Shown: positions 1 to 48,821 of the stretch, piece by piece
Position numbering within the stretch: the first letter of the stretch is position 1
Layout: each line of letters opens with the position of its first letter
From: Paramagnetospirillum kuznetsovii
GTDB taxonomy: Bacteria > Pseudomonadota > Alphaproteobacteria > Rhodospirillales > Magnetospirillaceae
DNA: 48,821 bases
Direction of reading: 5' to 3'
Assembly: GCF_003284725.1 (NCBI RefSeq)
Contig: NZ_PGTO01000022.1
Coordinates: 1-48,821, forward strand
Made by a program: the position numbers and the translations under genes
Notes under the pieces: model-generated
The model's database searches: none
Told to the model about the DNA's origin: nothing
Seen by the model: only the letters and a program-made list of their open reading frames with translations

Positions 1-187
1 TGGCCAGCGGCCAGGTATGCCGCGCAAACAGGCCGGACACATGACTGCCCCAGACCGGTGGTGCCTGCTTCACATTTCCCTTGCAACGCAGGGGCCGTCC
101 ACACATGAACACAGATACACACAGATGAATTGAGAAAATATCCTATCTGTGTCCCGTGCAGCGGGGATCTGTGTTCATCTGTGGCCC
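1..187. repeat. Left terminal copy of dispersed repeat
   Basis: Bases 1-117 are the exact reverse complement of 48705-48821. After two mismatches the similarity continues to about base 187 with a small indel. The inner part contains the short motif CCACAgATGAACACAGAT in both orientations and a small GC hairpin (cccgtgcagcggg). No coding frame is convincing here. The motif resembles the CCACGAATGAACACGAAT repeats inside the urease operon. I read it as a dispersed non-coding repeat at which an assembly contig ended. Confidence 0.85.
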
Positions 188-222
188 ATGTCTTGGCCTA
201 TCCGCCGGAAAGTCGATAGACC

Positions 223-2313
223 CTAGAACACCGCCAAGATCACAGTCACGGTGGCGGTGACCATGGCGATGATGATGCCGGTGACCGCCGCCGTCTGGCG
301 GCCGATGCGATCTGCCTCGACGGCGCGCTCCTCGGTTTCGGTGATGATGTGCTTTATCTCTTCCTCGGCGGCATGGTACTGCGCCTGCGCCCAATGGAAT
401 TCGTGCTCGTCGCGCACCTTTTCGTCGACGTTTTCCAAAAGATTGTAGATCTCGACGATGGAGCCCTTGCGCACCAGCTTGGGAATTTCCTTTTCCAGCT
501 CCTTGCGCTTGACCCGACCGTGGAATCCGGCCACCACCGGCGCCAGAACCGCCCCCATCCAGCCCGCCAGCCCCGGCATGGATTCAGGCCCCAGGCGATA
601 TTGCAAGACGGCGTAGAGATTGAGCACCGCCAGCATCATGGTCCCCGGATTGGAATCGTTGAGCTGGTTGAGATTGCGGTCGATGTCCGAGCGCATGCGC
701 GCGCCCAGGAAGGCGGCGATATGGCGGTCCATGGGGCCGTTCTTACTGTCCGAGCGCTTGGCCGCCGCCGCGTTGAGCGCCGGCAGCAGTTCCTTTACGT
801 CCACCACGTATTCCTCGCCCAGCAGCGAGCTTTGGCAGGGCAGCGCGTCGTTCATTTCATACAGGCAGCGTTCCAACCCGAAGCCCATGCCGGTCGCCGC
901 CAGATAGTGACGCAACTCCTTGAAGTTCGTTTCCATCAGGGAATTGTCGGGCTGGTATTCCCCCCGGAAGCCGAACCACAACTTGGGCACCTCGCGCAGA
1001 ATGATCTCGGTCATCAGGCGGGTGTCGCTGCGGCTGGCGACCACCGCCGCCAAGGCGGGGCCGAAGCCGTCGGGCATGAAGTTGAAGCCCTTGTAGCGGA
1101 TGGGCGCCGCCGGATCCAAGATGATCAGCACCTTGCACAGCATCAGGTCGGTGGCGCTTTTCTTGTCGCTGCTCTCGTTAAGCGCCATGCGCACCACGTC
1201 GGCGACGATATTGGCCTTGTCCTTGTCCTCGACGGCGCGGCGCAGCCACAGCTCCACCTTGCCTTCGACCACCGGCGGAATCGCCTGTTCCCAGGCCTTG
1301 GACATGGCCTGGGACAATTCGCGACCGTTGAAATACTCCTTGCCCTGGAACGGAAAGCCGCGGGCCGCCCGCTTTTCGCCGCGCGGCTGCAGGGGAGACA
1401 TGCGACGCCCCGACCCCCACAGATCGATATCCTCGAGCCCCCACCGCAAGTCGCCGTCATCGCAGAGCAAGCCGCGCAGCAGCTCGATCATGGCCAGCGG
1501 CAGGCGCTCCTCGCCGATCAAGGTATTGTAGCTGCCATTCTGGATCTTGGAGGAGAGAACGGCCTCGTCGCTCATGCCCGCGCAGGGGTTACGCCCCAAC
1601 AGCAGCAGCGCGATGGTGACGCCCAGGGCATAGAAGTCGTCGGCGAAGGTGCCGCTGCCGCGCGCGATGGGGGTGCACATGCCCGATTCGATGGTCTCGA
1701 ACATGATGGGCTGGTCGAAGGCGGCGGGCGAGGACACGCAATCGCCAAAAGCGAGCCGATCGCCATTGCCGCTCATATCGAACAGATTGGTGGGGCGGAT
1801 GGCGCGATGGGTGACGCCGCGCGACGAGATTTCCTTGATGGCCGAGGTCAGCGGTTCGATCACCCGCTTGACGATCTCGTATTCGTCGATGCGCTTGAAT
1901 TCGCTTTTCATCGATGAGATGAAGCGTTTGCCGCCCGGCCTTTCGTAGATCACGGCCATGCATTGCCGTCCGGCCGGGGCCCAGTTCATCGGCCCCCATT
2001 CCACCAGTTGCTGCAATCCGGGCGAGGACACGCCCTTCAACGCCCGCATCACGGTGACTCGCGGCGGCAATTCAGGCTTGCAGATCAGGGCGTAGAGGGC
2101 GCGGTTGGCATCGCGCTTATCCTCGGCGGCGAATGCCTCGCCGCCCGGAGTGGACAGCTCCGGGATGGGATGATTGGAGCGGATCATGTAGCGATCGCGC
2201 AGCATGCCCGGCGGGCCGGCTACGGGTTGGACGACCTCTACCCTTTCCTCTTCCTCGACCTCGACTTCGGCGTGTTCGGCTTCTGCCATCTGCCCCATCC
2301 GTTTGTCGGCCAC
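223..2313 (-). CDS. Tail-anchored protein pseudokinase
   Basis: This 696-residue protein has a eukaryotic-like kinase fold in roughly residues 50-300. A lysine sits in the VAIK-like position (LYALICKP). The catalytic loop reads HRAIRPTN (residues 169-176) where active kinases have HRDxxxxN, and the metal-binding DFG is AFG (188-190). Both essential aspartates are therefore alanine. The later DDFYALG segment matches the conserved DxWxLG region, so the fold seems intact. The last about 26 residues (AAVTGIIIAMVTATVTVILAVF) form one hydrophobic helix ending at the stop, which suggests a tail anchor with the pseudokinase in the cytoplasm. An acidic stretch (EVEVEEEERVEVV) lies near the N-terminus. 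The middle and C-terminal parts are not recognised. The start is GTG at 2313; ATGs at 2298 and 2289 are possible alternatives. It lies 49 bp downstream of purA on the same strand. Confidence 0.8.
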   Translation of the reverse strand: MADKRMGQMAEAEHAEVEVEEEERVEVVQPVAGPPGMLRDRYMIRSNHPIPELSTPGGEAFAAEDKRDANRALYALICKPELPPRVTVMRALKGVSSPGLQQLVEWGPMNWAPAGRQCMAVIYERPGGKRFISSMKSEFKRIDEYEIVKRVIEPLTSAIKEISSRGVTHRAIRPTNLFDMSGNGDRLAFGDCVSSPAAFDQPIMFETIESGMCTPIARGSGTFADDFYALGVTIALLLLGRNPCAGMSDEAVLSSKIQNGSYNTLIGEERLPLAMIELLRGLLCDDGDLRWGLEDIDLWGSGRRMSPLQPRGEKRAARGFPFQGKEYFNGRELSQAMSKAWEQAIPPVVEGKVELWLRRAVEDKDKANIVADVVRMALNESSDKKSATDLMLCKVLIILDPAAPIRYKGFNFMPDGFGPALAAVVASRSDTRLMTEIILREVPKLWFGFRGEYQPDNSLMETNFKELRHYLAATGMGFGLERCLYEMNDALPCQSSLLGEEYVVDVKELLPALNAAAAKRSDSKNGPMDRHIAAFLGARMRSDIDRNLNQLNDSNPGTMMLAVLNLYAVLQYRLGPESMPGLAGWMGAVLAPVVAGFHGRVKRKELEKEIPKLVRKGSIVEIYNLLENVDEKVRDEHEFHWAQAQYHAAEEEIKHIITETEERAVEADRIGRQTAAVTGIIIAMVTATVTVILAVF

Positions 2314-2362
2314 GGACCGCCGACGCGGCTAACACTTTAGAGGCAGCCGCGCCGTCCGACAA

Positions 2363-3652
2363 TCATGTCGCGAAAGGATCGTGGACCAGAATGGTGTCGT
2401 CACGCTCCGGGCTGGTGGACAGCATGGAGACCGGCGCCTCGATCAGTTCCTCGATACGGCGGATATACTTGTTGGCCGAGGCGGGAAGATCATTCCACGA
2501 GCGGGCGCCATAGGTGCTTTCCGACCAGCCGGGCATGGTCTCGTAGATGGGCTCCACATCCGCCTGGCGGGACTGCGAGGCCGGATAATGGGCCAGGGTC
2601 TGGCCCTGGGATTTGTAGCCGACGCAGATCTTCAGCTCGTCCAGGCCGTCCAGCACGTCCAGCTTGGTCAGCGCGATGCCGTTGATGCCGCCGACCTTGA
2701 TGGCCTGGCGCACCATCACCGCGTCGAGCCAGCCGCAGCGGCGGCGGCGGCCGGTGACGGTACCGAACTCGCGGCCGCGATCGCCGATGCGCTCGCCGAT
2801 GGAGTCGAACAGCTCGGTGGGAAACGGACCGGAACCGACCCGGGTGGTGTAGGCCTTGCAGATGCCCAGCACATAGCCCACCTGCCCCGGCCCCACCCCC
2901 GCGCCGGTCCCGGCATTGCCCGACACGGTGTTGGACGAGGTCACATAGGGATAGGTGCCGTGGTCCACGTCGAGCATGGCCCCCTGGGCGCCCTCGAACA
3001 GTACCCACTTCTTGGTATGGCGGATTTCGTCCAGGCGCTTCCACACCACGTCGGCGAAGGGCAGGATCCTGGGCGCGACCTCCAGCAGCTTGTTCAGCAC
3101 TTCCTGGCCGTCCACCTCGGCGGCGCCCAGGCCGCGCAACAGGGCGTTGTGGTGACGCAGCAGCGTCTCGATCTTGGCTTCCAGCACCGCCCGGTCGTCC
3201 AGGTCGCAGACCCGGATGGCGCGGCGCCCCACCCGGTCCTCGTAGGCGGGACCGATGCCGCGCCCGGTGGTGCCGATCTTGGCCGAACCGCTGGCCTCTT
3301 CCCGCGCCTTGTCGAGATGGGCGTGCAGCGGCAGGATCAGGCAGGCGTTCTCGGCCACCTTGAGCACATCGGGGGTGATGTCGATGCCTTGGGCCTTGAT
3401 GCGGGCGATCTCGTCCAGCAGCGCCCAGGGGTCCACCACCACGCCGTTGCCGATCAGCGACAGCTTTCCGCGCACGACGCCCGACGGCAACAGCGACAGC
3501 TTGTAGGTCACGCCGTTGATGACCAGGGTATGACCGGCGTTATGACCGCCCTGGAAGCGAACCACCACATCGGCGCGCTCGCTGAGCCAATCGACGATCT
3601 TGCCCTTGCCTTCGTCGCCCCACTGAGCGCCGACCACCGCGACATTCGCCAT
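2363..3652 (-). CDS. purA: Adenylosuccinate synthetase
   Basis: PurA makes adenylosuccinate from IMP, aspartate and GTP, the first committed step to AMP. The 429-residue length is normal. The N-terminus carries the family signature [11 protein letters not shown] (residues 8-18) with the GTP-binding loop and catalytic Asp, followed by [10 protein letters not shown] with the catalytic His. The motif [12 protein letters not shown] is also present. ATG at 3652 is preceded by an AAGGA ribosome-binding site. hisZ ends 17 bp upstream on the same strand, so the two are probably co-transcribed, an arrangement common in Alphaproteobacteria. Confidence 0.98.
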
Positions 3653-3669
3653 TCTCGTCGTCCTTTACC

Positions 3670-4806
3670 CTAGTGAATCTCAACAATACCGTCCGCGCCG
3701 AGCAGATGCCCACAGCCCAGACGCTTGGCTTCCGCCGTCGATGCCGAATCCGGCTCCAGTCCGGCGACGGTGACGAATCCCCGGTCCCTGATCGCCTGGG
3801 CCGTGGCCCTGGGCGTGCCCGGCGGCACCAACACCCGCGCCTTGGCCTTGGGGCGCGACAGGGCCGACAGCACCGAGTCCATGAACAAGGTGGCGCCGGT
3901 GGCGGGCTCGGAGCCACCCGCCAGATAACGGCCACCCCGCCCCAACTCGGCCCCTATGTTACGGGCGAACAGGGTGAAGCCGACACCGGTATGATACTCG
4001 AAGCCGCGATTTTCCACCGGATCGACGGTCAGCGCCAGTCCGGGCAGATCGGCGCGCACCAAATCCACCACCCGAGACAGGCGGTCGCGTTCCTGGGCGG
4101 CGGCGGGCGGCAGCGCCAAAGCCTTGAGGGCGGCGATGGCGCGGTCGGCGGGACCGGCCGCCGCGATCAGGGCGCGCAACAGCGGCGTCGCCTCGCCCGC
4201 ATCGGCCACCATGGCGGTGTCCTTGTGATCCAAGGCGGCGCGCATGCGCTCGGCCAGGGCGCCGGTGATGCCCAATTCGGCGAACAGAACCGGGACCAAG
4301 GTCGGCAGGGCGAGATCGACACTGACACCGGGCACGCCCAGAACCATCAGGGATTCGGCGCTCAGCACCAGGATCTCGGCATCGGCGGCGGGCGAATCGC
4401 TACCGATCAGCTCGATGCCCGCCTGACCGAACTGGCGTTCGGGGCGCAGTTGCGTCCCCTTCACCCGCAACACCTGACCGGCATAGGACAGCCGCAGCGG
4501 CCGGGGTTCCTGGGCCAGCCGGGTGGTGGCGATGCGGGCCACCTGCGGCGTCATGTCGGCGCGCAGGCCCATCATCCGCTGGCTGAGCGGGTCCATCACC
4601 CGGAAGGTATGGGACGAGGTGGCGGCGCCAGCGCCGTCCAGCAGGCTTTCCTCGAATTCAATCAGCGGCGGCTTGACCCGCTCATAGCCGTGAGCCGCGA
4701 AATGAGTCATCACCCCGCTGACGACACTTGCCTCGAAGGCGGCATCGGGCGGCAGCAGGTCGCGCAGGCCGCCGGGCAGCAAGGCGCGATTGGCGTAATC
4801 GGTCAT
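3670..4806 (-). CDS. hisZ: ATP phosphoribosyltransferase regulatory subunit HisZ
   Basis: HisZ is a histidyl-tRNA synthetase paralogue that activates and gives feedback control to the short form of HisG, the first enzyme of histidine synthesis. The 378-residue protein has the class II aminoacyl-tRNA synthetase core (PGGLRDLLPPDA near the N-terminus, MRADMT-like motif LRADMTPQVAR, and GIELIGSDSPAADAEIL). It has no full anticodon-binding domain and is shorter than a true HisRS (about 420 residues). hisG is not in the window. The gene lies directly upstream of purA. Confidence 0.93.
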   Translation of the reverse strand: MTDYANRALLPGGLRDLLPPDAAFEASVVSGVMTHFAAHGYERVKPPLIEFEESLLDGAGAATSSHTFRVMDPLSQRMMGLRADMTPQVARIATTRLAQEPRPLRLSYAGQVLRVKGTQLRPERQFGQAGIELIGSDSPAADAEILVLSAESLMVLGVPGVSVDLALPTLVPVLFAELGITGALAERMRAALDHKDTAMVADAGEATPLLRALIAAAGPADRAIAALKALALPPAAAQERDRLSRVVDLVRADLPGLALTVDPVENRGFEYHTGVGFTLFARNIGAELGRGGRYLAGGSEPATGATLFMDSVLSALSRPKAKARVLVPPGTPRATAQAIRDRGFVTVAGLEPDSASTAEAKRLGCGHLLGADGIVEIH

Positions 4807-4924
4807 CGGAGATGTCGCAACCTGAAAAATGGACGGCCATCGCCGCCCTGTTATTCGAGCAACAGCCTAGGTATCGCTTTTAGCGCGGAACGGCAAACGG
4901 AAATGACGGTGTGACGGGGCTGCG

Positions 4925-6319
4925 TCAGAACCTGTTGCGATTTCCCAGCTCTTCCAGACTGGACATCACCCCCTTTGAGGCCTCCGCCGCCAGGGCGATG
5001 GACACCAGGGCGCCGTCCAGATCACCAGCCTTGAAGCGGCGCGCCGCATCGATACCGTGTTGGTGAACCTCGCGGTGGGGCTGTTCCAACCGGGCGAAGG
5101 CGGGATGCGACAGAATGCTTTGATCCTGCAAGGTGGCGCACCATTTCCCCAGTCGACACTTGGTATGGTCGGCCAAATCGTCGGGATTGAGGATTTCGCG
5201 TCCCACCACCATGTCGGCCAGCCGCTTGCGCCACAACATGTGATCGGACTTGGCCACATGCAGGGTAAAATCCTCGATCTCCAGATCGGCCATGCCGTTC
5301 AATGTGGCCACCACCTTCTTGGAGGCGCTGTCCATTTCCTGGACCACATCGCCGATGGTCGCGACATTGTTGGCGGCCAGATTGGCGATGGCCCCCACGC
5401 CTTCCGAGACATCCTGGGACGCGGCGGTCTGCTGGCTGAGAATGCCAGCGATTTCAGCCATCTTGATCGAGACCCCCTCCACCTGCCCGGCGAGGCGGCG
5501 CATGCCGTTGCTGGTGGCATTGATGACATCCTCGCCGCGCTGGACCGCCTCGGCGCCTTCCTGCATGGTCCGAACGATCTCGCCCATTTCGACCCGCAAG
5601 TTTTCAATTCGGCTGCGGATATCCACCGTGGCCTTGCCGGTCTGATTGGCCAGGGTCTTGACCTCGTTGGCCACCACCGCGAAGCCCTTACCGGCGTCTC
5701 CCGCCCGCGCCGCCTCGATGGTGGCGTTCAGCGCCAGCAGATTGGTCTGCGAGGCGATATCCTCGATCTGATTGACGATATCGCCGATCTTCACCGAGGC
5801 TTGCGCCAGGACATCCACCTTGCTGGCGGCGGCCTTCACCGCCTCGGCGATGGAATGCATGGCATGGATGGCCTGATCGGCGGCGGATTGGCCGTCTTGG
5901 GCGACGGATTGGGCCGAGCGGGCTTCCTCGGCGGCGGCATCGGAATTCCGCGCGATCTCGCCGACGCTGGCGACCAGTTCCTCGGAAGCCGCCGCGATGG
6001 CCTGGCTGCGCCGATCCACCTCGTTGACGTCGCGCATCATGCCCGCCGCCTTGGTGACGGCCTCGTTGATATTGACCGAAAGCTCCACATCCATGGCAAG
6101 GGTCGCCTTGGCCTTGCCCTCCAACAGTCGGGCGGCTTCCTTCAACTTACGGGTCAGGGAGCAATCGCCGTCGGGAACGCTGTGGTATTTTCCGGCGATG
6201 ATCATGTCCACCGTCGCCTCGATGGCGGCCATTGGGCTTTTCACGATGGTATCGGATTCACATGACCGATCACTCACAACCGCAGGCTCGGCGCCGCGCG
6301 AAGAAAATATCCAAGACAT
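4925..6319 (-). CDS. Soluble methyl-accepting chemoreceptor with CZB zinc-binding domain
   Basis: A cytoplasmic chemoreceptor: no membrane segment is visible in about 464 residues. The central coiled-coil signalling domain contains the hairpin tip [21 protein letters not shown]. The last about 110 residues form a chemoreceptor zinc-binding (CZB) domain, with the pattern [18 protein letters not shown] and PHREVHQHG supplying the expected 3His/1Cys set. CZB receptors are known to respond to zinc or hypochlorite-type oxidants, or to bind c-di-GMP-related partners in other proteins; the ligand here is unknown. I chose the ATG at 6319 (MSWIFSSRG), which has a GGGAGGGG ribosome-binding site; a TTG at 6370 would add 17 residues. 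No che genes are nearby. Confidence 0.93.
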
Positions 6320-6399
6320 CCTATCCCACCCCTCCCGAATGACCGCCACCCCTGGCAGCCCCCTATCCAAAAGGGTAGCATTGGAGACGTTCTAGAGCA

Positions 6400-6485
6400 C
6401 CACCAATTGATCAACCGATACCTATGGTGTAATAGGCATATATTTCGTATGTGCATACCACATGTTGAATATTGTCGACAACACC
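6400..6485. promoter_or_regulatory. Palindrome-rich intergenic region between the chemoreceptor and radical SAM genes
   Basis: The 286-bp divergent gap 6320-6605 has no gene. Its AT-rich core holds several short inverted repeats in under 90 bp: TTGATCAA, CCTAT-N6-ATAGG (6421-6436), GTATG-TG-CATAC, and the perfect palindrome TTGTCGACAA (about 6472-6481). The 13-mer ATACCACATGTTG (6455-6467) recurs at 47458-47470 in front of yebC. These look like regulator-binding sites for one or both flanking genes. No convincing -35/-10 pair was found. Confidence 0.4.
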
Positions 6486-6605
6486 CCACAAGCTCGGTGA
6501 CCTGGGAAACGCCGCTTCAGCGCCTCCGCCGCCCATGGGCCGCAGGACATTGACCCGCCTCCGCCCGGTGGCGCACAATGCCGAAGCCCCCTTCGGAGAC
6601 GGCCA

Positions 6606-7451
6606 GTGAACGACGCGCCGCAAGACATTTTCGACCTTCCTTTCGGCATCGAGATGGATATCGCGCAGTCGTGCAATCTCCACTGCCGTTTTTGCACCCA
6701 TTACTCCAACTACGGATTGAAGGGACTGGTTTCGCTGCGCGAATCGGCCCCCTGGCTGGCGGCTTTGAAGGCCCGCGTCCGGCCGCGCCATTTCCAGATC
6801 CTGGGCGGCGAGCCCACTCTCAACCCCGAACTGTGCGACTATATCGTCCTGGCCCGCGAGCTGTGGCCCGAGGTGGAGTTGATCGTTGCCAGCAACGGCC
6901 TGCTGTTGGATCGCCAGCCGGAATTGTGGCGGACCCTGGCCGATACCGGCGCCAAGCTGGCCATCAGCCGCCATTCCCAGTTGGACCAGGCCTATCTGCA
7001 GCGCTTCGAGCCCGCCCTGGTCGCCGCCCGTGAGCAGGCGGAGCGCCATGGCGTCGACATGGTGGTGCGCGAAGGCTACTACGCCTTTGCGCGGAATTAT
7101 CTGGGCGAAGGCCCCACCATGCGCCCCTATGCCGAGGGCGCGCCACAGCAATCCTGGGAGCTGTGCACCAGCAAATTCTGCACGACGCTGTACAAGGGGC
7201 GGCTGTGGAAATGCCCGCCCATCGCCTTCCTGGATCTGGTGACCGCGAAGTTCGGGCTCCAGGACGTGCCGGAGTGGCAGCCCTATCTTGCCTATCAGGG
7301 CCTCGACGTCATGGCTTCGGCGGCCGAATACGCCGCCTTCCTCAATGCCAATTATGCGCCGGAGCATATTTGCGGCATGTGCCCCACCCGATGGGAGCTG
7401 CACGAGCACACCGATGTGCTGACGGCGCCGCGTTTCCCAGCCGCCCAATAA
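6606..7451 (+). CDS. Radical SAM protein with C-terminal cysteine cluster
   Basis: A 281-residue radical SAM protein. The CNLHCRFC segment (about residues 23-30) is the CxxxCxxC motif that binds the 4Fe-4S cluster and S-adenosylmethionine, and ILGGEPTL is the GGE-type SAM-binding motif. Further cysteines in CTSKFC, KCPP and CGMC suggest an auxiliary SPASM-like cluster near the C-terminus. Radical SAM/SPASM enzymes often modify peptides, but no precursor peptide, transporter or partner is visible here. The substrate is unknown. The start is GTG at 6606 after a GGAGAC ribosome-binding site. A shared bidirectional terminator follows. Confidence 0.85.
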   Translation: MNDAPQDIFDLPFGIEMDIAQSCNLHCRFCTHYSNYGLKGLVSLRESAPWLAALKARVRPRHFQILGGEPTLNPELCDYIVLARELWPEVELIVASNGLLLDRQPELWRTLADTGAKLAISRHSQLDQAYLQRFEPALVAAREQAERHGVDMVVREGYYAFARNYLGEGPTMRPYAEGAPQQSWELCTSKFCTTLYKGRLWKCPPIAFLDLVTAKFGLQDVPEWQPYLAYQGLDVMASAAEYAAFLNANYAPEHICGMCPTRWELHEHTDVLTAPRFPAAQ

Positions 7452-7453
7452 AA

Positions 7454-7483
7454 AACCCCGCCGGACCGAAATCCGACGGGGTT
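7454..7483. terminator. Bidirectional rho-independent terminator
   Basis: A hairpin with a CCCCG(T/G)CGGA-type stem lies between the convergent radical SAM gene and serA. On the minus strand it is followed by a run of six T, a classic terminator for serA. On the plus strand it immediately follows the radical SAM stop codon and is followed by a weaker T-rich stretch. Confidence 0.88.
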
Positions 7484-7500
7484 TCGTCTCCGATCCAGGA

Positions 7501-9078
7501 TCAGAATTTCAGCGCCTTGGCCTGCACCACCTGCGGCAGCGCCCGCACCTTCTCCAGCAGCTCGCTGCCGACCGGCTGATCCACCTGGGTCAGCAGGATG
7601 GCGTCGCCGCCCGACACAGAGCGGCCGAGATGGAAGGTTGCGATATTGACGCCGTTCTGACCCAGCAGGGTGCCCAGGGCGCCGATGAAGCCCGGCTTAT
7701 CCTGATTGGTGACGTAGAGCATGTTGGGGCCAAGCTCGGCCTCGATGGAAATGCCCTTGATGTCGACCACGCGGGCCTTGTCGCCGCCGAACAGAGTCCC
7801 GGCCACCGAGCGTTCGCGCTGGTCGGTGGTAACGGTCAGGCGGACCAGGGTGTGATAGTCGCCCTCGCTCTCGGACTTGACCTCGGACACCTTGATATTG
7901 CGTTCCTTGGCCACGACAGGCGCGTTGACCATGTTGACGGCCTCGTTCATGGGCTTCAGCAGCCCTTCCAGCACCACGGCGGTCAGCGGCTTGGTGTTGA
8001 GGCTGGCCACATGGCCGAGATACTCGATCTTGACTTCCTTGATGCCGGTTTCGGTCAGTTGACCGGCGAAGCTGCCCAACTGATTGGCCAGCGTCATATA
8101 GGGGCGCAGCTTGGGCGCGTCCTCGGCCGAGACCGAGGGAATGTTCAAGGCATTGGTCACGGCGCCGGTCAGCAGATAGTCGGCCATCTGCTCGGCCACC
8201 TGCAGCGCGACGTTTTCCTGGGCTTCCGAGGTCGAGGCCCCCAGATGCGGCGTGCAGACCACCTTTTCATTGCCGAACAGGATGTTCTCCTTGGCTGGCT
8301 CGGCCTTGAACACGTCCAGCGCCGCCCCGGCCACATGACCGGATTCGATGGCCGCCTTCAGATCCTCTTCCACCACCAGACCGCCACGGGCGCAGTTGAT
8401 GATGCGAACCCCCTTCTTCATCTTGGCCATGGACTTGGCGTCGATGATGTTGCGGGTGGCATCGGTCAGCGGCGTGTGGAGCGTGATGAAGTCGGCGCGG
8501 GGGAACAGCTCGTCCAGCTCCACCTTCTCGACATTCAGCTCCTTGGCGCGCTCATGCGACAGGAAGGGGTCATAGGCGATGACGCGCATGCGCAGACCCT
8601 GGGCGCGATCGGCGACGATGGCGCCGATATTGCCGCAGCCGACGATGCCCAACACCTTGCCGGTCAGCTCGACGCCCATGAACTTGGACTTTTCCCACTT
8701 GCCCGCATGGGTGCTGGCGTCGGCCTGGGGAATGTCGCGGGCCAGGGCGAACATCATGGCGATGGCGTGTTCGGCCGTCGTGATGGAATTGCCGAAGGGG
8801 GTGTTCATGACCACGATGCCGCGCGCAGTGGCGGCGGGCACATCCACGTTGTCGACGCCGATGCCGGCGCGCCCGACGACTTTCAAATTGGCGGCGGCGG
8901 CCAGGATCTCGGCGGTGACCTTGGTGTTGGAGCGGATGGCGAGACCATCGTAATTGCCGATGATGGCCTTCAACTCGTCGGGGGCGAGGCCGACCTTGAC
9001 GTCGGTCTCGATGCCGCGATCCTTGAAGATCTGGACGGCGGCCGGGCTCAGCTTGTCGCTGATCAGGACTTTGGGCAT
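7501..9078 (-). CDS. serA: D-3-phosphoglycerate dehydrogenase
   Basis: SerA oxidises 3-phosphoglycerate to 3-phosphohydroxypyruvate with NAD, the first step of serine synthesis. At 525 residues it is the long form. It has an N-terminal substrate domain, a Rossmann NAD-binding motif GIVGCGNIG (about 145-153), catalytic Arg/Glu/His in INCARGGLV, the AEPA region and CTPHLGAST, an intervening ASB-type domain, and a C-terminal ACT domain (NQDKPGFIGALGTLLG) that usually binds serine for feedback control. ATG at 9078 has a GAGGGAG ribosome-binding site. serC lies 70 bp upstream on the same strand, with a strong hairpin between them. Confidence 0.98.
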   Translation of the reverse strand: MPKVLISDKLSPAAVQIFKDRGIETDVKVGLAPDELKAIIGNYDGLAIRSNTKVTAEILAAAANLKVVGRAGIGVDNVDVPAATARGIVVMNTPFGNSITTAEHAIAMMFALARDIPQADASTHAGKWEKSKFMGVELTGKVLGIVGCGNIGAIVADRAQGLRMRVIAYDPFLSHERAKELNVEKVELDELFPRADFITLHTPLTDATRNIIDAKSMAKMKKGVRIINCARGGLVVEEDLKAAIESGHVAGAALDVFKAEPAKENILFGNEKVVCTPHLGASTSEAQENVALQVAEQMADYLLTGAVTNALNIPSVSAEDAPKLRPYMTLANQLGSFAGQLTETGIKEVKIEYLGHVASLNTKPLTAVVLEGLLKPMNEAVNMVNAPVVAKERNIKVSEVKSESEGDYHTLVRLTVTTDQRERSVAGTLFGGDKARVVDIKGISIEAELGPNMLYVTNQDKPGFIGALGTLLGQNGVNIATFHLGRSVSGGDAILLTQVDQPVGSELLEKVRALPQVVQAKALKF

Positions 9079-9099
9079 GACAACTCCCTCATGGTATTC

Positions 9100-9128
9100 G
9101 GGCGCCGCTTCGCAATGAAGCGGCGCCC
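9100..9128 (-). promoter_or_regulatory. Intercistronic hairpin between serC and serA
   Basis: A perfect 12-bp stem (9100-9111 with 9117-9128) and 5-base loop sit between serC and serA. On the operon strand there is no following T run, so it is probably not a full terminator. It may act as an mRNA-processing or stability element, or a partial terminator that tunes the serC:serA ratio. Confidence 0.55.
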
Positions 9129-9148
9129 GTGTTTTGTGTTGATTTGGC

Positions 9149-10327
9149 TTAAGCGGCCTTGGACGCGAATTCGGCCTTGACCTGGGCGAAGGCCCAGTCC
9201 AGCCAGGGCAGCAGCTTTTCGATATCCGAGGTCTCGACGGTGGCGCCGCCCCAGACCCGCAGACCCGACGGCGCGTCGCGATAGGCGCCGATGTCGTAGG
9301 CCACCTTCTCCTTCTCCAGCAGCGAGACGATCTTCTTGGCGGCGGCGGCCTGGTCGTCGGCCGACAGCTTGGCGAAGAAGGGCGCCTTGATGGACAGGCA
9401 GATGGAGGTGCAGGACCGCACCTTGGCGTCGTCGGCCAGATTGGCGGCCCAATCGGACTTGTCCAGCCAGGATTGCACCGCCTTCAGATTGGCTTCCGAA
9501 CGGGCGATCAGGGCCTTGAGGCCGCCCAGGGACTCGGCCCATTTCAGGGCGTCCAACTGATCTTCCACCGCGATCATGGAGGGCGTGTTGATGGTCTCGC
9601 CCTTGAAGATGCCTTCCGACAGCTTGCCGCCCGAGGTCATGCGGAAGATCTTGGGCAGCGGCCAGGCGGGCTTGTAGGTGGTCAGGCGCTCGACGGCGCG
9701 GGGGCTGAGCACCAGCATGCCGTGGGCACCCTCGCCGCCCAGCACCTTCTGCCAGGACCAGGTGACCACGTCCAGCTTGTCCCACGGCAGATCCATGGCG
9801 AACACGGCCGAGGTGGCGTCGCAGATGGTCAGGCCCTTGCGGTCGGACTTGATCCAGTCGCCGTTGGGAACCCGAACGCCCGAAGTGGTGCCGTTCCAGG
9901 TGAAGACCACGTCGCGGTCGCAATCCACCTCGCCCAGCTTGGGCAGCTCGCCGTAGCCAGCCTTGAAGACCCGGGTGTCTTCCAGCTTGAGCTGCTTGGT
10001 GATATCGGTCACCCAGCCATCGCCAAAGCTTTCCCAGGCCAGCGCGTCGATGCCGCGCGCGCCCAGCAGCGACCACATGGCCATTTCCACCGCGCCGGTA
10101 TCCGAGGCGGGAACGATGCCGATGCGGTAATCGGCGGGAATGCCGAGAATGTCGCGGGTACGGGTGATGAGCTCTTCCAGCTTGGCCTTACCGATCTTGG
10201 CGCGGTGCGACCGGCCGACCGGGGTATCCTTCAGCGCGTCGACCGTCCAACCGGGACGCTTGGCGCAGGGACCAGAAGAGAAATTGGGATTGCTCGGCCG
10301 AACGCTCGGCTGCGGAAAATCGGACAT
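9149..10327 (-). CDS. serC: Phosphoserine aminotransferase
   Basis: SerC transaminates 3-phosphohydroxypyruvate with glutamate to give phosphoserine, the second step of serine synthesis; it can also act in pyridoxal phosphate synthesis. The 392-residue protein is the longer alphaproteobacterial type. The N-terminus reads [15 protein letters not shown], and the PLP-binding lysine is in [16 protein letters not shown]. It is a class V fold aminotransferase. It is transcribed ahead of serA from a promoter and leader that look regulated (see the leader entry). Confidence 0.97.
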
Positions 10328-10380
10328 GAAATGAAACCCTCCCAGCTAGGAAGGGACGCGGCCCGTTGGGGGGCCGTGGC
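10328..10380 (-). ncRNA. serC-type leader RNA (two hairpins before serC)
   Basis: The 5' untranslated region of serC folds into two consecutive hairpins. The upstream one pairs 10371-10378 with 10357-10364. The downstream one pairs CCCTTCC with GGGAGGG (10337-10355, loop TAGCT) and buries the serC ribosome-binding site GGGAGG. A two-hairpin leader upstream of serC-serA is known in Alphaproteobacteria as the serC motif (Rfam 'serC'). Position, gene context and layout fit. The match is from memory of the family, not from a covariance search. Confidence 0.7.
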
Positions 10381-10388
10381 CCGGGCGG

Positions 10389-10418
10389 AGTGTATGAGGG
10401 CCGGGGCGAAGGCGTCAA
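10389..10418 (-). promoter_or_regulatory. Predicted sigma-70 promoter of serC
   Basis: On the minus strand TTGACG (10413-10418) is followed after 18 bp by TACACT (10389-10394). The start would lie just before the first leader hairpin, which agrees with the leader RNA assignment. Confidence 0.55.
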
Positions 10419-10491
10419 CGAGGCTTTTGGACGTGGCGTAAGATTCCTCTGACCGGTAGCGTGGCCGCATCCGACTTGCTATCTTGCCGCC

Positions 10492-11271
10492 ATGAACACT
10501 CCCTTCACCGCCGATTCGGCGCTTGGCGCCATTTCCGCCTCCCGCTCGGGCGGGGCCGCCAGTTCCCCTATCAAGGACGCCGCCTTCGACGCCGTCCATG
10601 CCGCCGTCACGCCACACCTCGCCCAGGGGGCGGCGGGCGCCACCGCCGCCGTGGCCGAGGCCTTCGCCATCGCCGAGGGCCTGTGGGCCGAGGTGCGCGC
10701 CACCCCCGCCTTCGCCCTGGGAACGCCAAAGGCGGCCTGCGGCAAGGGCTGCGGCTGGTGCTGCCATCAGCGGGTCGGCGCCGCCGCCGTCGAGGTTCTG
10801 CATATCGCCGAGCAATTGCGCTCCCATCCCGATGCCGAGGCGCTGATCGCCCGCCTGGATGCCTGGCCCCAGGGTCGCGCCTGCGCCTTCCTGGTGGACG
10901 GCGCCTGTTCCATCTATGCGCTGCGGCCGCTGAAATGCCGGGGGCTGTATCAGTTGGACGCCCGCTGGTGCATGACCACCTACGCCAAGATGGACCTGCC
11001 CATGTTCGGCCCCGCCCCCAGCCACGAATACCAGACGCCGCCCAAGGACGTGTTCGACGGCGCGGTGTTCGGCCTTGCCCTGCCCTTCCACCGTGCCGGA
11101 CGCGATTGCCCCGGCGTCGATTTCATGCCCGCCCTGAAGGCGGTGATCCACCGCCCCGACGCCAGTGCCGCATGGTGGCGGGGCGAGAAGGTCTTCCCCG
11201 CCGAGGCGCGTCTGCACGACTGGTTCCCGCCCCTGGCCAAACAGGCCAAGAACGGCAAGAAGAAGCGTTAG
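10492..11271 (+). CDS. YkgJ-family cysteine cluster protein
   Basis: A 259-residue protein with the YkgJ-type metal or Fe-S cluster signature: CGKGCGWCCHQ followed by CAFLVDGACSIYALRPLKCRGLY. The cysteine spacing is typical of this widespread family, whose biochemical role is poorly known. The N-terminal about 60 residues are Ala-rich and unrecognised. The C-terminus ends in a lysine-rich tail (KQAKNGKKKR). It diverges from serC and converges with ureG, so it appears monocistronic. Confidence 0.82.
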   Translation: MNTPFTADSALGAISASRSGGAASSPIKDAAFDAVHAAVTPHLAQGAAGATAAVAEAFAIAEGLWAEVRATPAFALGTPKAACGKGCGWCCHQRVGAAAVEVLHIAEQLRSHPDAEALIARLDAWPQGRACAFLVDGACSIYALRPLKCRGLYQLDARWCMTTYAKMDLPMFGPAPSHEYQTPPKDVFDGAVFGLALPFHRAGRDCPGVDFMPALKAVIHRPDASAAWWRGEKVFPAEARLHDWFPPLAKQAKNGKKKR

Positions 11272-11289
11272 GGGGGGCAGTAACCCCCC

Positions 11290-11393
11290 GTCATTCCCGC
11301 GAAAGCGGGAATCCATGCATCAGCCGCTCAGTACCTTCTGGCTAAAGCCCGCCCTTGCGTCAACATGGGCCCCCGCCTGCGCGGGGGTGACGA
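11290..11393. repeat. Pair of REP-like palindromes between ykgJ-like gene and ureG
   Basis: 11290-11317 carries ATTCCCGCGAAAGCGGGAAT with flanking GTC and CCA. A second, inverted and diverged unit (CCCCCGCCTGCGCGGGGG) lies at about 11365-11393. The same unit occurs between urtA and urtB. Such short palindromes are common dispersed intergenic elements in proteobacteria and may stop transcription between the convergent genes. Confidence 0.75.
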
Positions 11394-11428
11394 TAAAAAG
11401 GGCGGGAACGAGTTTTTCCCTCACCCTG

Positions 11429-12027
<599 letters not shown>

Positions 12028-12031
<4 letters not shown>

Positions 12032-12702
12032 GAGCGGAACAGCCTCGTATATTGGGTTTCATGCGCCATGGAGCACCAGTCCAACATGGGGGTCGCCGCC
12101 CCCATGTCCTCGGCGGGACGGACCAGCGCCGCCGCCACCGCATCCAGCACCACCGCCTCCAGGGCGGCCATGGCCCGCTGGCCGTCGGTCTGGCCCAGCG
12201 GCACCAGCCGCACCGAAGCCGAGACCAGATTGGCGGCGAAGGCGTGGAGATAGGCGGCCAGGGCCGGTTCCGCCGCGATGCCCGCCCGCTTGGCGGCCAC
12301 CGCCACCGCCACCCCATAGGCGGGCTGGCGGGCCAGAACCTTGAGCCGGGCCTTCCATTCCTCCCACCACGGATCGGGCCAGGCGGCCGAAACGGCGATC
12401 AGGAAGGCGGCGCCCTGGGCCGAGGATTCCAGGGCCAGTTCCTGGGTGCCCCGCCATGCGGCGGCCAGATCGACCACCCGATCCAGATCCTCGTCGGTTT
12501 CGGCGCCATGGGCGGCGAGAAACAGATCGGCATCGATCCGGCCGCTTCCCTCCAAAATCAACGTGGTCAGCCAGTCCAGGGTACCGGCCAGATCGCGCAA
12601 CAGGCCCGCCTCCACCGCGTATTCCAGCCCGTGGGAATAGCCGAACGCCCCCACCGGAAACGAGGGCGACAGCCACGCCATCAGACGCAGAAGCGACTTC
12701 AT
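12028..12702 (-). CDS. ureF: Urease accessory protein UreF
   Basis: UreF forms the activation complex with UreD and UreG on apo-urease. The protein is about 224 residues, all helical, with the conserved [17 protein letters not shown] segment near the N-terminus. I chose ATG at 12702, which overlaps the ureE stop (ATGA) and has a GAGGTGGGG ribosome-binding site. A GTG two codons upstream (12708) is the longest alternative. Confidence 0.96.
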
Positions 12703-13172
12703 CCCCACCTCACCAGCGGCTCGGGCGCCGCCAGCAGCCCGTGCGGGTCATAGGCGCCCGGTTCCGGCTGGAACGGCGCCGTGTGACGGGTCACGCTCGC
12801 CCCCAGCCCTTCCACCATGTCCATCAGAACCGGATCGGCCGTCACCCGCAACCCACCGCCCGCCAAGACCTGAACCGGCACATGGCGATTGCCCACATGC
12901 CATGCCACGCGCGCGGCCAGGTCCGGCGAATTGCAATGGATATCGGCCACCTCTTCCCGTGCCGCCCGCACCACGATCACCCCGCCGCCATCCAGCGCCA
13001 GGCCGTCACCGTCCTTGAGATGGACGGCATTGGGGAGATCCAGCAGGAACTCGGCCCCGCTGTCGTCACACATGCGGAAACGGCGGCGATGGCGGTCATG
13101 GGCGGCCAGGGTCACCGAAGCGGTGGTCTCGGCGAAGGTTCCGGCGGCAAGGATCGCGGTGGCGCGGCGCAT
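12699..13172 (-). CDS. ureE: Urease accessory nickel chaperone UreE
   Basis: UreE carries Ni(II) to the UreDFG complex. The 157-residue protein begins MRRATAILAAG two bases after the ureC stop. It has the peptide-binding N-terminal domain and the metal-binding core around AWHVGNRHVPVQVL, the position of the conserved dimer-interface His. It lacks the His-rich C-terminal tail of the Klebsiella type and ends PEPLVRWG, so it probably stores little nickel. A longer open frame runs upstream through ureC antisense-frame sequence but is not coding. Confidence 0.93.
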   Translation of the reverse strand: MRRATAILAAGTFAETTASVTLAAHDRHRRRFRMCDDSGAEFLLDLPNAVHLKDGDGLALDGGGVIVVRAAREEVADIHCNSPDLAARVAWHVGNRHVPVQVLAGGGLRVTADPVLMDMVEGLGASVTRHTAPFQPEPGAYDPHGLLAAPEPLVRWG

Positions 13173-13174
13173 GG

Positions 13175-14881
13175 TCAGAACAGGAAATAGCGCTGGGCCA
13201 GCGGCAATTCCGCCGCAGGTTCGCAACTCAGCAATTGCCCGTCGGCCCGCACCTCGTAGGTTTCCGCATCCACCTCCAATTGGGGGCAGGCGTCGTTGTG
13301 GATCATGGCCGACTTGGTCAGCCCCCGCGTGCCCGACACCGCCAGCAATTGACGCGACAGGCCCAGCTTGCGGCCCAGATCGGCTTCCAGCCCCGCCTGG
13401 GAGACGAAGGTCACCGAACCGGACTGAAGCGCCCGGCCGAAGCCTCCGAACATGGGGCGGTAATGCACCGGCTGCGGTGTCGGGATCGAGGCGTTGGGAT
13501 CGCCCATCAGGGCGGCGGCGATAGTGCCGCATTTCAGCACCAGATCGGGCTTCACCCCGAAGAAGGCGGGCTTCCAGATCACCAGATCGGCCAGCTTGCC
13601 CACCGCCACCGAGCCCACATGGGCGGAAATGCCGTGGGTGATGGCGGGATTGATGGTGTATTTGGCGATATAGCGCTTGGCGCGCAGATTGTCGTTGCCC
13701 GCCTCGCCGGGAAGCTGGCCGCGCTGGGCCTTCATCTTGTGGGCGGTCTGCCACGTCCGGGTTATGACCTCGCCGATGCGGCCCATGGCCTGGGAATCCG
13801 AACTCATCATGCTCATGGCGCCGAGATCGTGCAGCACGTCTTCCGCCGCGATGGTCTCGCGGCGGATACGGCTTTCGGCGAAGGCCACATCCTCGGGGAT
13901 GCGCGAATCCAGGTGATGGCAGACCATCAGCATGTCCAGATGCTCGTCGATGGTGTTGACGGTAAACGGCATGGTGGGATTGGTCGACGACGGCAGCACA
14001 TTGGCGACGCCGCACAGCTTCAGGATATCGGGCGCATGGCCGCCGCCCGCGCCTTCGGTATGGAAGGCATGGATGGTGCGGCCCTTGAAGGCGGCCACGG
14101 TGTTTTCCACGAAACCGGATTCGTTCAGGGTATCGGTGTGGATGGCCACCTGAACGTCGAACCGATCCGCCACCGTCAGGCAATTGTCGATGGAGGCCGG
14201 GGTGGTGCCCCAGTCCTCGTGCAGTTTCAGGCCGCAGGCGCCGCCCCGGATCATCTCCTCCAGCCCGTCGGGCCGGGTGGTATTGCCCTTGCCGAAGAAG
14301 CCCAGATTGACCGGCAAACCCTCGGCGGCTTGCAGCATGCGGCCCAGATGCCAGGGACCGGGGGTGCAGGTGGTGGCGTTGGTGCCCTCGGCCGGGCCGG
14401 TGCCGCCGCCCAGCAGGGTGGTGACGCCGGAATAGAGCGCGTCGTCGGCCTGTTGCGGGCAGATGAAATGGATATGGGAATCGATGCCACCAGCGGTGAC
14501 GATACGGCCCTCGCCCGCGATGACCTCGGTGCCGGGGCCGATGATGATGTCGATGCCGGACTGGATGTCAGGATTGCCCGCCTTGCCGATGGCGGCGATG
14601 CGTCCATCCTTCAAGCCGATATCGGCCTTGACCACCCCCCAGTGATCGAGAATCAGGGCATTGGTGATGACGGTGTCCACCGCGCCTTGGGCGCGCGACA
14701 ATTGCGATTGGCCCTGGCCGTCGCGGATGACCTTGCCGCCGCCGAACTTCACCTCCTCGCCATAGGTGGTGAAATCCTTCTCCACCTCGATCACCAGATT
14801 GGTATCGCCCAGCCGCACCTTGTCGCCAGTGGTAGGGCCGAACATGGCGGCATAGGCCTTGCGTTCGATGCGAAATGCCAT
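13175..14881 (-). CDS. ureC: Urease catalytic subunit alpha
   Basis: UreC is the catalytic subunit of urease, which hydrolyses urea to ammonia and carbamate. The 568 residues match the family. Nickel ligands H136 and H138 lie in SHIHF, the carbamylated lysine is K219 in GLKLHEDWG, and the mobile-flap Cys321 and His322 lie in MVCHHLDSR. All key residues are present. I chose the ATG at 14881 ([17 protein letters not shown]), which has an AGGA ribosome-binding site 8 bases upstream; another ATG lies at 14890. The 495-bp gap to ureB is filled by the GxxExxY cassette. Confidence 0.99.
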
Positions 14882-14914
14882 GGGATGCATCCTGTCCAGG
14901 AATTGTCTTTATTG

Positions 14915-15371
14915 TCCACGAATGAACACGAATGAACACGAATGGGGAGAAGTCACAGTAGAAGTCTTTTCATTTCCAGGCGCGGCCTGCCGAAATTGAA
15001 CAGCATCCCGACTTTAAGGCCACTCGCCCTTAGATAATTCAGGACTTGGGCGGAATGGGCACCGGTCAGACTGTCCAAAGCTTTCAACTCCACGACGACA
15101 CATCCATCGACCACGAGGTCGGCAACATAAGTACCGATATCATCGCCCTTGTAATGAACGGTGAATCGAACCTCTTCCTCCGCCTCCAGACCGCGCAGGC
15201 GAAGCTCCTTGACCATGGCGCGCCGATAGAGAACCTCGAGGAACCCGGCTCCAAGCACATTGGACACCTCGAAGGCGGCGCCGATGACGGTCTTGGTCAC
15301 CGCTTCGACCTCGGGCGACAGTCCTTCACCGCCGGACGGCCTATTCGTGTTCATTCGTGTTCATTCGTGGA
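14915..15371. mobile_element. 457-bp inverted-repeat cassette with GxxExxY gene
   Basis: Perfect 29-bp inverted repeats (14915-14943 and 15343-15371) flank a single small gene. Each arm holds two tandem copies of the 10-mer AATGAACACG plus a partial one. The cassette lies in the urease operon between ureB and ureC: ureB ends 6 bp from one arm. ureB and ureC are usually adjacent, so this is an insertion. No transposase is present, so it would be non-autonomous. No target-site duplication could be identified with confidence. Confidence 0.75.
14953..15354 (-). CDS. GxxExxY family protein (PD-(D/E)XK nuclease-like)
   Basis: A 133-residue member of the GxxExxY family. The name motif is G37-F-L-E40-V-L-Y43. 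A PD-(D/E)XK-like core follows, with D79 in TYVADLVVD and E89-L-K91 in VVVELKALDSL. The family is widespread and small, and its function is not established; nuclease-like fold is a family-level prediction. The ATG at 15354 lies inside the inverted repeat, so the first residues MNTN are encoded by the repeat. The stop is about 10 bp from the other arm. It is in the same direction as the urease genes and is probably co-transcribed. Confidence 0.88.
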   Translation of the reverse strand: MNTNRPSGGEGLSPEVEAVTKTVIGAAFEVSNVLGAGFLEVLYRRAMVKELRLRGLEAEEEVRFTVHYKGDDIGTYVADLVVDGCVVVELKALDSLTGAHSAQVLNYLRASGLKVGMLFNFGRPRLEMKRLLL

Positions 15372-15376
15372 TGAAT

Positions 15377-15685
15377 TCATTTTAGCGTCCCATTGATCTG
15401 GCCGTTGAAGCCCCAGACCTCGCCGGACCCGGCATAGGCCACCAGGGTCACGTCGCGGGTCTGGCCGGGTTCGAAGCGGACGGCGGTTCCGGCCGGGATG
15501 TCGAGGCGGAAGCCCTTGGCCTTGGCGCGATCGAAGGACAGCGCCCCGTTGGTCTCGAAGAAGTGGTAATGGCTGCCCACCTGGATGGGACGGTCGCCGG
15601 TATTGGCGACGGCGAGCGTCACGGTGGCGCGGCCGTCGTTCAGCACGATCTCGCCCGGCGCGGTGATGATTTCCCCTGGGATCAT
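15377..15685 (-). CDS. ureB: Urease subunit beta
   Basis: UreB is the small structural beta subunit. The 102-residue length and the conserved stretches [24 protein letters not shown] and [13 protein letters not shown] are typical. It starts 11 bp after the ureA stop. The separate ureA, ureB and ureC genes are the usual bacterial three-subunit form. The stop codon lies 6 bp before the inverted-repeat cassette. Confidence 0.97.
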
Positions 15686-15696
15686 GGCGGCCCCCG

Positions 15697-15999
15697 TCAG
15701 CGAATGGGATTGTGGACGGTCACCAGTTTGGTGCCGTCGGGAAAGGTGGCTTCCACCTGGATATCGTGGATCATCTCGGGGATGCCCTCCATGACCTGTG
15801 AGCGGGTCAGCACGCTTGCGCCCTCGCTCATCAGCTCCGCCACGTTGCGGCCATCGCGGGCGCCCTCGACCACGAAGTCGGTGATCAGCGCCACCGCTTC
15901 CGGGTAGTTCAGCCTGACGCCGCGCTCCAACCGGCGGCGCGCCACCATGGCGGCCATGGCGATCAGCAGCTTGTCCTTTTCCCGAGGGCTCAAGTTCAT
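15697..15999 (-). CDS. ureA: Urease subunit gamma
   Basis: UreA is the gamma structural subunit. The start [16 protein letters not shown] at 15999 gives the canonical 100 residues and has an AAGAGGA ribosome-binding site 9 bases upstream. The frame stays open another 25 codons upstream into the repeat at 16037-16120, but that part is not conserved-looking. Family segments include [22 protein letters not shown] and the C-terminal TVHNPI. Confidence 0.97.
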
Positions 16000-16036
16000 G
16001 ATTCCCAGTCCTCTTTCGTCAAGACCATGAAGGAAG

Positions 16037-16120
16037 TCCACGAATGAACACGAATAAAAATTTGATATTTTCACCCTGATTTTAAAAAATTATTCGTGTT
16101 TATCCGTGTTCATTCGTGGA
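16037..16120. repeat. Empty inverted-repeat hairpin between ureD and ureA
   Basis: The outer arms (16037-16058 and 16099-16120) form a 22-bp inverted repeat with one mismatch, using the same CCACGAATGAACACGAAT motif as the cassette 700 bp away. The interior is about 40 bp of AT-rich sequence with no gene. The repeat abuts the ureD stop codon. It looks like a solo or collapsed version of the GxxExxY cassette, and could fold into a strong hairpin in the operon mRNA. Confidence 0.8.
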
Positions 16121-16951
16121 TCAAATCTCCCAAATCCTCGGCAGCCGTCGCGGTAGTCCCGCCGCTTCATGCCGCAACATCGCCCATACTGTTCCGAAGC
16201 TCTTGCGCAGCCGGGCGGCATCCTCGTCCAGCCATCGCACGATCAGCAGATCACCGACCACCGTCGCCCCGGCGCGGCCGTCCAGCATCTCGCGGACCCC
16301 ATCGCGCAGGATCATCGGCCGCGGGGTGGCCAGCACCAGGGTGGCGCAGGCGAGGGCGCCGCCGAACCCGCCCGGCGCCTTCAGCTTGGCGGCGATGTCG
16401 CCGTCCAGATGCAGGGCATCGGCCCAGATCAGACGGCCGTCGCGGCGAATTTCCCAGGCGTCGTGGACGAGACCCTGGCTCAGGCTTTCACCCTTGGCGG
16501 TGCGGCCGAACACCAGCATTTCCCCCACCATGGCGCGGGCATCGGCCGCCAGATCCAGCCGGGTGGAACGGCGCAGGCGGGCGCCTTCGAACACAATGGT
16601 CTCCTGGGGCAGGACTTCCAGCCAAGCCCCCTTCTCCACCGTCAAGCCGATGTCCACCTTGGTATCGGGACCGGTGGAACGATAGATTTTCTCGGCGGCG
16701 CTGGCGACCACCATGCCGACGGCACCCGCCGCCGCCCGCGCCGAAAGCTCCAGCCGGTCGCCGCCCGCCAGCCCGCCGGAGGTGGTGACCAGGGCAGCCT
16801 GGATCGGCTCGCCATCGGGGGGATCGGGGAACAGCACGCGCAACGGCGCCTGCTGGTACAGACGGCCCAGCCGACCCGGCTCGAAGACGATTTCGGCCTT
16901 GCCCCACATGCGGGCAAGCGGCGTCTCAGACGGTGAGGTAGCGTCTAACAT
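16121..16951 (-). CDS. ureD: Urease accessory protein UreD
   Basis: UreD is the scaffold that binds apo-urease and accepts UreF-UreG for nickel insertion. It is about 276 residues from the ATG at 16951. Recognisable segments are GKAEIVFEPGRLGRLYQQAPLR, TTSGGLAGGDRL and TKVDIGL. The start lies inside the end of urtE, giving a 26-bp overlap; a tandem ATG at 16954 and a later ATG at 16909 are alternatives. The overlap shows that the urt and ure genes form one transcription unit here. Confidence 0.93.
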   Translation of the reverse strand: MLDATSPSETPLARMWGKAEIVFEPGRLGRLYQQAPLRVLFPDPPDGEPIQAALVTTSGGLAGGDRLELSARAAAGAVGMVVASAAEKIYRSTGPDTKVDIGLTVEKGAWLEVLPQETIVFEGARLRRSTRLDLAADARAMVGEMLVFGRTAKGESLSQGLVHDAWEIRRDGRLIWADALHLDGDIAAKLKAPGGFGGALACATLVLATPRPMILRDGVREMLDGRAGATVVGDLLIVRWLDEDAARLRKSFGTVWAMLRHEAAGLPRRLPRIWEI

Positions 16952-17636
16952 CATCCTCGACCATGGTGGCGGCTTGACCGGACAGGACCACTTCGCCCCG
17001 GTCCATGACCGCGAAATCGTCGGCCAGTTCCTTGGCGAAGTCAAAATATTGCTCCACCAGCAAAACCGCCATAGCGCCCCATTCGGTCAGCTTGGAGTCC
17101 GCCAGCAGGCGGATGACCCGGCCGATATCCTTGATGATGGAGGGCTGGATGCCCTCGGTGGGCTCGTCCAGGATCAGGAGGCGCGGCCGCGTCACCAGGG
17201 CCCGCGCGACGGCAAGCTGCTGCTGCTGGCCGCCCGACAGGTCGCCGCCGCGCCGACTCAGCATGGATTTGAGCACCGGGAACAGTTCGAAGATTTCGTC
17301 GGGAATGGTGCGCCGCGCGCGCGGCAGCGGCGCGAAGCCGGTTTCCAGATTTTCCTTCACCGTCAGGCGAGCGAAGATCTCGCGCCCCTGGGGAACGAAG
17401 CCGATACCGGCCCGTGCCCGCTGATGGGCGCTCATGGCGGTGATGTCCTTGCCCTCCCAGCGGATGGCGCCGCTCTTGACCCCTTGCAGCCCCATGACGG
17501 CGCGCATCAGGCTGGTCTTGCCGACGCCGTTGCGCCCCAGCACGCAGGTGACCCTGCCCGGCTCGGCCGCCAGCGAGACGCCGCGGAGCGCGTGGCTGGC
17601 GCCGTAATAGAGGTTGATATTCTCGACCGTCAGCAT
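16926..17636 (-). CDS. urtE: Urea ABC transporter ATPase UrtE
   Basis: One of the two ATPases of the high-affinity urea importer. The 236-residue LivF-like protein has Walker A GRNGVGKTS (about 34-42), signature LSGGQQQQLAVARAL and Walker B LLILDEPTEGIQPSII. The segment EGIQPSIIKDIGRVI is typical of UrtE. It is separated from urtD by 213 bp containing a large palindromic repeat and overlaps ureD at its 3' end. Confidence 0.97.
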   Translation of the reverse strand: MLTVENINLYYGASHALRGVSLAAEPGRVTCVLGRNGVGKTSLMRAVMGLQGVKSGAIRWEGKDITAMSAHQRARAGIGFVPQGREIFARLTVKENLETGFAPLPRARRTIPDEIFELFPVLKSMLSRRGGDLSGGQQQQLAVARALVTRPRLLILDEPTEGIQPSIIKDIGRVIRLLADSKLTEWGAMAVLLVEQYFDFAKELADDFAVMDRGEVVLSGQAATMVEDDVRRYLTV

Positions 17637-17661
17637 GATGAAGCCCCCGTGGGCAGCAAAG

Positions 17662-17812
17662 TCCCTCTCCCCCTGTGGGAGAGGGATTTAGGGTGAGGGG
17701 GCCGCGCGTCGGCGCGCGATACGAGTCTATTCCGTAGAGTCCGTGGACAAGAGTCACGCGCCGCGCGGACGCGCGCCCCCTCACCCCGCCCCTCTCCCAC
17801 GAGGGGAGAGGG
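17662..17812. repeat. Inverted REP-like repeat pair between urtD and urtE
   Basis: Two inverted arms, about 17662-17718 and 17756-17812, contain CTCTCCC...GGGAGAGGG hairpins, GGGTGAGGGG tracts and CGCGCG palindromes. The 38-bp centre is unique. The arms can pair with each other or fold alone. This type of repeat is common between genes in GC-rich proteobacteria. Within the urt operon it may lower or stabilise downstream transcript. Confidence 0.75.
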
Positions 17813-17849
17813 TGTCTTGCCCGGACTTTTCATGGCTTTCCGCATTCTC

Positions 17850-18653
17850 TCAGCGCCCCAGATAGACTTCGATGACCTTGGAATCGGCCTGAATGGTTTC
17901 CAGCGTGCCCTCGGCCAATACCGAGCCCTCATGCAGCACGGTGACCTTGGCGCCGAGCGCGCGGACGAATTCCATGTCGTGCTCCACCACCACCAGCGAA
18001 CGCGAGCCGTCCCTGGCCAGATCCAGGATCAGTTGGGCGGTGGCCTCGGTCTCGGAATCGGTCATGCCCGCCACCGGCTCGTCCAGCAGCAGCAGCCGCT
18101 GGTCCTGCATCAGCAGCATGCCGATCTCCAGCCACTGCTTCTGGCCATGGGACAGCGCTCCGGCCAAGTGCCGCGATTTGTCGGCCAGGCCGATGCGGGC
18201 CATGGTGGCGTCGATGGTGTCGCGCTGCTCGCCGCTCAGCCAGAACATCAGGGTGGCGAAGGCGCCGCGATCGGCTTTCAGCGCCAGTTCCAGATTCTCG
18301 AACACGCTGAGATGCTCGAACACCGTCGGTTTCTGGAACTTGCGGCCAATGCCCAGATTGGCGATCTCGGACTCGTCGAGCCGGGTCAGGTCGACCTTCT
18401 CGTCGAACAGCACGTCGCCCTCGTCGGGCCGGGTCTTGCCGGTGATCACGTCCATCATGGTGGTCTTGCCCGCCCCGTTGGGGCCGACGATGGTGCGCAG
18501 CTCGCCGGGCGCCAGGATCAGCGACAGGGCGTTCAGCGCCTTGAAGCCGTCGAAGCTGACCGAGACGCCGTCCAGATAGAGGATGGAACCGGCGGCGGGA
18601 ACGCCGGGGCCATGGGGTTCGTCCACCTGGACTTCGAATTTGTCGTCAAGCAT
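17850..18653 (-). CDS. urtD: Urea ABC transporter ATPase UrtD
   Basis: The LivG-like ATPase of the urea importer, 267 residues. Walker A is GPNGAGKTTMMD, the signature LSHGQKQWLEIGM and Walker B LLLLDEPVAGMTDSE. ATG at 18653 has an AAGGAGA ribosome-binding site and overlaps the urtC stop by 8 bp. The N-terminal about 25 residues precede the usual ABC start. Confidence 0.97.
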   Translation of the reverse strand: MLDDKFEVQVDEPHGPGVPAAGSILYLDGVSVSFDGFKALNALSLILAPGELRTIVGPNGAGKTTMMDVITGKTRPDEGDVLFDEKVDLTRLDESEIANLGIGRKFQKPTVFEHLSVFENLELALKADRGAFATLMFWLSGEQRDTIDATMARIGLADKSRHLAGALSHGQKQWLEIGMLLMQDQRLLLLDEPVAGMTDSETEATAQLILDLARDGSRSLVVVEHDMEFVRALGAKVTVLHEGSVLAEGTLETIQADSKVIEVYLGR

Positions 18654-19764
18654 GGGCCTTCTCCTTGCGTCGAATCTGGCCCCACAAGCCCAGCAGCCCC
18701 TTGGGCAGCCCCAGGGTGACGGCGATGAACAGGGCGCCCAGCAGGAACAGCCACAGTTCCGGCGCCGCCCCGGTCAGCCAGGTCTTGGCACCGTTGACGG
18801 CGAAGGCGCCCAGCACGGCGCCCACCAGGGTGCCGCGCCCGCCCACCGCCACCCAGATGGCGATCTCGATGGAATTGGCGGGCGAGAATTCCGACGGATT
18901 GATGATGCCCACCTGCGGCACGTAAAGCGCTCCGGCCAGCCCAGCCAGCATGGCCGACAGGGTGAAGCCGAACAGCTTGACCCAGGTGGGGGAATAGCCG
19001 AGGAAGCGCACCCGGCTTTCGGCATCGCGGACCGCCATCATGATGCGGCCCAGCTTGGACGTGACCACGAATCGCGCCACCAGGAAGGCCAGCCCCAGCA
19101 CCAGTGCCGACAGCATGTACAGACCCAGCTTGGTGGACGGCTCCGCCAGGGGAAAGCCCAGGATGTCCTTGAAATCGGTCAGGCCGTTATTGCCGCCGAA
19201 CCCCATCTCGTTCCTGAAGAAGGCCAGCATCAGGGCATAGGTCATGGCCTGGGTGATGATGGACAGATAGACGCCGGTGATGCGGGAGCGAAAGGCCAGC
19301 CAGCCGAACACGAAGGCCAGGGCGCCCGGCACCGCCAAAGCCATCAGGGCGGCGAACCAGAAATGGTCGAAGCCCATCCAATACCAGGGCAGTTCCTTCC
19401 AGTTGAGGAAGACCATGAAATCGGGCAGGTCGGCATTGCCATAGACGCCCCGCGCCCCGATGGAGCGCATCATGAACATGCCCATGGCATAGCCGCCCAG
19501 GGCGAAGAAGGCGCCGTGGCCCAGGGACAGAACGCCGCAATAGCCCCAGACCAGATCCATGGCCAGCGCCAGGGTGGCGTAGCACAGATACTTGCCCAGC
19601 AGGGTGACCATGTAATTGGGCATGTGCAGCGCCGAGTCCGGCGGCATCGCCAGATTGAGCATCGGCACCACCACCAGGAAGGCGATGGCGCAACCGGCCA
19701 TGCCCAACCACAGGCGGCGGTCGTCGGCGGCCAGCAGACGGGCGGAGAGAGACGGCGCGTTCAT
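18646..19764 (-). CDS. urtC: Urea ABC transporter permease UrtC
   Basis: The LivM-like permease of the urea importer, 372 residues with multiple hydrophobic helices. The region GYCGVLSLGHGAFFALGGYAMGM and the EAA-like segment SRVRFLGYSPTWVKLFGFTLSAMLAGLAG are typical. It starts with an ATGA overlap at the urtB stop, so the two permeases are translationally coupled. Confidence 0.96.
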   Translation of the reverse strand: MNAPSLSARLLAADDRRLWLGMAGCAIAFLVVVPMLNLAMPPDSALHMPNYMVTLLGKYLCYATLALAMDLVWGYCGVLSLGHGAFFALGGYAMGMFMMRSIGARGVYGNADLPDFMVFLNWKELPWYWMGFDHFWFAALMALAVPGALAFVFGWLAFRSRITGVYLSIITQAMTYALMLAFFRNEMGFGGNNGLTDFKDILGFPLAEPSTKLGLYMLSALVLGLAFLVARFVVTSKLGRIMMAVRDAESRVRFLGYSPTWVKLFGFTLSAMLAGLAGALYVPQVGIINPSEFSPANSIEIAIWVAVGGRGTLVGAVLGAFAVNGAKTWLTGAAPELWLFLLGALFIAVTLGLPKGLLGLWGQIRRKEKAHA

Positions 19765-21344
19765 GATTCCACCGACCTTCCCTTAAGGGCGAACAGCCCC
19801 CTGGGACGTTTCTGAATGAACAGGATGATGACCACCAGAACCAGGATCTTGCCCAGCATGGCGCCGGCATAGGGTTCCAGCACCTTGTTGACGAGGCCCA
19901 GCGACAGGGCGCCCAACAGGGTGCCCCACAGCGAACCGACGCCGCCGAACACCACCACCATGAAGGAATCGACGATATAGCCCTGGCCCAGATTGGGGCT
20001 GACATTGCCGATCTGCGACAGCGCCACCCCCGCCATTCCGGCGATGCCCGAGCCCAGGCCGAAGGTTGCCGCGTCGATGCGGCCGGTGGGAATGCCCATG
20101 GCGGCGGCCATGGGGCGGTTCTGGGTGACGGCGCGCATATGGAGGCCGAAGCTGGACCAGCGCAGCAGCGCCGCCAGGGCCAGCAGCACCGCAAGGCAGA
20201 AGCCGATGATGATCACCCGGTTGTAGGTGAGCGTGAAGCCGCCGATCAGATCGATGCCGCCGGTCATCCAGGCGGGATTGGCCACCTCGCGGTTGCTGGC
20301 GCCGAAAATGGACCGCACCAGTTGCTGCAGCATCAGCGAGATGCCCCAGGTGGCCAGCATGGTTTCCAGCGGGCGGCCATAGAGGAAGCGGATGACGGTG
20401 CGTTCCAGACCGACGCCGATGACGAAGGTGACGACGAAGGCCACCGGCACCGCCACCGGCAGGTAGAGGCCCACATATTCGGGCGGCAGGGTGGCGCGGA
20501 ACACCTCCTGGACCACGAAGGCGGTATAGGCGCCCAGCATGATCATCTCGCCATGGGCCATGTTGATGACCCCCATGACGCCGAAGGTCACCGCCAGGCC
20601 GATGGCGGCCAGCAGCAGCACGCTGCCCAGGCTGAGACCCTGGAAGATATTGGCGCCGACCGACACCCAGACCAGCCGGGAATTGATGGCGCCGACCGCC
20701 TTGTCGGCGGCGGCCTTGACCTCGGGGTCGCTCTCGGTCTCCAGCATGTGCTGCAGCTGCCCGCGCACCATGGGATCGGAGGAGTCCCTCAAAGCCTGGA
20801 TGGCGGCCTTACGCCGCTCCGGGTCGGCATCGGCCAGATCCAGATTGGCGAGGGCGAGGCTCAGCATGCGCTTGACCTCGGGCAAGGTCTCGGTCTCCAG
20901 CGCCCGGCGCACCATGGCGGCGGATTCGGGGGTGGGCGAGGCGATCACCGATTCGGCGGCGCGTTTGCGCAGCTCGGGATCGGGGCTGAACAGACCCAGC
21001 CGTCCCACCGCCCCGCGCAGCACGCCGCGCAGGCGGTTGTTGACGGTAATGGGAGAGGCATCGGCGCTGGAGGCGGCGGCCTGGGTGATGGCGTCGCGAT
21101 AGGCGCCGCCCTGCTCCATCACGATGGTCCCGTCGCCCGCCGCATGCAGGCGGCCATCGGCCAGGGCTTCCAGGATGACGGCGGCGCGGCCGTCGCCCAG
21201 GGCGGACAGAGCTTCGGCGGCGGCGATCTTGTCGGCGAAATTATCGGCGTTCAGCGCACGCACCGCGTCCGAGAATTCGTCGGCATGGGCAGGTGCCCAG
21301 GCCAGCAGCGCCAACAGGACAAGGAGCAGTCGGAAGGCTTTCAA
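19761..21344 (-). CDS. urtB: Urea ABC transporter permease UrtB
   Basis: The LivH-like permease of the urea importer. At 527 residues it is the long proteobacterial form: a signal peptide (about 1-21, ending AHA), then about 200 residues of periplasmic HEAT-like helical repeats (RRKAAIQALRDSSDPMVRG), then the permease domain from about residue 230 (LGSVLLLAAIGLAVTFG). The extra domain is usual for UrtB of this group; its role is not well defined. The gap from urtA (136 bp) carries palindromic repeats. Confidence 0.96.
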   Translation of the reverse strand: MKAFRLLLVLLALLAWAPAHADEFSDAVRALNADNFADKIAAAEALSALGDGRAAVILEALADGRLHAAGDGTIVMEQGGAYRDAITQAAASSADASPITVNNRLRGVLRGAVGRLGLFSPDPELRKRAAESVIASPTPESAAMVRRALETETLPEVKRMLSLALANLDLADADPERRKAAIQALRDSSDPMVRGQLQHMLETESDPEVKAAADKAVGAINSRLVWVSVGANIFQGLSLGSVLLLAAIGLAVTFGVMGVINMAHGEMIMLGAYTAFVVQEVFRATLPPEYVGLYLPVAVPVAFVVTFVIGVGLERTVIRFLYGRPLETMLATWGISLMLQQLVRSIFGASNREVANPAWMTGGIDLIGGFTLTYNRVIIIGFCLAVLLALAALLRWSSFGLHMRAVTQNRPMAAAMGIPTGRIDAATFGLGSGIAGMAGVALSQIGNVSPNLGQGYIVDSFMVVVFGGVGSLWGTLLGALSLGLVNKVLEPYAGAMLGKILVLVVIILFIQKRPRGLFALKGRSVES

Positions 21345-21390
21345 GGGGCAAACTCCCGAGGGACGAATTTCTCTTAATACCCCCCTCCTC

Positions 21391-21463
21391 CGTCACCCCC
21401 GCGAAAGCGGGGGTCCATGGTGCATGGGGCTGCCATGGATTCCCGCTTTCGCGGGAATGACGG
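21391..21463. repeat. Back-to-back REP-like palindromes between urtA and urtB
   Basis: Two inverted copies of the CCCGCGAAAGCGGG unit (21391-21420 and 21433-21463) flank a 12-bp centre. Each folds as a hairpin, and the two can pair together through GTCA/TGAC and CCATGG ends. The unit matches the one at 11290-11317. Located after the binding-protein gene, it could protect urtA mRNA and reduce read-through into the permease genes, as known for other binding-protein operons. Confidence 0.8.
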
Positions 21464-21480
21464 GAAGCAAGTGGGACAGG

Positions 21481-22761
21481 CTACATCTTGAACTTGGGCT
21501 CGGCGCAGTTGCCGCAGACCCAGGGATAGGTCCAGTCGGCCTTCAGCTTGGCGCTTTCCGGGATGTAGGGGCTCCAGGCGTCGGCCTTGATGACGTCCTT
21601 GCTCTTCCACACGGTCTGCATCTGGCCGTTGGCCTGGATCTCGCCGATCAGGACGGGCTTGGACAGGTGATGGTTGGTGTTCATCACGGCGGTACCGCCG
21701 GTCAGATTCTTCACCTTCTGGCCGTACATGGCCTGGCGCACCGCGTCCACATTGGTGGTGCCTGCCTGCTGGACGGCCTGGGTCCACATCTTGAAGCCGA
21801 TATAGGTGGCTTCCATGGGATCGTTGGTCACCCGCTTCGGATTCTTGATGAAGGTCTTCCACTGGGCGATGAAGGCGTCGTTCTCGGGCGCCTTGACGGA
21901 CTGGAAGTAATTCCAGGCGGCCAGATGGCCCACCAGATTCTTGGTGTCGATACCGGCCAGCTCTTCCTCGCCCACCGAGAAGGCGACGACGGGGATCTGA
22001 TCGGCCTTGATGCCCTGGTTGGCCAGTTCCTTGTAGAACGGCACGTTGGCGTCGCCGTTGATGGTGGACACCACGGCGGTCTTCTTGCCGGCGGCGCCGA
22101 ACTTCTTGATGTCGGCGACGATGGTCTGCCAGTCGTTATGACCGAACGGGGTGTAGTTGATCATGATGTCCTCGGCCTTGACGCCCTTGGACTTCAGATA
22201 GGCTTCGAGAATCTTGTTGGTGGTGCGGGGATAGACATAGTCGGTGCCAGCCAGAACCCAGCGCTTCACCTCGCCGCCGTCCTTGCTCATCAGGTAGTCC
22301 ACCGCCGGGATGGCTTGCTGATTGGGCGCGGCGCCGGTGTAGAACACATTGCGCGAGCTTTCCTCGCCCTCGTACTGCACCGGATAGAACAGCAGGCCGT
22401 TCAACTGCTCGAACACCGGCAGCACCGACTTGCGCGACACCGAGGTCCAGCAGCCGAACACCGCCGCGACCTTTTCCTTTTCCAGCAGTTCGCGCGCCTT
22501 TTCGGCGAACAGCGGCCAGTTCGAGGCGGGATCGACCACCACGGCCTCCACCTTCTTGCCCAGCAGGCCGCCATGCTTGTTGATGTCGTCGACCATCATC
22601 AGGACGGTGTCCTTCAAGGTGGTCTCGGAAATGGCCATGGTGCCCGACAGCGAGTGCAGGACGCCGACCTTGATGGTGTCATCGGCGGCATTTGCCGCCG
22701 TGAAGGGCAGAAGCGAGGCGGCGGCCAGCAGACCGGCGCCGAGGGCCCGAACGAATTTCAT
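21481..22761 (-). CDS. urtA: Urea-binding periplasmic protein UrtA
   Basis: The periplasmic receptor of the urea importer, 426 residues. A signal peptide is predicted at 1-26 (cut after ANA). The mature part starts [17 protein letters not shown], followed by [15 protein letters not shown] and YTGAAPNQQ, all hallmarks of UrtA/FmdD-type receptors in the Leu/Ile/Val-binding superfamily. ATG at 22761 has a GGGAGA ribosome-binding site. It is the first gene of the urea block and has a sigma-54-type promoter. Confidence 0.98.
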   Translation of the reverse strand: MKFVRALGAGLLAAASLLPFTAANAADDTIKVGVLHSLSGTMAISETTLKDTVLMMVDDINKHGGLLGKKVEAVVVDPASNWPLFAEKARELLEKEKVAAVFGCWTSVSRKSVLPVFEQLNGLLFYPVQYEGEESSRNVFYTGAAPNQQAIPAVDYLMSKDGGEVKRWVLAGTDYVYPRTTNKILEAYLKSKGVKAEDIMINYTPFGHNDWQTIVADIKKFGAAGKKTAVVSTINGDANVPFYKELANQGIKADQIPVVAFSVGEEELAGIDTKNLVGHLAAWNYFQSVKAPENDAFIAQWKTFIKNPKRVTNDPMEATYIGFKMWTQAVQQAGTTNVDAVRQAMYGQKVKNLTGGTAVMNTNHHLSKPVLIGEIQANGQMQTVWKSKDVIKADAWSPYIPESAKLKADWTYPWVCGNCAEPKFKM

Positions 22762-22802
22762 GTGCTGTCTCCCGTGCGAGACGTTGACGATGCCGGGAGT
22801 AA

Positions 22803-22819
22803 GGCAAGGATCGGGCCAA
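22803..22819 (-). promoter_or_regulatory. Predicted sigma-54 (RpoN) promoter of urtA
   Basis: On the minus strand the sequence TTGGCCCGATCCTTGCC matches the RpoN consensus YTGGCACGrNNNTTGCW: TGGC and TTGC have exactly 7 bases between them. Only one conserved base differs (C for A). Transcription would begin about 30 bases before the urtA ATG. This implies nitrogen control by an NtrC-type activator, which is the known pattern for urea uptake and urease genes in many proteobacteria. Confidence 0.7.
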
Positions 22820-23228
22820 CAGGGCTATGTTGTTATTTTTCAATACGTTAGCGGAACTTTCATCAAATAGCCCGCCGAATCAGCGCATTAAATAATCACC
22901 GCAACACTGTCGCCGCCTAAAAACTAATCATTCGCATATTTCGCTATGCTAGCGCGCAGACCACAACAACGCACGTGCAGCAAAAAATCATTTGTCGGCA
23001 ATGCGATGCGATCAACACCACCACAACGTCGGAACAAATATATCAATGCCTAGTTTTTAGGCCATTAACCCGACACAGACTATTGCTTTACTTGCCATTA
23101 CATAAAACATAATCGACCGGACACTGCCATTTACGGCAGCCGGGTGCAAGAACGTGCAGGCTGTGACCGGCAGACTATACGTCGGCTGTGTTTCTGGTAT
23201 TTTTCCAAGGCAACAAAAAAAGAGCGTC
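22820..23228. promoter_or_regulatory. AT-rich divergent control region between urtA and the response regulator
   Basis: This gap is clearly more AT-rich than its surroundings and holds no gene. A 12-bp inverted repeat GCCTAAAAACTA (22915-22926) and TAGTTTTTAGGC (23051-23062) lies 125 bp apart; the second arm is also a local palindrome, GCCTA-N5-TAGGC (23048-23062). ACGTGCAG occurs at 22973-22980 and 23152-23159, the latter in a direct repeat GTGCAAGAAC-GTGCAGGCTG of 10-bp period. These are plausible sites for the adjacent OmpR-type regulator and for enhancer-binding activators. No good -35/-10 for the regulator gene was found. Confidence 0.5.
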
Positions 23229-23930
23229 ATGTCGCAACAGCCGCAAATCCTGGTGGTCGATGACGATGAGGCGGTCAGGGGCATCATCGCCGCCTGTGCC
23301 GCCAAGGCCGGATATCGCGTGGCCCAGTCAGAGGATGCCGCCGGTCTGCGGGCTTGGCTGGATCATGGCGGCATCGACTTGATCCTGCTGGACGTCACCT
23401 TGCCCGACGGCAACGGATTTGCCCTGGCCCGCGACCTCCGCGCCAGATACGACGTGGGCATCATCATGGTGACCGAGAAGGGCGCCCCCGACGAACGCGC
23501 CCTGGGGCTCGAGATCGGCGCCGACGATTATCTGGCCAAGCCGGTCTATCCCCGCGAATTGCTGGCGCGCATCAAGAACGTGCTGGAGCGCCGCGCCGGA
23601 TCCAGACCGCAGGCGGACGGCCACCGACTTGATTTCGCCGATTGGACCATGGATGGGCGTGAGCGGGTGGTGGCCGACCGCCACGGCCGCGCCCTCGACC
23701 TGACTCCGGCGGAATTCGATCTGCTGTCCATCCTGGTGGAGCGGGCCGGACGCATGCAGAGCCGCGACCAATTGATGGAGGCGCTGGGCTCGGCCGAAAC
23801 GGAGGCTGGACCGCGCAGCGTCGACATCCTGATCAGCCGCCTGCGCAAGAAGTTGCTTGATCCCGCGCTGATCGAGACCTGTCGCGGCCACGGCTATCGC
23901 TTCACCGCCAAGATCACGCGCGCGACCTGA
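23229..23930 (+). CDS. OmpR/TorR-type response regulator
   Basis: A 233-residue two-component regulator. The receiver domain has the acidic pocket VVDDDEA, phospho-acceptor D55 in [11 protein letters not shown], and the switch lysine in [15 protein letters not shown]-terminal winged-helix DNA-binding domain follows ([44 protein letters not shown]). Overall it resembles TorR. I chose ATG at 23229 ([13 protein letters not shown]); the frame opens upstream at 23154. It diverges from urtA across a 467-bp control region and converges on the hybrid kinase with a 17-bp 3' overlap. I infer that it is the cognate regulator of that kinase. Confidence 0.93.
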
Positions 23931-26634
23931 TCCACGCCTTCAAGGCGGCCAGCCCGATTTCGGCGGCGCCATCCATCGAAGCCGCCAGGGACGTCGCCCG
24001 CGCCGGATCACCGGCACGGATCTCGCCTTCCACCGCCTTCGCCAGCGCCCGCAGCGCCGCCATGCCATTGGAACCGGCACTGCCCGCCAATCGGTGGGCG
24101 GCGTCGGCGGTCTCCTCGTCGCGTTTCTCGGCGATGGCACGATGCAGACGCTGCAATCCCGCCAGCACCGCCGCCTCGGCGACCATGGACAGGCGCTCCA
24201 ATTCCTCCAGGCCGAGCGCCTCTTCCAATTCCTCGAGCAGCCGAAGATTGAGGGGGCCATCGGGCTCGGACTCGGCCTGGACCGCCGTGACGGAAGCCGC
24301 GCCCGACCGAACGGCGGCCAGGACTTGGTGCAGGCGGCGGGGATCGATGGGCTTGGCGACCACGTCCAGCATACCCGCCTCGACGCAAGCCGCCATGTCA
24401 TCGCGCATCAGATTGGCGGTAACCGCCACCACCGGCAACCGGCCACCTCGGCCCGCCACCACGTCGCGCATGCGCCGTGTCGCCTCGAAGCCGTCCATGC
24501 CGGGCAGCCGGATATCCACCAGCGCCACGTCGAAATCCTCGTCGCCCACGGCGGCGATGGCCTCGGCGCCATTCTTGGCGGTCACGACCCGATGCCCGGC
24601 CCGCAGCAGCAGCCCGGCCAGCACCTGCCGATTGACCTCCTCGTCCTCGACCATCAGCACCGACAGCGGCGGCACCGGCTCCAACTCGTCGCCCGGCGGT
24701 CCGGGCTGACCGGCGGCGGCCTCCGAACGGACGAAGTCCAGCAGCACGGTGAAGCAGCTTCCCACCCCCACTTCGCTTTCCACCGTGATGGCGCCGCCCA
24801 TGCCATCCACGAGGCGCTTGCAGATGGACAGGCCGAGCCCGGCACCGCCATAGCGCCGCGAAATGGAGGCATCCAGTTGGGCGAAGGGCTCGAACAATCC
24901 TTCGACGGCGTCGGGCGCGATGCCGATGCCGCTGTCGGTCACCTGGAACCGCAGGCGAACCCGGCCGCCATCGGTCTCCACCACCGTCACCGCGATGGCG
25001 ATGCCACCTTGCTCGGAGAACTTGATGGCATTGCCCAGCAGGTTGAGGAGGACTTGCCGCAGCCGGGCCGGATCGCCCACCAGTTCGCCCGGCACATCCT
25101 CGCCGACGCGGCCGTGCAGTTGCAAGCCCTTGGCGTCGGCGGGAACCCGCATCAGGGAGACGAGGCTGTGGACCAGCTCCGCCGGGTTGAAGGCGCGCTG
25201 ATCGAACGCCACCTCGCCCGCATCCACCCGCGACATGTCCAGAATGTCCGACAGCAGCACGGTCAGGGTCTCGCCCGACTGGCGGACGGTGCCAAGCCAG
25301 GCCATGGCCTGATCGTCGCCGGACACCCTGTCCTTCAGCAGTTCGGTCATGCCGATGATGCCGTTCATGGGGGTGCGCAGCTCGTGGCTCATCATGGCGA
25401 GGAACTCGGTCTTGGCCTTGGTGGCCGCCTCGGCGTGCTCCTTGGCGTCCCGCAGTTCCTGGGTGCGCTCGGCGACCTTGCGCTCCAGGCCCCGGTGGTA
25501 GGTGTGCAGTTCCAACGCCATGTCGTTGAAGGCGCTGGCCAGTTCGGCGATTTCCTGACTGCCCTCAACCATCACCGGCTCGTCGAACGCGCCCTTGGAC
25601 AAGGTCCGGGTCGCCAATCCCAATTCGTGCAGCGGCCCGGTGATGGCGCGCGACATGAAGGTGGCCATCACCAAGCCGCAGATGGCGACGATGCCCGCGA
25701 TCCAAAGCCCCATGACGCGCAACCGCGCAACGCTGGCCAGGGTCTCGGACACATCCATCTTGACCACCACGCCCCAGCGGAAGCTGGGAATATAACGCCA
25801 CGCCGCCAGCACCGTCTCGCCCCGGTAATCCTCCGCCAAGCCGACACCGCGCTCGCCGCGCAGCGCCCGGTCGAACAAACGGCCCAGCGGATCTGATTCC
25901 GACAACTGGCGCTCGGGAGCCAGGGCCTGGGCGTGGCGCACCGGTCCATAGAGGGCGATGCGCCCGCCGCCCAACCGACCGCCCGCCAGGGTCTCGCCGG
26001 TCCGGCCCAGACCGGCGTAATCGGCCAGGATGTCGGTGATGGCGGCGGGATCGATCTCCATGACCACGACGCCGATCAGGCTGCCACCATTCAGGATGGG
26101 CGACGCCACGAAGGCGGCGGGCTGGCCATAGGGCGCCGAGGGCGCGAAATCGGACATCTCGCTTTCCAGCAAGGTGCGGGCGCGGTCGAACACACTGGCC
26201 AGCAGCGAGCCGCGCAACGACCCGCTCAGCAGATTGGTGCCGCTGGCCGGTCCGGCGGTGGAGGCGAAGGCCACGTCGCCCCCGGCGGTGACCAGCATCA
26301 GATTGCGGGCGCCATAGGTATCGGCGAAACGCGACAAGATGGGCCGGAAGCGGTCCTGCGCGGCGGTGCGCGAGGCCGGGGGCGACAACGCCGTCATGGC
26401 CTCCACCACGGTGGGGATATAGGCCAGCAGGGAGATCTCGCGCAGCCTTTCCTGCGCCAAGGCCTCGATGCGCGCCGTCTTTTGGTCGGCCAGCGAGGCC
26501 ACATTGTGGCGGATCTCGTCTTCCAGCGCCCGCTCCGACACGCTGAAATAGGCCCAGACCACCATCAGCAGCGGCAAGACCCCCAACAGCAGATAACCGG
26601 CCGCGATCTCCACCGCCAAGCCCATGCGCTTCAT
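23914..26634 (-). CDS. Tripartite hybrid sensor histidine kinase (TorS-like)
   Basis: A 906-residue inner-membrane sensor kinase. Order: TM helix (about 8-30), periplasmic Cache-like sensor (about 35-305, with [16 protein letters not shown]), second TM (about 312-334), HAMP ([12 protein letters not shown]), coiled coil, HisKA with H417 in [11 protein letters not shown], HATPase ([23 protein letters not shown]), receiver with D707 in [14 protein letters not shown], and HPt with H847 in [11 protein letters not shown]. This is the H-D-H phosphorelay layout of TorS/EvgS-type kinases. The ATG at 26634 overlaps the stop of the UrtA-like gene (ATGA), so the sensor and binding protein are made together. 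The final phosphate acceptor is probably the adjacent OmpR-type regulator. Confidence 0.95.
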
Positions 26635-27923
26635 GGCCGCGCCACCCGGGCGGGGGCCGCCCAATTACCGTCCCAACCGCTGTAGAGCCGGTCGAGAAAG
26701 CTGATCCACTCGCCCTTGGGCAGGAAGGACGGATACGGCACCGGACGGACCGGCCGCTGGGAATCCCACAGAATCTCGAAATTGCCATCGGCCCGGATGC
26801 GGCCGATGCGCACCGTCTTCCAGGTATGCTGGGTCACCGGATCGATGGTGACGGTGCCGCCCGGCGCCGCCATGCTCTGGCCCTTGATGGTGGCGCGGAA
26901 GTCGCGGAACTCGGCCGAGCCCGCCTCTTCCACCGCCTTGGCCCACAGCATGACGCCGAAATACGCGGCCTCCATGGGGGCGGTGGTGACATAGCCCTCG
27001 CCGTAACGAGCCTTGAAGCCCGACACGAAGTCGCGGTTCTCATCGGTATCGACGCTTTGGAAATAGTTGCGGGCGGCATAATCGCCGACCAGCATTTCGG
27101 CGCCCATGGCCTTGACCTCGGCCTCGGCGATGGAAAAGCTCATGACCGGAATCCGGTCGGGATGAATCCCGGCATCGCGCAACGCCCGGAAGAAGCCCAG
27201 ATTGGAATCACCGTTGATGGTGTTGAAGATAACGTCGGGCCTGGCCCGCTTGATCTGGTCAACGATGGCCGTGAAATCCTGGTCGCCCAGGACGGCATAG
27301 GCCTCGCCCACCACCTGGCCCTGCAAGGCGGCCACCTGGGCGGCGATGATCTTGTTGGCGGTGCGCGGAAACACGTAGTCGGAGCCCACCAGGAACAGGC
27401 GGCGCCCCAGATGGTCGAGGCTCCATTTGATGGCGGGAATGATCTGCTGGTTGGGAGCGGCGCCGGTATAGACGATGTTGGGCGACTGCTCCAAACCCTC
27501 GTACTGCACCGGATAGAACAGTACCGCGTCATGGCGTTCGAATACCGGCTTGACGGTGCGGCGGCAGGCCGAAGTCCAGCAGCCGAACACCGCCGACACC
27601 TTGTCGGCGACGATCAGGCGCTCGGCGGCGGCGGCGAAGACGGACCAGTCGGACTTGCCATCCACCACCACCGCGTCCACCTTGCGGCCCAGCACGCCGC
27701 CCCGCCGGTTCAACTCCTCGATGGCGTATAAGGTGGCGTCGGCGACGGTGCGTTCCGACACCGCCATGGTGCCCGACAAGGAATGCAAAACCCCCACCTT
27801 GATGGGGCGCGTCTTGGATTGGCTGGGCCAGGCGGCAATGGCGGCGTAGATGGCGGCCCAACTGATACCCGCCAGCACGATGGCCGCCACGAAGTTCCGC
27901 TTGCGCTTGCCTGTATCCGCCAA
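26631..27923 (-). CDS. UrtA-like periplasmic binding protein, probable sensor partner of the hybrid kinase
   Basis: A 430-residue protein strongly like Urt[48 protein letters not shown] and NYFQSV are shared with the urtA product in this window. It likely binds urea or a short amide. The N-terminus ([17 protein letters not shown]...) is a positively charged region plus one hydrophobic helix with no clear signal-peptidase site, so it may be membrane-tethered. No permease or ATPase accompanies it. It is coupled by ATGA to the hybrid kinase, the same logic as TorT with TorS. The start is TTG at 27923 with a GGAG ribosome-binding site; thiD ends 18 bp upstream. Confidence 0.92.
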
Positions 27924-27941
27924 GGGTTCGCTCCGACTGTC

Positions 27942-28733
27942 TCAGCCTAGGGGATGTCCGTGGTTGAGCGGACCGTGGCCCGCGCCCAGACCCGGAGCGG
28001 TCTCGATGGCCTTGCGGACATAGTCGCGCGCCCGCGCCACCGCCATGTCCACATCCATCCCCTGGGCGATGCCGGCGGCGATGGCGGACGCCAGGGTGCA
28101 GCCGGTGCCGTGGGTGGAGCGGCTGACGATACGGCGGCCGGAAAAGCTGCGCACACCGGCCCCATCGGCCAAGAGATCGACCAGGATATCGCCGTCCATA
28201 TGGCCGCCCTTGAGCAACACCACCTGGGGGCCCAACGCCAGCAAATCCAGTACGGCATGCTCCATGGCGGCCAGATCGGGAATGGCGCGGCCCAGCAGAA
28301 CCTCCGCCTCGGGAATATTGGGAGTCAGCAGACGCGTTCGGGGCAGCAGCAGGCGCGCCATGGCTTCGGCGGCGCTGTCGGCCAACAGCGATGCTCCCCC
28401 CTTGGCCACCATGACCGGGTCCACAACCAGCGGCACCGAGGGCGCCAATTCGGCCAGGGCCTCGGCCACCGCCTCGACAATGGCGAACGAGGCCAGCATG
28501 CCGGTCTTGATGCAATCGGCGCCGATATCGCTCAGGACCGCCGCCATCTGGGCGCGCACGAAGCCGGGCGCCACTTCGGCTATGGCGCTGACGCCCACGG
28601 TGTTTTGCGCCGTCAGGGCGGTAATGGCGGTGGTGGCATAGCCCCCCAGGCAAGTAATCGCCTTGATGTCCGCCTGAATTCCAGCGCCACCGCCCGAATC
28701 CGAGCCCGCAACCACCAGTACGCGCCCCTTCAT
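27942..28733 (-). CDS. thiD: Hydroxymethylpyrimidine/phosphomethylpyrimidine kinase
   Basis: ThiD phosphorylates HMP and HMP-phosphate in thiamine pyrophosphate synthesis. The 263-residue ribokinase-fold protein begins MKGRVLVVAGSDSGGGAGIQADIKA and has the C-terminal catalytic segment STHGTGCTLASAIAAG. I chose ATG at 28733 with a GAGAGGA ribosome-binding site; the frame extends 30 codons upstream without support. It is the first gene of a possible unit with the UrtA-like protein and hybrid kinase; a functional link is not evident. No other thi genes are in the window. Confidence 0.95.
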   Translation of the reverse strand: MKGRVLVVAGSDSGGGAGIQADIKAITCLGGYATTAITALTAQNTVGVSAIAEVAPGFVRAQMAAVLSDIGADCIKTGMLASFAIVEAVAEALAELAPSVPLVVDPVMVAKGGASLLADSAAEAMARLLLPRTRLLTPNIPEAEVLLGRAIPDLAAMEHAVLDLLALGPQVVLLKGGHMDGDILVDLLADGAGVRSFSGRRIVSRSTHGTGCTLASAIAAGIAQGMDVDMAVARARDYVRKAIETAPGLGAGHGPLNHGHPLG

Positions 28734-28915
28734 TTGCAATCCTCTCATTTGGAATGGCTTGGCGACATTCTGCCACAACGCAGATGCGAGACTACATCTA
28801 GGTGACAAATTGTAATACAGCACCAGATGGGGGCTTTACCCTATTGTGCATCGCACCATTCTAATGTACGACTCACTCTATATCAGCGACGCTTCACCAT
28901 AGCACGAGGCTCTCC

Positions 28916-29107
28916 ATGCAGTACCGATATGAAGAGATCGACCAACTCGCCAAAATCCTCGAGGCGGAAGCCGCCGGTCACAGAATCGAGGTCGACCGCG
29001 CCCTCTCCCTGGCGGCACGCCTCAGCCAGCTATGCCCGGACATCTCCAGGAGCATGAGCTTGGTGATTGAACGGTTCGACCGTCGGTCGCAGCCTCGGGC
29101 GGCTTAG
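28916..29107 (+). CDS. Small protein of unknown function
   Basis: A 63-residue frame, MQYRYEEIDQLAKILEAEAAGHRI..., with a GAGG ribosome-binding site 7 bases before the ATG and the GC-rich third positions usual for the region. The sequence is likely all-helical with amphipathic heptads and no membrane segment or cysteine pair. I do not recognise the family. It sits alone on the plus strand between thiD (divergent) and glmM (convergent, 13 bp apart). Confidence 0.6.
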   Translation: MQYRYEEIDQLAKILEAEAAGHRIEVDRALSLAARLSQLCPDISRSMSLVIERFDRRSQPRAA

Positions 29108-29120
29108 GGCGAGGCTTGCC

Positions 29121-30476
29121 TTAACCCGCCACCCGCCGGATGGTCTCGATGATATCGTCGACCACGGCGGTGACCAGGGCCTCATCCTCGCCCTCCGCCA
29201 TGACGCGGATGAGCGGCTCGGTGCCGGACTTGCGGATCAGCAAGCGGCCGCGGCCCTTCAGGCGGCTTTCGCCGTCGGCGATGGCGGTGGTAACGGCGGC
29301 GGCGGCCAACACCTCTGCCACCGAGGAATTGGTCACCCGCACATTCTTCAAAATCTGGGGCAGTGGCTGGAACAGCCGCAGCATCTCGCTGGCGGGCTTG
29401 CCGCTTTGAACCAGGGCGGCCAGCACCTGCAAGGCGGCCACCAGTCCGTCGCCGGTCGTGGAATAGTCGGACAGGATGATGTGGCCCGACTGCTCGCCGC
29501 CGACGTTATAGCCTTCCTTGCGCATGTGTTCGAGCACGTAGCGGTCGCCCACATTGGTGCGCGCAAGCCCCAGGCCGCGCTGATCCAGGAAGCGTTCCAG
29601 CCCTAGATTGGACATGACGGTGGCGACGACGCCGCCGCCCTTGAGCTGGCCGGAGCGCGACCACAGGTCGCCCACCAGCGCCATCAGCTGGTCGCCGTCG
29701 ATCATGTGTCCCAATTCGTCGCACAGCACCACCCGGTCGGCGTCGCCGTCCAGCGCGATGCCCAGATGGGCGCCATGGGTCACCACCTGCTGGCGCATCA
29801 CCTCGGTGTGCAGCGAGCCGCAATCCTTGTTGATGTTGAAGCCGTCGGGATTGACCGCGACGGGCACCACCTCGGCGCCCAGTTCCCACAGCACGGTGGG
29901 GGCGACCTTGTAGGCGGCGCCGTTGGCGCAATCGACCACGATCTTCAGCCCGTCCAGGCGTAGCCCGCGCGGAAAGGTGTTCTTGGCGTATTCGATATAG
30001 CGGCCGTTGGCGTCGTCCAGCCGCTTGGCGCGGCCAAGATGGTCGGAGCCGACCCGATAGGCCTCAAGCCCGTTGAACATGCTGGCCTCGATGGTCAGCT
30101 CGTCCTCGTCGGACAGCTTGTAGCCGTCGGGGCCGAACAGCTTGATGCCGTTGTCTTCATAAGGATTGTGAGACGCCGAGATCATGACGCCCAGATCGGC
30201 CCGCAACGACCGGGTCAGCATGGCCACCGCCGGAGTCGGCAGCGGCCCCAACAGCATGACGTCCATGCCCACCGAGATGAACCCCGCCGTCAGCGCCGGT
30301 TCCAGCAGATAGCCCGACAGCCGCGTATCCTTGCCGATCACCACCATGTGACGATGGTCGCCCCGGGTGAAATGCCGCCCGGCGGCCATCCCCAGCTTCA
30401 GCGCCATCTCGGCGGTCATGGGCTCGATATTGGCGGTGCCTCGCACCCCGTCGGTGCCGAACAGCTTGCGCGTCAT
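29121..30476 (-). CDS. glmM: Phosphoglucosamine mutase
   Basis: GlmM interconverts glucosamine-6-phosphate and glucosamine-1-phosphate on the way to UDP-GlcNAc for peptidoglycan and lipopolysaccharide. The 451-residue protein starts [16 protein letters not shown]. The phosphoserine loop is [18 protein letters not shown], the metal-binding motif DGDADR is present, and the C-terminal phosphate-binding loop is [13 protein letters not shown]. The ATG has an AGAGGGA ribosome-binding site. glmM normally follows ftsH-folP directly; here a lipoprotein gene on the opposite strand separates them. Confidence 0.98.
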
Positions 30477-30769
30477 AATCTGGTCATCTTCCCTCTAGCA
30501 GAGGGGGATTGATTACCAAGCGCCGGACGGAATGGGAAGGGGAAAGGGGGGGGGCACGCAAGGCATTCAGCTTTGCCCCGTTGTGGAGTCGGCTTGCCGG
30601 AGTCCGTCTCTGGATGGGACGTCATCGCCCCTTGATTCTCGCCGATTTCATAGCGTTACACTCGACACCGGACTATCTTACCGTGATAGAGGTGACGCGC
30701 ATAACTTATTGAGTGCATATTATCCTGATGCGGATTATCTTTTAACGGATAATTCGGCAAGGGGGCACA
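30477..30769. promoter_or_regulatory. Intergenic control region of glmM and the 1061-residue lipoprotein gene
   Basis: A 293-bp divergent gap with no convincing gene. The half next to the lipoprotein gene is AT-rich and has TTGAGT followed after 17-18 bp by GATTAT/TATCTT, a weak promoter candidate. ATTATCC and GGATAAT form an inverted repeat around it. AAGGGGG (30759-30765) is the ribosome-binding site for the ATG at 30770. Confidence 0.4.
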
Positions 30770-33700
30770 ATGATGAGGAAACTCGCTGCGTTAGGCTTCG
30801 CCGCTGGGGCGACTGTACTGTCTGGCTGCAATCAAAATCCTTATGCCCTCGCGGTGGACAGCATCGACGAAAGCGGCCCTCAGAAGCCAGCCGCCATCCA
30901 AATCAGCGATCCGCAGATCTTCGCCCGCGAGACGCTGATCAATGATCGCCGCGATGAAGTCGCCTATCTGCGCGACCTGCTCGGCAAGAGCACCAGCCTC
31001 AGCTTCGAGCCTCAAATCAAACGCGAGGTCCAGATGATGCAGGCCCTCAAGGCCACTGGAAGCGTAACCATCGACCCCATGGCCATGGCGCAGGCGCGCC
31101 GGACCGAGCAACTCGACAAACTTCAATATCAGATCGAGTTGCAGCAAAAGCAGGCCGACCTGACCAATGCCAAGCTCAATGCCGAGATCGCCCGGAAGCG
31201 ATTGAACGATGAAATCGCCAGCACGACGCCCGGCACCGCCAATGGGACCGTACCGGTCGAGCAGACAAAGGTGGACGCTCTCAACGCCAAGATACAAAGC
31301 CTCCAGGCGGACATCGATGCCATTAAGAAGCAGATCGCCAATTCCCCTGCTAGCCCCGATGCCAGTAAATTTCCAGGCACCGGGGCAAGCGGAACGGATG
31401 GCATCAGTTCCTCGCCGCTGGAAGAGTTTCATGATCGCGAGGCCTATCGCGACGAAATCCGCGCCAAGCTGGCAACCGCCGGACTGGATGACGGCCACGA
31501 CGTCCGCGGCAGCGCCCTCTATCGCCTGCAATTCAACGCCACGGTATTGCCGGGAGAGCGTAAAGACAAATATGCGGCGACAAGAATTACGGTACGGCCG
31601 CCAAACATCGATGGGCAGGCCATCAATGATTTGTATAAATTATGGCTTGCCCACGTCTCCTATCGATTGAATGGACTGAGTGTAAAGCGAAAGGCAGACA
31701 CCAATTATCTCGCCATGGCGGGTGGCAGCCCTCTGTATCGATATGTTGACCTTTCAATTGGAAATACAAATGCCATCATCAAGATTGTGGTTCCTCCTGA
31801 ATTGCTTGGCGACGCCCAGCGTTTGATAGACGATGTGAGCATAATAAGAAGGGCCGCAAATACCATTGCCAATGTCAACACCATCATTCAAGACGAATTT
31901 CGCATACATGAAATAAATGAAAGAAGGTCTATCGAAAGCGGAAAGCCATATACACCGACAAATAGATACAATGACATTATTTATGGACTTGAAATAAATG
32001 ATCACTGCGAGATTAATGATGAATCCAGGTCAAAGACATCATTTGAAGATATGAAACACCCTAAATCACCATATTACCCGCTATCAATTTATGATGCGTT
32101 TGAACTTGCTGGCCCAGGCGGTCGGGCGACCTCCCTCGCAAGTTATGTCGCGGCGTCCATTCGCGGTATGGGCGATTGGAACGAGTTGAATGATGACGCG
32201 GCGATTCAGAAGATTGAGCGCCTCGTCTCGGCGATCCAATCCCTTGAATTCGAGGCGAGCCGCTTTCGCGGACGATTGCGAGGGACGGATAAGGCAAAAG
32301 AAGCCTGCGCGAAGCTCCTTACGAGTTCGGTGCCGCAGGAGTTCAGTGACTTTATAAGAAGTTCCGCCAAAACAACGAGGAAGGCCCCCCCTCCCGCCAT
32401 CGCCGCCGCTTATGCCGCGACACCGACGGAACTGGTCCAGCGCATGTCCACCGCGACCTCCGCCATCACCTCGCTCGAATTGGGACTCGCGGTCACCGCC
32501 AACCTGATGGCTCAGGGCACCACGGCCAATGCCAATATCAATTACACCCGCTCCGCCCTGGGTAAGGTCGATGCGCGCGAGCGCATCCCCCTGGTGGTCG
32601 GATTTGCCGGAAGCAAAATTCCGGAGGGAAATCAGGTTCCGTTGCCTCAATTTGGTTGGGTTTTCGGCCCCCATGTGGCGCTTGATCCCGCATCGCAAAA
32701 GCTCACCCTGGTCCAGGGCGTGCGCGATCACACCCTGACCGCCGAAATTTCGGTTCCTGGATGGTGGCCCTATATCAACCTCGATGTGGAAAGCGCCTGG
32801 ATCGCCAACTGGAATGAGGGCGAGAGCGCCAAGTCGGCCCTGGACGGCGAGGAGAACCTGACGGCGAAGCGAAGCATCGTCAAACACCTGTCTCCCAACC
32901 GGGCCGATTTCGACGGTCTGAGCGAGGCGCTGGCGCGCGCCACCTTCGGCGGCTCCCTGGCCAATACCCGGATCATCGACACCAGCCCGAACACCGTCAC
33001 TGTATGTGGATCGGAGACCACGATCCTGATCTACGGCTCCAGCATCTGGCGGGGCAGTCAGGTCTATCTCAATGGGATCAAGGCCACTCAGATCGATGTC
33101 CTGCCCGATATGGCAGGGCTGGCGGCAACCTTTGATTCCAGCAAGTTGCCAAAGGCGATGACGGACGCGGAACTGGTGGTATGGACTCGTGACGGCCCCG
33201 CCCGTGCGCTCAGGAATATCGTCAGCCCAAAAAACTGCAATGGCACGGCAGAGCCGAATCCGAACCTGCCGGGCAACATGTCCTCATCCGTCACCCATTA
33301 TCTGGTCAATACCGGCGGCATGCTGACGGTAAAGACCGGGTCTCCGCTTAAGGACTATGCCTCCCTCTCTCTTCAGGTCCGGCCGACCACGCCCCGCGGC
33401 GGAGTCCCAGCCACCTGGATCAGTGGAACCGGAGCCGTTTCGGCGAGCAACGACGGCCTGACCTATGCCCAAAAAATCACCCTCGATCCCGAGGACATCA
33501 ATCTAAAGGGCAAGTCGGCCCCCCTGTTGGAGGCCAGACTGGTCGTGACCCGGCACCCGGGTGGCGACCCCGAGTACAAGCCCATTTCGGCCCAAATCGT
33601 CTATTACGGCTCCGAGCCTCAGGCCGCTGTTTCGACCGATGGTCCAATGACCAAGCTGGATCAGCCGATCACGGTGTCATTGCCCCAGAAGGCAAAGCTG

Positions 33701-33955
33701 GCTTTTCCGGGTTTCTCTCCCGGCAAGTCGAAGATCAAGGCGACCATCAACTCTGATTTCCCCCTTAAGGTCGCGCAAAATTACGATGCCGAGAGCAACC
33801 AACTCTCCCTCGTCCTCTTACTCGCTCCCAAGACGGGGGGAAAGACCGAGGCCGATCTCAGAAGCGCGGCACGGACAATCACGCTTGAATGGGCCGACAA
33901 GGGCACACCGCCCTTCCAGCCGACCACCGTCTCCTTGCCTGCCGCGGCGAAATGA
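30770..33955 (+). CDS. Large putative lipoprotein of unknown family
   Basis: A 1061-residue protein with a lipoprotein signal peptide: MMRKLAALGFAAGATVLSGC, lipobox LSG-C20. The residue after Cys is Asn, so outer-membrane sorting is likely by the general rule. Residues about 100-190 are predicted coiled coil (LDKLQYQIELQQKQADLTNAK; VDALNAKIQSLQADIDAIKKQI). Residues about 720-800 resemble an IPT/TIG-like immunoglobulin fold (LIYGSSIWRGSQVYLNG), and the C-terminus looks beta-rich. The segment encoded by about 31600-32100 is markedly AT-rich with unusual codons for this genome, while both ends have normal composition. I do not recognise the family. It stands alone between folP and glmM, facing both. 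Confidence 0.8.
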   Translation: MMRKLAALGFAAGATVLSGCNQNPYALAVDSIDESGPQKPAAIQISDPQIFARETLINDRRDEVAYLRDLLGKSTSLSFEPQIKREVQMMQALKATGSVTIDPMAMAQARRTEQLDKLQYQIELQQKQADLTNAKLNAEIARKRLNDEIASTTPGTANGTVPVEQTKVDALNAKIQSLQADIDAIKKQIANSPASPDASKFPGTGASGTDGISSSPLEEFHDREAYRDEIRAKLATAGLDDGHDVRGSALYRLQFNATVLPGERKDKYAATRITVRPPNIDGQAINDLYKLWLAHVSYRLNGLSVKRKADTNYLAMAGGSPLYRYVDLSIGNTNAIIKIVVPPELLGDAQRLIDDVSIIRRAANTIANVNTIIQDEFRIHEINERRSIESGKPYTPTNRYNDIIYGLEINDHCEINDESRSKTSFEDMKHPKSPYYPLSIYDAFELAGPGGRATSLASYVAASIRGMGDWNELNDDAAIQKIERLVSAIQSLEFEASRFRGRLRGTDKAKEACAKLLTSSVPQEFSDFIRSSAKTTRKAPPPAIAAAYAATPTELVQRMSTATSAITSLELGLAVTANLMAQGTTANANINYTRSALGKVDARERIPLVVGFAGSKIPEGNQVPLPQFGWVFGPHVALDPASQKLTLVQGVRDHTLTAEISVPGWWPYINLDVESAWIANWNEGESAKSALDGEENLTAKRSIVKHLSPNRADFDGLSEALARATFGGSLANTRIIDTSPNTVTVCGSETTILIYGSSIWRGSQVYLNGIKATQIDVLPDMAGLAATFDSSKLPKAMTDAELVVWTRDGPARALRNIVSPKNCNGTAEPNPNLPGNMSSSVTHYLVNTGGMLTVKTGSPLKDYASLSLQVRPTTPRGGVPATWISGTGAVSASNDGLTYAQKITLDPEDINLKGKSAPLLEARLVVTRHPGGDPEYKPISAQIVYYGSEPQAAVSTDGPMTKLDQPITVSLPQKAKLAFPGFSPGKSKIKATINSDFPLKVAQNYDAESNQLSLVLLLAPKTGGKTEADLRSAARTITLEWADKGTPPFQPTTVSLPAAAK

Positions 33956-33962
33956 AAGGGCC

Positions 33963-33995
33963 GCGACGTGACGGGACATTTTTTCGTCAAGTCGC
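33963..33995. terminator. Hairpin between the convergent lipoprotein and folP genes
   Basis: GCGAC-G-TGACG (33963-33973) pairs with CGTCA-A-GTCGC (33985-33995) with one internal mismatch; the loop contains six T. It overlaps a 12-bp perfect palindrome AAGTCGCGACTT (33989-34000) reaching the folP stop codon. No strong T run follows on either side, so termination is only probable. Confidence 0.5.
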
Positions 33996-33998
33996 GAC

Positions 33999-35162
33999 TT
34001 ATCCCCCTCCCCGCATCGCCCGCCACACGGCGACCGCCTGCACCGTCTCCGCCACGTCGTGAACCCGCAACACCTGCATCCCGGCATCCAGGCCCGCCAG
34101 ATTGGCGGCCAGGGTGCCGGGAAAGCGGTGCTGGGCGTCCTCGCCCCTGGATAGCTTCGCGACAAAGCTTTTGCGCGACACGCCCAAGAGGACCGGGCAG
34201 CCAAGACCGTGATAAAGCGCCAGCGATCCCAGGATCTGGGCGCAATGCCCCGCCGTCTTGCCGAAGCCGATGCCGGGATCGACGCAGATCCGCGACAGCG
34301 GAATTCCGGCGACGCGACAGGCCTCCACCCGCTCGGCGAGGCCGTCCAGCACGTCTAGGGGTGCACAATCATAGTGGGGATCGGTCTGCATGGTGCGGGG
34401 ATCATCGCCCCGCATGTGCATCAGGCACAGATCGGCCCCGGTGCGGGCCGCCACCGCCAGGGCGTCGGGATCATGGCTGAGCGCGGTGACGTCGTTGATG
34501 ATTTTCGCCCCCGCCGCCACCGCCGCCGCCATAATTCGGGCATGGCGGGTGTCGATGGAGACGCAAATGCCCTTCTCGGCCAAGGCGCGCACCACGGGGA
34601 GGACGCGCCGCTCTTCCTCCTCCACCGAGACCGGCTGGGCGCCGGGCCGGGTGGATTCGCCGCCCACGTCGATCAGGGAGGCGCCCGCCTCGACCATGGC
34701 CAGAGCGCGGGCGACGGCGTCGGCATGGGCGAAGGCCTCGCCGCCGTCGGAGAAGCTGTCGGGCGTCACATTGACGATGCCCATGACATGAGGGCGATCC
34801 ATCTCCAGCCCGCCCCAGGCGGGGCGCTTGGCGCCGATGCGGTGGATGGCCTGGGCCACATGGCGGGCGATGTCGGGGCTTTCGCCCTCGGCCCATTCCA
34901 CCGCCTCGTTGAACGGCGCCACCGCGAGGTCGGCACCGCCCTCCTCCCGGCGCAGGGCGACGGCGAGCGCGGTGAAGGCGGCCCAACCATCGGCCAGCGG
35001 CCAGCCGTTGCCCGAGATGATTGCGGCGGCGGCCTGCTCGCCCCACACCAGTCCGGTGGGCAGCAGATAGAGATTGCGGGCGAGATCGAGCCCTTCATGC
35101 GCGAAACCCCGCGGCAAGGCGGGGCTTCGACGGAAGGCGGATGACACCAGGGCCTCAGGCAC
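33999..35162 (-). CDS. folP: Dihydropteroate synthase
   Basis: FolP joins 4-aminobenzoate to dihydropterin pyrophosphate in folate synthesis and is the target of sulfonamides. The catalytic domain begins at about residue 125 ([17 protein letters not shown]) and includes [25 protein letters not shown] and GVSRKSF. The first about 120 residues are an extension absent from E. coli FolP; similar extensions occur in alphaproteobacterial FolP. The start is GTG at 35162, overlapping the ftsH stop by 8 bp. Confidence 0.97.
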
Positions 35163-37071
35163 CGGGTTGGGGCTCTGGCCCGAAGCTGCCGCGACCGGCG
35201 GGGCCGGAGGTCGGCACCGAGGAGCGGCGGGGCTGGTCCTTGGGGCGATAGTCGCTGTCGCCCTTCACCAGGGGCTCGCCCCGGATCAGGGTGTCGATGT
35301 CGTCACGGGACAAGGTCTCGTATTCCAGCAGCCCCTTGGCGATGATCTCCAACTCGGCGCGGAACTTGGCGAGGATTTCACGGGCGGTGTTCTCGCCCTC
35401 CTCCACGAAGCGGCGAACCTCGGAATCGATCAGGCTGGAGGTGGCTTCGGACACGCTCTTGTGCTGGGTCACCGAATGGCCCAGGAAGATTTCCTCCTGG
35501 TTGTCGTTGTAGCGCAGCGGCCCCAGCTTCTCGGAGAAGCCGAATTCGGTCACCAACTTGCGCGACAGTTCGGTGGCGCGCTGGATGTCGTTGGACGCGC
35601 CGGTGGTCACCGCGTCGAGGCCGAAGATCATCTCTTCCGCCACGCGGCCGCCGAAGAAGGCGGCGATCATGGACTTGATCTGGCGCAGCGACAGGGAATA
35701 GCGGTCCCGCTCGGGCAGCGACATGGTCAGGCCCAGGGCGCGTCCCCGCGGAATGATGGTGACCTTGTGCAGCGGCTCGTGGCCGGGCACATGCATCATC
35801 ACCAGGGCGTGGCCCGCCTCGTGATAGGCGGTCAGCTTCTTCTCCTCCTCGGACATGACCATGGAGCGCCGTTCGGCCCCCATCATCACCTTGTCCTTGG
35901 CGGCCTCGAAGTCGGACATGGTCACCACCCGCTTGCCGATACGCGCCGCCAGCAGGGCCGCCTCGTTGACCAGATTGGCCAGATCGGCGCCGGAAAAGCC
36001 GGGGGTGCCGCGCGCGATGACGCGGGCGTCCACGTCGGGCGACAGCGGCACCTTGCGCATATGGACCTTGATGATCTTCTCGCGGCCCAGGATGTCGGGA
36101 TTGGGCACCGTCACCTGCCGGTCGAAGCGGCCGGGACGCAGCAGCGCCGGGTCCAGCACGTCGGGGCGGTTGGTCGCCGCGATCAGGATGACGCCTTCGT
36201 TGGATTCGAAGCCATCCATCTCCACCAGCAACTGGTTCAGGGTCTGCTCGCGCTCGTCATTGCCGCCGCCGAGACCGGCGCCGCGGTGACGGCCCACCGC
36301 GTCGATTTCATCGATGAAGATGATGCAGGGAGCGTTCTTCTTGCCTTGCTCGAACATGTCGCGGACGCGGCTTGCTCCGACGCCGACGAACATCTCCACG
36401 AAGTCGGAACCGGAAATGGTGAAGAACGGCACATTGGCTTCGCCGGCGATGGCGCGAGCCAGCAAGGTCTTGCCGGTGCCGGGCGGGCCGACCAACAGGC
36501 AGCCTTTCGGAATCTTGCCGCCAAGACGCTGAAACTTCTGGGGATCCTTGAGGAATTCGACGATTTCCTCAAGCTCCTGCTTGGCCTCATCGATGCCCGC
36601 CACGTCCTCGAAGGTGACGCGGCCGGTCTTTTCGGTCAGCAGGCGGGCGCGGGACTTGCCGAAGCCCATGGCCTTGCCGCCGCCCGACTGCATCTGGCGC
36701 ATGAAGAACACCCAGACGCCGATCAGCAGCAGCATGGGGAACCAGGAGACCAGCACGCTCCACAGGGTGGGCGTATCGTCGCCGGGCGGAACGGCGGTGA
36801 TCCGCACGTTCTGGCCGCGCAGCTTGTCGACCACGTTGGCGTCCTGCGGCATATAGGTGGTGAAGGGGCGACCATCGGTGAAGTGACCGGAAATACCGCT
36901 TCCCTGGATGGTGACGTCGGCCACCGAGCCCCGGTCCACATCGGCCAGGAAGTCGGAATAGGAGGTCTGACCCAACCCCCGAGGCGGCGTCGATGCCTGG
37001 AAGAGGTTGAAGAGCATCACCAGCAGCACGGCGATGATGACCCACAGCGCCAGGTTCTTGCTGAAATTCAA
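35155..37071 (-). CDS. ftsH: Membrane AAA+ metalloprotease FtsH
   Basis: FtsH is the ATP-dependent zinc protease of the inner membrane, which degrades misassembled membrane proteins and regulators such as LpxC and sigma-32. The 638-residue protein has TM helices at about 7-25 and 100-122, Walker [19 protein letters not shown], Walker [12 protein letters not shown], the SRH region and the zinc site HEAGH. A flexible polar C-terminus follows. The start is TTG at 37071, with AAGGA 7 bases upstream. tilS ends 72 bp upstream. Confidence 0.99.
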
Positions 37072-37143
37072 GGTCCGGTCCTTCCCAATTAGGCCAATAT
37101 GACCAATGCAGCCCGCAGGCGTCGTCCTACAAATAATGCCGAT

Positions 37144-38472
37144 TCACGCCGAGACAAGCCGCTGCGCCGAGGCCGTCAGGCAAAAGGCGGGAGCAACATC
37201 CAAACGTCGCAGCGCCGCCTCGGCCAATGCATGGTTATAGCCGAGGTGAGGCACGGCGGAAACACCATCCTCGTTCATAATCGCAGGTAATGTGGGGCGC
37301 ACGCAGGCGGGCAGCTTGATCAAGGGGCTGGCGCCGCGTTCCGGACGCGGCCTGCGCCCCCCCAAAGCCCCCAGCCGCAACCCGGCGGGCGCATCCTGGG
37401 CCACCTCGGCCATGAAGCGTCCGTCCCAACAGACGGTCGCGCCGGGAACGAGATCAACCGCCGGGGCCACCTTGGCGGGCTCGCGGCAGACGATCATCTC
37501 CCCCACCTCGGGAACCAGCCGACAGCCGCCCAGGGTGCGCGCCTCGCCCATTCCCGCCCGCAGATGGAAATACAGCCGTTCCAGCGCTTCCAGGCGCGGC
37601 GCATGGACGCCGCCGCCCACCGCCATGATCAGACGCGCCAGCAGCCGCAGGCCGATTTCCTCTGGCATCGCGGCCAAGGCCTCGGCGCGGATGCGAACGA
37701 AACCGGCGGCATGGGGCTCGACCCAGCGGGCCGCCGCCTCGGCGGTGGCTTGCTCCAAGGCGGCGCGAACCCGGCCCAGGCGCGACGCCGTCGCCGTCAG
37801 CCGCTCCGCCGTCAGTCCCTCCGCCGCCAGGGCAGGCATCAGGCGCCGCAGCCGAACCCGCGCATAGGCTTCGTCCTGATTGGACAAGTCCTCGACCCAT
37901 TCCTGGCCCGAAGCGGTCAGGGTGGCGATCAGACGTTGGCGCGGAATGTCCAGCAGCGGCCGCAGCAATCGCCCCCAGCGGGTCGGATGCACCGGGGCCA
38001 TGGCGGAAAGCCCATCGACGCCGGAGCCCCGTCCGAGGCGCAACAGCAGGGTTTCCGCCTGATCCTCGCGGTGATGGGCCAACAGCAGATGCAAAATGCC
38101 CTTCGATCGGCAGAACGCGCCCAGCAAACCGTAGCGGGCGTCTCGCGCCGCCGCCTGGATGCCGGTGGCGGGTTTGTCGCCGCTCCAGTGGAGGGTGGCG
38201 TGACGAATGCCGCGCGCCTCCATCCAGCAGGCCACCCGCACCGCCTCAGCCGATGATTCCGCCCGCAATCCGTGATCCACGGTCACGGCAATGGCCTCGC
38301 CGCCCTGGGCGCGGGCCCAATGGGCGGCCAGAAGGGCCAAGGCCATGCTGTCGGAACCACCCGAAACCGCCACGACGACACGGGGACGCGACTCGAACGG
38401 CCCCAGACCGGTCATCAAGGACGAGAAATCATCGGCGGTAAGCGGGGCGCGCTCGGACCGCGCCGTACTCAC
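37144..38472 (-). CDS. tilS: tRNA(Ile)-lysidine synthetase
   Basis: TilS converts C34 of the CAU-anticodon tRNA-Ile to lysidine, so that it reads AUA and is charged with isoleucine. The 442-residue protein has the N-type PP-loop VVVAVSGGSDSMALALLA near the N-terminus and the conserved LLAHHREDQAETLLLRL segment. The start is GTG at 38472, immediately after the cpoB TAG stop with no gap, so translation is probably coupled. Confidence 0.96.
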   Translation of the reverse strand: MSTARSERAPLTADDFSSLMTGLGPFESRPRVVVAVSGGSDSMALALLAAHWARAQGGEAIAVTVDHGLRAESSAEAVRVACWMEARGIRHATLHWSGDKPATGIQAAARDARYGLLGAFCRSKGILHLLLAHHREDQAETLLLRLGRGSGVDGLSAMAPVHPTRWGRLLRPLLDIPRQRLIATLTASGQEWVEDLSNQDEAYARVRLRRLMPALAAEGLTAERLTATASRLGRVRAALEQATAEAAARWVEPHAAGFVRIRAEALAAMPEEIGLRLLARLIMAVGGGVHAPRLEALERLYFHLRAGMGEARTLGGCRLVPEVGEMIVCREPAKVAPAVDLVPGATVCWDGRFMAEVAQDAPAGLRLGALGGRRPRPERGASPLIKLPACVRPTLPAIMNEDGVSAVPHLGYNHALAEAALRRLDVAPAFCLTASAQRLVSA

Positions 38473-39498
38473 CTATTTGCAGCCCAGACGCTGCTTGTCG
38501 CCGGTGGCTGCGCGCTTGATGCGATCAGCCATGCCGGGATGCTCGGCGAACAGCAGGGCATAGGTGCGGCAGGCCTGATCCTTCATGTCCAACTGACCGA
38601 AGGACGCCCCCAGCTTGTAGAGCATGTCGGGAGCCTTGGTGTGCTTGGGATATTTCTTGTAGGCCTCGCCGAACAGCTTTGCCGATTGGGCGAAGTCCTT
38701 GCGCTGGGAAAAGGCGATATCGCCCAGCCAGTATTGGGCATTGCCCGCCAGTTGGTGATTGGGAAAGGCCTTCAGGAAGGCCTGGAAGCCGCGCTCGGCA
38801 TTGTCGTAATCGCCCTTCTGGGCCAGGGAATAGGCGTCGTCATAGGCCGCCTGCGGATCCTTGGGGGTGGCAGCGGGGGCGGCCGTGGGCGCGGCTTGGG
38901 CTTGGGCCTCGGCCTTCTTGGCATCCTTCTGGGACAATTGCCCCAGGGTTTGCGGTCCCGGAGCCGGGCCGTCGTTGTCGGCGGAATTGACGCCCGGCTT
39001 GACGCCCTTGGGCGGGATCAACACAGGCGCCCCATTGGGCGTGGTGGCGGGCATGGAGACGCTTTGCGTCGCACTCTGCGGCGCCTGCACGGACGACGAG
39101 CCCTGAGGCCGCGCATCCAGCAATTCCTTGAAGCGCAGGTCTATGTCCGTCTGCAAGCGCTCGAGCTGCTTCATGGCTTGAGCAGTCTTGAAATTGGCTT
39201 CCTCGATCTTGCCGGTCAGGAAGCGGTTGGCGTCTTCCAACTCGTTGATGCGGTCTTCCAGGCGCGACGCCATGCTGCCCGCGACACTGCCGTCATTGGC
39301 GGCGGGCGAGCGGATCACGGTAGGGCTGGCCCCTCCCCGCGCCGCCTGGCTTTGCACGATGGACAGATCGCGTTCCAGCCGCTCGATGCGGTCATACAGG
39401 GCGCGAGTCTCGCTTTGGGCCTGGGCGGGAGCGGATGCCACGACGACAAGGCCACCCAGCAGGGCGACAAACACGGTGGAAGTGATGATGCGTCGCAC
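38473..39498 (-). CDS. cpoB: Cell division coordinator CpoB (YbgF)
   Basis: CpoB is the periplasmic TPR protein that links the Tol-Pal system with peptidoglycan synthesis during constriction. It has a signal peptide (cut after AQA), an N-terminal coiled coil (ETRALYDRIERLERDLSIVQSQ), a linker, then a C-terminal TPR region from about 225 (PQAAYDDAYSLAQKGDYDNAERGFQAF). I chose GTG at 39498 (MRRIITSTVFVALLGG), which has a GAGG ribosome-binding site; a TTG at 39555 lies in the pal terminator and has none. The final Cys-Lys is notable but not explained. Confidence 0.93.
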   Translation of the reverse strand: MRRIITSTVFVALLGGLVVVASAPAQAQSETRALYDRIERLERDLSIVQSQAARGGASPTVIRSPAANDGSVAGSMASRLEDRINELEDANRFLTGKIEEANFKTAQAMKQLERLQTDIDLRFKELLDARPQGSSSVQAPQSATQSVSMPATTPNGAPVLIPPKGVKPGVNSADNDGPAPGPQTLGQLSQKDAKKAEAQAQAAPTAAPAATPKDPQAAYDDAYSLAQKGDYDNAERGFQAFLKAFPNHQLAGNAQYWLGDIAFSQRKDFAQSAKLFGEAYKKYPKHTKAPDMLYKLGASFGQLDMKDQACRTYALLFAEHPGMADRIKRAATGDKQRLGCK

Positions 39499-39559
39499 GG
39501 GCCGGCCTCGTCTGCGATAAAGGTGATGGTCAGGGATAGTCTTCAATGACTTCAAGGCA

Positions 39560-39617
39560 AAAATAAGGCGCCCGCCCGATCCGCCGGTCGTTGGACCTGA
39601 CGAACGGGCGGACGCCC
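39560..39617 (-). terminator. Rho-independent terminator after pal
   Basis: On the minus strand GGGCG(T)CCGCCCG pairs with CGGGCGG(G)CGCC across a branched loop, followed by TTATTTTT. It separates pal from cpoB, so cpoB-tilS-ftsH-folP probably depends on read-through or on its own promoter. Confidence 0.75.
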
Positions 39618-39642
39618 CACTTTCACGCCGTAATCGACCTGA

Positions 39643-40131
39643 TTAGTTCAGGACGGTCACGCCACGACGGTTCTGCGACCAGGCGGCCTCGTTCGAGCCG
39701 AGAGCAACCGGACGCTCCTTGCCGTAGGAAACAACCTTGACGCGGGCGGCGGCAACGCCGTTCGCGGCCAGGAATTCCTTGACGGCATTCGCGCGCTTCT
39801 CGCCCAGGGCGAGGTTGTATTCGCGAGTGCCGCGCTCGTCGGCATGACCTTCGATGGTCATGGAGTAGTTGGCGTACTGCTTCAGCCAGGCGGCCTGCTT
39901 GGCCAGAGTGGCCTTGGCGTCGGCGCGCAGGCTGGTCTTGTCGAAGTCGAAGAAGACGCGATCGCCGACATTGGCGACGAAATCTTCCTTCGAGCCCGGG
40001 GCGATGGTCTTCGCACCGGTCATCGGAGTGGTCTGACCAGCACCACCCTTGGTACCGGTATCGGAAGGCGCGGATTCGCAAGCCGCGAGCAGGGCGGCGG
40101 CGGCAAAGATGCTCAGGAAACGCAGTTTCAT
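39643..40131 (-). CDS. pal: Peptidoglycan-associated lipoprotein Pal
   Basis: Pal is an outer-membrane lipoprotein that binds peptidoglycan and TolB. The 162-residue protein has a lipobox LLAAC (Cys about 20), a short linker, and an OmpA-type domain with RVFFDFDKTSLRADAK and the diaminopimelate-binding GHADERGTREYNLALGEKRA. I chose ATG at 40131 (MKLRFLSIFAAAALLAAC); the frame runs 62 codons further upstream through its leader but that part is not Pal-like. Confidence 0.98.
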   Translation of the reverse strand: MKLRFLSIFAAAALLAACESAPSDTGTKGGAGQTTPMTGAKTIAPGSKEDFVANVGDRVFFDFDKTSLRADAKATLAKQAAWLKQYANYSMTIEGHADERGTREYNLALGEKRANAVKEFLAANGVAAARVKVVSYGKERPVALGSNEAAWSQNRRGVTVLN

Positions 40132-40278
40132 ATTTGAGGACTCCCCCTCAGTGCGACGCGGGAAAAACACAACGATCGGACCCAAGAGACTCCGCGCCGG
40201 CCGCAGACCGGCACGCCCCGCCGGTGACATCGTAGGCTTGCAACCCGATGGCACCGGTAAAAATCCTAATCGGCGCGG

Positions 40279-40307
40279 ACTATACAAACATAATTCTAGG
40301 GAATCAA
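40279..40307 (-). promoter_or_regulatory. Predicted sigma-70 promoter of pal
   Basis: On the minus strand TTGATT (40302-40307) and TATAGT (40279-40284) are separated by 17 bp, overlapping the tolB stop codon. The resulting about 140-base leader of pal contains a CCGGTG/CACCGG stem and other GC hairpins. Pal is abundant, so an internal promoter makes sense. Confidence 0.65.
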
Positions 40308-41630
40308 GGGGGACCACGCAGGATCGGACCCATCAATCGGAGTTAAAAGAACCCGCTCGTTGGTTCCGGTCAAATCGATGGTGTAAAGGCGCACCGACTG
40401 ACCACGACCTCTTTCATCGGACGGAGATTCGCGGAAAAAGGCCAAAACCCGCCCGTTCGGCGCCCAAGTGGGGCCTTCCACCAGGAAGCCTTCCGCCAGC
40501 AGGCGCTCGCCCGAACCGTCGGGACGCATGACACCTATGAAGAATTGCCCGCCCTTTTGCTTGGTGAAGGCGATCAGATCGCCACGCGGACTCCAGACCG
40601 GCGTGCCGTAACGGCCGTCGCCGAAGCTGATGCGGTTGGGATTGGCCCCGCCAGCGGTCATGATATAAAGCTGCTGCCCGCCGCCCCGGTCGGATTCGAA
40701 CACGATCTGCTGACCGTCGGGCGAATAGCTGGGCGCGGTGTCGATGGCGGGATGATTGGTCAGACGAGACTTCTGACGTGTCAGAAGATTCATTTCGTAG
40801 ACTTCGGTGTTGCCATCCTCGGCCATGCTGAGCACGACCTTGTTGCCGTCGGGCGAGAAGCGCGGCGCGAAGGTCATGCCGGGGAAATTGCCCAACACCT
40901 CGCGACGACCGGTATCCAGATTGAAGATATAGACGCGCGGCACGCCCTTGAAATAAGACAGATAAGTGATCTCGCGCGAGCTGGGCGAGAACCGGGGCGT
41001 CAAGACCAGATCGCTGCCATCGGTCAGGAAGCGGTGATTCTCGCCATCCTGGTCCATGATGGAGAGGCGCTTCTTGCGGTCGTTCTTCGGACCCGATTCG
41101 GCGATATAGACGATCTGGGTATCGAAATAGCCGTCCTCGCCGGTGACGCGCTTATAGATGGCGTCGGCCACCTTGTGCGACAGGCGACGCCAATCGGACG
41201 GAGCCGCCGACAAGGTCCAGCCGGTCATATAGGCCTCGGCGAACACGTCCCACAGGCGGAACTCCACCTTCACCCGCCCGTCTGGGGTCGCTTCCACCTT
41301 GCCCGAGACCAGAGCCTCGGCATTGATGGCCTTCCAATCGGGGAAGCGCGGCTGCACCTGCAGGCTGGCCACTGTCTGGATGAAGGCCTTGGGGTCGATG
41401 GGCTTGAACAGGCCGGAACGTTCAAGATCGGCCGACACCACCATGGCGATGTCGTGGCCGATCTTGGTCTCCTGCCCGGAACCGCCCGCGAATTCGGGGA
41501 TGGCGATGGGCATCGGCTTCATCTGGCCGCGTGTGATGTCGATGCGCACCTCGGCCACGGCCGGAAAGGCCATCAGGATGCCGAGGGCGTAGACTGCGGC
41601 CACTGCCGCGAGGAATCGGGTGCGTGACAT
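40296..41630 (-). CDS. tolB: Tol-Pal system periplasmic protein TolB
   Basis: TolB is the periplasmic beta-propeller that connects Pal with TolA during outer-membrane constriction. The about 444-residue protein has a signal peptide (cut near AVA-EVR), an N-terminal domain ([21 protein letters not shown]), then repeated WD40-like blades ([49 protein letters not shown]). I chose ATG at 41630 with an AAGGTGAT ribosome-binding site; a GTG at 41639 overlapping the tolA stop would add three residues. Confidence 0.98.
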
Positions 41631-41635
41631 GGGGA

Positions 41636-42568
41636 TCACCTTCCTGCCGCGAATTTGGGGTTGAAGGCCAGGGTAAAGTCCTTGAACTGGTCGTATTTAT
41701 TGAGCGGTATGGGCAGCGGGCTGGCCGCCTTCACCGCCCGTCGGGCGCTGTCGGCGGCGGCCTGATAATAAGGGTTCAGCATCATGGTGGGATCGCCCAT
41801 CTGGATCTGGGCATCGGTCACGGTGCCGTCGGGCAGCACCGAGACACGGATATAGACCACCAGCTTATCGGCGTCCTTGGCCCCCGCCGGGACGTTCCAG
41901 AACCGCTCGATATGGGCGCGGATGCGATCCTTCTCGGTCATGGAGACCGGTTCGTTGGGATTGTTGGACAGCGAGCCGCGCACCGACTGGGCCTGGGTCT
42001 GGGTGGCGTCCTTGTTCTCGGGCGCCGTCGGCTTCAACTTCTCGGCCGACTTCAACAGCTTGTCCAACTCGTCCTGCGGCTTGGGCTTCTTCTTGTCCAC
42101 GGATTTGAGCAGCGAATCCAACTCGTCGGTGACGTTCTTCTGCTTCTTGGGCGGCTCCGGCTTGGGCTCCGGCTTCGGCGGCTCCGGCTTGGGCGGTTCC
42201 GGCTTTGGTTCCGGCTTGGGCGCGGGCGCGGGCGCAGGCTCCGGCTTGGGAGGCGGCGGCGGCGGCGGGGCCGGAGTGGGCGGCGGCGGCGGCGGCTGAG
42301 GCTTGGGAGGCTCGGGCTTGGGCGGCTCGGGCTTTGGGGGCTCGGGCTTCGGCGGTTCGGGCTCGGCCTTCTGGGGTTCGGGCTGCGGCTTATTGTCCTG
42401 CAACGGCGGCGGATTGCTCTTTTCGCCGATGGGGACGATATCGACCACCATGGGAGTCTCGTCCATGGGCGGCTCACGCCAGAACTGCGGCAGCCCGAAG
42501 ACCGCGATCAAGAAGATCGCCAGATGCAGGATGCCGGAGAAGACGTAACTTTCGCGCCGCATTTCCAT
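41636..42568 (-). CDS. tolA: Tol-Pal system protein TolA
   Basis: TolA spans the periplasm from the TolQR motor to TolB/Pal. The 310-residue protein has one N-terminal TM helix ([18 protein letters not shown]), a long stalk rich in Pro, Glu and Lys with repeats of [10 protein letters not shown] (about 50-145), and a C-terminal TonB/TolA-like domain ([35 protein letters not shown]). The stalk DNA is repetitive and G-rich. It starts 9 bp after tolR. Confidence 0.95.
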
Positions 42569-42577
42569 GATCGAGAC

Positions 42578-43045
42578 CTAGCGCGCTCCCTTCTTGACGG
42601 GCTTGGCGGGATCGGTGGAGCCCTTGACCTCGGTGACCAGCGCCACCTTGGGGAAACCGGACGCGCCCAGGGTTCCCATCACTTCCATGACGCGGCCGTA
42701 ATCGATGCCCTTGTCGCCGCGCACGAAGATGCGGGTATCGGGCTTCTGGGCGGTGATGGCCTGGAGACGCGGGGCCAATTGATCCAACTCTACCTCGGTT
42801 TCCTGGATCCAGATCTTGCCGTGGGCGTCGATGGTCACCGACAGCGGCTGGTCGTCGCCCTTGAGCGGCGCGGCCGAGGTCTTGGGCAGGTCCACCTGGA
42901 CGCCCGCGGTCAGCAGCGGCGCGGTGACCATGAAGATCACCAGCAGCACCAGCATCACGTCCACCATGGGCGTGACGTTGATTTCGGCCACCGGGCGGAA
43001 GCGCTTGGAATGGCCTCCCTTGCGGGCTCCGATGGAGGCGCCCAT
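42578..43045 (-). CDS. tolR: Tol-Pal system protein TolR
   Basis: TolR is the ExbD-like stator subunit of the proton-driven TolQR motor. The 155-residue protein has a short cytoplasmic start, INVTPMVDVMLVLLVIFMVTAPLL with the key Asp in the TM helix, and a periplasmic domain ending in VALVTEVKGSTDP. Its ATG overlaps the tolQ stop by one base (TGATG). Confidence 0.97.
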   Translation of the reverse strand: MGASIGARKGGHSKRFRPVAEINVTPMVDVMLVLLVIFMVTAPLLTAGVQVDLPKTSAAPLKGDDQPLSVTIDAHGKIWIQETEVELDQLAPRLQAITAQKPDTRIFVRGDKGIDYGRVMEVMGTLGASGFPKVALVTEVKGSTDPAKPVKKGAR

Positions 43046-43770
43046 CAGGCCTTCTCCTCGAGCTGACGCGACAGAATGGCGCCGAATTCACCGGCGAAAT
43101 TCTCCAGCCGCTTGGAATAGCGGTCCAGGTCGCTGGAAATCTTGTTGTAGGCGATCACCGCAGGAATGGCGGCGACGAGCCCCAGCGCGGTGGCGAACAG
43201 CGCCTCGGCGATGCCGGGAGCCACCACCGCCAGCGAGGTATTCTTGGTGGCCGCGATGGACTGGAAGCTGTTCATGATGCCCCAGACGGTGCCGAACAGG
43301 CCGACGAAGGGTGCGGTGGAGCCCACCGAGGCCAGGAAGCCCAGGCGGCGTTCCAGCATTTCCATCTCGCGGCCCAGGGTGACGCTCATCACCCGGTCGA
43401 TGCGCTGGGGCAGGCTGGCCCGCGTGCTGTCGCGGTCGGCGAGGCCCTTGGCCGCCGTGCGGCGCCATTCGCGCATGGCGGCGACGAAGATGGAGGACAT
43501 GGGGTCCATGGGCCGCGAGCCGATGCGGTCGTAGAGTTCTTCCAGCGATCCGCCGGACCAGAAGGCTTCCTCGAACTGCTCCGCCTTGGTGTGCAATTGG
43601 CGCACCTTGAGCAGCTTGTCGAAGATGATCGCCCAGCACCAGAACGAGGCGGCGATCAAGGCCAGCATGACGAATTTGACGATGATGTCGGCGCGCATGA
43701 ACAGCGCCCACATGGACAAATCCATCTGAGCCGCCGCTCCTGCGGCACCCACTGCCTGAGAAGGATCCAT
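43045..43770 (-). CDS. tolQ: Tol-Pal system protein TolQ
   Basis: TolQ is the ExbB-like subunit of the TolQR proton motor. The 241-residue protein has three hydrophobic segments: about 25-48, then VGLFGTVWGIMNSFQSI, and VAPGIAEALFATALGLVAAIPAVIAYN, with the conserved Thr and Glu region. ybgC ends... on the upstream side: it lies 5 bp after tolQ in window coordinates and is its upstream operon partner. Confidence 0.97.
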   Translation of the reverse strand: MDPSQAVGAAGAAAQMDLSMWALFMRADIIVKFVMLALIAASFWCWAIIFDKLLKVRQLHTKAEQFEEAFWSGGSLEELYDRIGSRPMDPMSSIFVAAMREWRRTAAKGLADRDSTRASLPQRIDRVMSVTLGREMEMLERRLGFLASVGSTAPFVGLFGTVWGIMNSFQSIAATKNTSLAVVAPGIAEALFATALGLVAAIPAVIAYNKISSDLDRYSKRLENFAGEFGAILSRQLEEKA

Positions 43771-43775
43771 GATAC

Positions 43776-44201
43776 CTACCGCCTTTCGCTGATCCAGTTC
43801 CCGAACAAGTCCCTAACCCCGGCCGGAATGCGCGCGGGCTTGCCGGACAGGGTGATATAGCCTAGCCGAACGTCGATGCGAACCACTTCCGTGCCCTCGG
43901 GCTCGCGTTTTATGGCTTGACGCAATTCGACGCTGGCGCCGCCCACCGCCATTACCTGGGTTTCCACCCGCAAAAGATCGTCCAGCTTGGCGGGCCGAAT
44001 GAAGTCGATATTCGCACCCCGCACCGCAAAGGCGAAGCCCCCGCCCTCTTCCAGTAAGGCGCGCTGGCTGATACCCATCTCGCGCACCAGCTCGGTCCGC
44101 GCCCGCTCGGCGAAGTTGAGATAGTTGGAGTGATAGACGATGCCGCCGGCATCGGTGTCCTCGTAATAGACCCGGATGGGGAAGGCGTGAAGGCGGGTCA
44201 T
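43776..44201 (-). CDS. ybgC: Tol-Pal-associated acyl-CoA thioesterase YbgC
   Basis: A hot-dog-fold thioesterase of the 4-hydroxybenzoyl-CoA type, usually encoded with tol-pal. The 141-residue protein has the active-site segment YYEDTDAGGIVYHSNYLNFAERARTE. I chose ATG at 44201 (MTRLHAFPIRVYYEDTDA); the frame extends 19 codons upstream through a GC palindrome that is not part of the protein family. tolQ follows 5 bp downstream. Confidence 0.95.
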   Translation of the reverse strand: MTRLHAFPIRVYYEDTDAGGIVYHSNYLNFAERARTELVREMGISQRALLEEGGGFAFAVRGANIDFIRPAKLDDLLRVETQVMAVGGASVELRQAIKREPEGTEVVRIDVRLGYITLSGKPARIPAGVRDLFGNWISERR

Positions 44202-44223
44202 GGCGTCGCGCTCCCGGCCTGGG

Positions 44224-44245
44224 GCGGGCTGGAAGCCCGCGCTCC
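44224..44245. repeat. Short GC palindrome between ruvB and ybgC
   Basis: GCGGGCTGGAAGCCCGCG followed by CTCC is an imperfect palindrome related to the larger inverted repeat at 45342-45395 between ruvA and ruvB. It lies in the 73-bp ruvB-ybgC gap. Confidence 0.55.
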
Positions 44246-44274
44246 GGAGCGCGGCCATCCCGGCCGCCCACCGC

Positions 44275-45312
44275 TCATTCCCCGTCCTCCGGCAGTTTGG
44301 CCAGCAGGTCGAGCTGCACCAACAGATCCTTGGGCGGATTGAGGCCGATATGCTTGAAGCCGGAAGCCGACAGCATGCGCCCCCTGGGGGTGCGCTGGAT
44401 CATGCCTTGCTGCAGCAGATAGGGTTCCACCACCTCTTCCAGGGTGTCGCGGCTTTCCGACAGGGCGGCGGCCAGGGTTTCCACCCCCACCGGGCCGCCG
44501 CCGTAATTCTCGGCGATGCAGCGCAGATAGCGGCGATCCATGGCGTCCAGGCCGATCTGATCCACTTCCAGCCGGTTGAGCGCCGCATCGGCCACCGGGG
44601 CGCTCACCGGCGACTTGCCCGCCACGGCGGCGAAATCGCGCACCCGGCGCAGCAATCGCCCGGCGACCCGGGGTGTGCCGCGCGAGCGCCGCGCCACCTC
44701 GGCGGCGCCGTCGGCGGTCAGGGCAAATCCCAGCACGCGGGCGGCGCGGCTAATGATGCTTTCCAGTTCGTCCGGCGTATAGAAATTCATCCGGCACGGT
44801 ATGCCAAAGCGTTCGCGCAGCGGCGTGGTCAGCAGGCCGGAACGGGTGGTCGCTCCCACCAGGGTGAACGGGGGGAGATCGATGCGCACCGAGCGGGCGG
44901 CAGGCCCCTCGCCGATGATGAGGTCGAGCTGAAAATCCTCCATGGCAGGATAAAGCACTTCCTCTATGGCAGGATTAAGGCGGTGTATCTCGTCGATGAA
45001 CAGGACGTCGCGGGGCTCCAGATTGGTCAGCAGCGCCGCCAGATCCCCGGCCCGCTGGATCACCGGCCCCGAGGTGGCGCGAAAGCCGACGCCCAGTTCG
45101 CGGGCCATGATCTGGGCCAGGGTGGTCTTGCCCAGGCCGGGCGGGCCGTGGAACAGCACATGGTCCAGCGCCTCGCCACGAGCGCTCGCCGCGCTGATGA
45201 AAACCTTCAAATTCTCGCAGACCTGACGCTGGCCGACGAAATCGTCCAGGCTTTGCGGCCGGATGGAGGCCTCCGGCTCGCCGGGGCGCTGTTCGGGGGA
45301 AACCTCTCTCAT
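44275..45312 (-). CDS. ruvB: Holliday junction branch migration helicase RuvB
   Basis: RuvB is the AAA+ hexameric motor that drives branch migration with RuvA. The 345-residue protein has LDDFVGQ, Walker [14 protein letters not shown], Walker [21 protein letters not shown] and a C-terminal winged helix ([16 protein letters not shown]). All core motifs are present. It is 118 bp downstream of ruvA; the gap holds a perfect inverted repeat. Confidence 0.99.
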
Positions 45313-45341
45313 GGCGTCGCCTCATGGGAGGAAGGCACCAT

Positions 45342-45395
45342 GCGGGCGGGACGCCCGCGCTCCGGCGGCATGGGGAGCGCGGGCGTCCCGCCCGC
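45342..45395. repeat. Perfect 22-bp inverted repeat between ruvA and ruvB
   Basis: Arms 45342-45363 and 45374-45395 are perfectly complementary around a 10-bp loop; each arm contains GCGGGCGGGACGCCCGC, itself palindromic. No T run follows. It is probably a dispersed REP-like element; similar half-units occur at 44224-44245. Confidence 0.8.
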
Positions 45396-45430
45396 ACCCA
45401 AGGCATGATCCGTGAAATCGGTCTCGCTCG

Positions 45431-46069
45431 TCATCGCACCAGATCCTTGCCCAGCCGCTTCAGGGCGGCGCGGATCAGGGTGGAGGCGTCGGCCTCCTCG
45501 GGCAGGTCACGTGCCGTCTCGCCCACCGCCTGGAAGGCCTCGAGCCGCTTGTAGCCCAGGTTCACCAGGGCGGAGATGGCGTCTTCCATCCGCCCGGCAC
45601 TCACCGGCATGGGCAGCGCCCCCGGCAGCGAGACGACCGGCCCGCCCGGCGCGAAGCCGCCTAGGCTGATCTTGCCCGCCTTGTCCTTCAACTCGGTGAG
45701 GATGCGCAGCGCCAGCTTGGGGCCGACCCCGTTGGCCCGCGTCAGCCCCGCCTTGTCCTGGGCCGCGATGATTTGCAGAAGTTGCTCGGGCGCCGCCACC
45801 GACAGGATGGACAGCGCCACCTTGGCCCCCACTCCCTGAACGGTGGTCAGCAGGCGGAACCAGTCGCGCTCGCCGGTCTCGAGGAAGCCGTAAAGCTGGA
45901 TGGCGTCCTCGCGCACATGGGTCTCGATGAACAGGCTGGCGGCCGTTCCCGCTTCCAGCCGCCCCAGGCTGCGGGCCGAGCACGACACCAGATAGCCGAC
46001 TCCGGAGCAGTCCACCACCGCCCAGTCGTCGCCCAGCGAATCGATCAGGCCCTTCAGCTTGGCGATCAT
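45431..46069 (-). CDS. ruvA: Holliday junction DNA-binding protein RuvA
   Basis: RuvA tetramers bind the four-way junction and load RuvB. The 212-residue protein starts [28 protein letters not shown] (OB-fold), then helix-hairpin-helix motifs ([32 protein letters not shown]), and a C-terminal RuvB-binding domain ([19 protein letters not shown]). Its ATG overlaps the ruvC stop (ATGA). An open frame extends upstream through ruvC but is not used. Confidence 0.98.
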
Positions 46070-46563
46070 GACAGCGCCCTCGCCAGTCGTTTCTGGGTCG
46101 AGCGATGATGGGCGTGGCAGATGGCCACCGCCAGGGCGTCGGCGGCATCGGGGGTGGCGGCGAGGCAGCCGGGCAGCAGGGTGCGGACCATCATGCCCAC
46201 CTGCTGCTTGGCGGCGCGGCCGGTGCCGACCACCGACTGCTTGACCAGGGCGGCGGCGTATTCCCCAACCACCAGACCGGCCTTGGCGGGCGCCAACAGC
46301 ACGACGCCGCGCGCCTGGCCCAGCTTCAGTGTGCTTTCCGGGTTCTTGTTGACGAAGGTTTCCTCCACCGCCGCCTCCTCCGGTTCCCATTGGGCGATGA
46401 CGCCATTGACCCCATCGAACAACTGAGTCAGGCGCTCGGCCAGGGACAGCGACGCATCGGAGCGGATCACGCCATCGGCGACGTGACGCAGGCGGTTGTC
46501 CACCACGTCGATGACCCCCCAGCCCGTATTGCGCAGCCCCGGATCGAGGCCTAGAAGTCTCAT
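46066..46563 (-). CDS. ruvC: Crossover junction endodeoxyribonuclease RuvC
   Basis: RuvC cuts Holliday junctions in symmetric pairs. The 165-residue protein begins [16 protein letters not shown] with the first catalytic Asp, followed by the Glu in [20 protein letters not shown] and the Asp cluster in [16 protein letters not shown] chose ATG at 46563, which has a GGCGGA ribosome-binding site; the frame is open 31 codons further upstream. Confidence 0.98.
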
Positions 46564-46660
46564 ATTTTCCGCCTCAATCGCCGGCGCACGCCTCCGCGTG
46601 CTTGGCTTTCGCGCCATAAGGCGCGCGCCCTCAACGGGCTCGTCGCTTCGCTCCAAGCGG

Positions 46661-47413
46661 TCACCCGCCGAGACGCTCCATCAGCTCATCGGAAATCTCG
46701 AAATTGGCCTGAACCCGTTGGACGTCGTCATTGTCCTCCAGGATATCCAGCAGCTTGAGCAGCGCCTTGGCGGCCTCTTCATCGGTCACCGGCACGGTGG
46801 TCTGCGGCTTCCAGTCAAGGCGGGCGTATTCCGGGGTGCCGAACTTGGCTTCCAGCGCGTCGCGCACGGCGCCGAGATCGTCGGGCGCGCAGGTGACCTC
46901 GTGGCCCTCCTCATCGGATTCCACATTATCCGCCCCCGCATCCAGCGCGCCCTCGAACATGGCCTCGCCGGTGGCCGCCGCCGCCGGATAGCGGATGGCG
47001 CCGATGCGGTCGAACATGAAGGACACCGAATTGGTCTCGCCCAGGGCGCCGCCGTTCTTGTTGAAGGCGGTGCGCACTTCGGTGGCGGTGCGGTTGCGAT
47101 TGTCGGTCAGCCCCTCGACGATGATGGCCACCGAACCGGGACCATAGCCCTCGTAGCGGACTTCCTCGTAATTGGCGCCGTCCTCGCCCCCCGCGCCGCG
47201 CTTGATGGCGCGGTCCATGGTGTCCTTGGACATATTGGCGCCACGCGCCGCCACGATGGCCGCCCGCAGGCGCGGATTGGCCGCCGGGTCGGGCAAGCCC
47301 GCGCGCGCCGCCACCGTCAATTCGCGGATCAACTTGGTGAAGATCTTGGCCCGCTTGGCGTCCTGCGCCCCCTTGCGGTGCATGATGTTCTTGAATTGTG
47401 AATGACCCGCCAT
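46661..47413 (-). CDS. yebC: YebC/PmpR-family protein (TACO1-like)
   Basis: A 250-residue member of the YebC/PmpR/TACO1 family, with the family start [32 protein letters not shown] and segments [19 protein letters not shown] and YEGYGPG. Members have been described as transcription regulators and, more recently, as ribosome-associated factors helping difficult proline stretches; which applies here is unknown. It lies upstream of ruvCAB and diverges from lexA. Confidence 0.96.
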
Positions 47414-47460
47414 GGTCCGACCCTAGCCCCAACGCCATGAAAAGAGATGGCATGCCTATA

Positions 47461-47473
47461 CCACATGTTGTGG
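47461..47473. promoter_or_regulatory. Palindrome CCACA-TGT-TGTGG in the yebC-lexA gap
   Basis: A perfect inverted repeat with a 3-base centre about 50 bp upstream of the yebC ATG. With its flank it forms the 13-mer ATACCACATGTTG that also occurs at 6455-6467. The regulator is unknown. The rest of the 229-bp gap (47414-47642) holds the lexA promoter. Confidence 0.4.
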
Positions 47474-47557
47474 CAAAGCAACAGCGGTCAGCACCGCTTC
47501 CGTCATGCCTTGTCCTATCGGCCAAGGATTCCGCCATGAGAACCAAAAAGAATCATC

Positions 47558-47586
47558 TTGACGCATAACGGGAACGCGACTAGAAC
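47558..47586 (+). promoter_or_regulatory. lexA promoter with overlapping SOS box
   Basis: TTGACG (47558-47563) and TAGAAC (47581-47586) are 17 bp apart. A perfect alphaproteobacterial LexA box GAAC-N7-GAAC (47572-47586) overlaps the spacer and -10, so LexA binding would block RNA polymerase. This gives autoregulation of lexA, the known pattern in the group. Confidence 0.88.
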
Positions 47587-47642
47587 AAACGCAGAAGGTT
47601 TGAACTTTGTTCCCATGGGGTCGATCGGCGGGGAGAATCGAA

Positions 47643-48341
47643 ATGCTGACACGCAAACAATACGAGTTGTTGATTTTCATTGATCAGCGGCTGCGCGCCA
47701 CCGGCATATCGCCGTCCTTCGACGAAATGAAGGACGCCCTCGACCTCAAGTCCAAGTCCGGCATCCATCGCCTGATCACCGGGTTGGAGGAACGCGGCTT
47801 CATCCGACGCCTCGCCCACCGCGCCCGCGCCCTGGAAGTCATGCGTCTGCCCGAGAACGCCGCCGATCAACCGCTGCCGCAGTCCAGCAAGGCGTTCTCG
47901 CCCACCGTCATCAAGGGCGGCTTCACTTTGACCGGGGCGCCGGTGGCTGGCCCCTCCGACGCGGTCACCCTGCCCCTTTACGGCAAGATCGCCGCGGGCA
48001 CCCCCATCGAGGCGCTGCGCGATCATTCCAACAGCGTCGATATCCCCGCCGCCATGCTGGGCAGTGGCAATCACTATGCCCTGACCGTCGAGGGCGATTC
48101 CATGATCGATGCCGGCATCCATGATGGCGATACCGTGGTGATCCGCTCGTGCGATTCCGCCGATGCCGGGACCATCGTGGTCGCCCTGGTGGACGACGAG
48201 GAGGTCACCTTGAAGCGACTGCGCCGCAAGGGCGCCTCCATCGCCCTGGAACCGGCCAACACCAAGTACGAAACCCGCATCTTCCCGCCCGACCGGGTCA
48301 AGGTGCAGGGCCGCCTCGTCGGCCTGCTGCGGAGCTACTGA
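47643..48341 (+). CDS. lexA: SOS repressor LexA
   Basis: LexA represses DNA-damage genes and cleaves itself when activated by RecA. The 232-residue protein has an N-terminal winged helix ([32 protein letters not shown]), the cleavage region [10 protein letters not shown] with the Ala-Gly bond, and the Ser-Lys dyad S153 (GDSMID) and K191 (VTLKRL). I chose ATG at 47643 with a GGGGAGA ribosome-binding site; the frame opens 12 codons upstream. Regulated by the SOS box just upstream. Confidence 0.98.
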
Positions 48342-48342
48342 G

Positions 48343-48549
48343 ATGGGATCGTTTCGCCCGCTGCGCTTTGGCTTCGCCCTGGACGGCAGCCCCGCCAGCC
48401 ACGACCATGCCGAAATGAGGGTGACCTATCTCGGCTATTTCAATCGCAAACACGCCGAAGCCGATGCACGGCGCCGCTTCGAGGAATGGCGCCGCATGGG
48501 CAATCCGGTGGCCCGGCTGCGCTCCGCCGATCAGGTGGTGCTGGGATAA
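48343..48549 (+). CDS. Small protein of unknown function downstream of lexA
   Basis: A 68-residue frame starting one base after the lexA stop, so probably translated with it. The sequence is polar with several Arg and His (FNRKHAEADARRRFEEWRRMG), likely helical in the second half. I do not recognise it. A strong terminator 6 bp after its stop supports its being the second and last gene of the lexA transcript, and therefore SOS-controlled. Confidence 0.7.
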   Translation: MGSFRPLRFGFALDGSPASHDHAEMRVTYLGYFNRKHAEADARRRFEEWRRMGNPVARLRSADQVVLG

Positions 48550-48554
48550 GAAAA

Positions 48555-48585
48555 GGGGGGGCGGATTTCCGCCCCCTTCGTTTTT
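48555..48585 (+). terminator. Rho-independent terminator of the lexA transcript
   Basis: GGGGGCGG (48557-48564) pairs with CCGCCCCC (48569-48576) around a 4-base loop, followed by TTCGTTTTT. Confidence 0.92.
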
Positions 48586-48644
48586 GCGACGCCGTTTGGC
48601 ATTGGGGCCAATCGACATTCAAGCGGACATCGAGAAGGGAAATG

Positions 48645-48821
48645 GGCCACAGATGAGCACAGATTCCCGCTGCGCGGGACACAGATAGGAAATTCATCTG
48701 TGCTTATCTGTGTTCATGTGTGGACGGCCCCTGCGTTGCAAGGGAAATGTGAAGCAGGCACCACCGGTCTGGGGCAGTCATGTGTCCGGCCTGTTTGCGC
48801 GGCATACCTGGCCGCTGGCCA
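48645..48821. repeat. Right terminal copy of dispersed repeat
   Basis: The reverse-complement partner of bases 1-187: 48705-48821 is exact, and 48645-48704 is similar with small differences (GAGCACAGAT for GAACACAGAT; a shorter spacer). It contains GGCCACAGATGAGCACAG, a cccgctgcgcggg hairpin and CTGTGTTCATGTGTGG. The 95 bp before it hold only the terminator and unremarkable sequence. Confidence 0.85.

Follow-up and report, generated by a model that had tools for sequence, protein, structure and literature searches.

A UrtA-like binding protein coupled to a hybrid sensor kinase: a putative urea-sensing module beside the urea uptake operon of Paramagnetospirillum kuznetsovii

Next to the urea uptake genes of Paramagnetospirillum kuznetsovii (Rhodospirillales; Magnetospirillaceae), a UrtA-like binding protein (sBP), a hybrid sensor kinase and an OmpR/TorR-type response regulator (RR) are encoded, which on sequence grounds probably form a dedicated urea-sensing phosphorelay acting on the urt genes, on top of a sigma-54-type promoter. 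With such a module, bacteria would probably detect extracellular urea ahead of its uptake. The window, i.e. the whole stretch of DNA analyzed here, comprises 48,821 nt of contig NZ_PGTO01000022.1 (assembly GCF_003284725.1). An earlier note on this DNA had proposed a urea-sensing module beside urt; this reading is supported by the present analysis, with a conserved 11-bp repeat upstream of urtA as new support. In aquatic and soil habitats, urea ranks among the major nitrogen sources; the urea genes of bacteria have mostly been described under general nitrogen control. A periplasmic sensor of this type, if confirmed, would allow cells to distinguish a shortage of nitrogen from the presence of urea. 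From the gene order, the domains, the conserved pocket and phospho-sites, the co-occurrence and the conserved repeat, we infer a signaling chain in which sBP, either in the periplasm or anchored to the periplasmic face, would bind urea and contact the Cache domain of the co-translated kinase. This contact would set the state of the relay formed, in this order, by H417 (HisKA), D707 (REC) and H847 (HPt), from which phosphate would be passed on to D55 of the presumed partner RR. The regulator is predicted to bind 11-bp direct repeats (GAAA-N7-GAAA) in the RR/urtA intergenic region and would thereby adjust expression of its presumed target urtABCDE-ure, probably also its own, adding a further control to that exerted by nitrogen status through the sigma-54-type promoter of urtA. 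Searches of the open-licence PMC literature yielded no account of a binding-protein/kinase system for urea sensing.

The gene of sBP (430 aa; 26631..27923, minus strand), identified by domain models and pocket alignment, starts with TTG at 27923, and its stop codon shares an ATGA overlap with the start of the kinase gene (906 aa; 23914..26634, minus strand), which was assigned by domain models, predicted fold and kinase alignment. This coupling, already claimed in the earlier note, can be read directly in the DNA; likewise, the binding-protein gene is indeed tied to a kinase instead of a permease or ATPase. The RR gene (23229..23930, plus strand; receiver and Trans_reg_C domains) runs from its ATG at 23229 to the end of its stop codon at 23930, is convergent with the kinase gene, with an overlap of 17 bp, and diverges from urtA (21481..22761), which encodes the binding component of the urea ABC transporter according to domain and family models. 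It is accompanied by urtB (19761-21344) and urtC (18646-19764), both assigned by permease domain and position, urtD (17850-18653) and urtE (16926-17636), both above the NCBIfam cut-offs, as well as the genes of UreD (16121-17044), urease gamma (15697-16074), UreC (13175-14890), UreF (12028-12708) and a UreG-type protein (11429-12031), so that urtABCDE and the urease genes together span 11429-22761 on the minus strand. Upstream of urtA, at 22804..22818 (minus strand), lies TGGCCCGATCCTTGC, a sigma-54-like promoter element judged by its consensus. The whole block was found again in ten other genomes and is hence beyond chance.

Carrying the UrtA hallmark motif noted earlier, sBP scores above the cut-off of the UrtA model TIGR03407 (NCBIfam; 504.9 vs. 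492.75 bits), while sharing 42% identity with the window's own UrtA; its N-terminus is hydrophobic by eye, representing either a signal peptide or an anchor. Short amides or other small polar molecules as ligand, in place of urea, are nonetheless to be considered, since the related AmiC and FmdD-type proteins bind amides, the identity of 42% leaves room for a changed ligand, and some genomes have an sBP-kinase pair but no UrtA. Neither is reaching the UrtA score proof of urea: TIGR03407 is not ligand-specific, as an FmdD-like protein with changed pocket scores 558.9 bits. The pocket itself, compared as the earlier note had suggested, speaks against an amide. All nine residues lining urea in the solved Prochlorococcus UrtA (taken from PMC10392092) are kept in the alignment with sBP (W116, S118, Y137, Q140, E142, Y183, F185, N237 and S264), including the equivalents of the urea-contacting W120, S122, Y141, Q144, E146, Y190, N246 and S274 of UrtA. 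Of these, Q144 and N246 are needed for urea (PMC10392092) and correspond to Q140 and N237 of sBP, whereas in the alignment two FmdD-like proteins carry F and V and AmiC carries P and V at these positions, these three proteins having lost key residues of the urea pocket. The pattern WSYQEYFNS is present in 49 of 55 sensor proteins, most of which have F rather than Y at UrtA position 192; in G479 and G576, the sBP pockets have diverged and the regulator lies away from urtA. Among solved structures, the best match of sBP is 8tg1, whose name gives no ligand, but it is followed by three structures bearing the name of urea transporter binding proteins; AmiC is also among the matches. Altogether, the pocket pattern argues for urea over a short amide, making the latter quite unlikely. 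It is highly improbable that sBP serves the Urt permease as an additional substrate-binding protein, with the adjoining kinase unrelated to urea. The UrtA model does accept sBP, but the evidence against its working as binding protein of UrtBCDE, all of it genetic, comprises the gene overlap with a kinase instead of permease genes, the presence of sBP in genomes without any other UrtA at E ≤ 1e-60 (G700, G721, G726, G785, G859 and G789) and its phylogenetic position. In a tree of every second of 41 UrtA proteins, 31 chosen from the 55 sensor proteins and 14 named ones, the sensor proteins form one branch apart from UrtA, which also rules out sBP as a duplicate of the local UrtA.

For the putative urea-responsive kinase, the architecture stated in the earlier note (periplasmic sensor, HisKA, REC and HPt) was recovered in the order membrane segment, Cache, membrane segment, HAMP, HisKA, HATPase, REC and HPt. 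HAMP, HisKA, HATPase_c and REC score above their cut-offs, whereas dCache_1 and HPt fall narrowly short of theirs, with 43.3 vs. 45 and 24.3 vs. 24.6, respectively. The phospho-accepting residues H417 (HisKA), D707 (REC) and H847 (HPt) are conserved in 20 of 20 aligned kinases and, together with D55 of the window's RR, complete an intact His-Asp-His-Asp set for a four-step phosphorelay. The sensor domain is predicted to adopt a mixed helix-strand fold (mean pLDDT 85), and Cache-type domains (PctA, Tlp3, DctB) lead its 50 best Foldseek matches, among which no TorS was found; judged from this model, it is a Cache domain. It also does not share the helical character of the TorS sensor domain. Membership in the TorS/TorR families is ruled out by scores far below the cut-offs, with 414.5 vs. 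676.5 bits for the kinase against TIGR02956 (the match covering only residues 301-901) and 182.4 vs. 275 bits for RR against NF008034; the kinase likewise stays below the LuxQ model NF041947 (292.4 vs. 1200 bits). Hence, of the TorTSR-like module described in the earlier note, the likeness in working stands but not the family assignment, just as the proposed TorR-type regulator proved OmpR-type and divergent from urtA without reaching the TorR cut-off.

Within the order Rhodospirillales, 20 of 317 genomes carry both sBP and UrtA (G011 being counted on a fragment with 71% identity), with order-wide searches in which scoring was limited, for each genome, to the top 5 or 9 candidates of a first look. 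RR is above its cut-off in 19 of these 20 genomes, the 20th (G175) having a copy cut by the contig end, and in none of the 97 UrtA-positive genomes without sBP. Comparison of 20/20 with 0/97 gives a naive Fisher p of ~6e-23, which is overstated because the genomes are related and which includes a truncated copy found by inspecting this one locus, the 97 controls having been scored by search alone. Furthermore, the RR cut-off of 1e-54 was set post hoc and does not on its own part orthologs from paralogs. Five of the genomes with UrtA but no sBP (G033, G050, G051, G052, G054) have weaker matches (44-46%, 1e-51 to 1e-53), each located on a different contig from urtA; G007, without UrtA, has an RR match of 1.0e-58, slightly better than the RR beside urtA in G169 (1.5e-58); and G030, G001 and G163 contain sBP but neither UrtA nor RR at the cut-offs. 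A survey for the trio near urt, proposed earlier, found it recurring beside urt/ure. RR adjoins urtA divergently in 19 of the 20 genomes and stays there even in G048, G025, G012, G173 and G174, where sBP and kinase are found 100 kb away or on a separate contig. Of 38 fetched sBP loci, 35 have a kinase with this Cache-type sensor downstream of sBP (exceptions: L113, L116 and L119). Conversely, among 55 named loci retrieved via the kinase, 32 have sBP ahead of it; these 55 were checked out of 79, leaving out 24 that matched over shorter stretches (mostly ~130 residues).

A candidate binding site for RR was found in the form of the box GAAAAATACCAGAAACA (23189..23205, minus strand), whose two GAAA half-sites are 11 bp apart and which lies 23 bp before the RR start codon. 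With one site vs. 0.73 expected by chance in 48.8 kb, the window's single box would count only through its conserved place. Upstream of urtA, the repeat GAAA-N7-GAAA is present in 19 of the 20 genomes harboring both sBP and UrtA, compared with 1 of 18 controls, the latter being genomes with UrtA but no sBP whose loci were fetched and, thus, a non-random subset of the 97; 35 sites were observed vs. 0.35 expected, and spacings other than the 11-bp period yield at most three sites each. A chance AT-rich match is ruled out by this period spectrum and by shuffles. In G202 and G427, the repeat is kept upstream of urtA although the regulator gene is not adjoining. The copy in G202 is weak independent evidence because it belongs to a duplicated intergenic segment, while G427 has three overlapping sites (0 of 2000 shuffles) and no regulator gene seen beside urtA within 4.3 kb. 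Three genomes from the class-level search carry sBP together with UrtA, with boxes present in G427 and absent from G671 and G479; G211 likewise has no box upstream of urtA. Alternatively, the module might sense urea with RR acting on its own promoter and unlinked genes only, its place beside urtA being inherited gene order. Part of the box conservation could be due to autoregulation alone, given that the nearest box directly precedes the RR start codon, and a fuller box pattern has 20 of its 43 matches in 12 genomes elsewhere, compared with a total of 8 for the reversed pattern; the remaining 23 fall into the RR/urtA region. This alternative is rendered unlikely by the persistence of RR at urtA where sBP and kinase have moved, by the boxes of G427 and by the lack of RR at cut-off in all 97 genomes with UrtA alone. 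The genes of sBP and kinase themselves probably stand outside the regulon, since 25 of 26 loci have no boxes upstream of sBP. A 12-bp inverted repeat (22915-22926/23051-23062) was set aside as candidate RR site, as no like pair stood out by eye in other intergenic regions. No sigma-70 promoter was detected on scanning 22700-23300, and a pattern search found no NtrC-like sites in the window's intergenic region.

Several known systems resemble the proposed one in part. LuxQ is without HPt and signals through LuxU/LuxO, and XylFII-LytS differs from sBP-kinase in ligand, binding-protein family and kinase family. In PMC6321045, ligand recognition by the binding protein is described for LuxP-LuxQ (autoinducer-2), contact between binding protein and kinase for TorT-TorS (trimethylamine oxide), and reporting of the binding protein to the kinase for XylFII-LytS (xylose). 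LuxP-LuxQ shares with the proposed sBP-kinase pair the combination of periplasmic binding protein and membrane hybrid kinase, whereas ligand and binding-protein family are different and the kinase falls far short of the LuxQ cut-off. TorT-TorS-TorR offers the same three-gene logic, a hybrid kinase with REC and HPt and an OmpR-type regulator beside its target operon; differences are the Cache-fold sensor, the UrtA-like binding protein and the low TorS/TorR scores found here. UrtA of the urea ABC transporter is similar in family score and urea pocket, but sBP is tied to a kinase in place of permease and ATPase, belongs to a separate branch and its relatives mostly carry F at 192. In AmiC-AmiR from Pseudomonas aeruginosa, a relative likewise serves as sensor rather than transporter; AmiC, however, is cytoplasmic, binds amides, holds an antiterminator and differs from sBP in its pocket residues. 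UreR, an AraC-type intracellular regulator, and the Helicobacter chemoreceptor TlpB respond to urea as well, but neither is a binding protein with a kinase. Attraction of H. pylori to urea is described in PMC5245789.

Because the standard UrtA model accepts sBP, sensors would be among the proteins annotated as 'urea ABC transporter binding protein' if the proposed function holds. In other phyla, too, proteins of the sensor branch precede related kinases, with no UrtA in those loci, the class and phylum searches being samples of 385 and 398 genomes. The chances seem about even that these represent a widespread, hitherto undescribed class of extracytoplasmic urea sensors, in which a UrtA-like branch gave up transport and joined Cache-type kinases in Pseudomonadota, Nitrospirota, Nitrospinota and Planctomycetota; bacteria would thereby read environmental urea apart from cytoplasmic nitrogen status, with the urea uptake operon as output in Magnetospirillum-like and related alphaproteobacteria. 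Hosts in such a class would include relatives of nitrifiers, methanotrophs and sulfur oxidisers. Named relatives offering the system are Paramagnetospirillum marisnigri and Insolitispirillum peregrinum.

In the window, urtABCDE and then the urease genes (11429-22761, -) are followed by an OmpR-type regulator with receiver and Trans_reg_C domains (Pfam), which diverges from urtA (23229-23930, +) and converges with a hybrid kinase (23914-26634, -). The kinase adjoins a UrtA-like binding protein (sBP) with a Peripla_BP_5 domain (26631-27923, -; Pfam), and the coupling of the two claimed in an earlier note is present in the DNA, as the sBP stop codon and the kinase start overlap in ATGA. Pfam matches of the kinase comprise HAMP, HisKA, HATPase_c and REC, with dCache_1 and HPt slightly below cut-off. 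H417, D707 and H847 are kept in all 20 aligned kinases, and a predicted model of the N-terminal 395 residues (mean pLDDT 85, 20-sequence alignment) resembles the double Cache domains of PctA, Tlp3 and DctB among the best 50 matches listed. The same note had called the module TorTSR-like, which holds for its way of working but not for membership of the TorS and TorR models, since kinase and regulator both fall below the respective cut-offs. Solved binding-protein/kinase complexes include XylFII-LytS, TorT-TorS and LuxP-LuxQ (PMC6321045); the sBP-kinase pair would work alike with a predicted new class of ligand, and no description of a urea-sensing system of this kind was found in searches of the open-licence PMC literature. 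Two further genes of the window may be mentioned: a PD-(D/E)XK nuclease-family gene (PF13366; 14953-15354, -) within the urease gene cluster and a thiD-like phosphomethylpyrimidine kinase gene (27942-28823, -), which ends 18 bp ahead of the binding protein and has no counterpart in the 20 loci examined for it.

In Prochlorococcus UrtA, urea is reported to be surrounded by nine residues, of which a change of W120, S122, Q144, Y190 or N246 strongly reduced or abolished binding, while Y141, E146 and S274 had a smaller effect and F192 barely any (PMC10392092). Comparison of the sBP pocket with UrtA, as suggested in the earlier note, gave matches at all nine positions (W116, S118, Y137, Q140, E142, Y183, F185, N237 and S264). 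This pattern, WSYQEYFNS, recurs unchanged in 49 of 55 sensor proteins (deviating in L071, L072, L080, L090, L098 and L100), and all 41 UrtA proteins share it except for Y at the F192 position. Two FmdD-like proteins differ by Q144 to F and N246 to V, and AmiC carries P and V at these positions in the alignment. Hence, for the ligand proposed as urea or a short amide, the pocket argues for urea and against short amides, without proving it. The sensor protein-kinase pairs of genomes G479 and G576 (L114, L115) have altered pockets (ASYPEGNAA and ASYPEGNTA), suggesting a different ligand, and their regulator does not adjoin urtA, which would fit a joint change of pocket and output. With the NCBIfam UrtA model TIGR03407, the sBP scores 504.9 bits (cut-off 492.75), and a protein with changed pocket, which we take to be FmdD-like, outscores it at 558.9 bits, so that the model is not ligand-specific. 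As it accepts both, automatic 'urea ABC transporter' names can mislead, and the sBP sensor would be labelled a transporter component.

Within Magnetospirillaceae (55 genomes), the sensor protein occurs in 11 genomes at 72-100% identity, to which G011 adds a fragment (71%) and G001 a less similar protein (52%). Among the 317 Rhodospirillales genomes, 22 contain the sensor protein (E <= 1e-106), 117 UrtA (E <= 1e-140) and 27 the regulator (E <= 1e-54). Sensor protein and UrtA occur together in 20 genomes of 10 genera, counting the G011 fragment; three genomes with the sensor protein (G030, G001 and G163) lack UrtA. The regulator reaches its cut-off in 19 of these 20, and in the twentieth (G175) the copy beside urtA is cut by the contig end. 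At E <= 1e-54 the regulator is absent from all 97 genomes that have UrtA and lack the sBP; five of them have matches that just miss the cut-off, not on urtA's contig. The other eight regulator matches (44-48% identity) stem from genomes without UrtA or sensor protein at the cut-offs used, and the match in G007 (1.0e-58) is on a par with that of G169 (1.5e-58). Orthologs and paralogs of the regulator are not told apart by similarity alone; its distinguishing mark is the position adjoining urtA.

A survey for a conserved trio near urt, likewise suggested earlier, revealed the whole block in ten other genomes (G040, G021, G032, G024, G023, G029, G211, G258, G169 and G257; with a 2-kb gap in G211), and the module is thus real and conserved. 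Sensor protein and kinase are separated from regulator and urtA by about 6 kb in G185, and lie 100 kb off or on another contig in G048, G025, G012, G173 and G174, where the regulator still diverges from urtA. As an exception, the regulator of G202 remains beside the kinase, with urtA 0.66 Mb off. Paramagnetospirillum marisnigri SP-1 (L248) and Insolitispirillum peregrinum DSM 11589 (L249) have the sensor protein ahead of the kinase and UrtA in the locus. Genetically, the case for urt as target rests mainly on the regulator staying at urtA.

A predicted regulator site, GAAA-N7-GAAA, is found on the urtA strand in the 700 bp upstream of urtA in 19 of the order's 20 sensor-positive genomes, with no box in G211, and in 1 of 18 controls possessing UrtA without sBP. 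Altogether, 35 sites compare with 0.35 expected from dinucleotide shuffles, while each other spacing from 4 to 24 gave at most three and the opposite strand one. The 11-bp spacing fits OmpR/PhoB-type regulators. Site pairs are 110-115 bp apart in nine genomes, and in G202 the intergenic segment exists in duplicate, one copy preceding urtA and the other the regulator, and both share the same sites; these copies (L161, L103) lie 0.66 Mb apart. Scanning 12 whole genomes with the fuller pattern GAAAHA-N5-GAAAYA gave 43 matches, and 23 of these fall in the regulator/urtA region (two from the second G202 copy); its reversed form gave 8 in total. The window has one site (23189-23205); as 0.73 are expected by chance in its whole length, the case for it depends on the conserved position. 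Of three class-level genomes checked, G427 shows four half-sites in tandem ahead of urtA, matched by none of 2000 shuffles, and no regulator gene was seen adjoining urtA; G671 and G479 have no boxes there. Sequence and genome comparisons give good support to urea as putative signal and urt as putative target, and we consider this reading rather probable overall; regulator paralogs close to the cut-off and the absence of boxes from G671 and G479 slightly lower our confidence.

At 51-81 bp ahead of the urtA start, 17 of the 20 genomes with sensor protein and 15 of the 18 controls have a loose sigma-54-like pattern (TGGC-N7..9-T/C-GC; 22804-22818 in the window). General nitrogen control thus probably comes first, and the regulator would modulate it from about 250-470 bp upstream, or drive its own gene too. 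Direct activation of sigma-54 promoters is unusual for OmpR-type regulators. In G048, shortening has left an intergenic region of about 90 bp (L041, about 7081-7171), whose box lies at -69 and which lacks a sigma-54-like element in the usual place. The intergenic region of the window also harbors a perfect 12-bp inverted repeat (22915-22926 / 23051-23062; GCCTAAAAACTA / TAGTTTTTAGGC).

A tree built from 71 proteins sets all 45 sensors apart by one branch, supported at 92/89 and recovered in 94% of bootstrap trees, and the 21 UrtA by a second branch (97/93), with an FmdD-like pair closer to the sensors and a chemoreceptor-fused trio closer to UrtA. Of 38 sBP loci fetched, 35 have a kinase following the sBP (all but L113, L116 and L119). 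A search started from the kinase's sensor domain showed the sBP directly ahead of the kinase in 32 of the 55 named loci examined, among them Candidatus Nitrotoga, Methylobacter, Allochromatium, Sulfuricella, Niveibacterium, Troglogloeales, Nitrospinales and Planctomycetota, and WSYQEYFNS is kept in 28 of these 32. No sBP was present in 22 loci, and L262 has only a UrtA-type protein elsewhere. Kinases with the same sensor domain and no such binding protein in the locus occur in Nitrosomonas and a Burkholderiales relative (L268, L270, L273, L275, L281 and L283). In six more distant genomes (G700, G721, G726, G785, G859 and G789), no UrtA besides sensor proteins was found; therefore, the sensor must act on other targets in them.

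The chemoreceptor fusions carry an MCP domain ahead of Peripla_BP_5 (Pfam) in L053 (7713-9947, -) and L057 (6065-8413, +), with a protein of the same type in L054 (8175-10454, -). By eye they show no clear membrane segment and are thus possibly cytoplasmic chemoreceptors. Their pocket, WSYQETYGS (Y190 to T, N246 to G), belongs to proteins closest to UrtA in the tree, and a published chemoreceptor table holds a single entry with Peripla_BP_5 (PMC8547431). FmdD-like binding proteins stand with urtBCD-like genes and a divergent hybrid kinase (L052:7847-12818 and L056:8413-13544). This kinase of about 1175 aa has HisKA, HATPase and REC domains (Pfam), a receiver protein following it and an N-terminal half which, by eye, resembles a multi-membrane-span transporter and has no Pfam match. 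Perhaps the same arrangement is found in Dechloromonas aromatica, for which a published table gives a kinase of 1131 aa and a receiver of 308 aa adjoining a protein named UrtA (PMC2907700).
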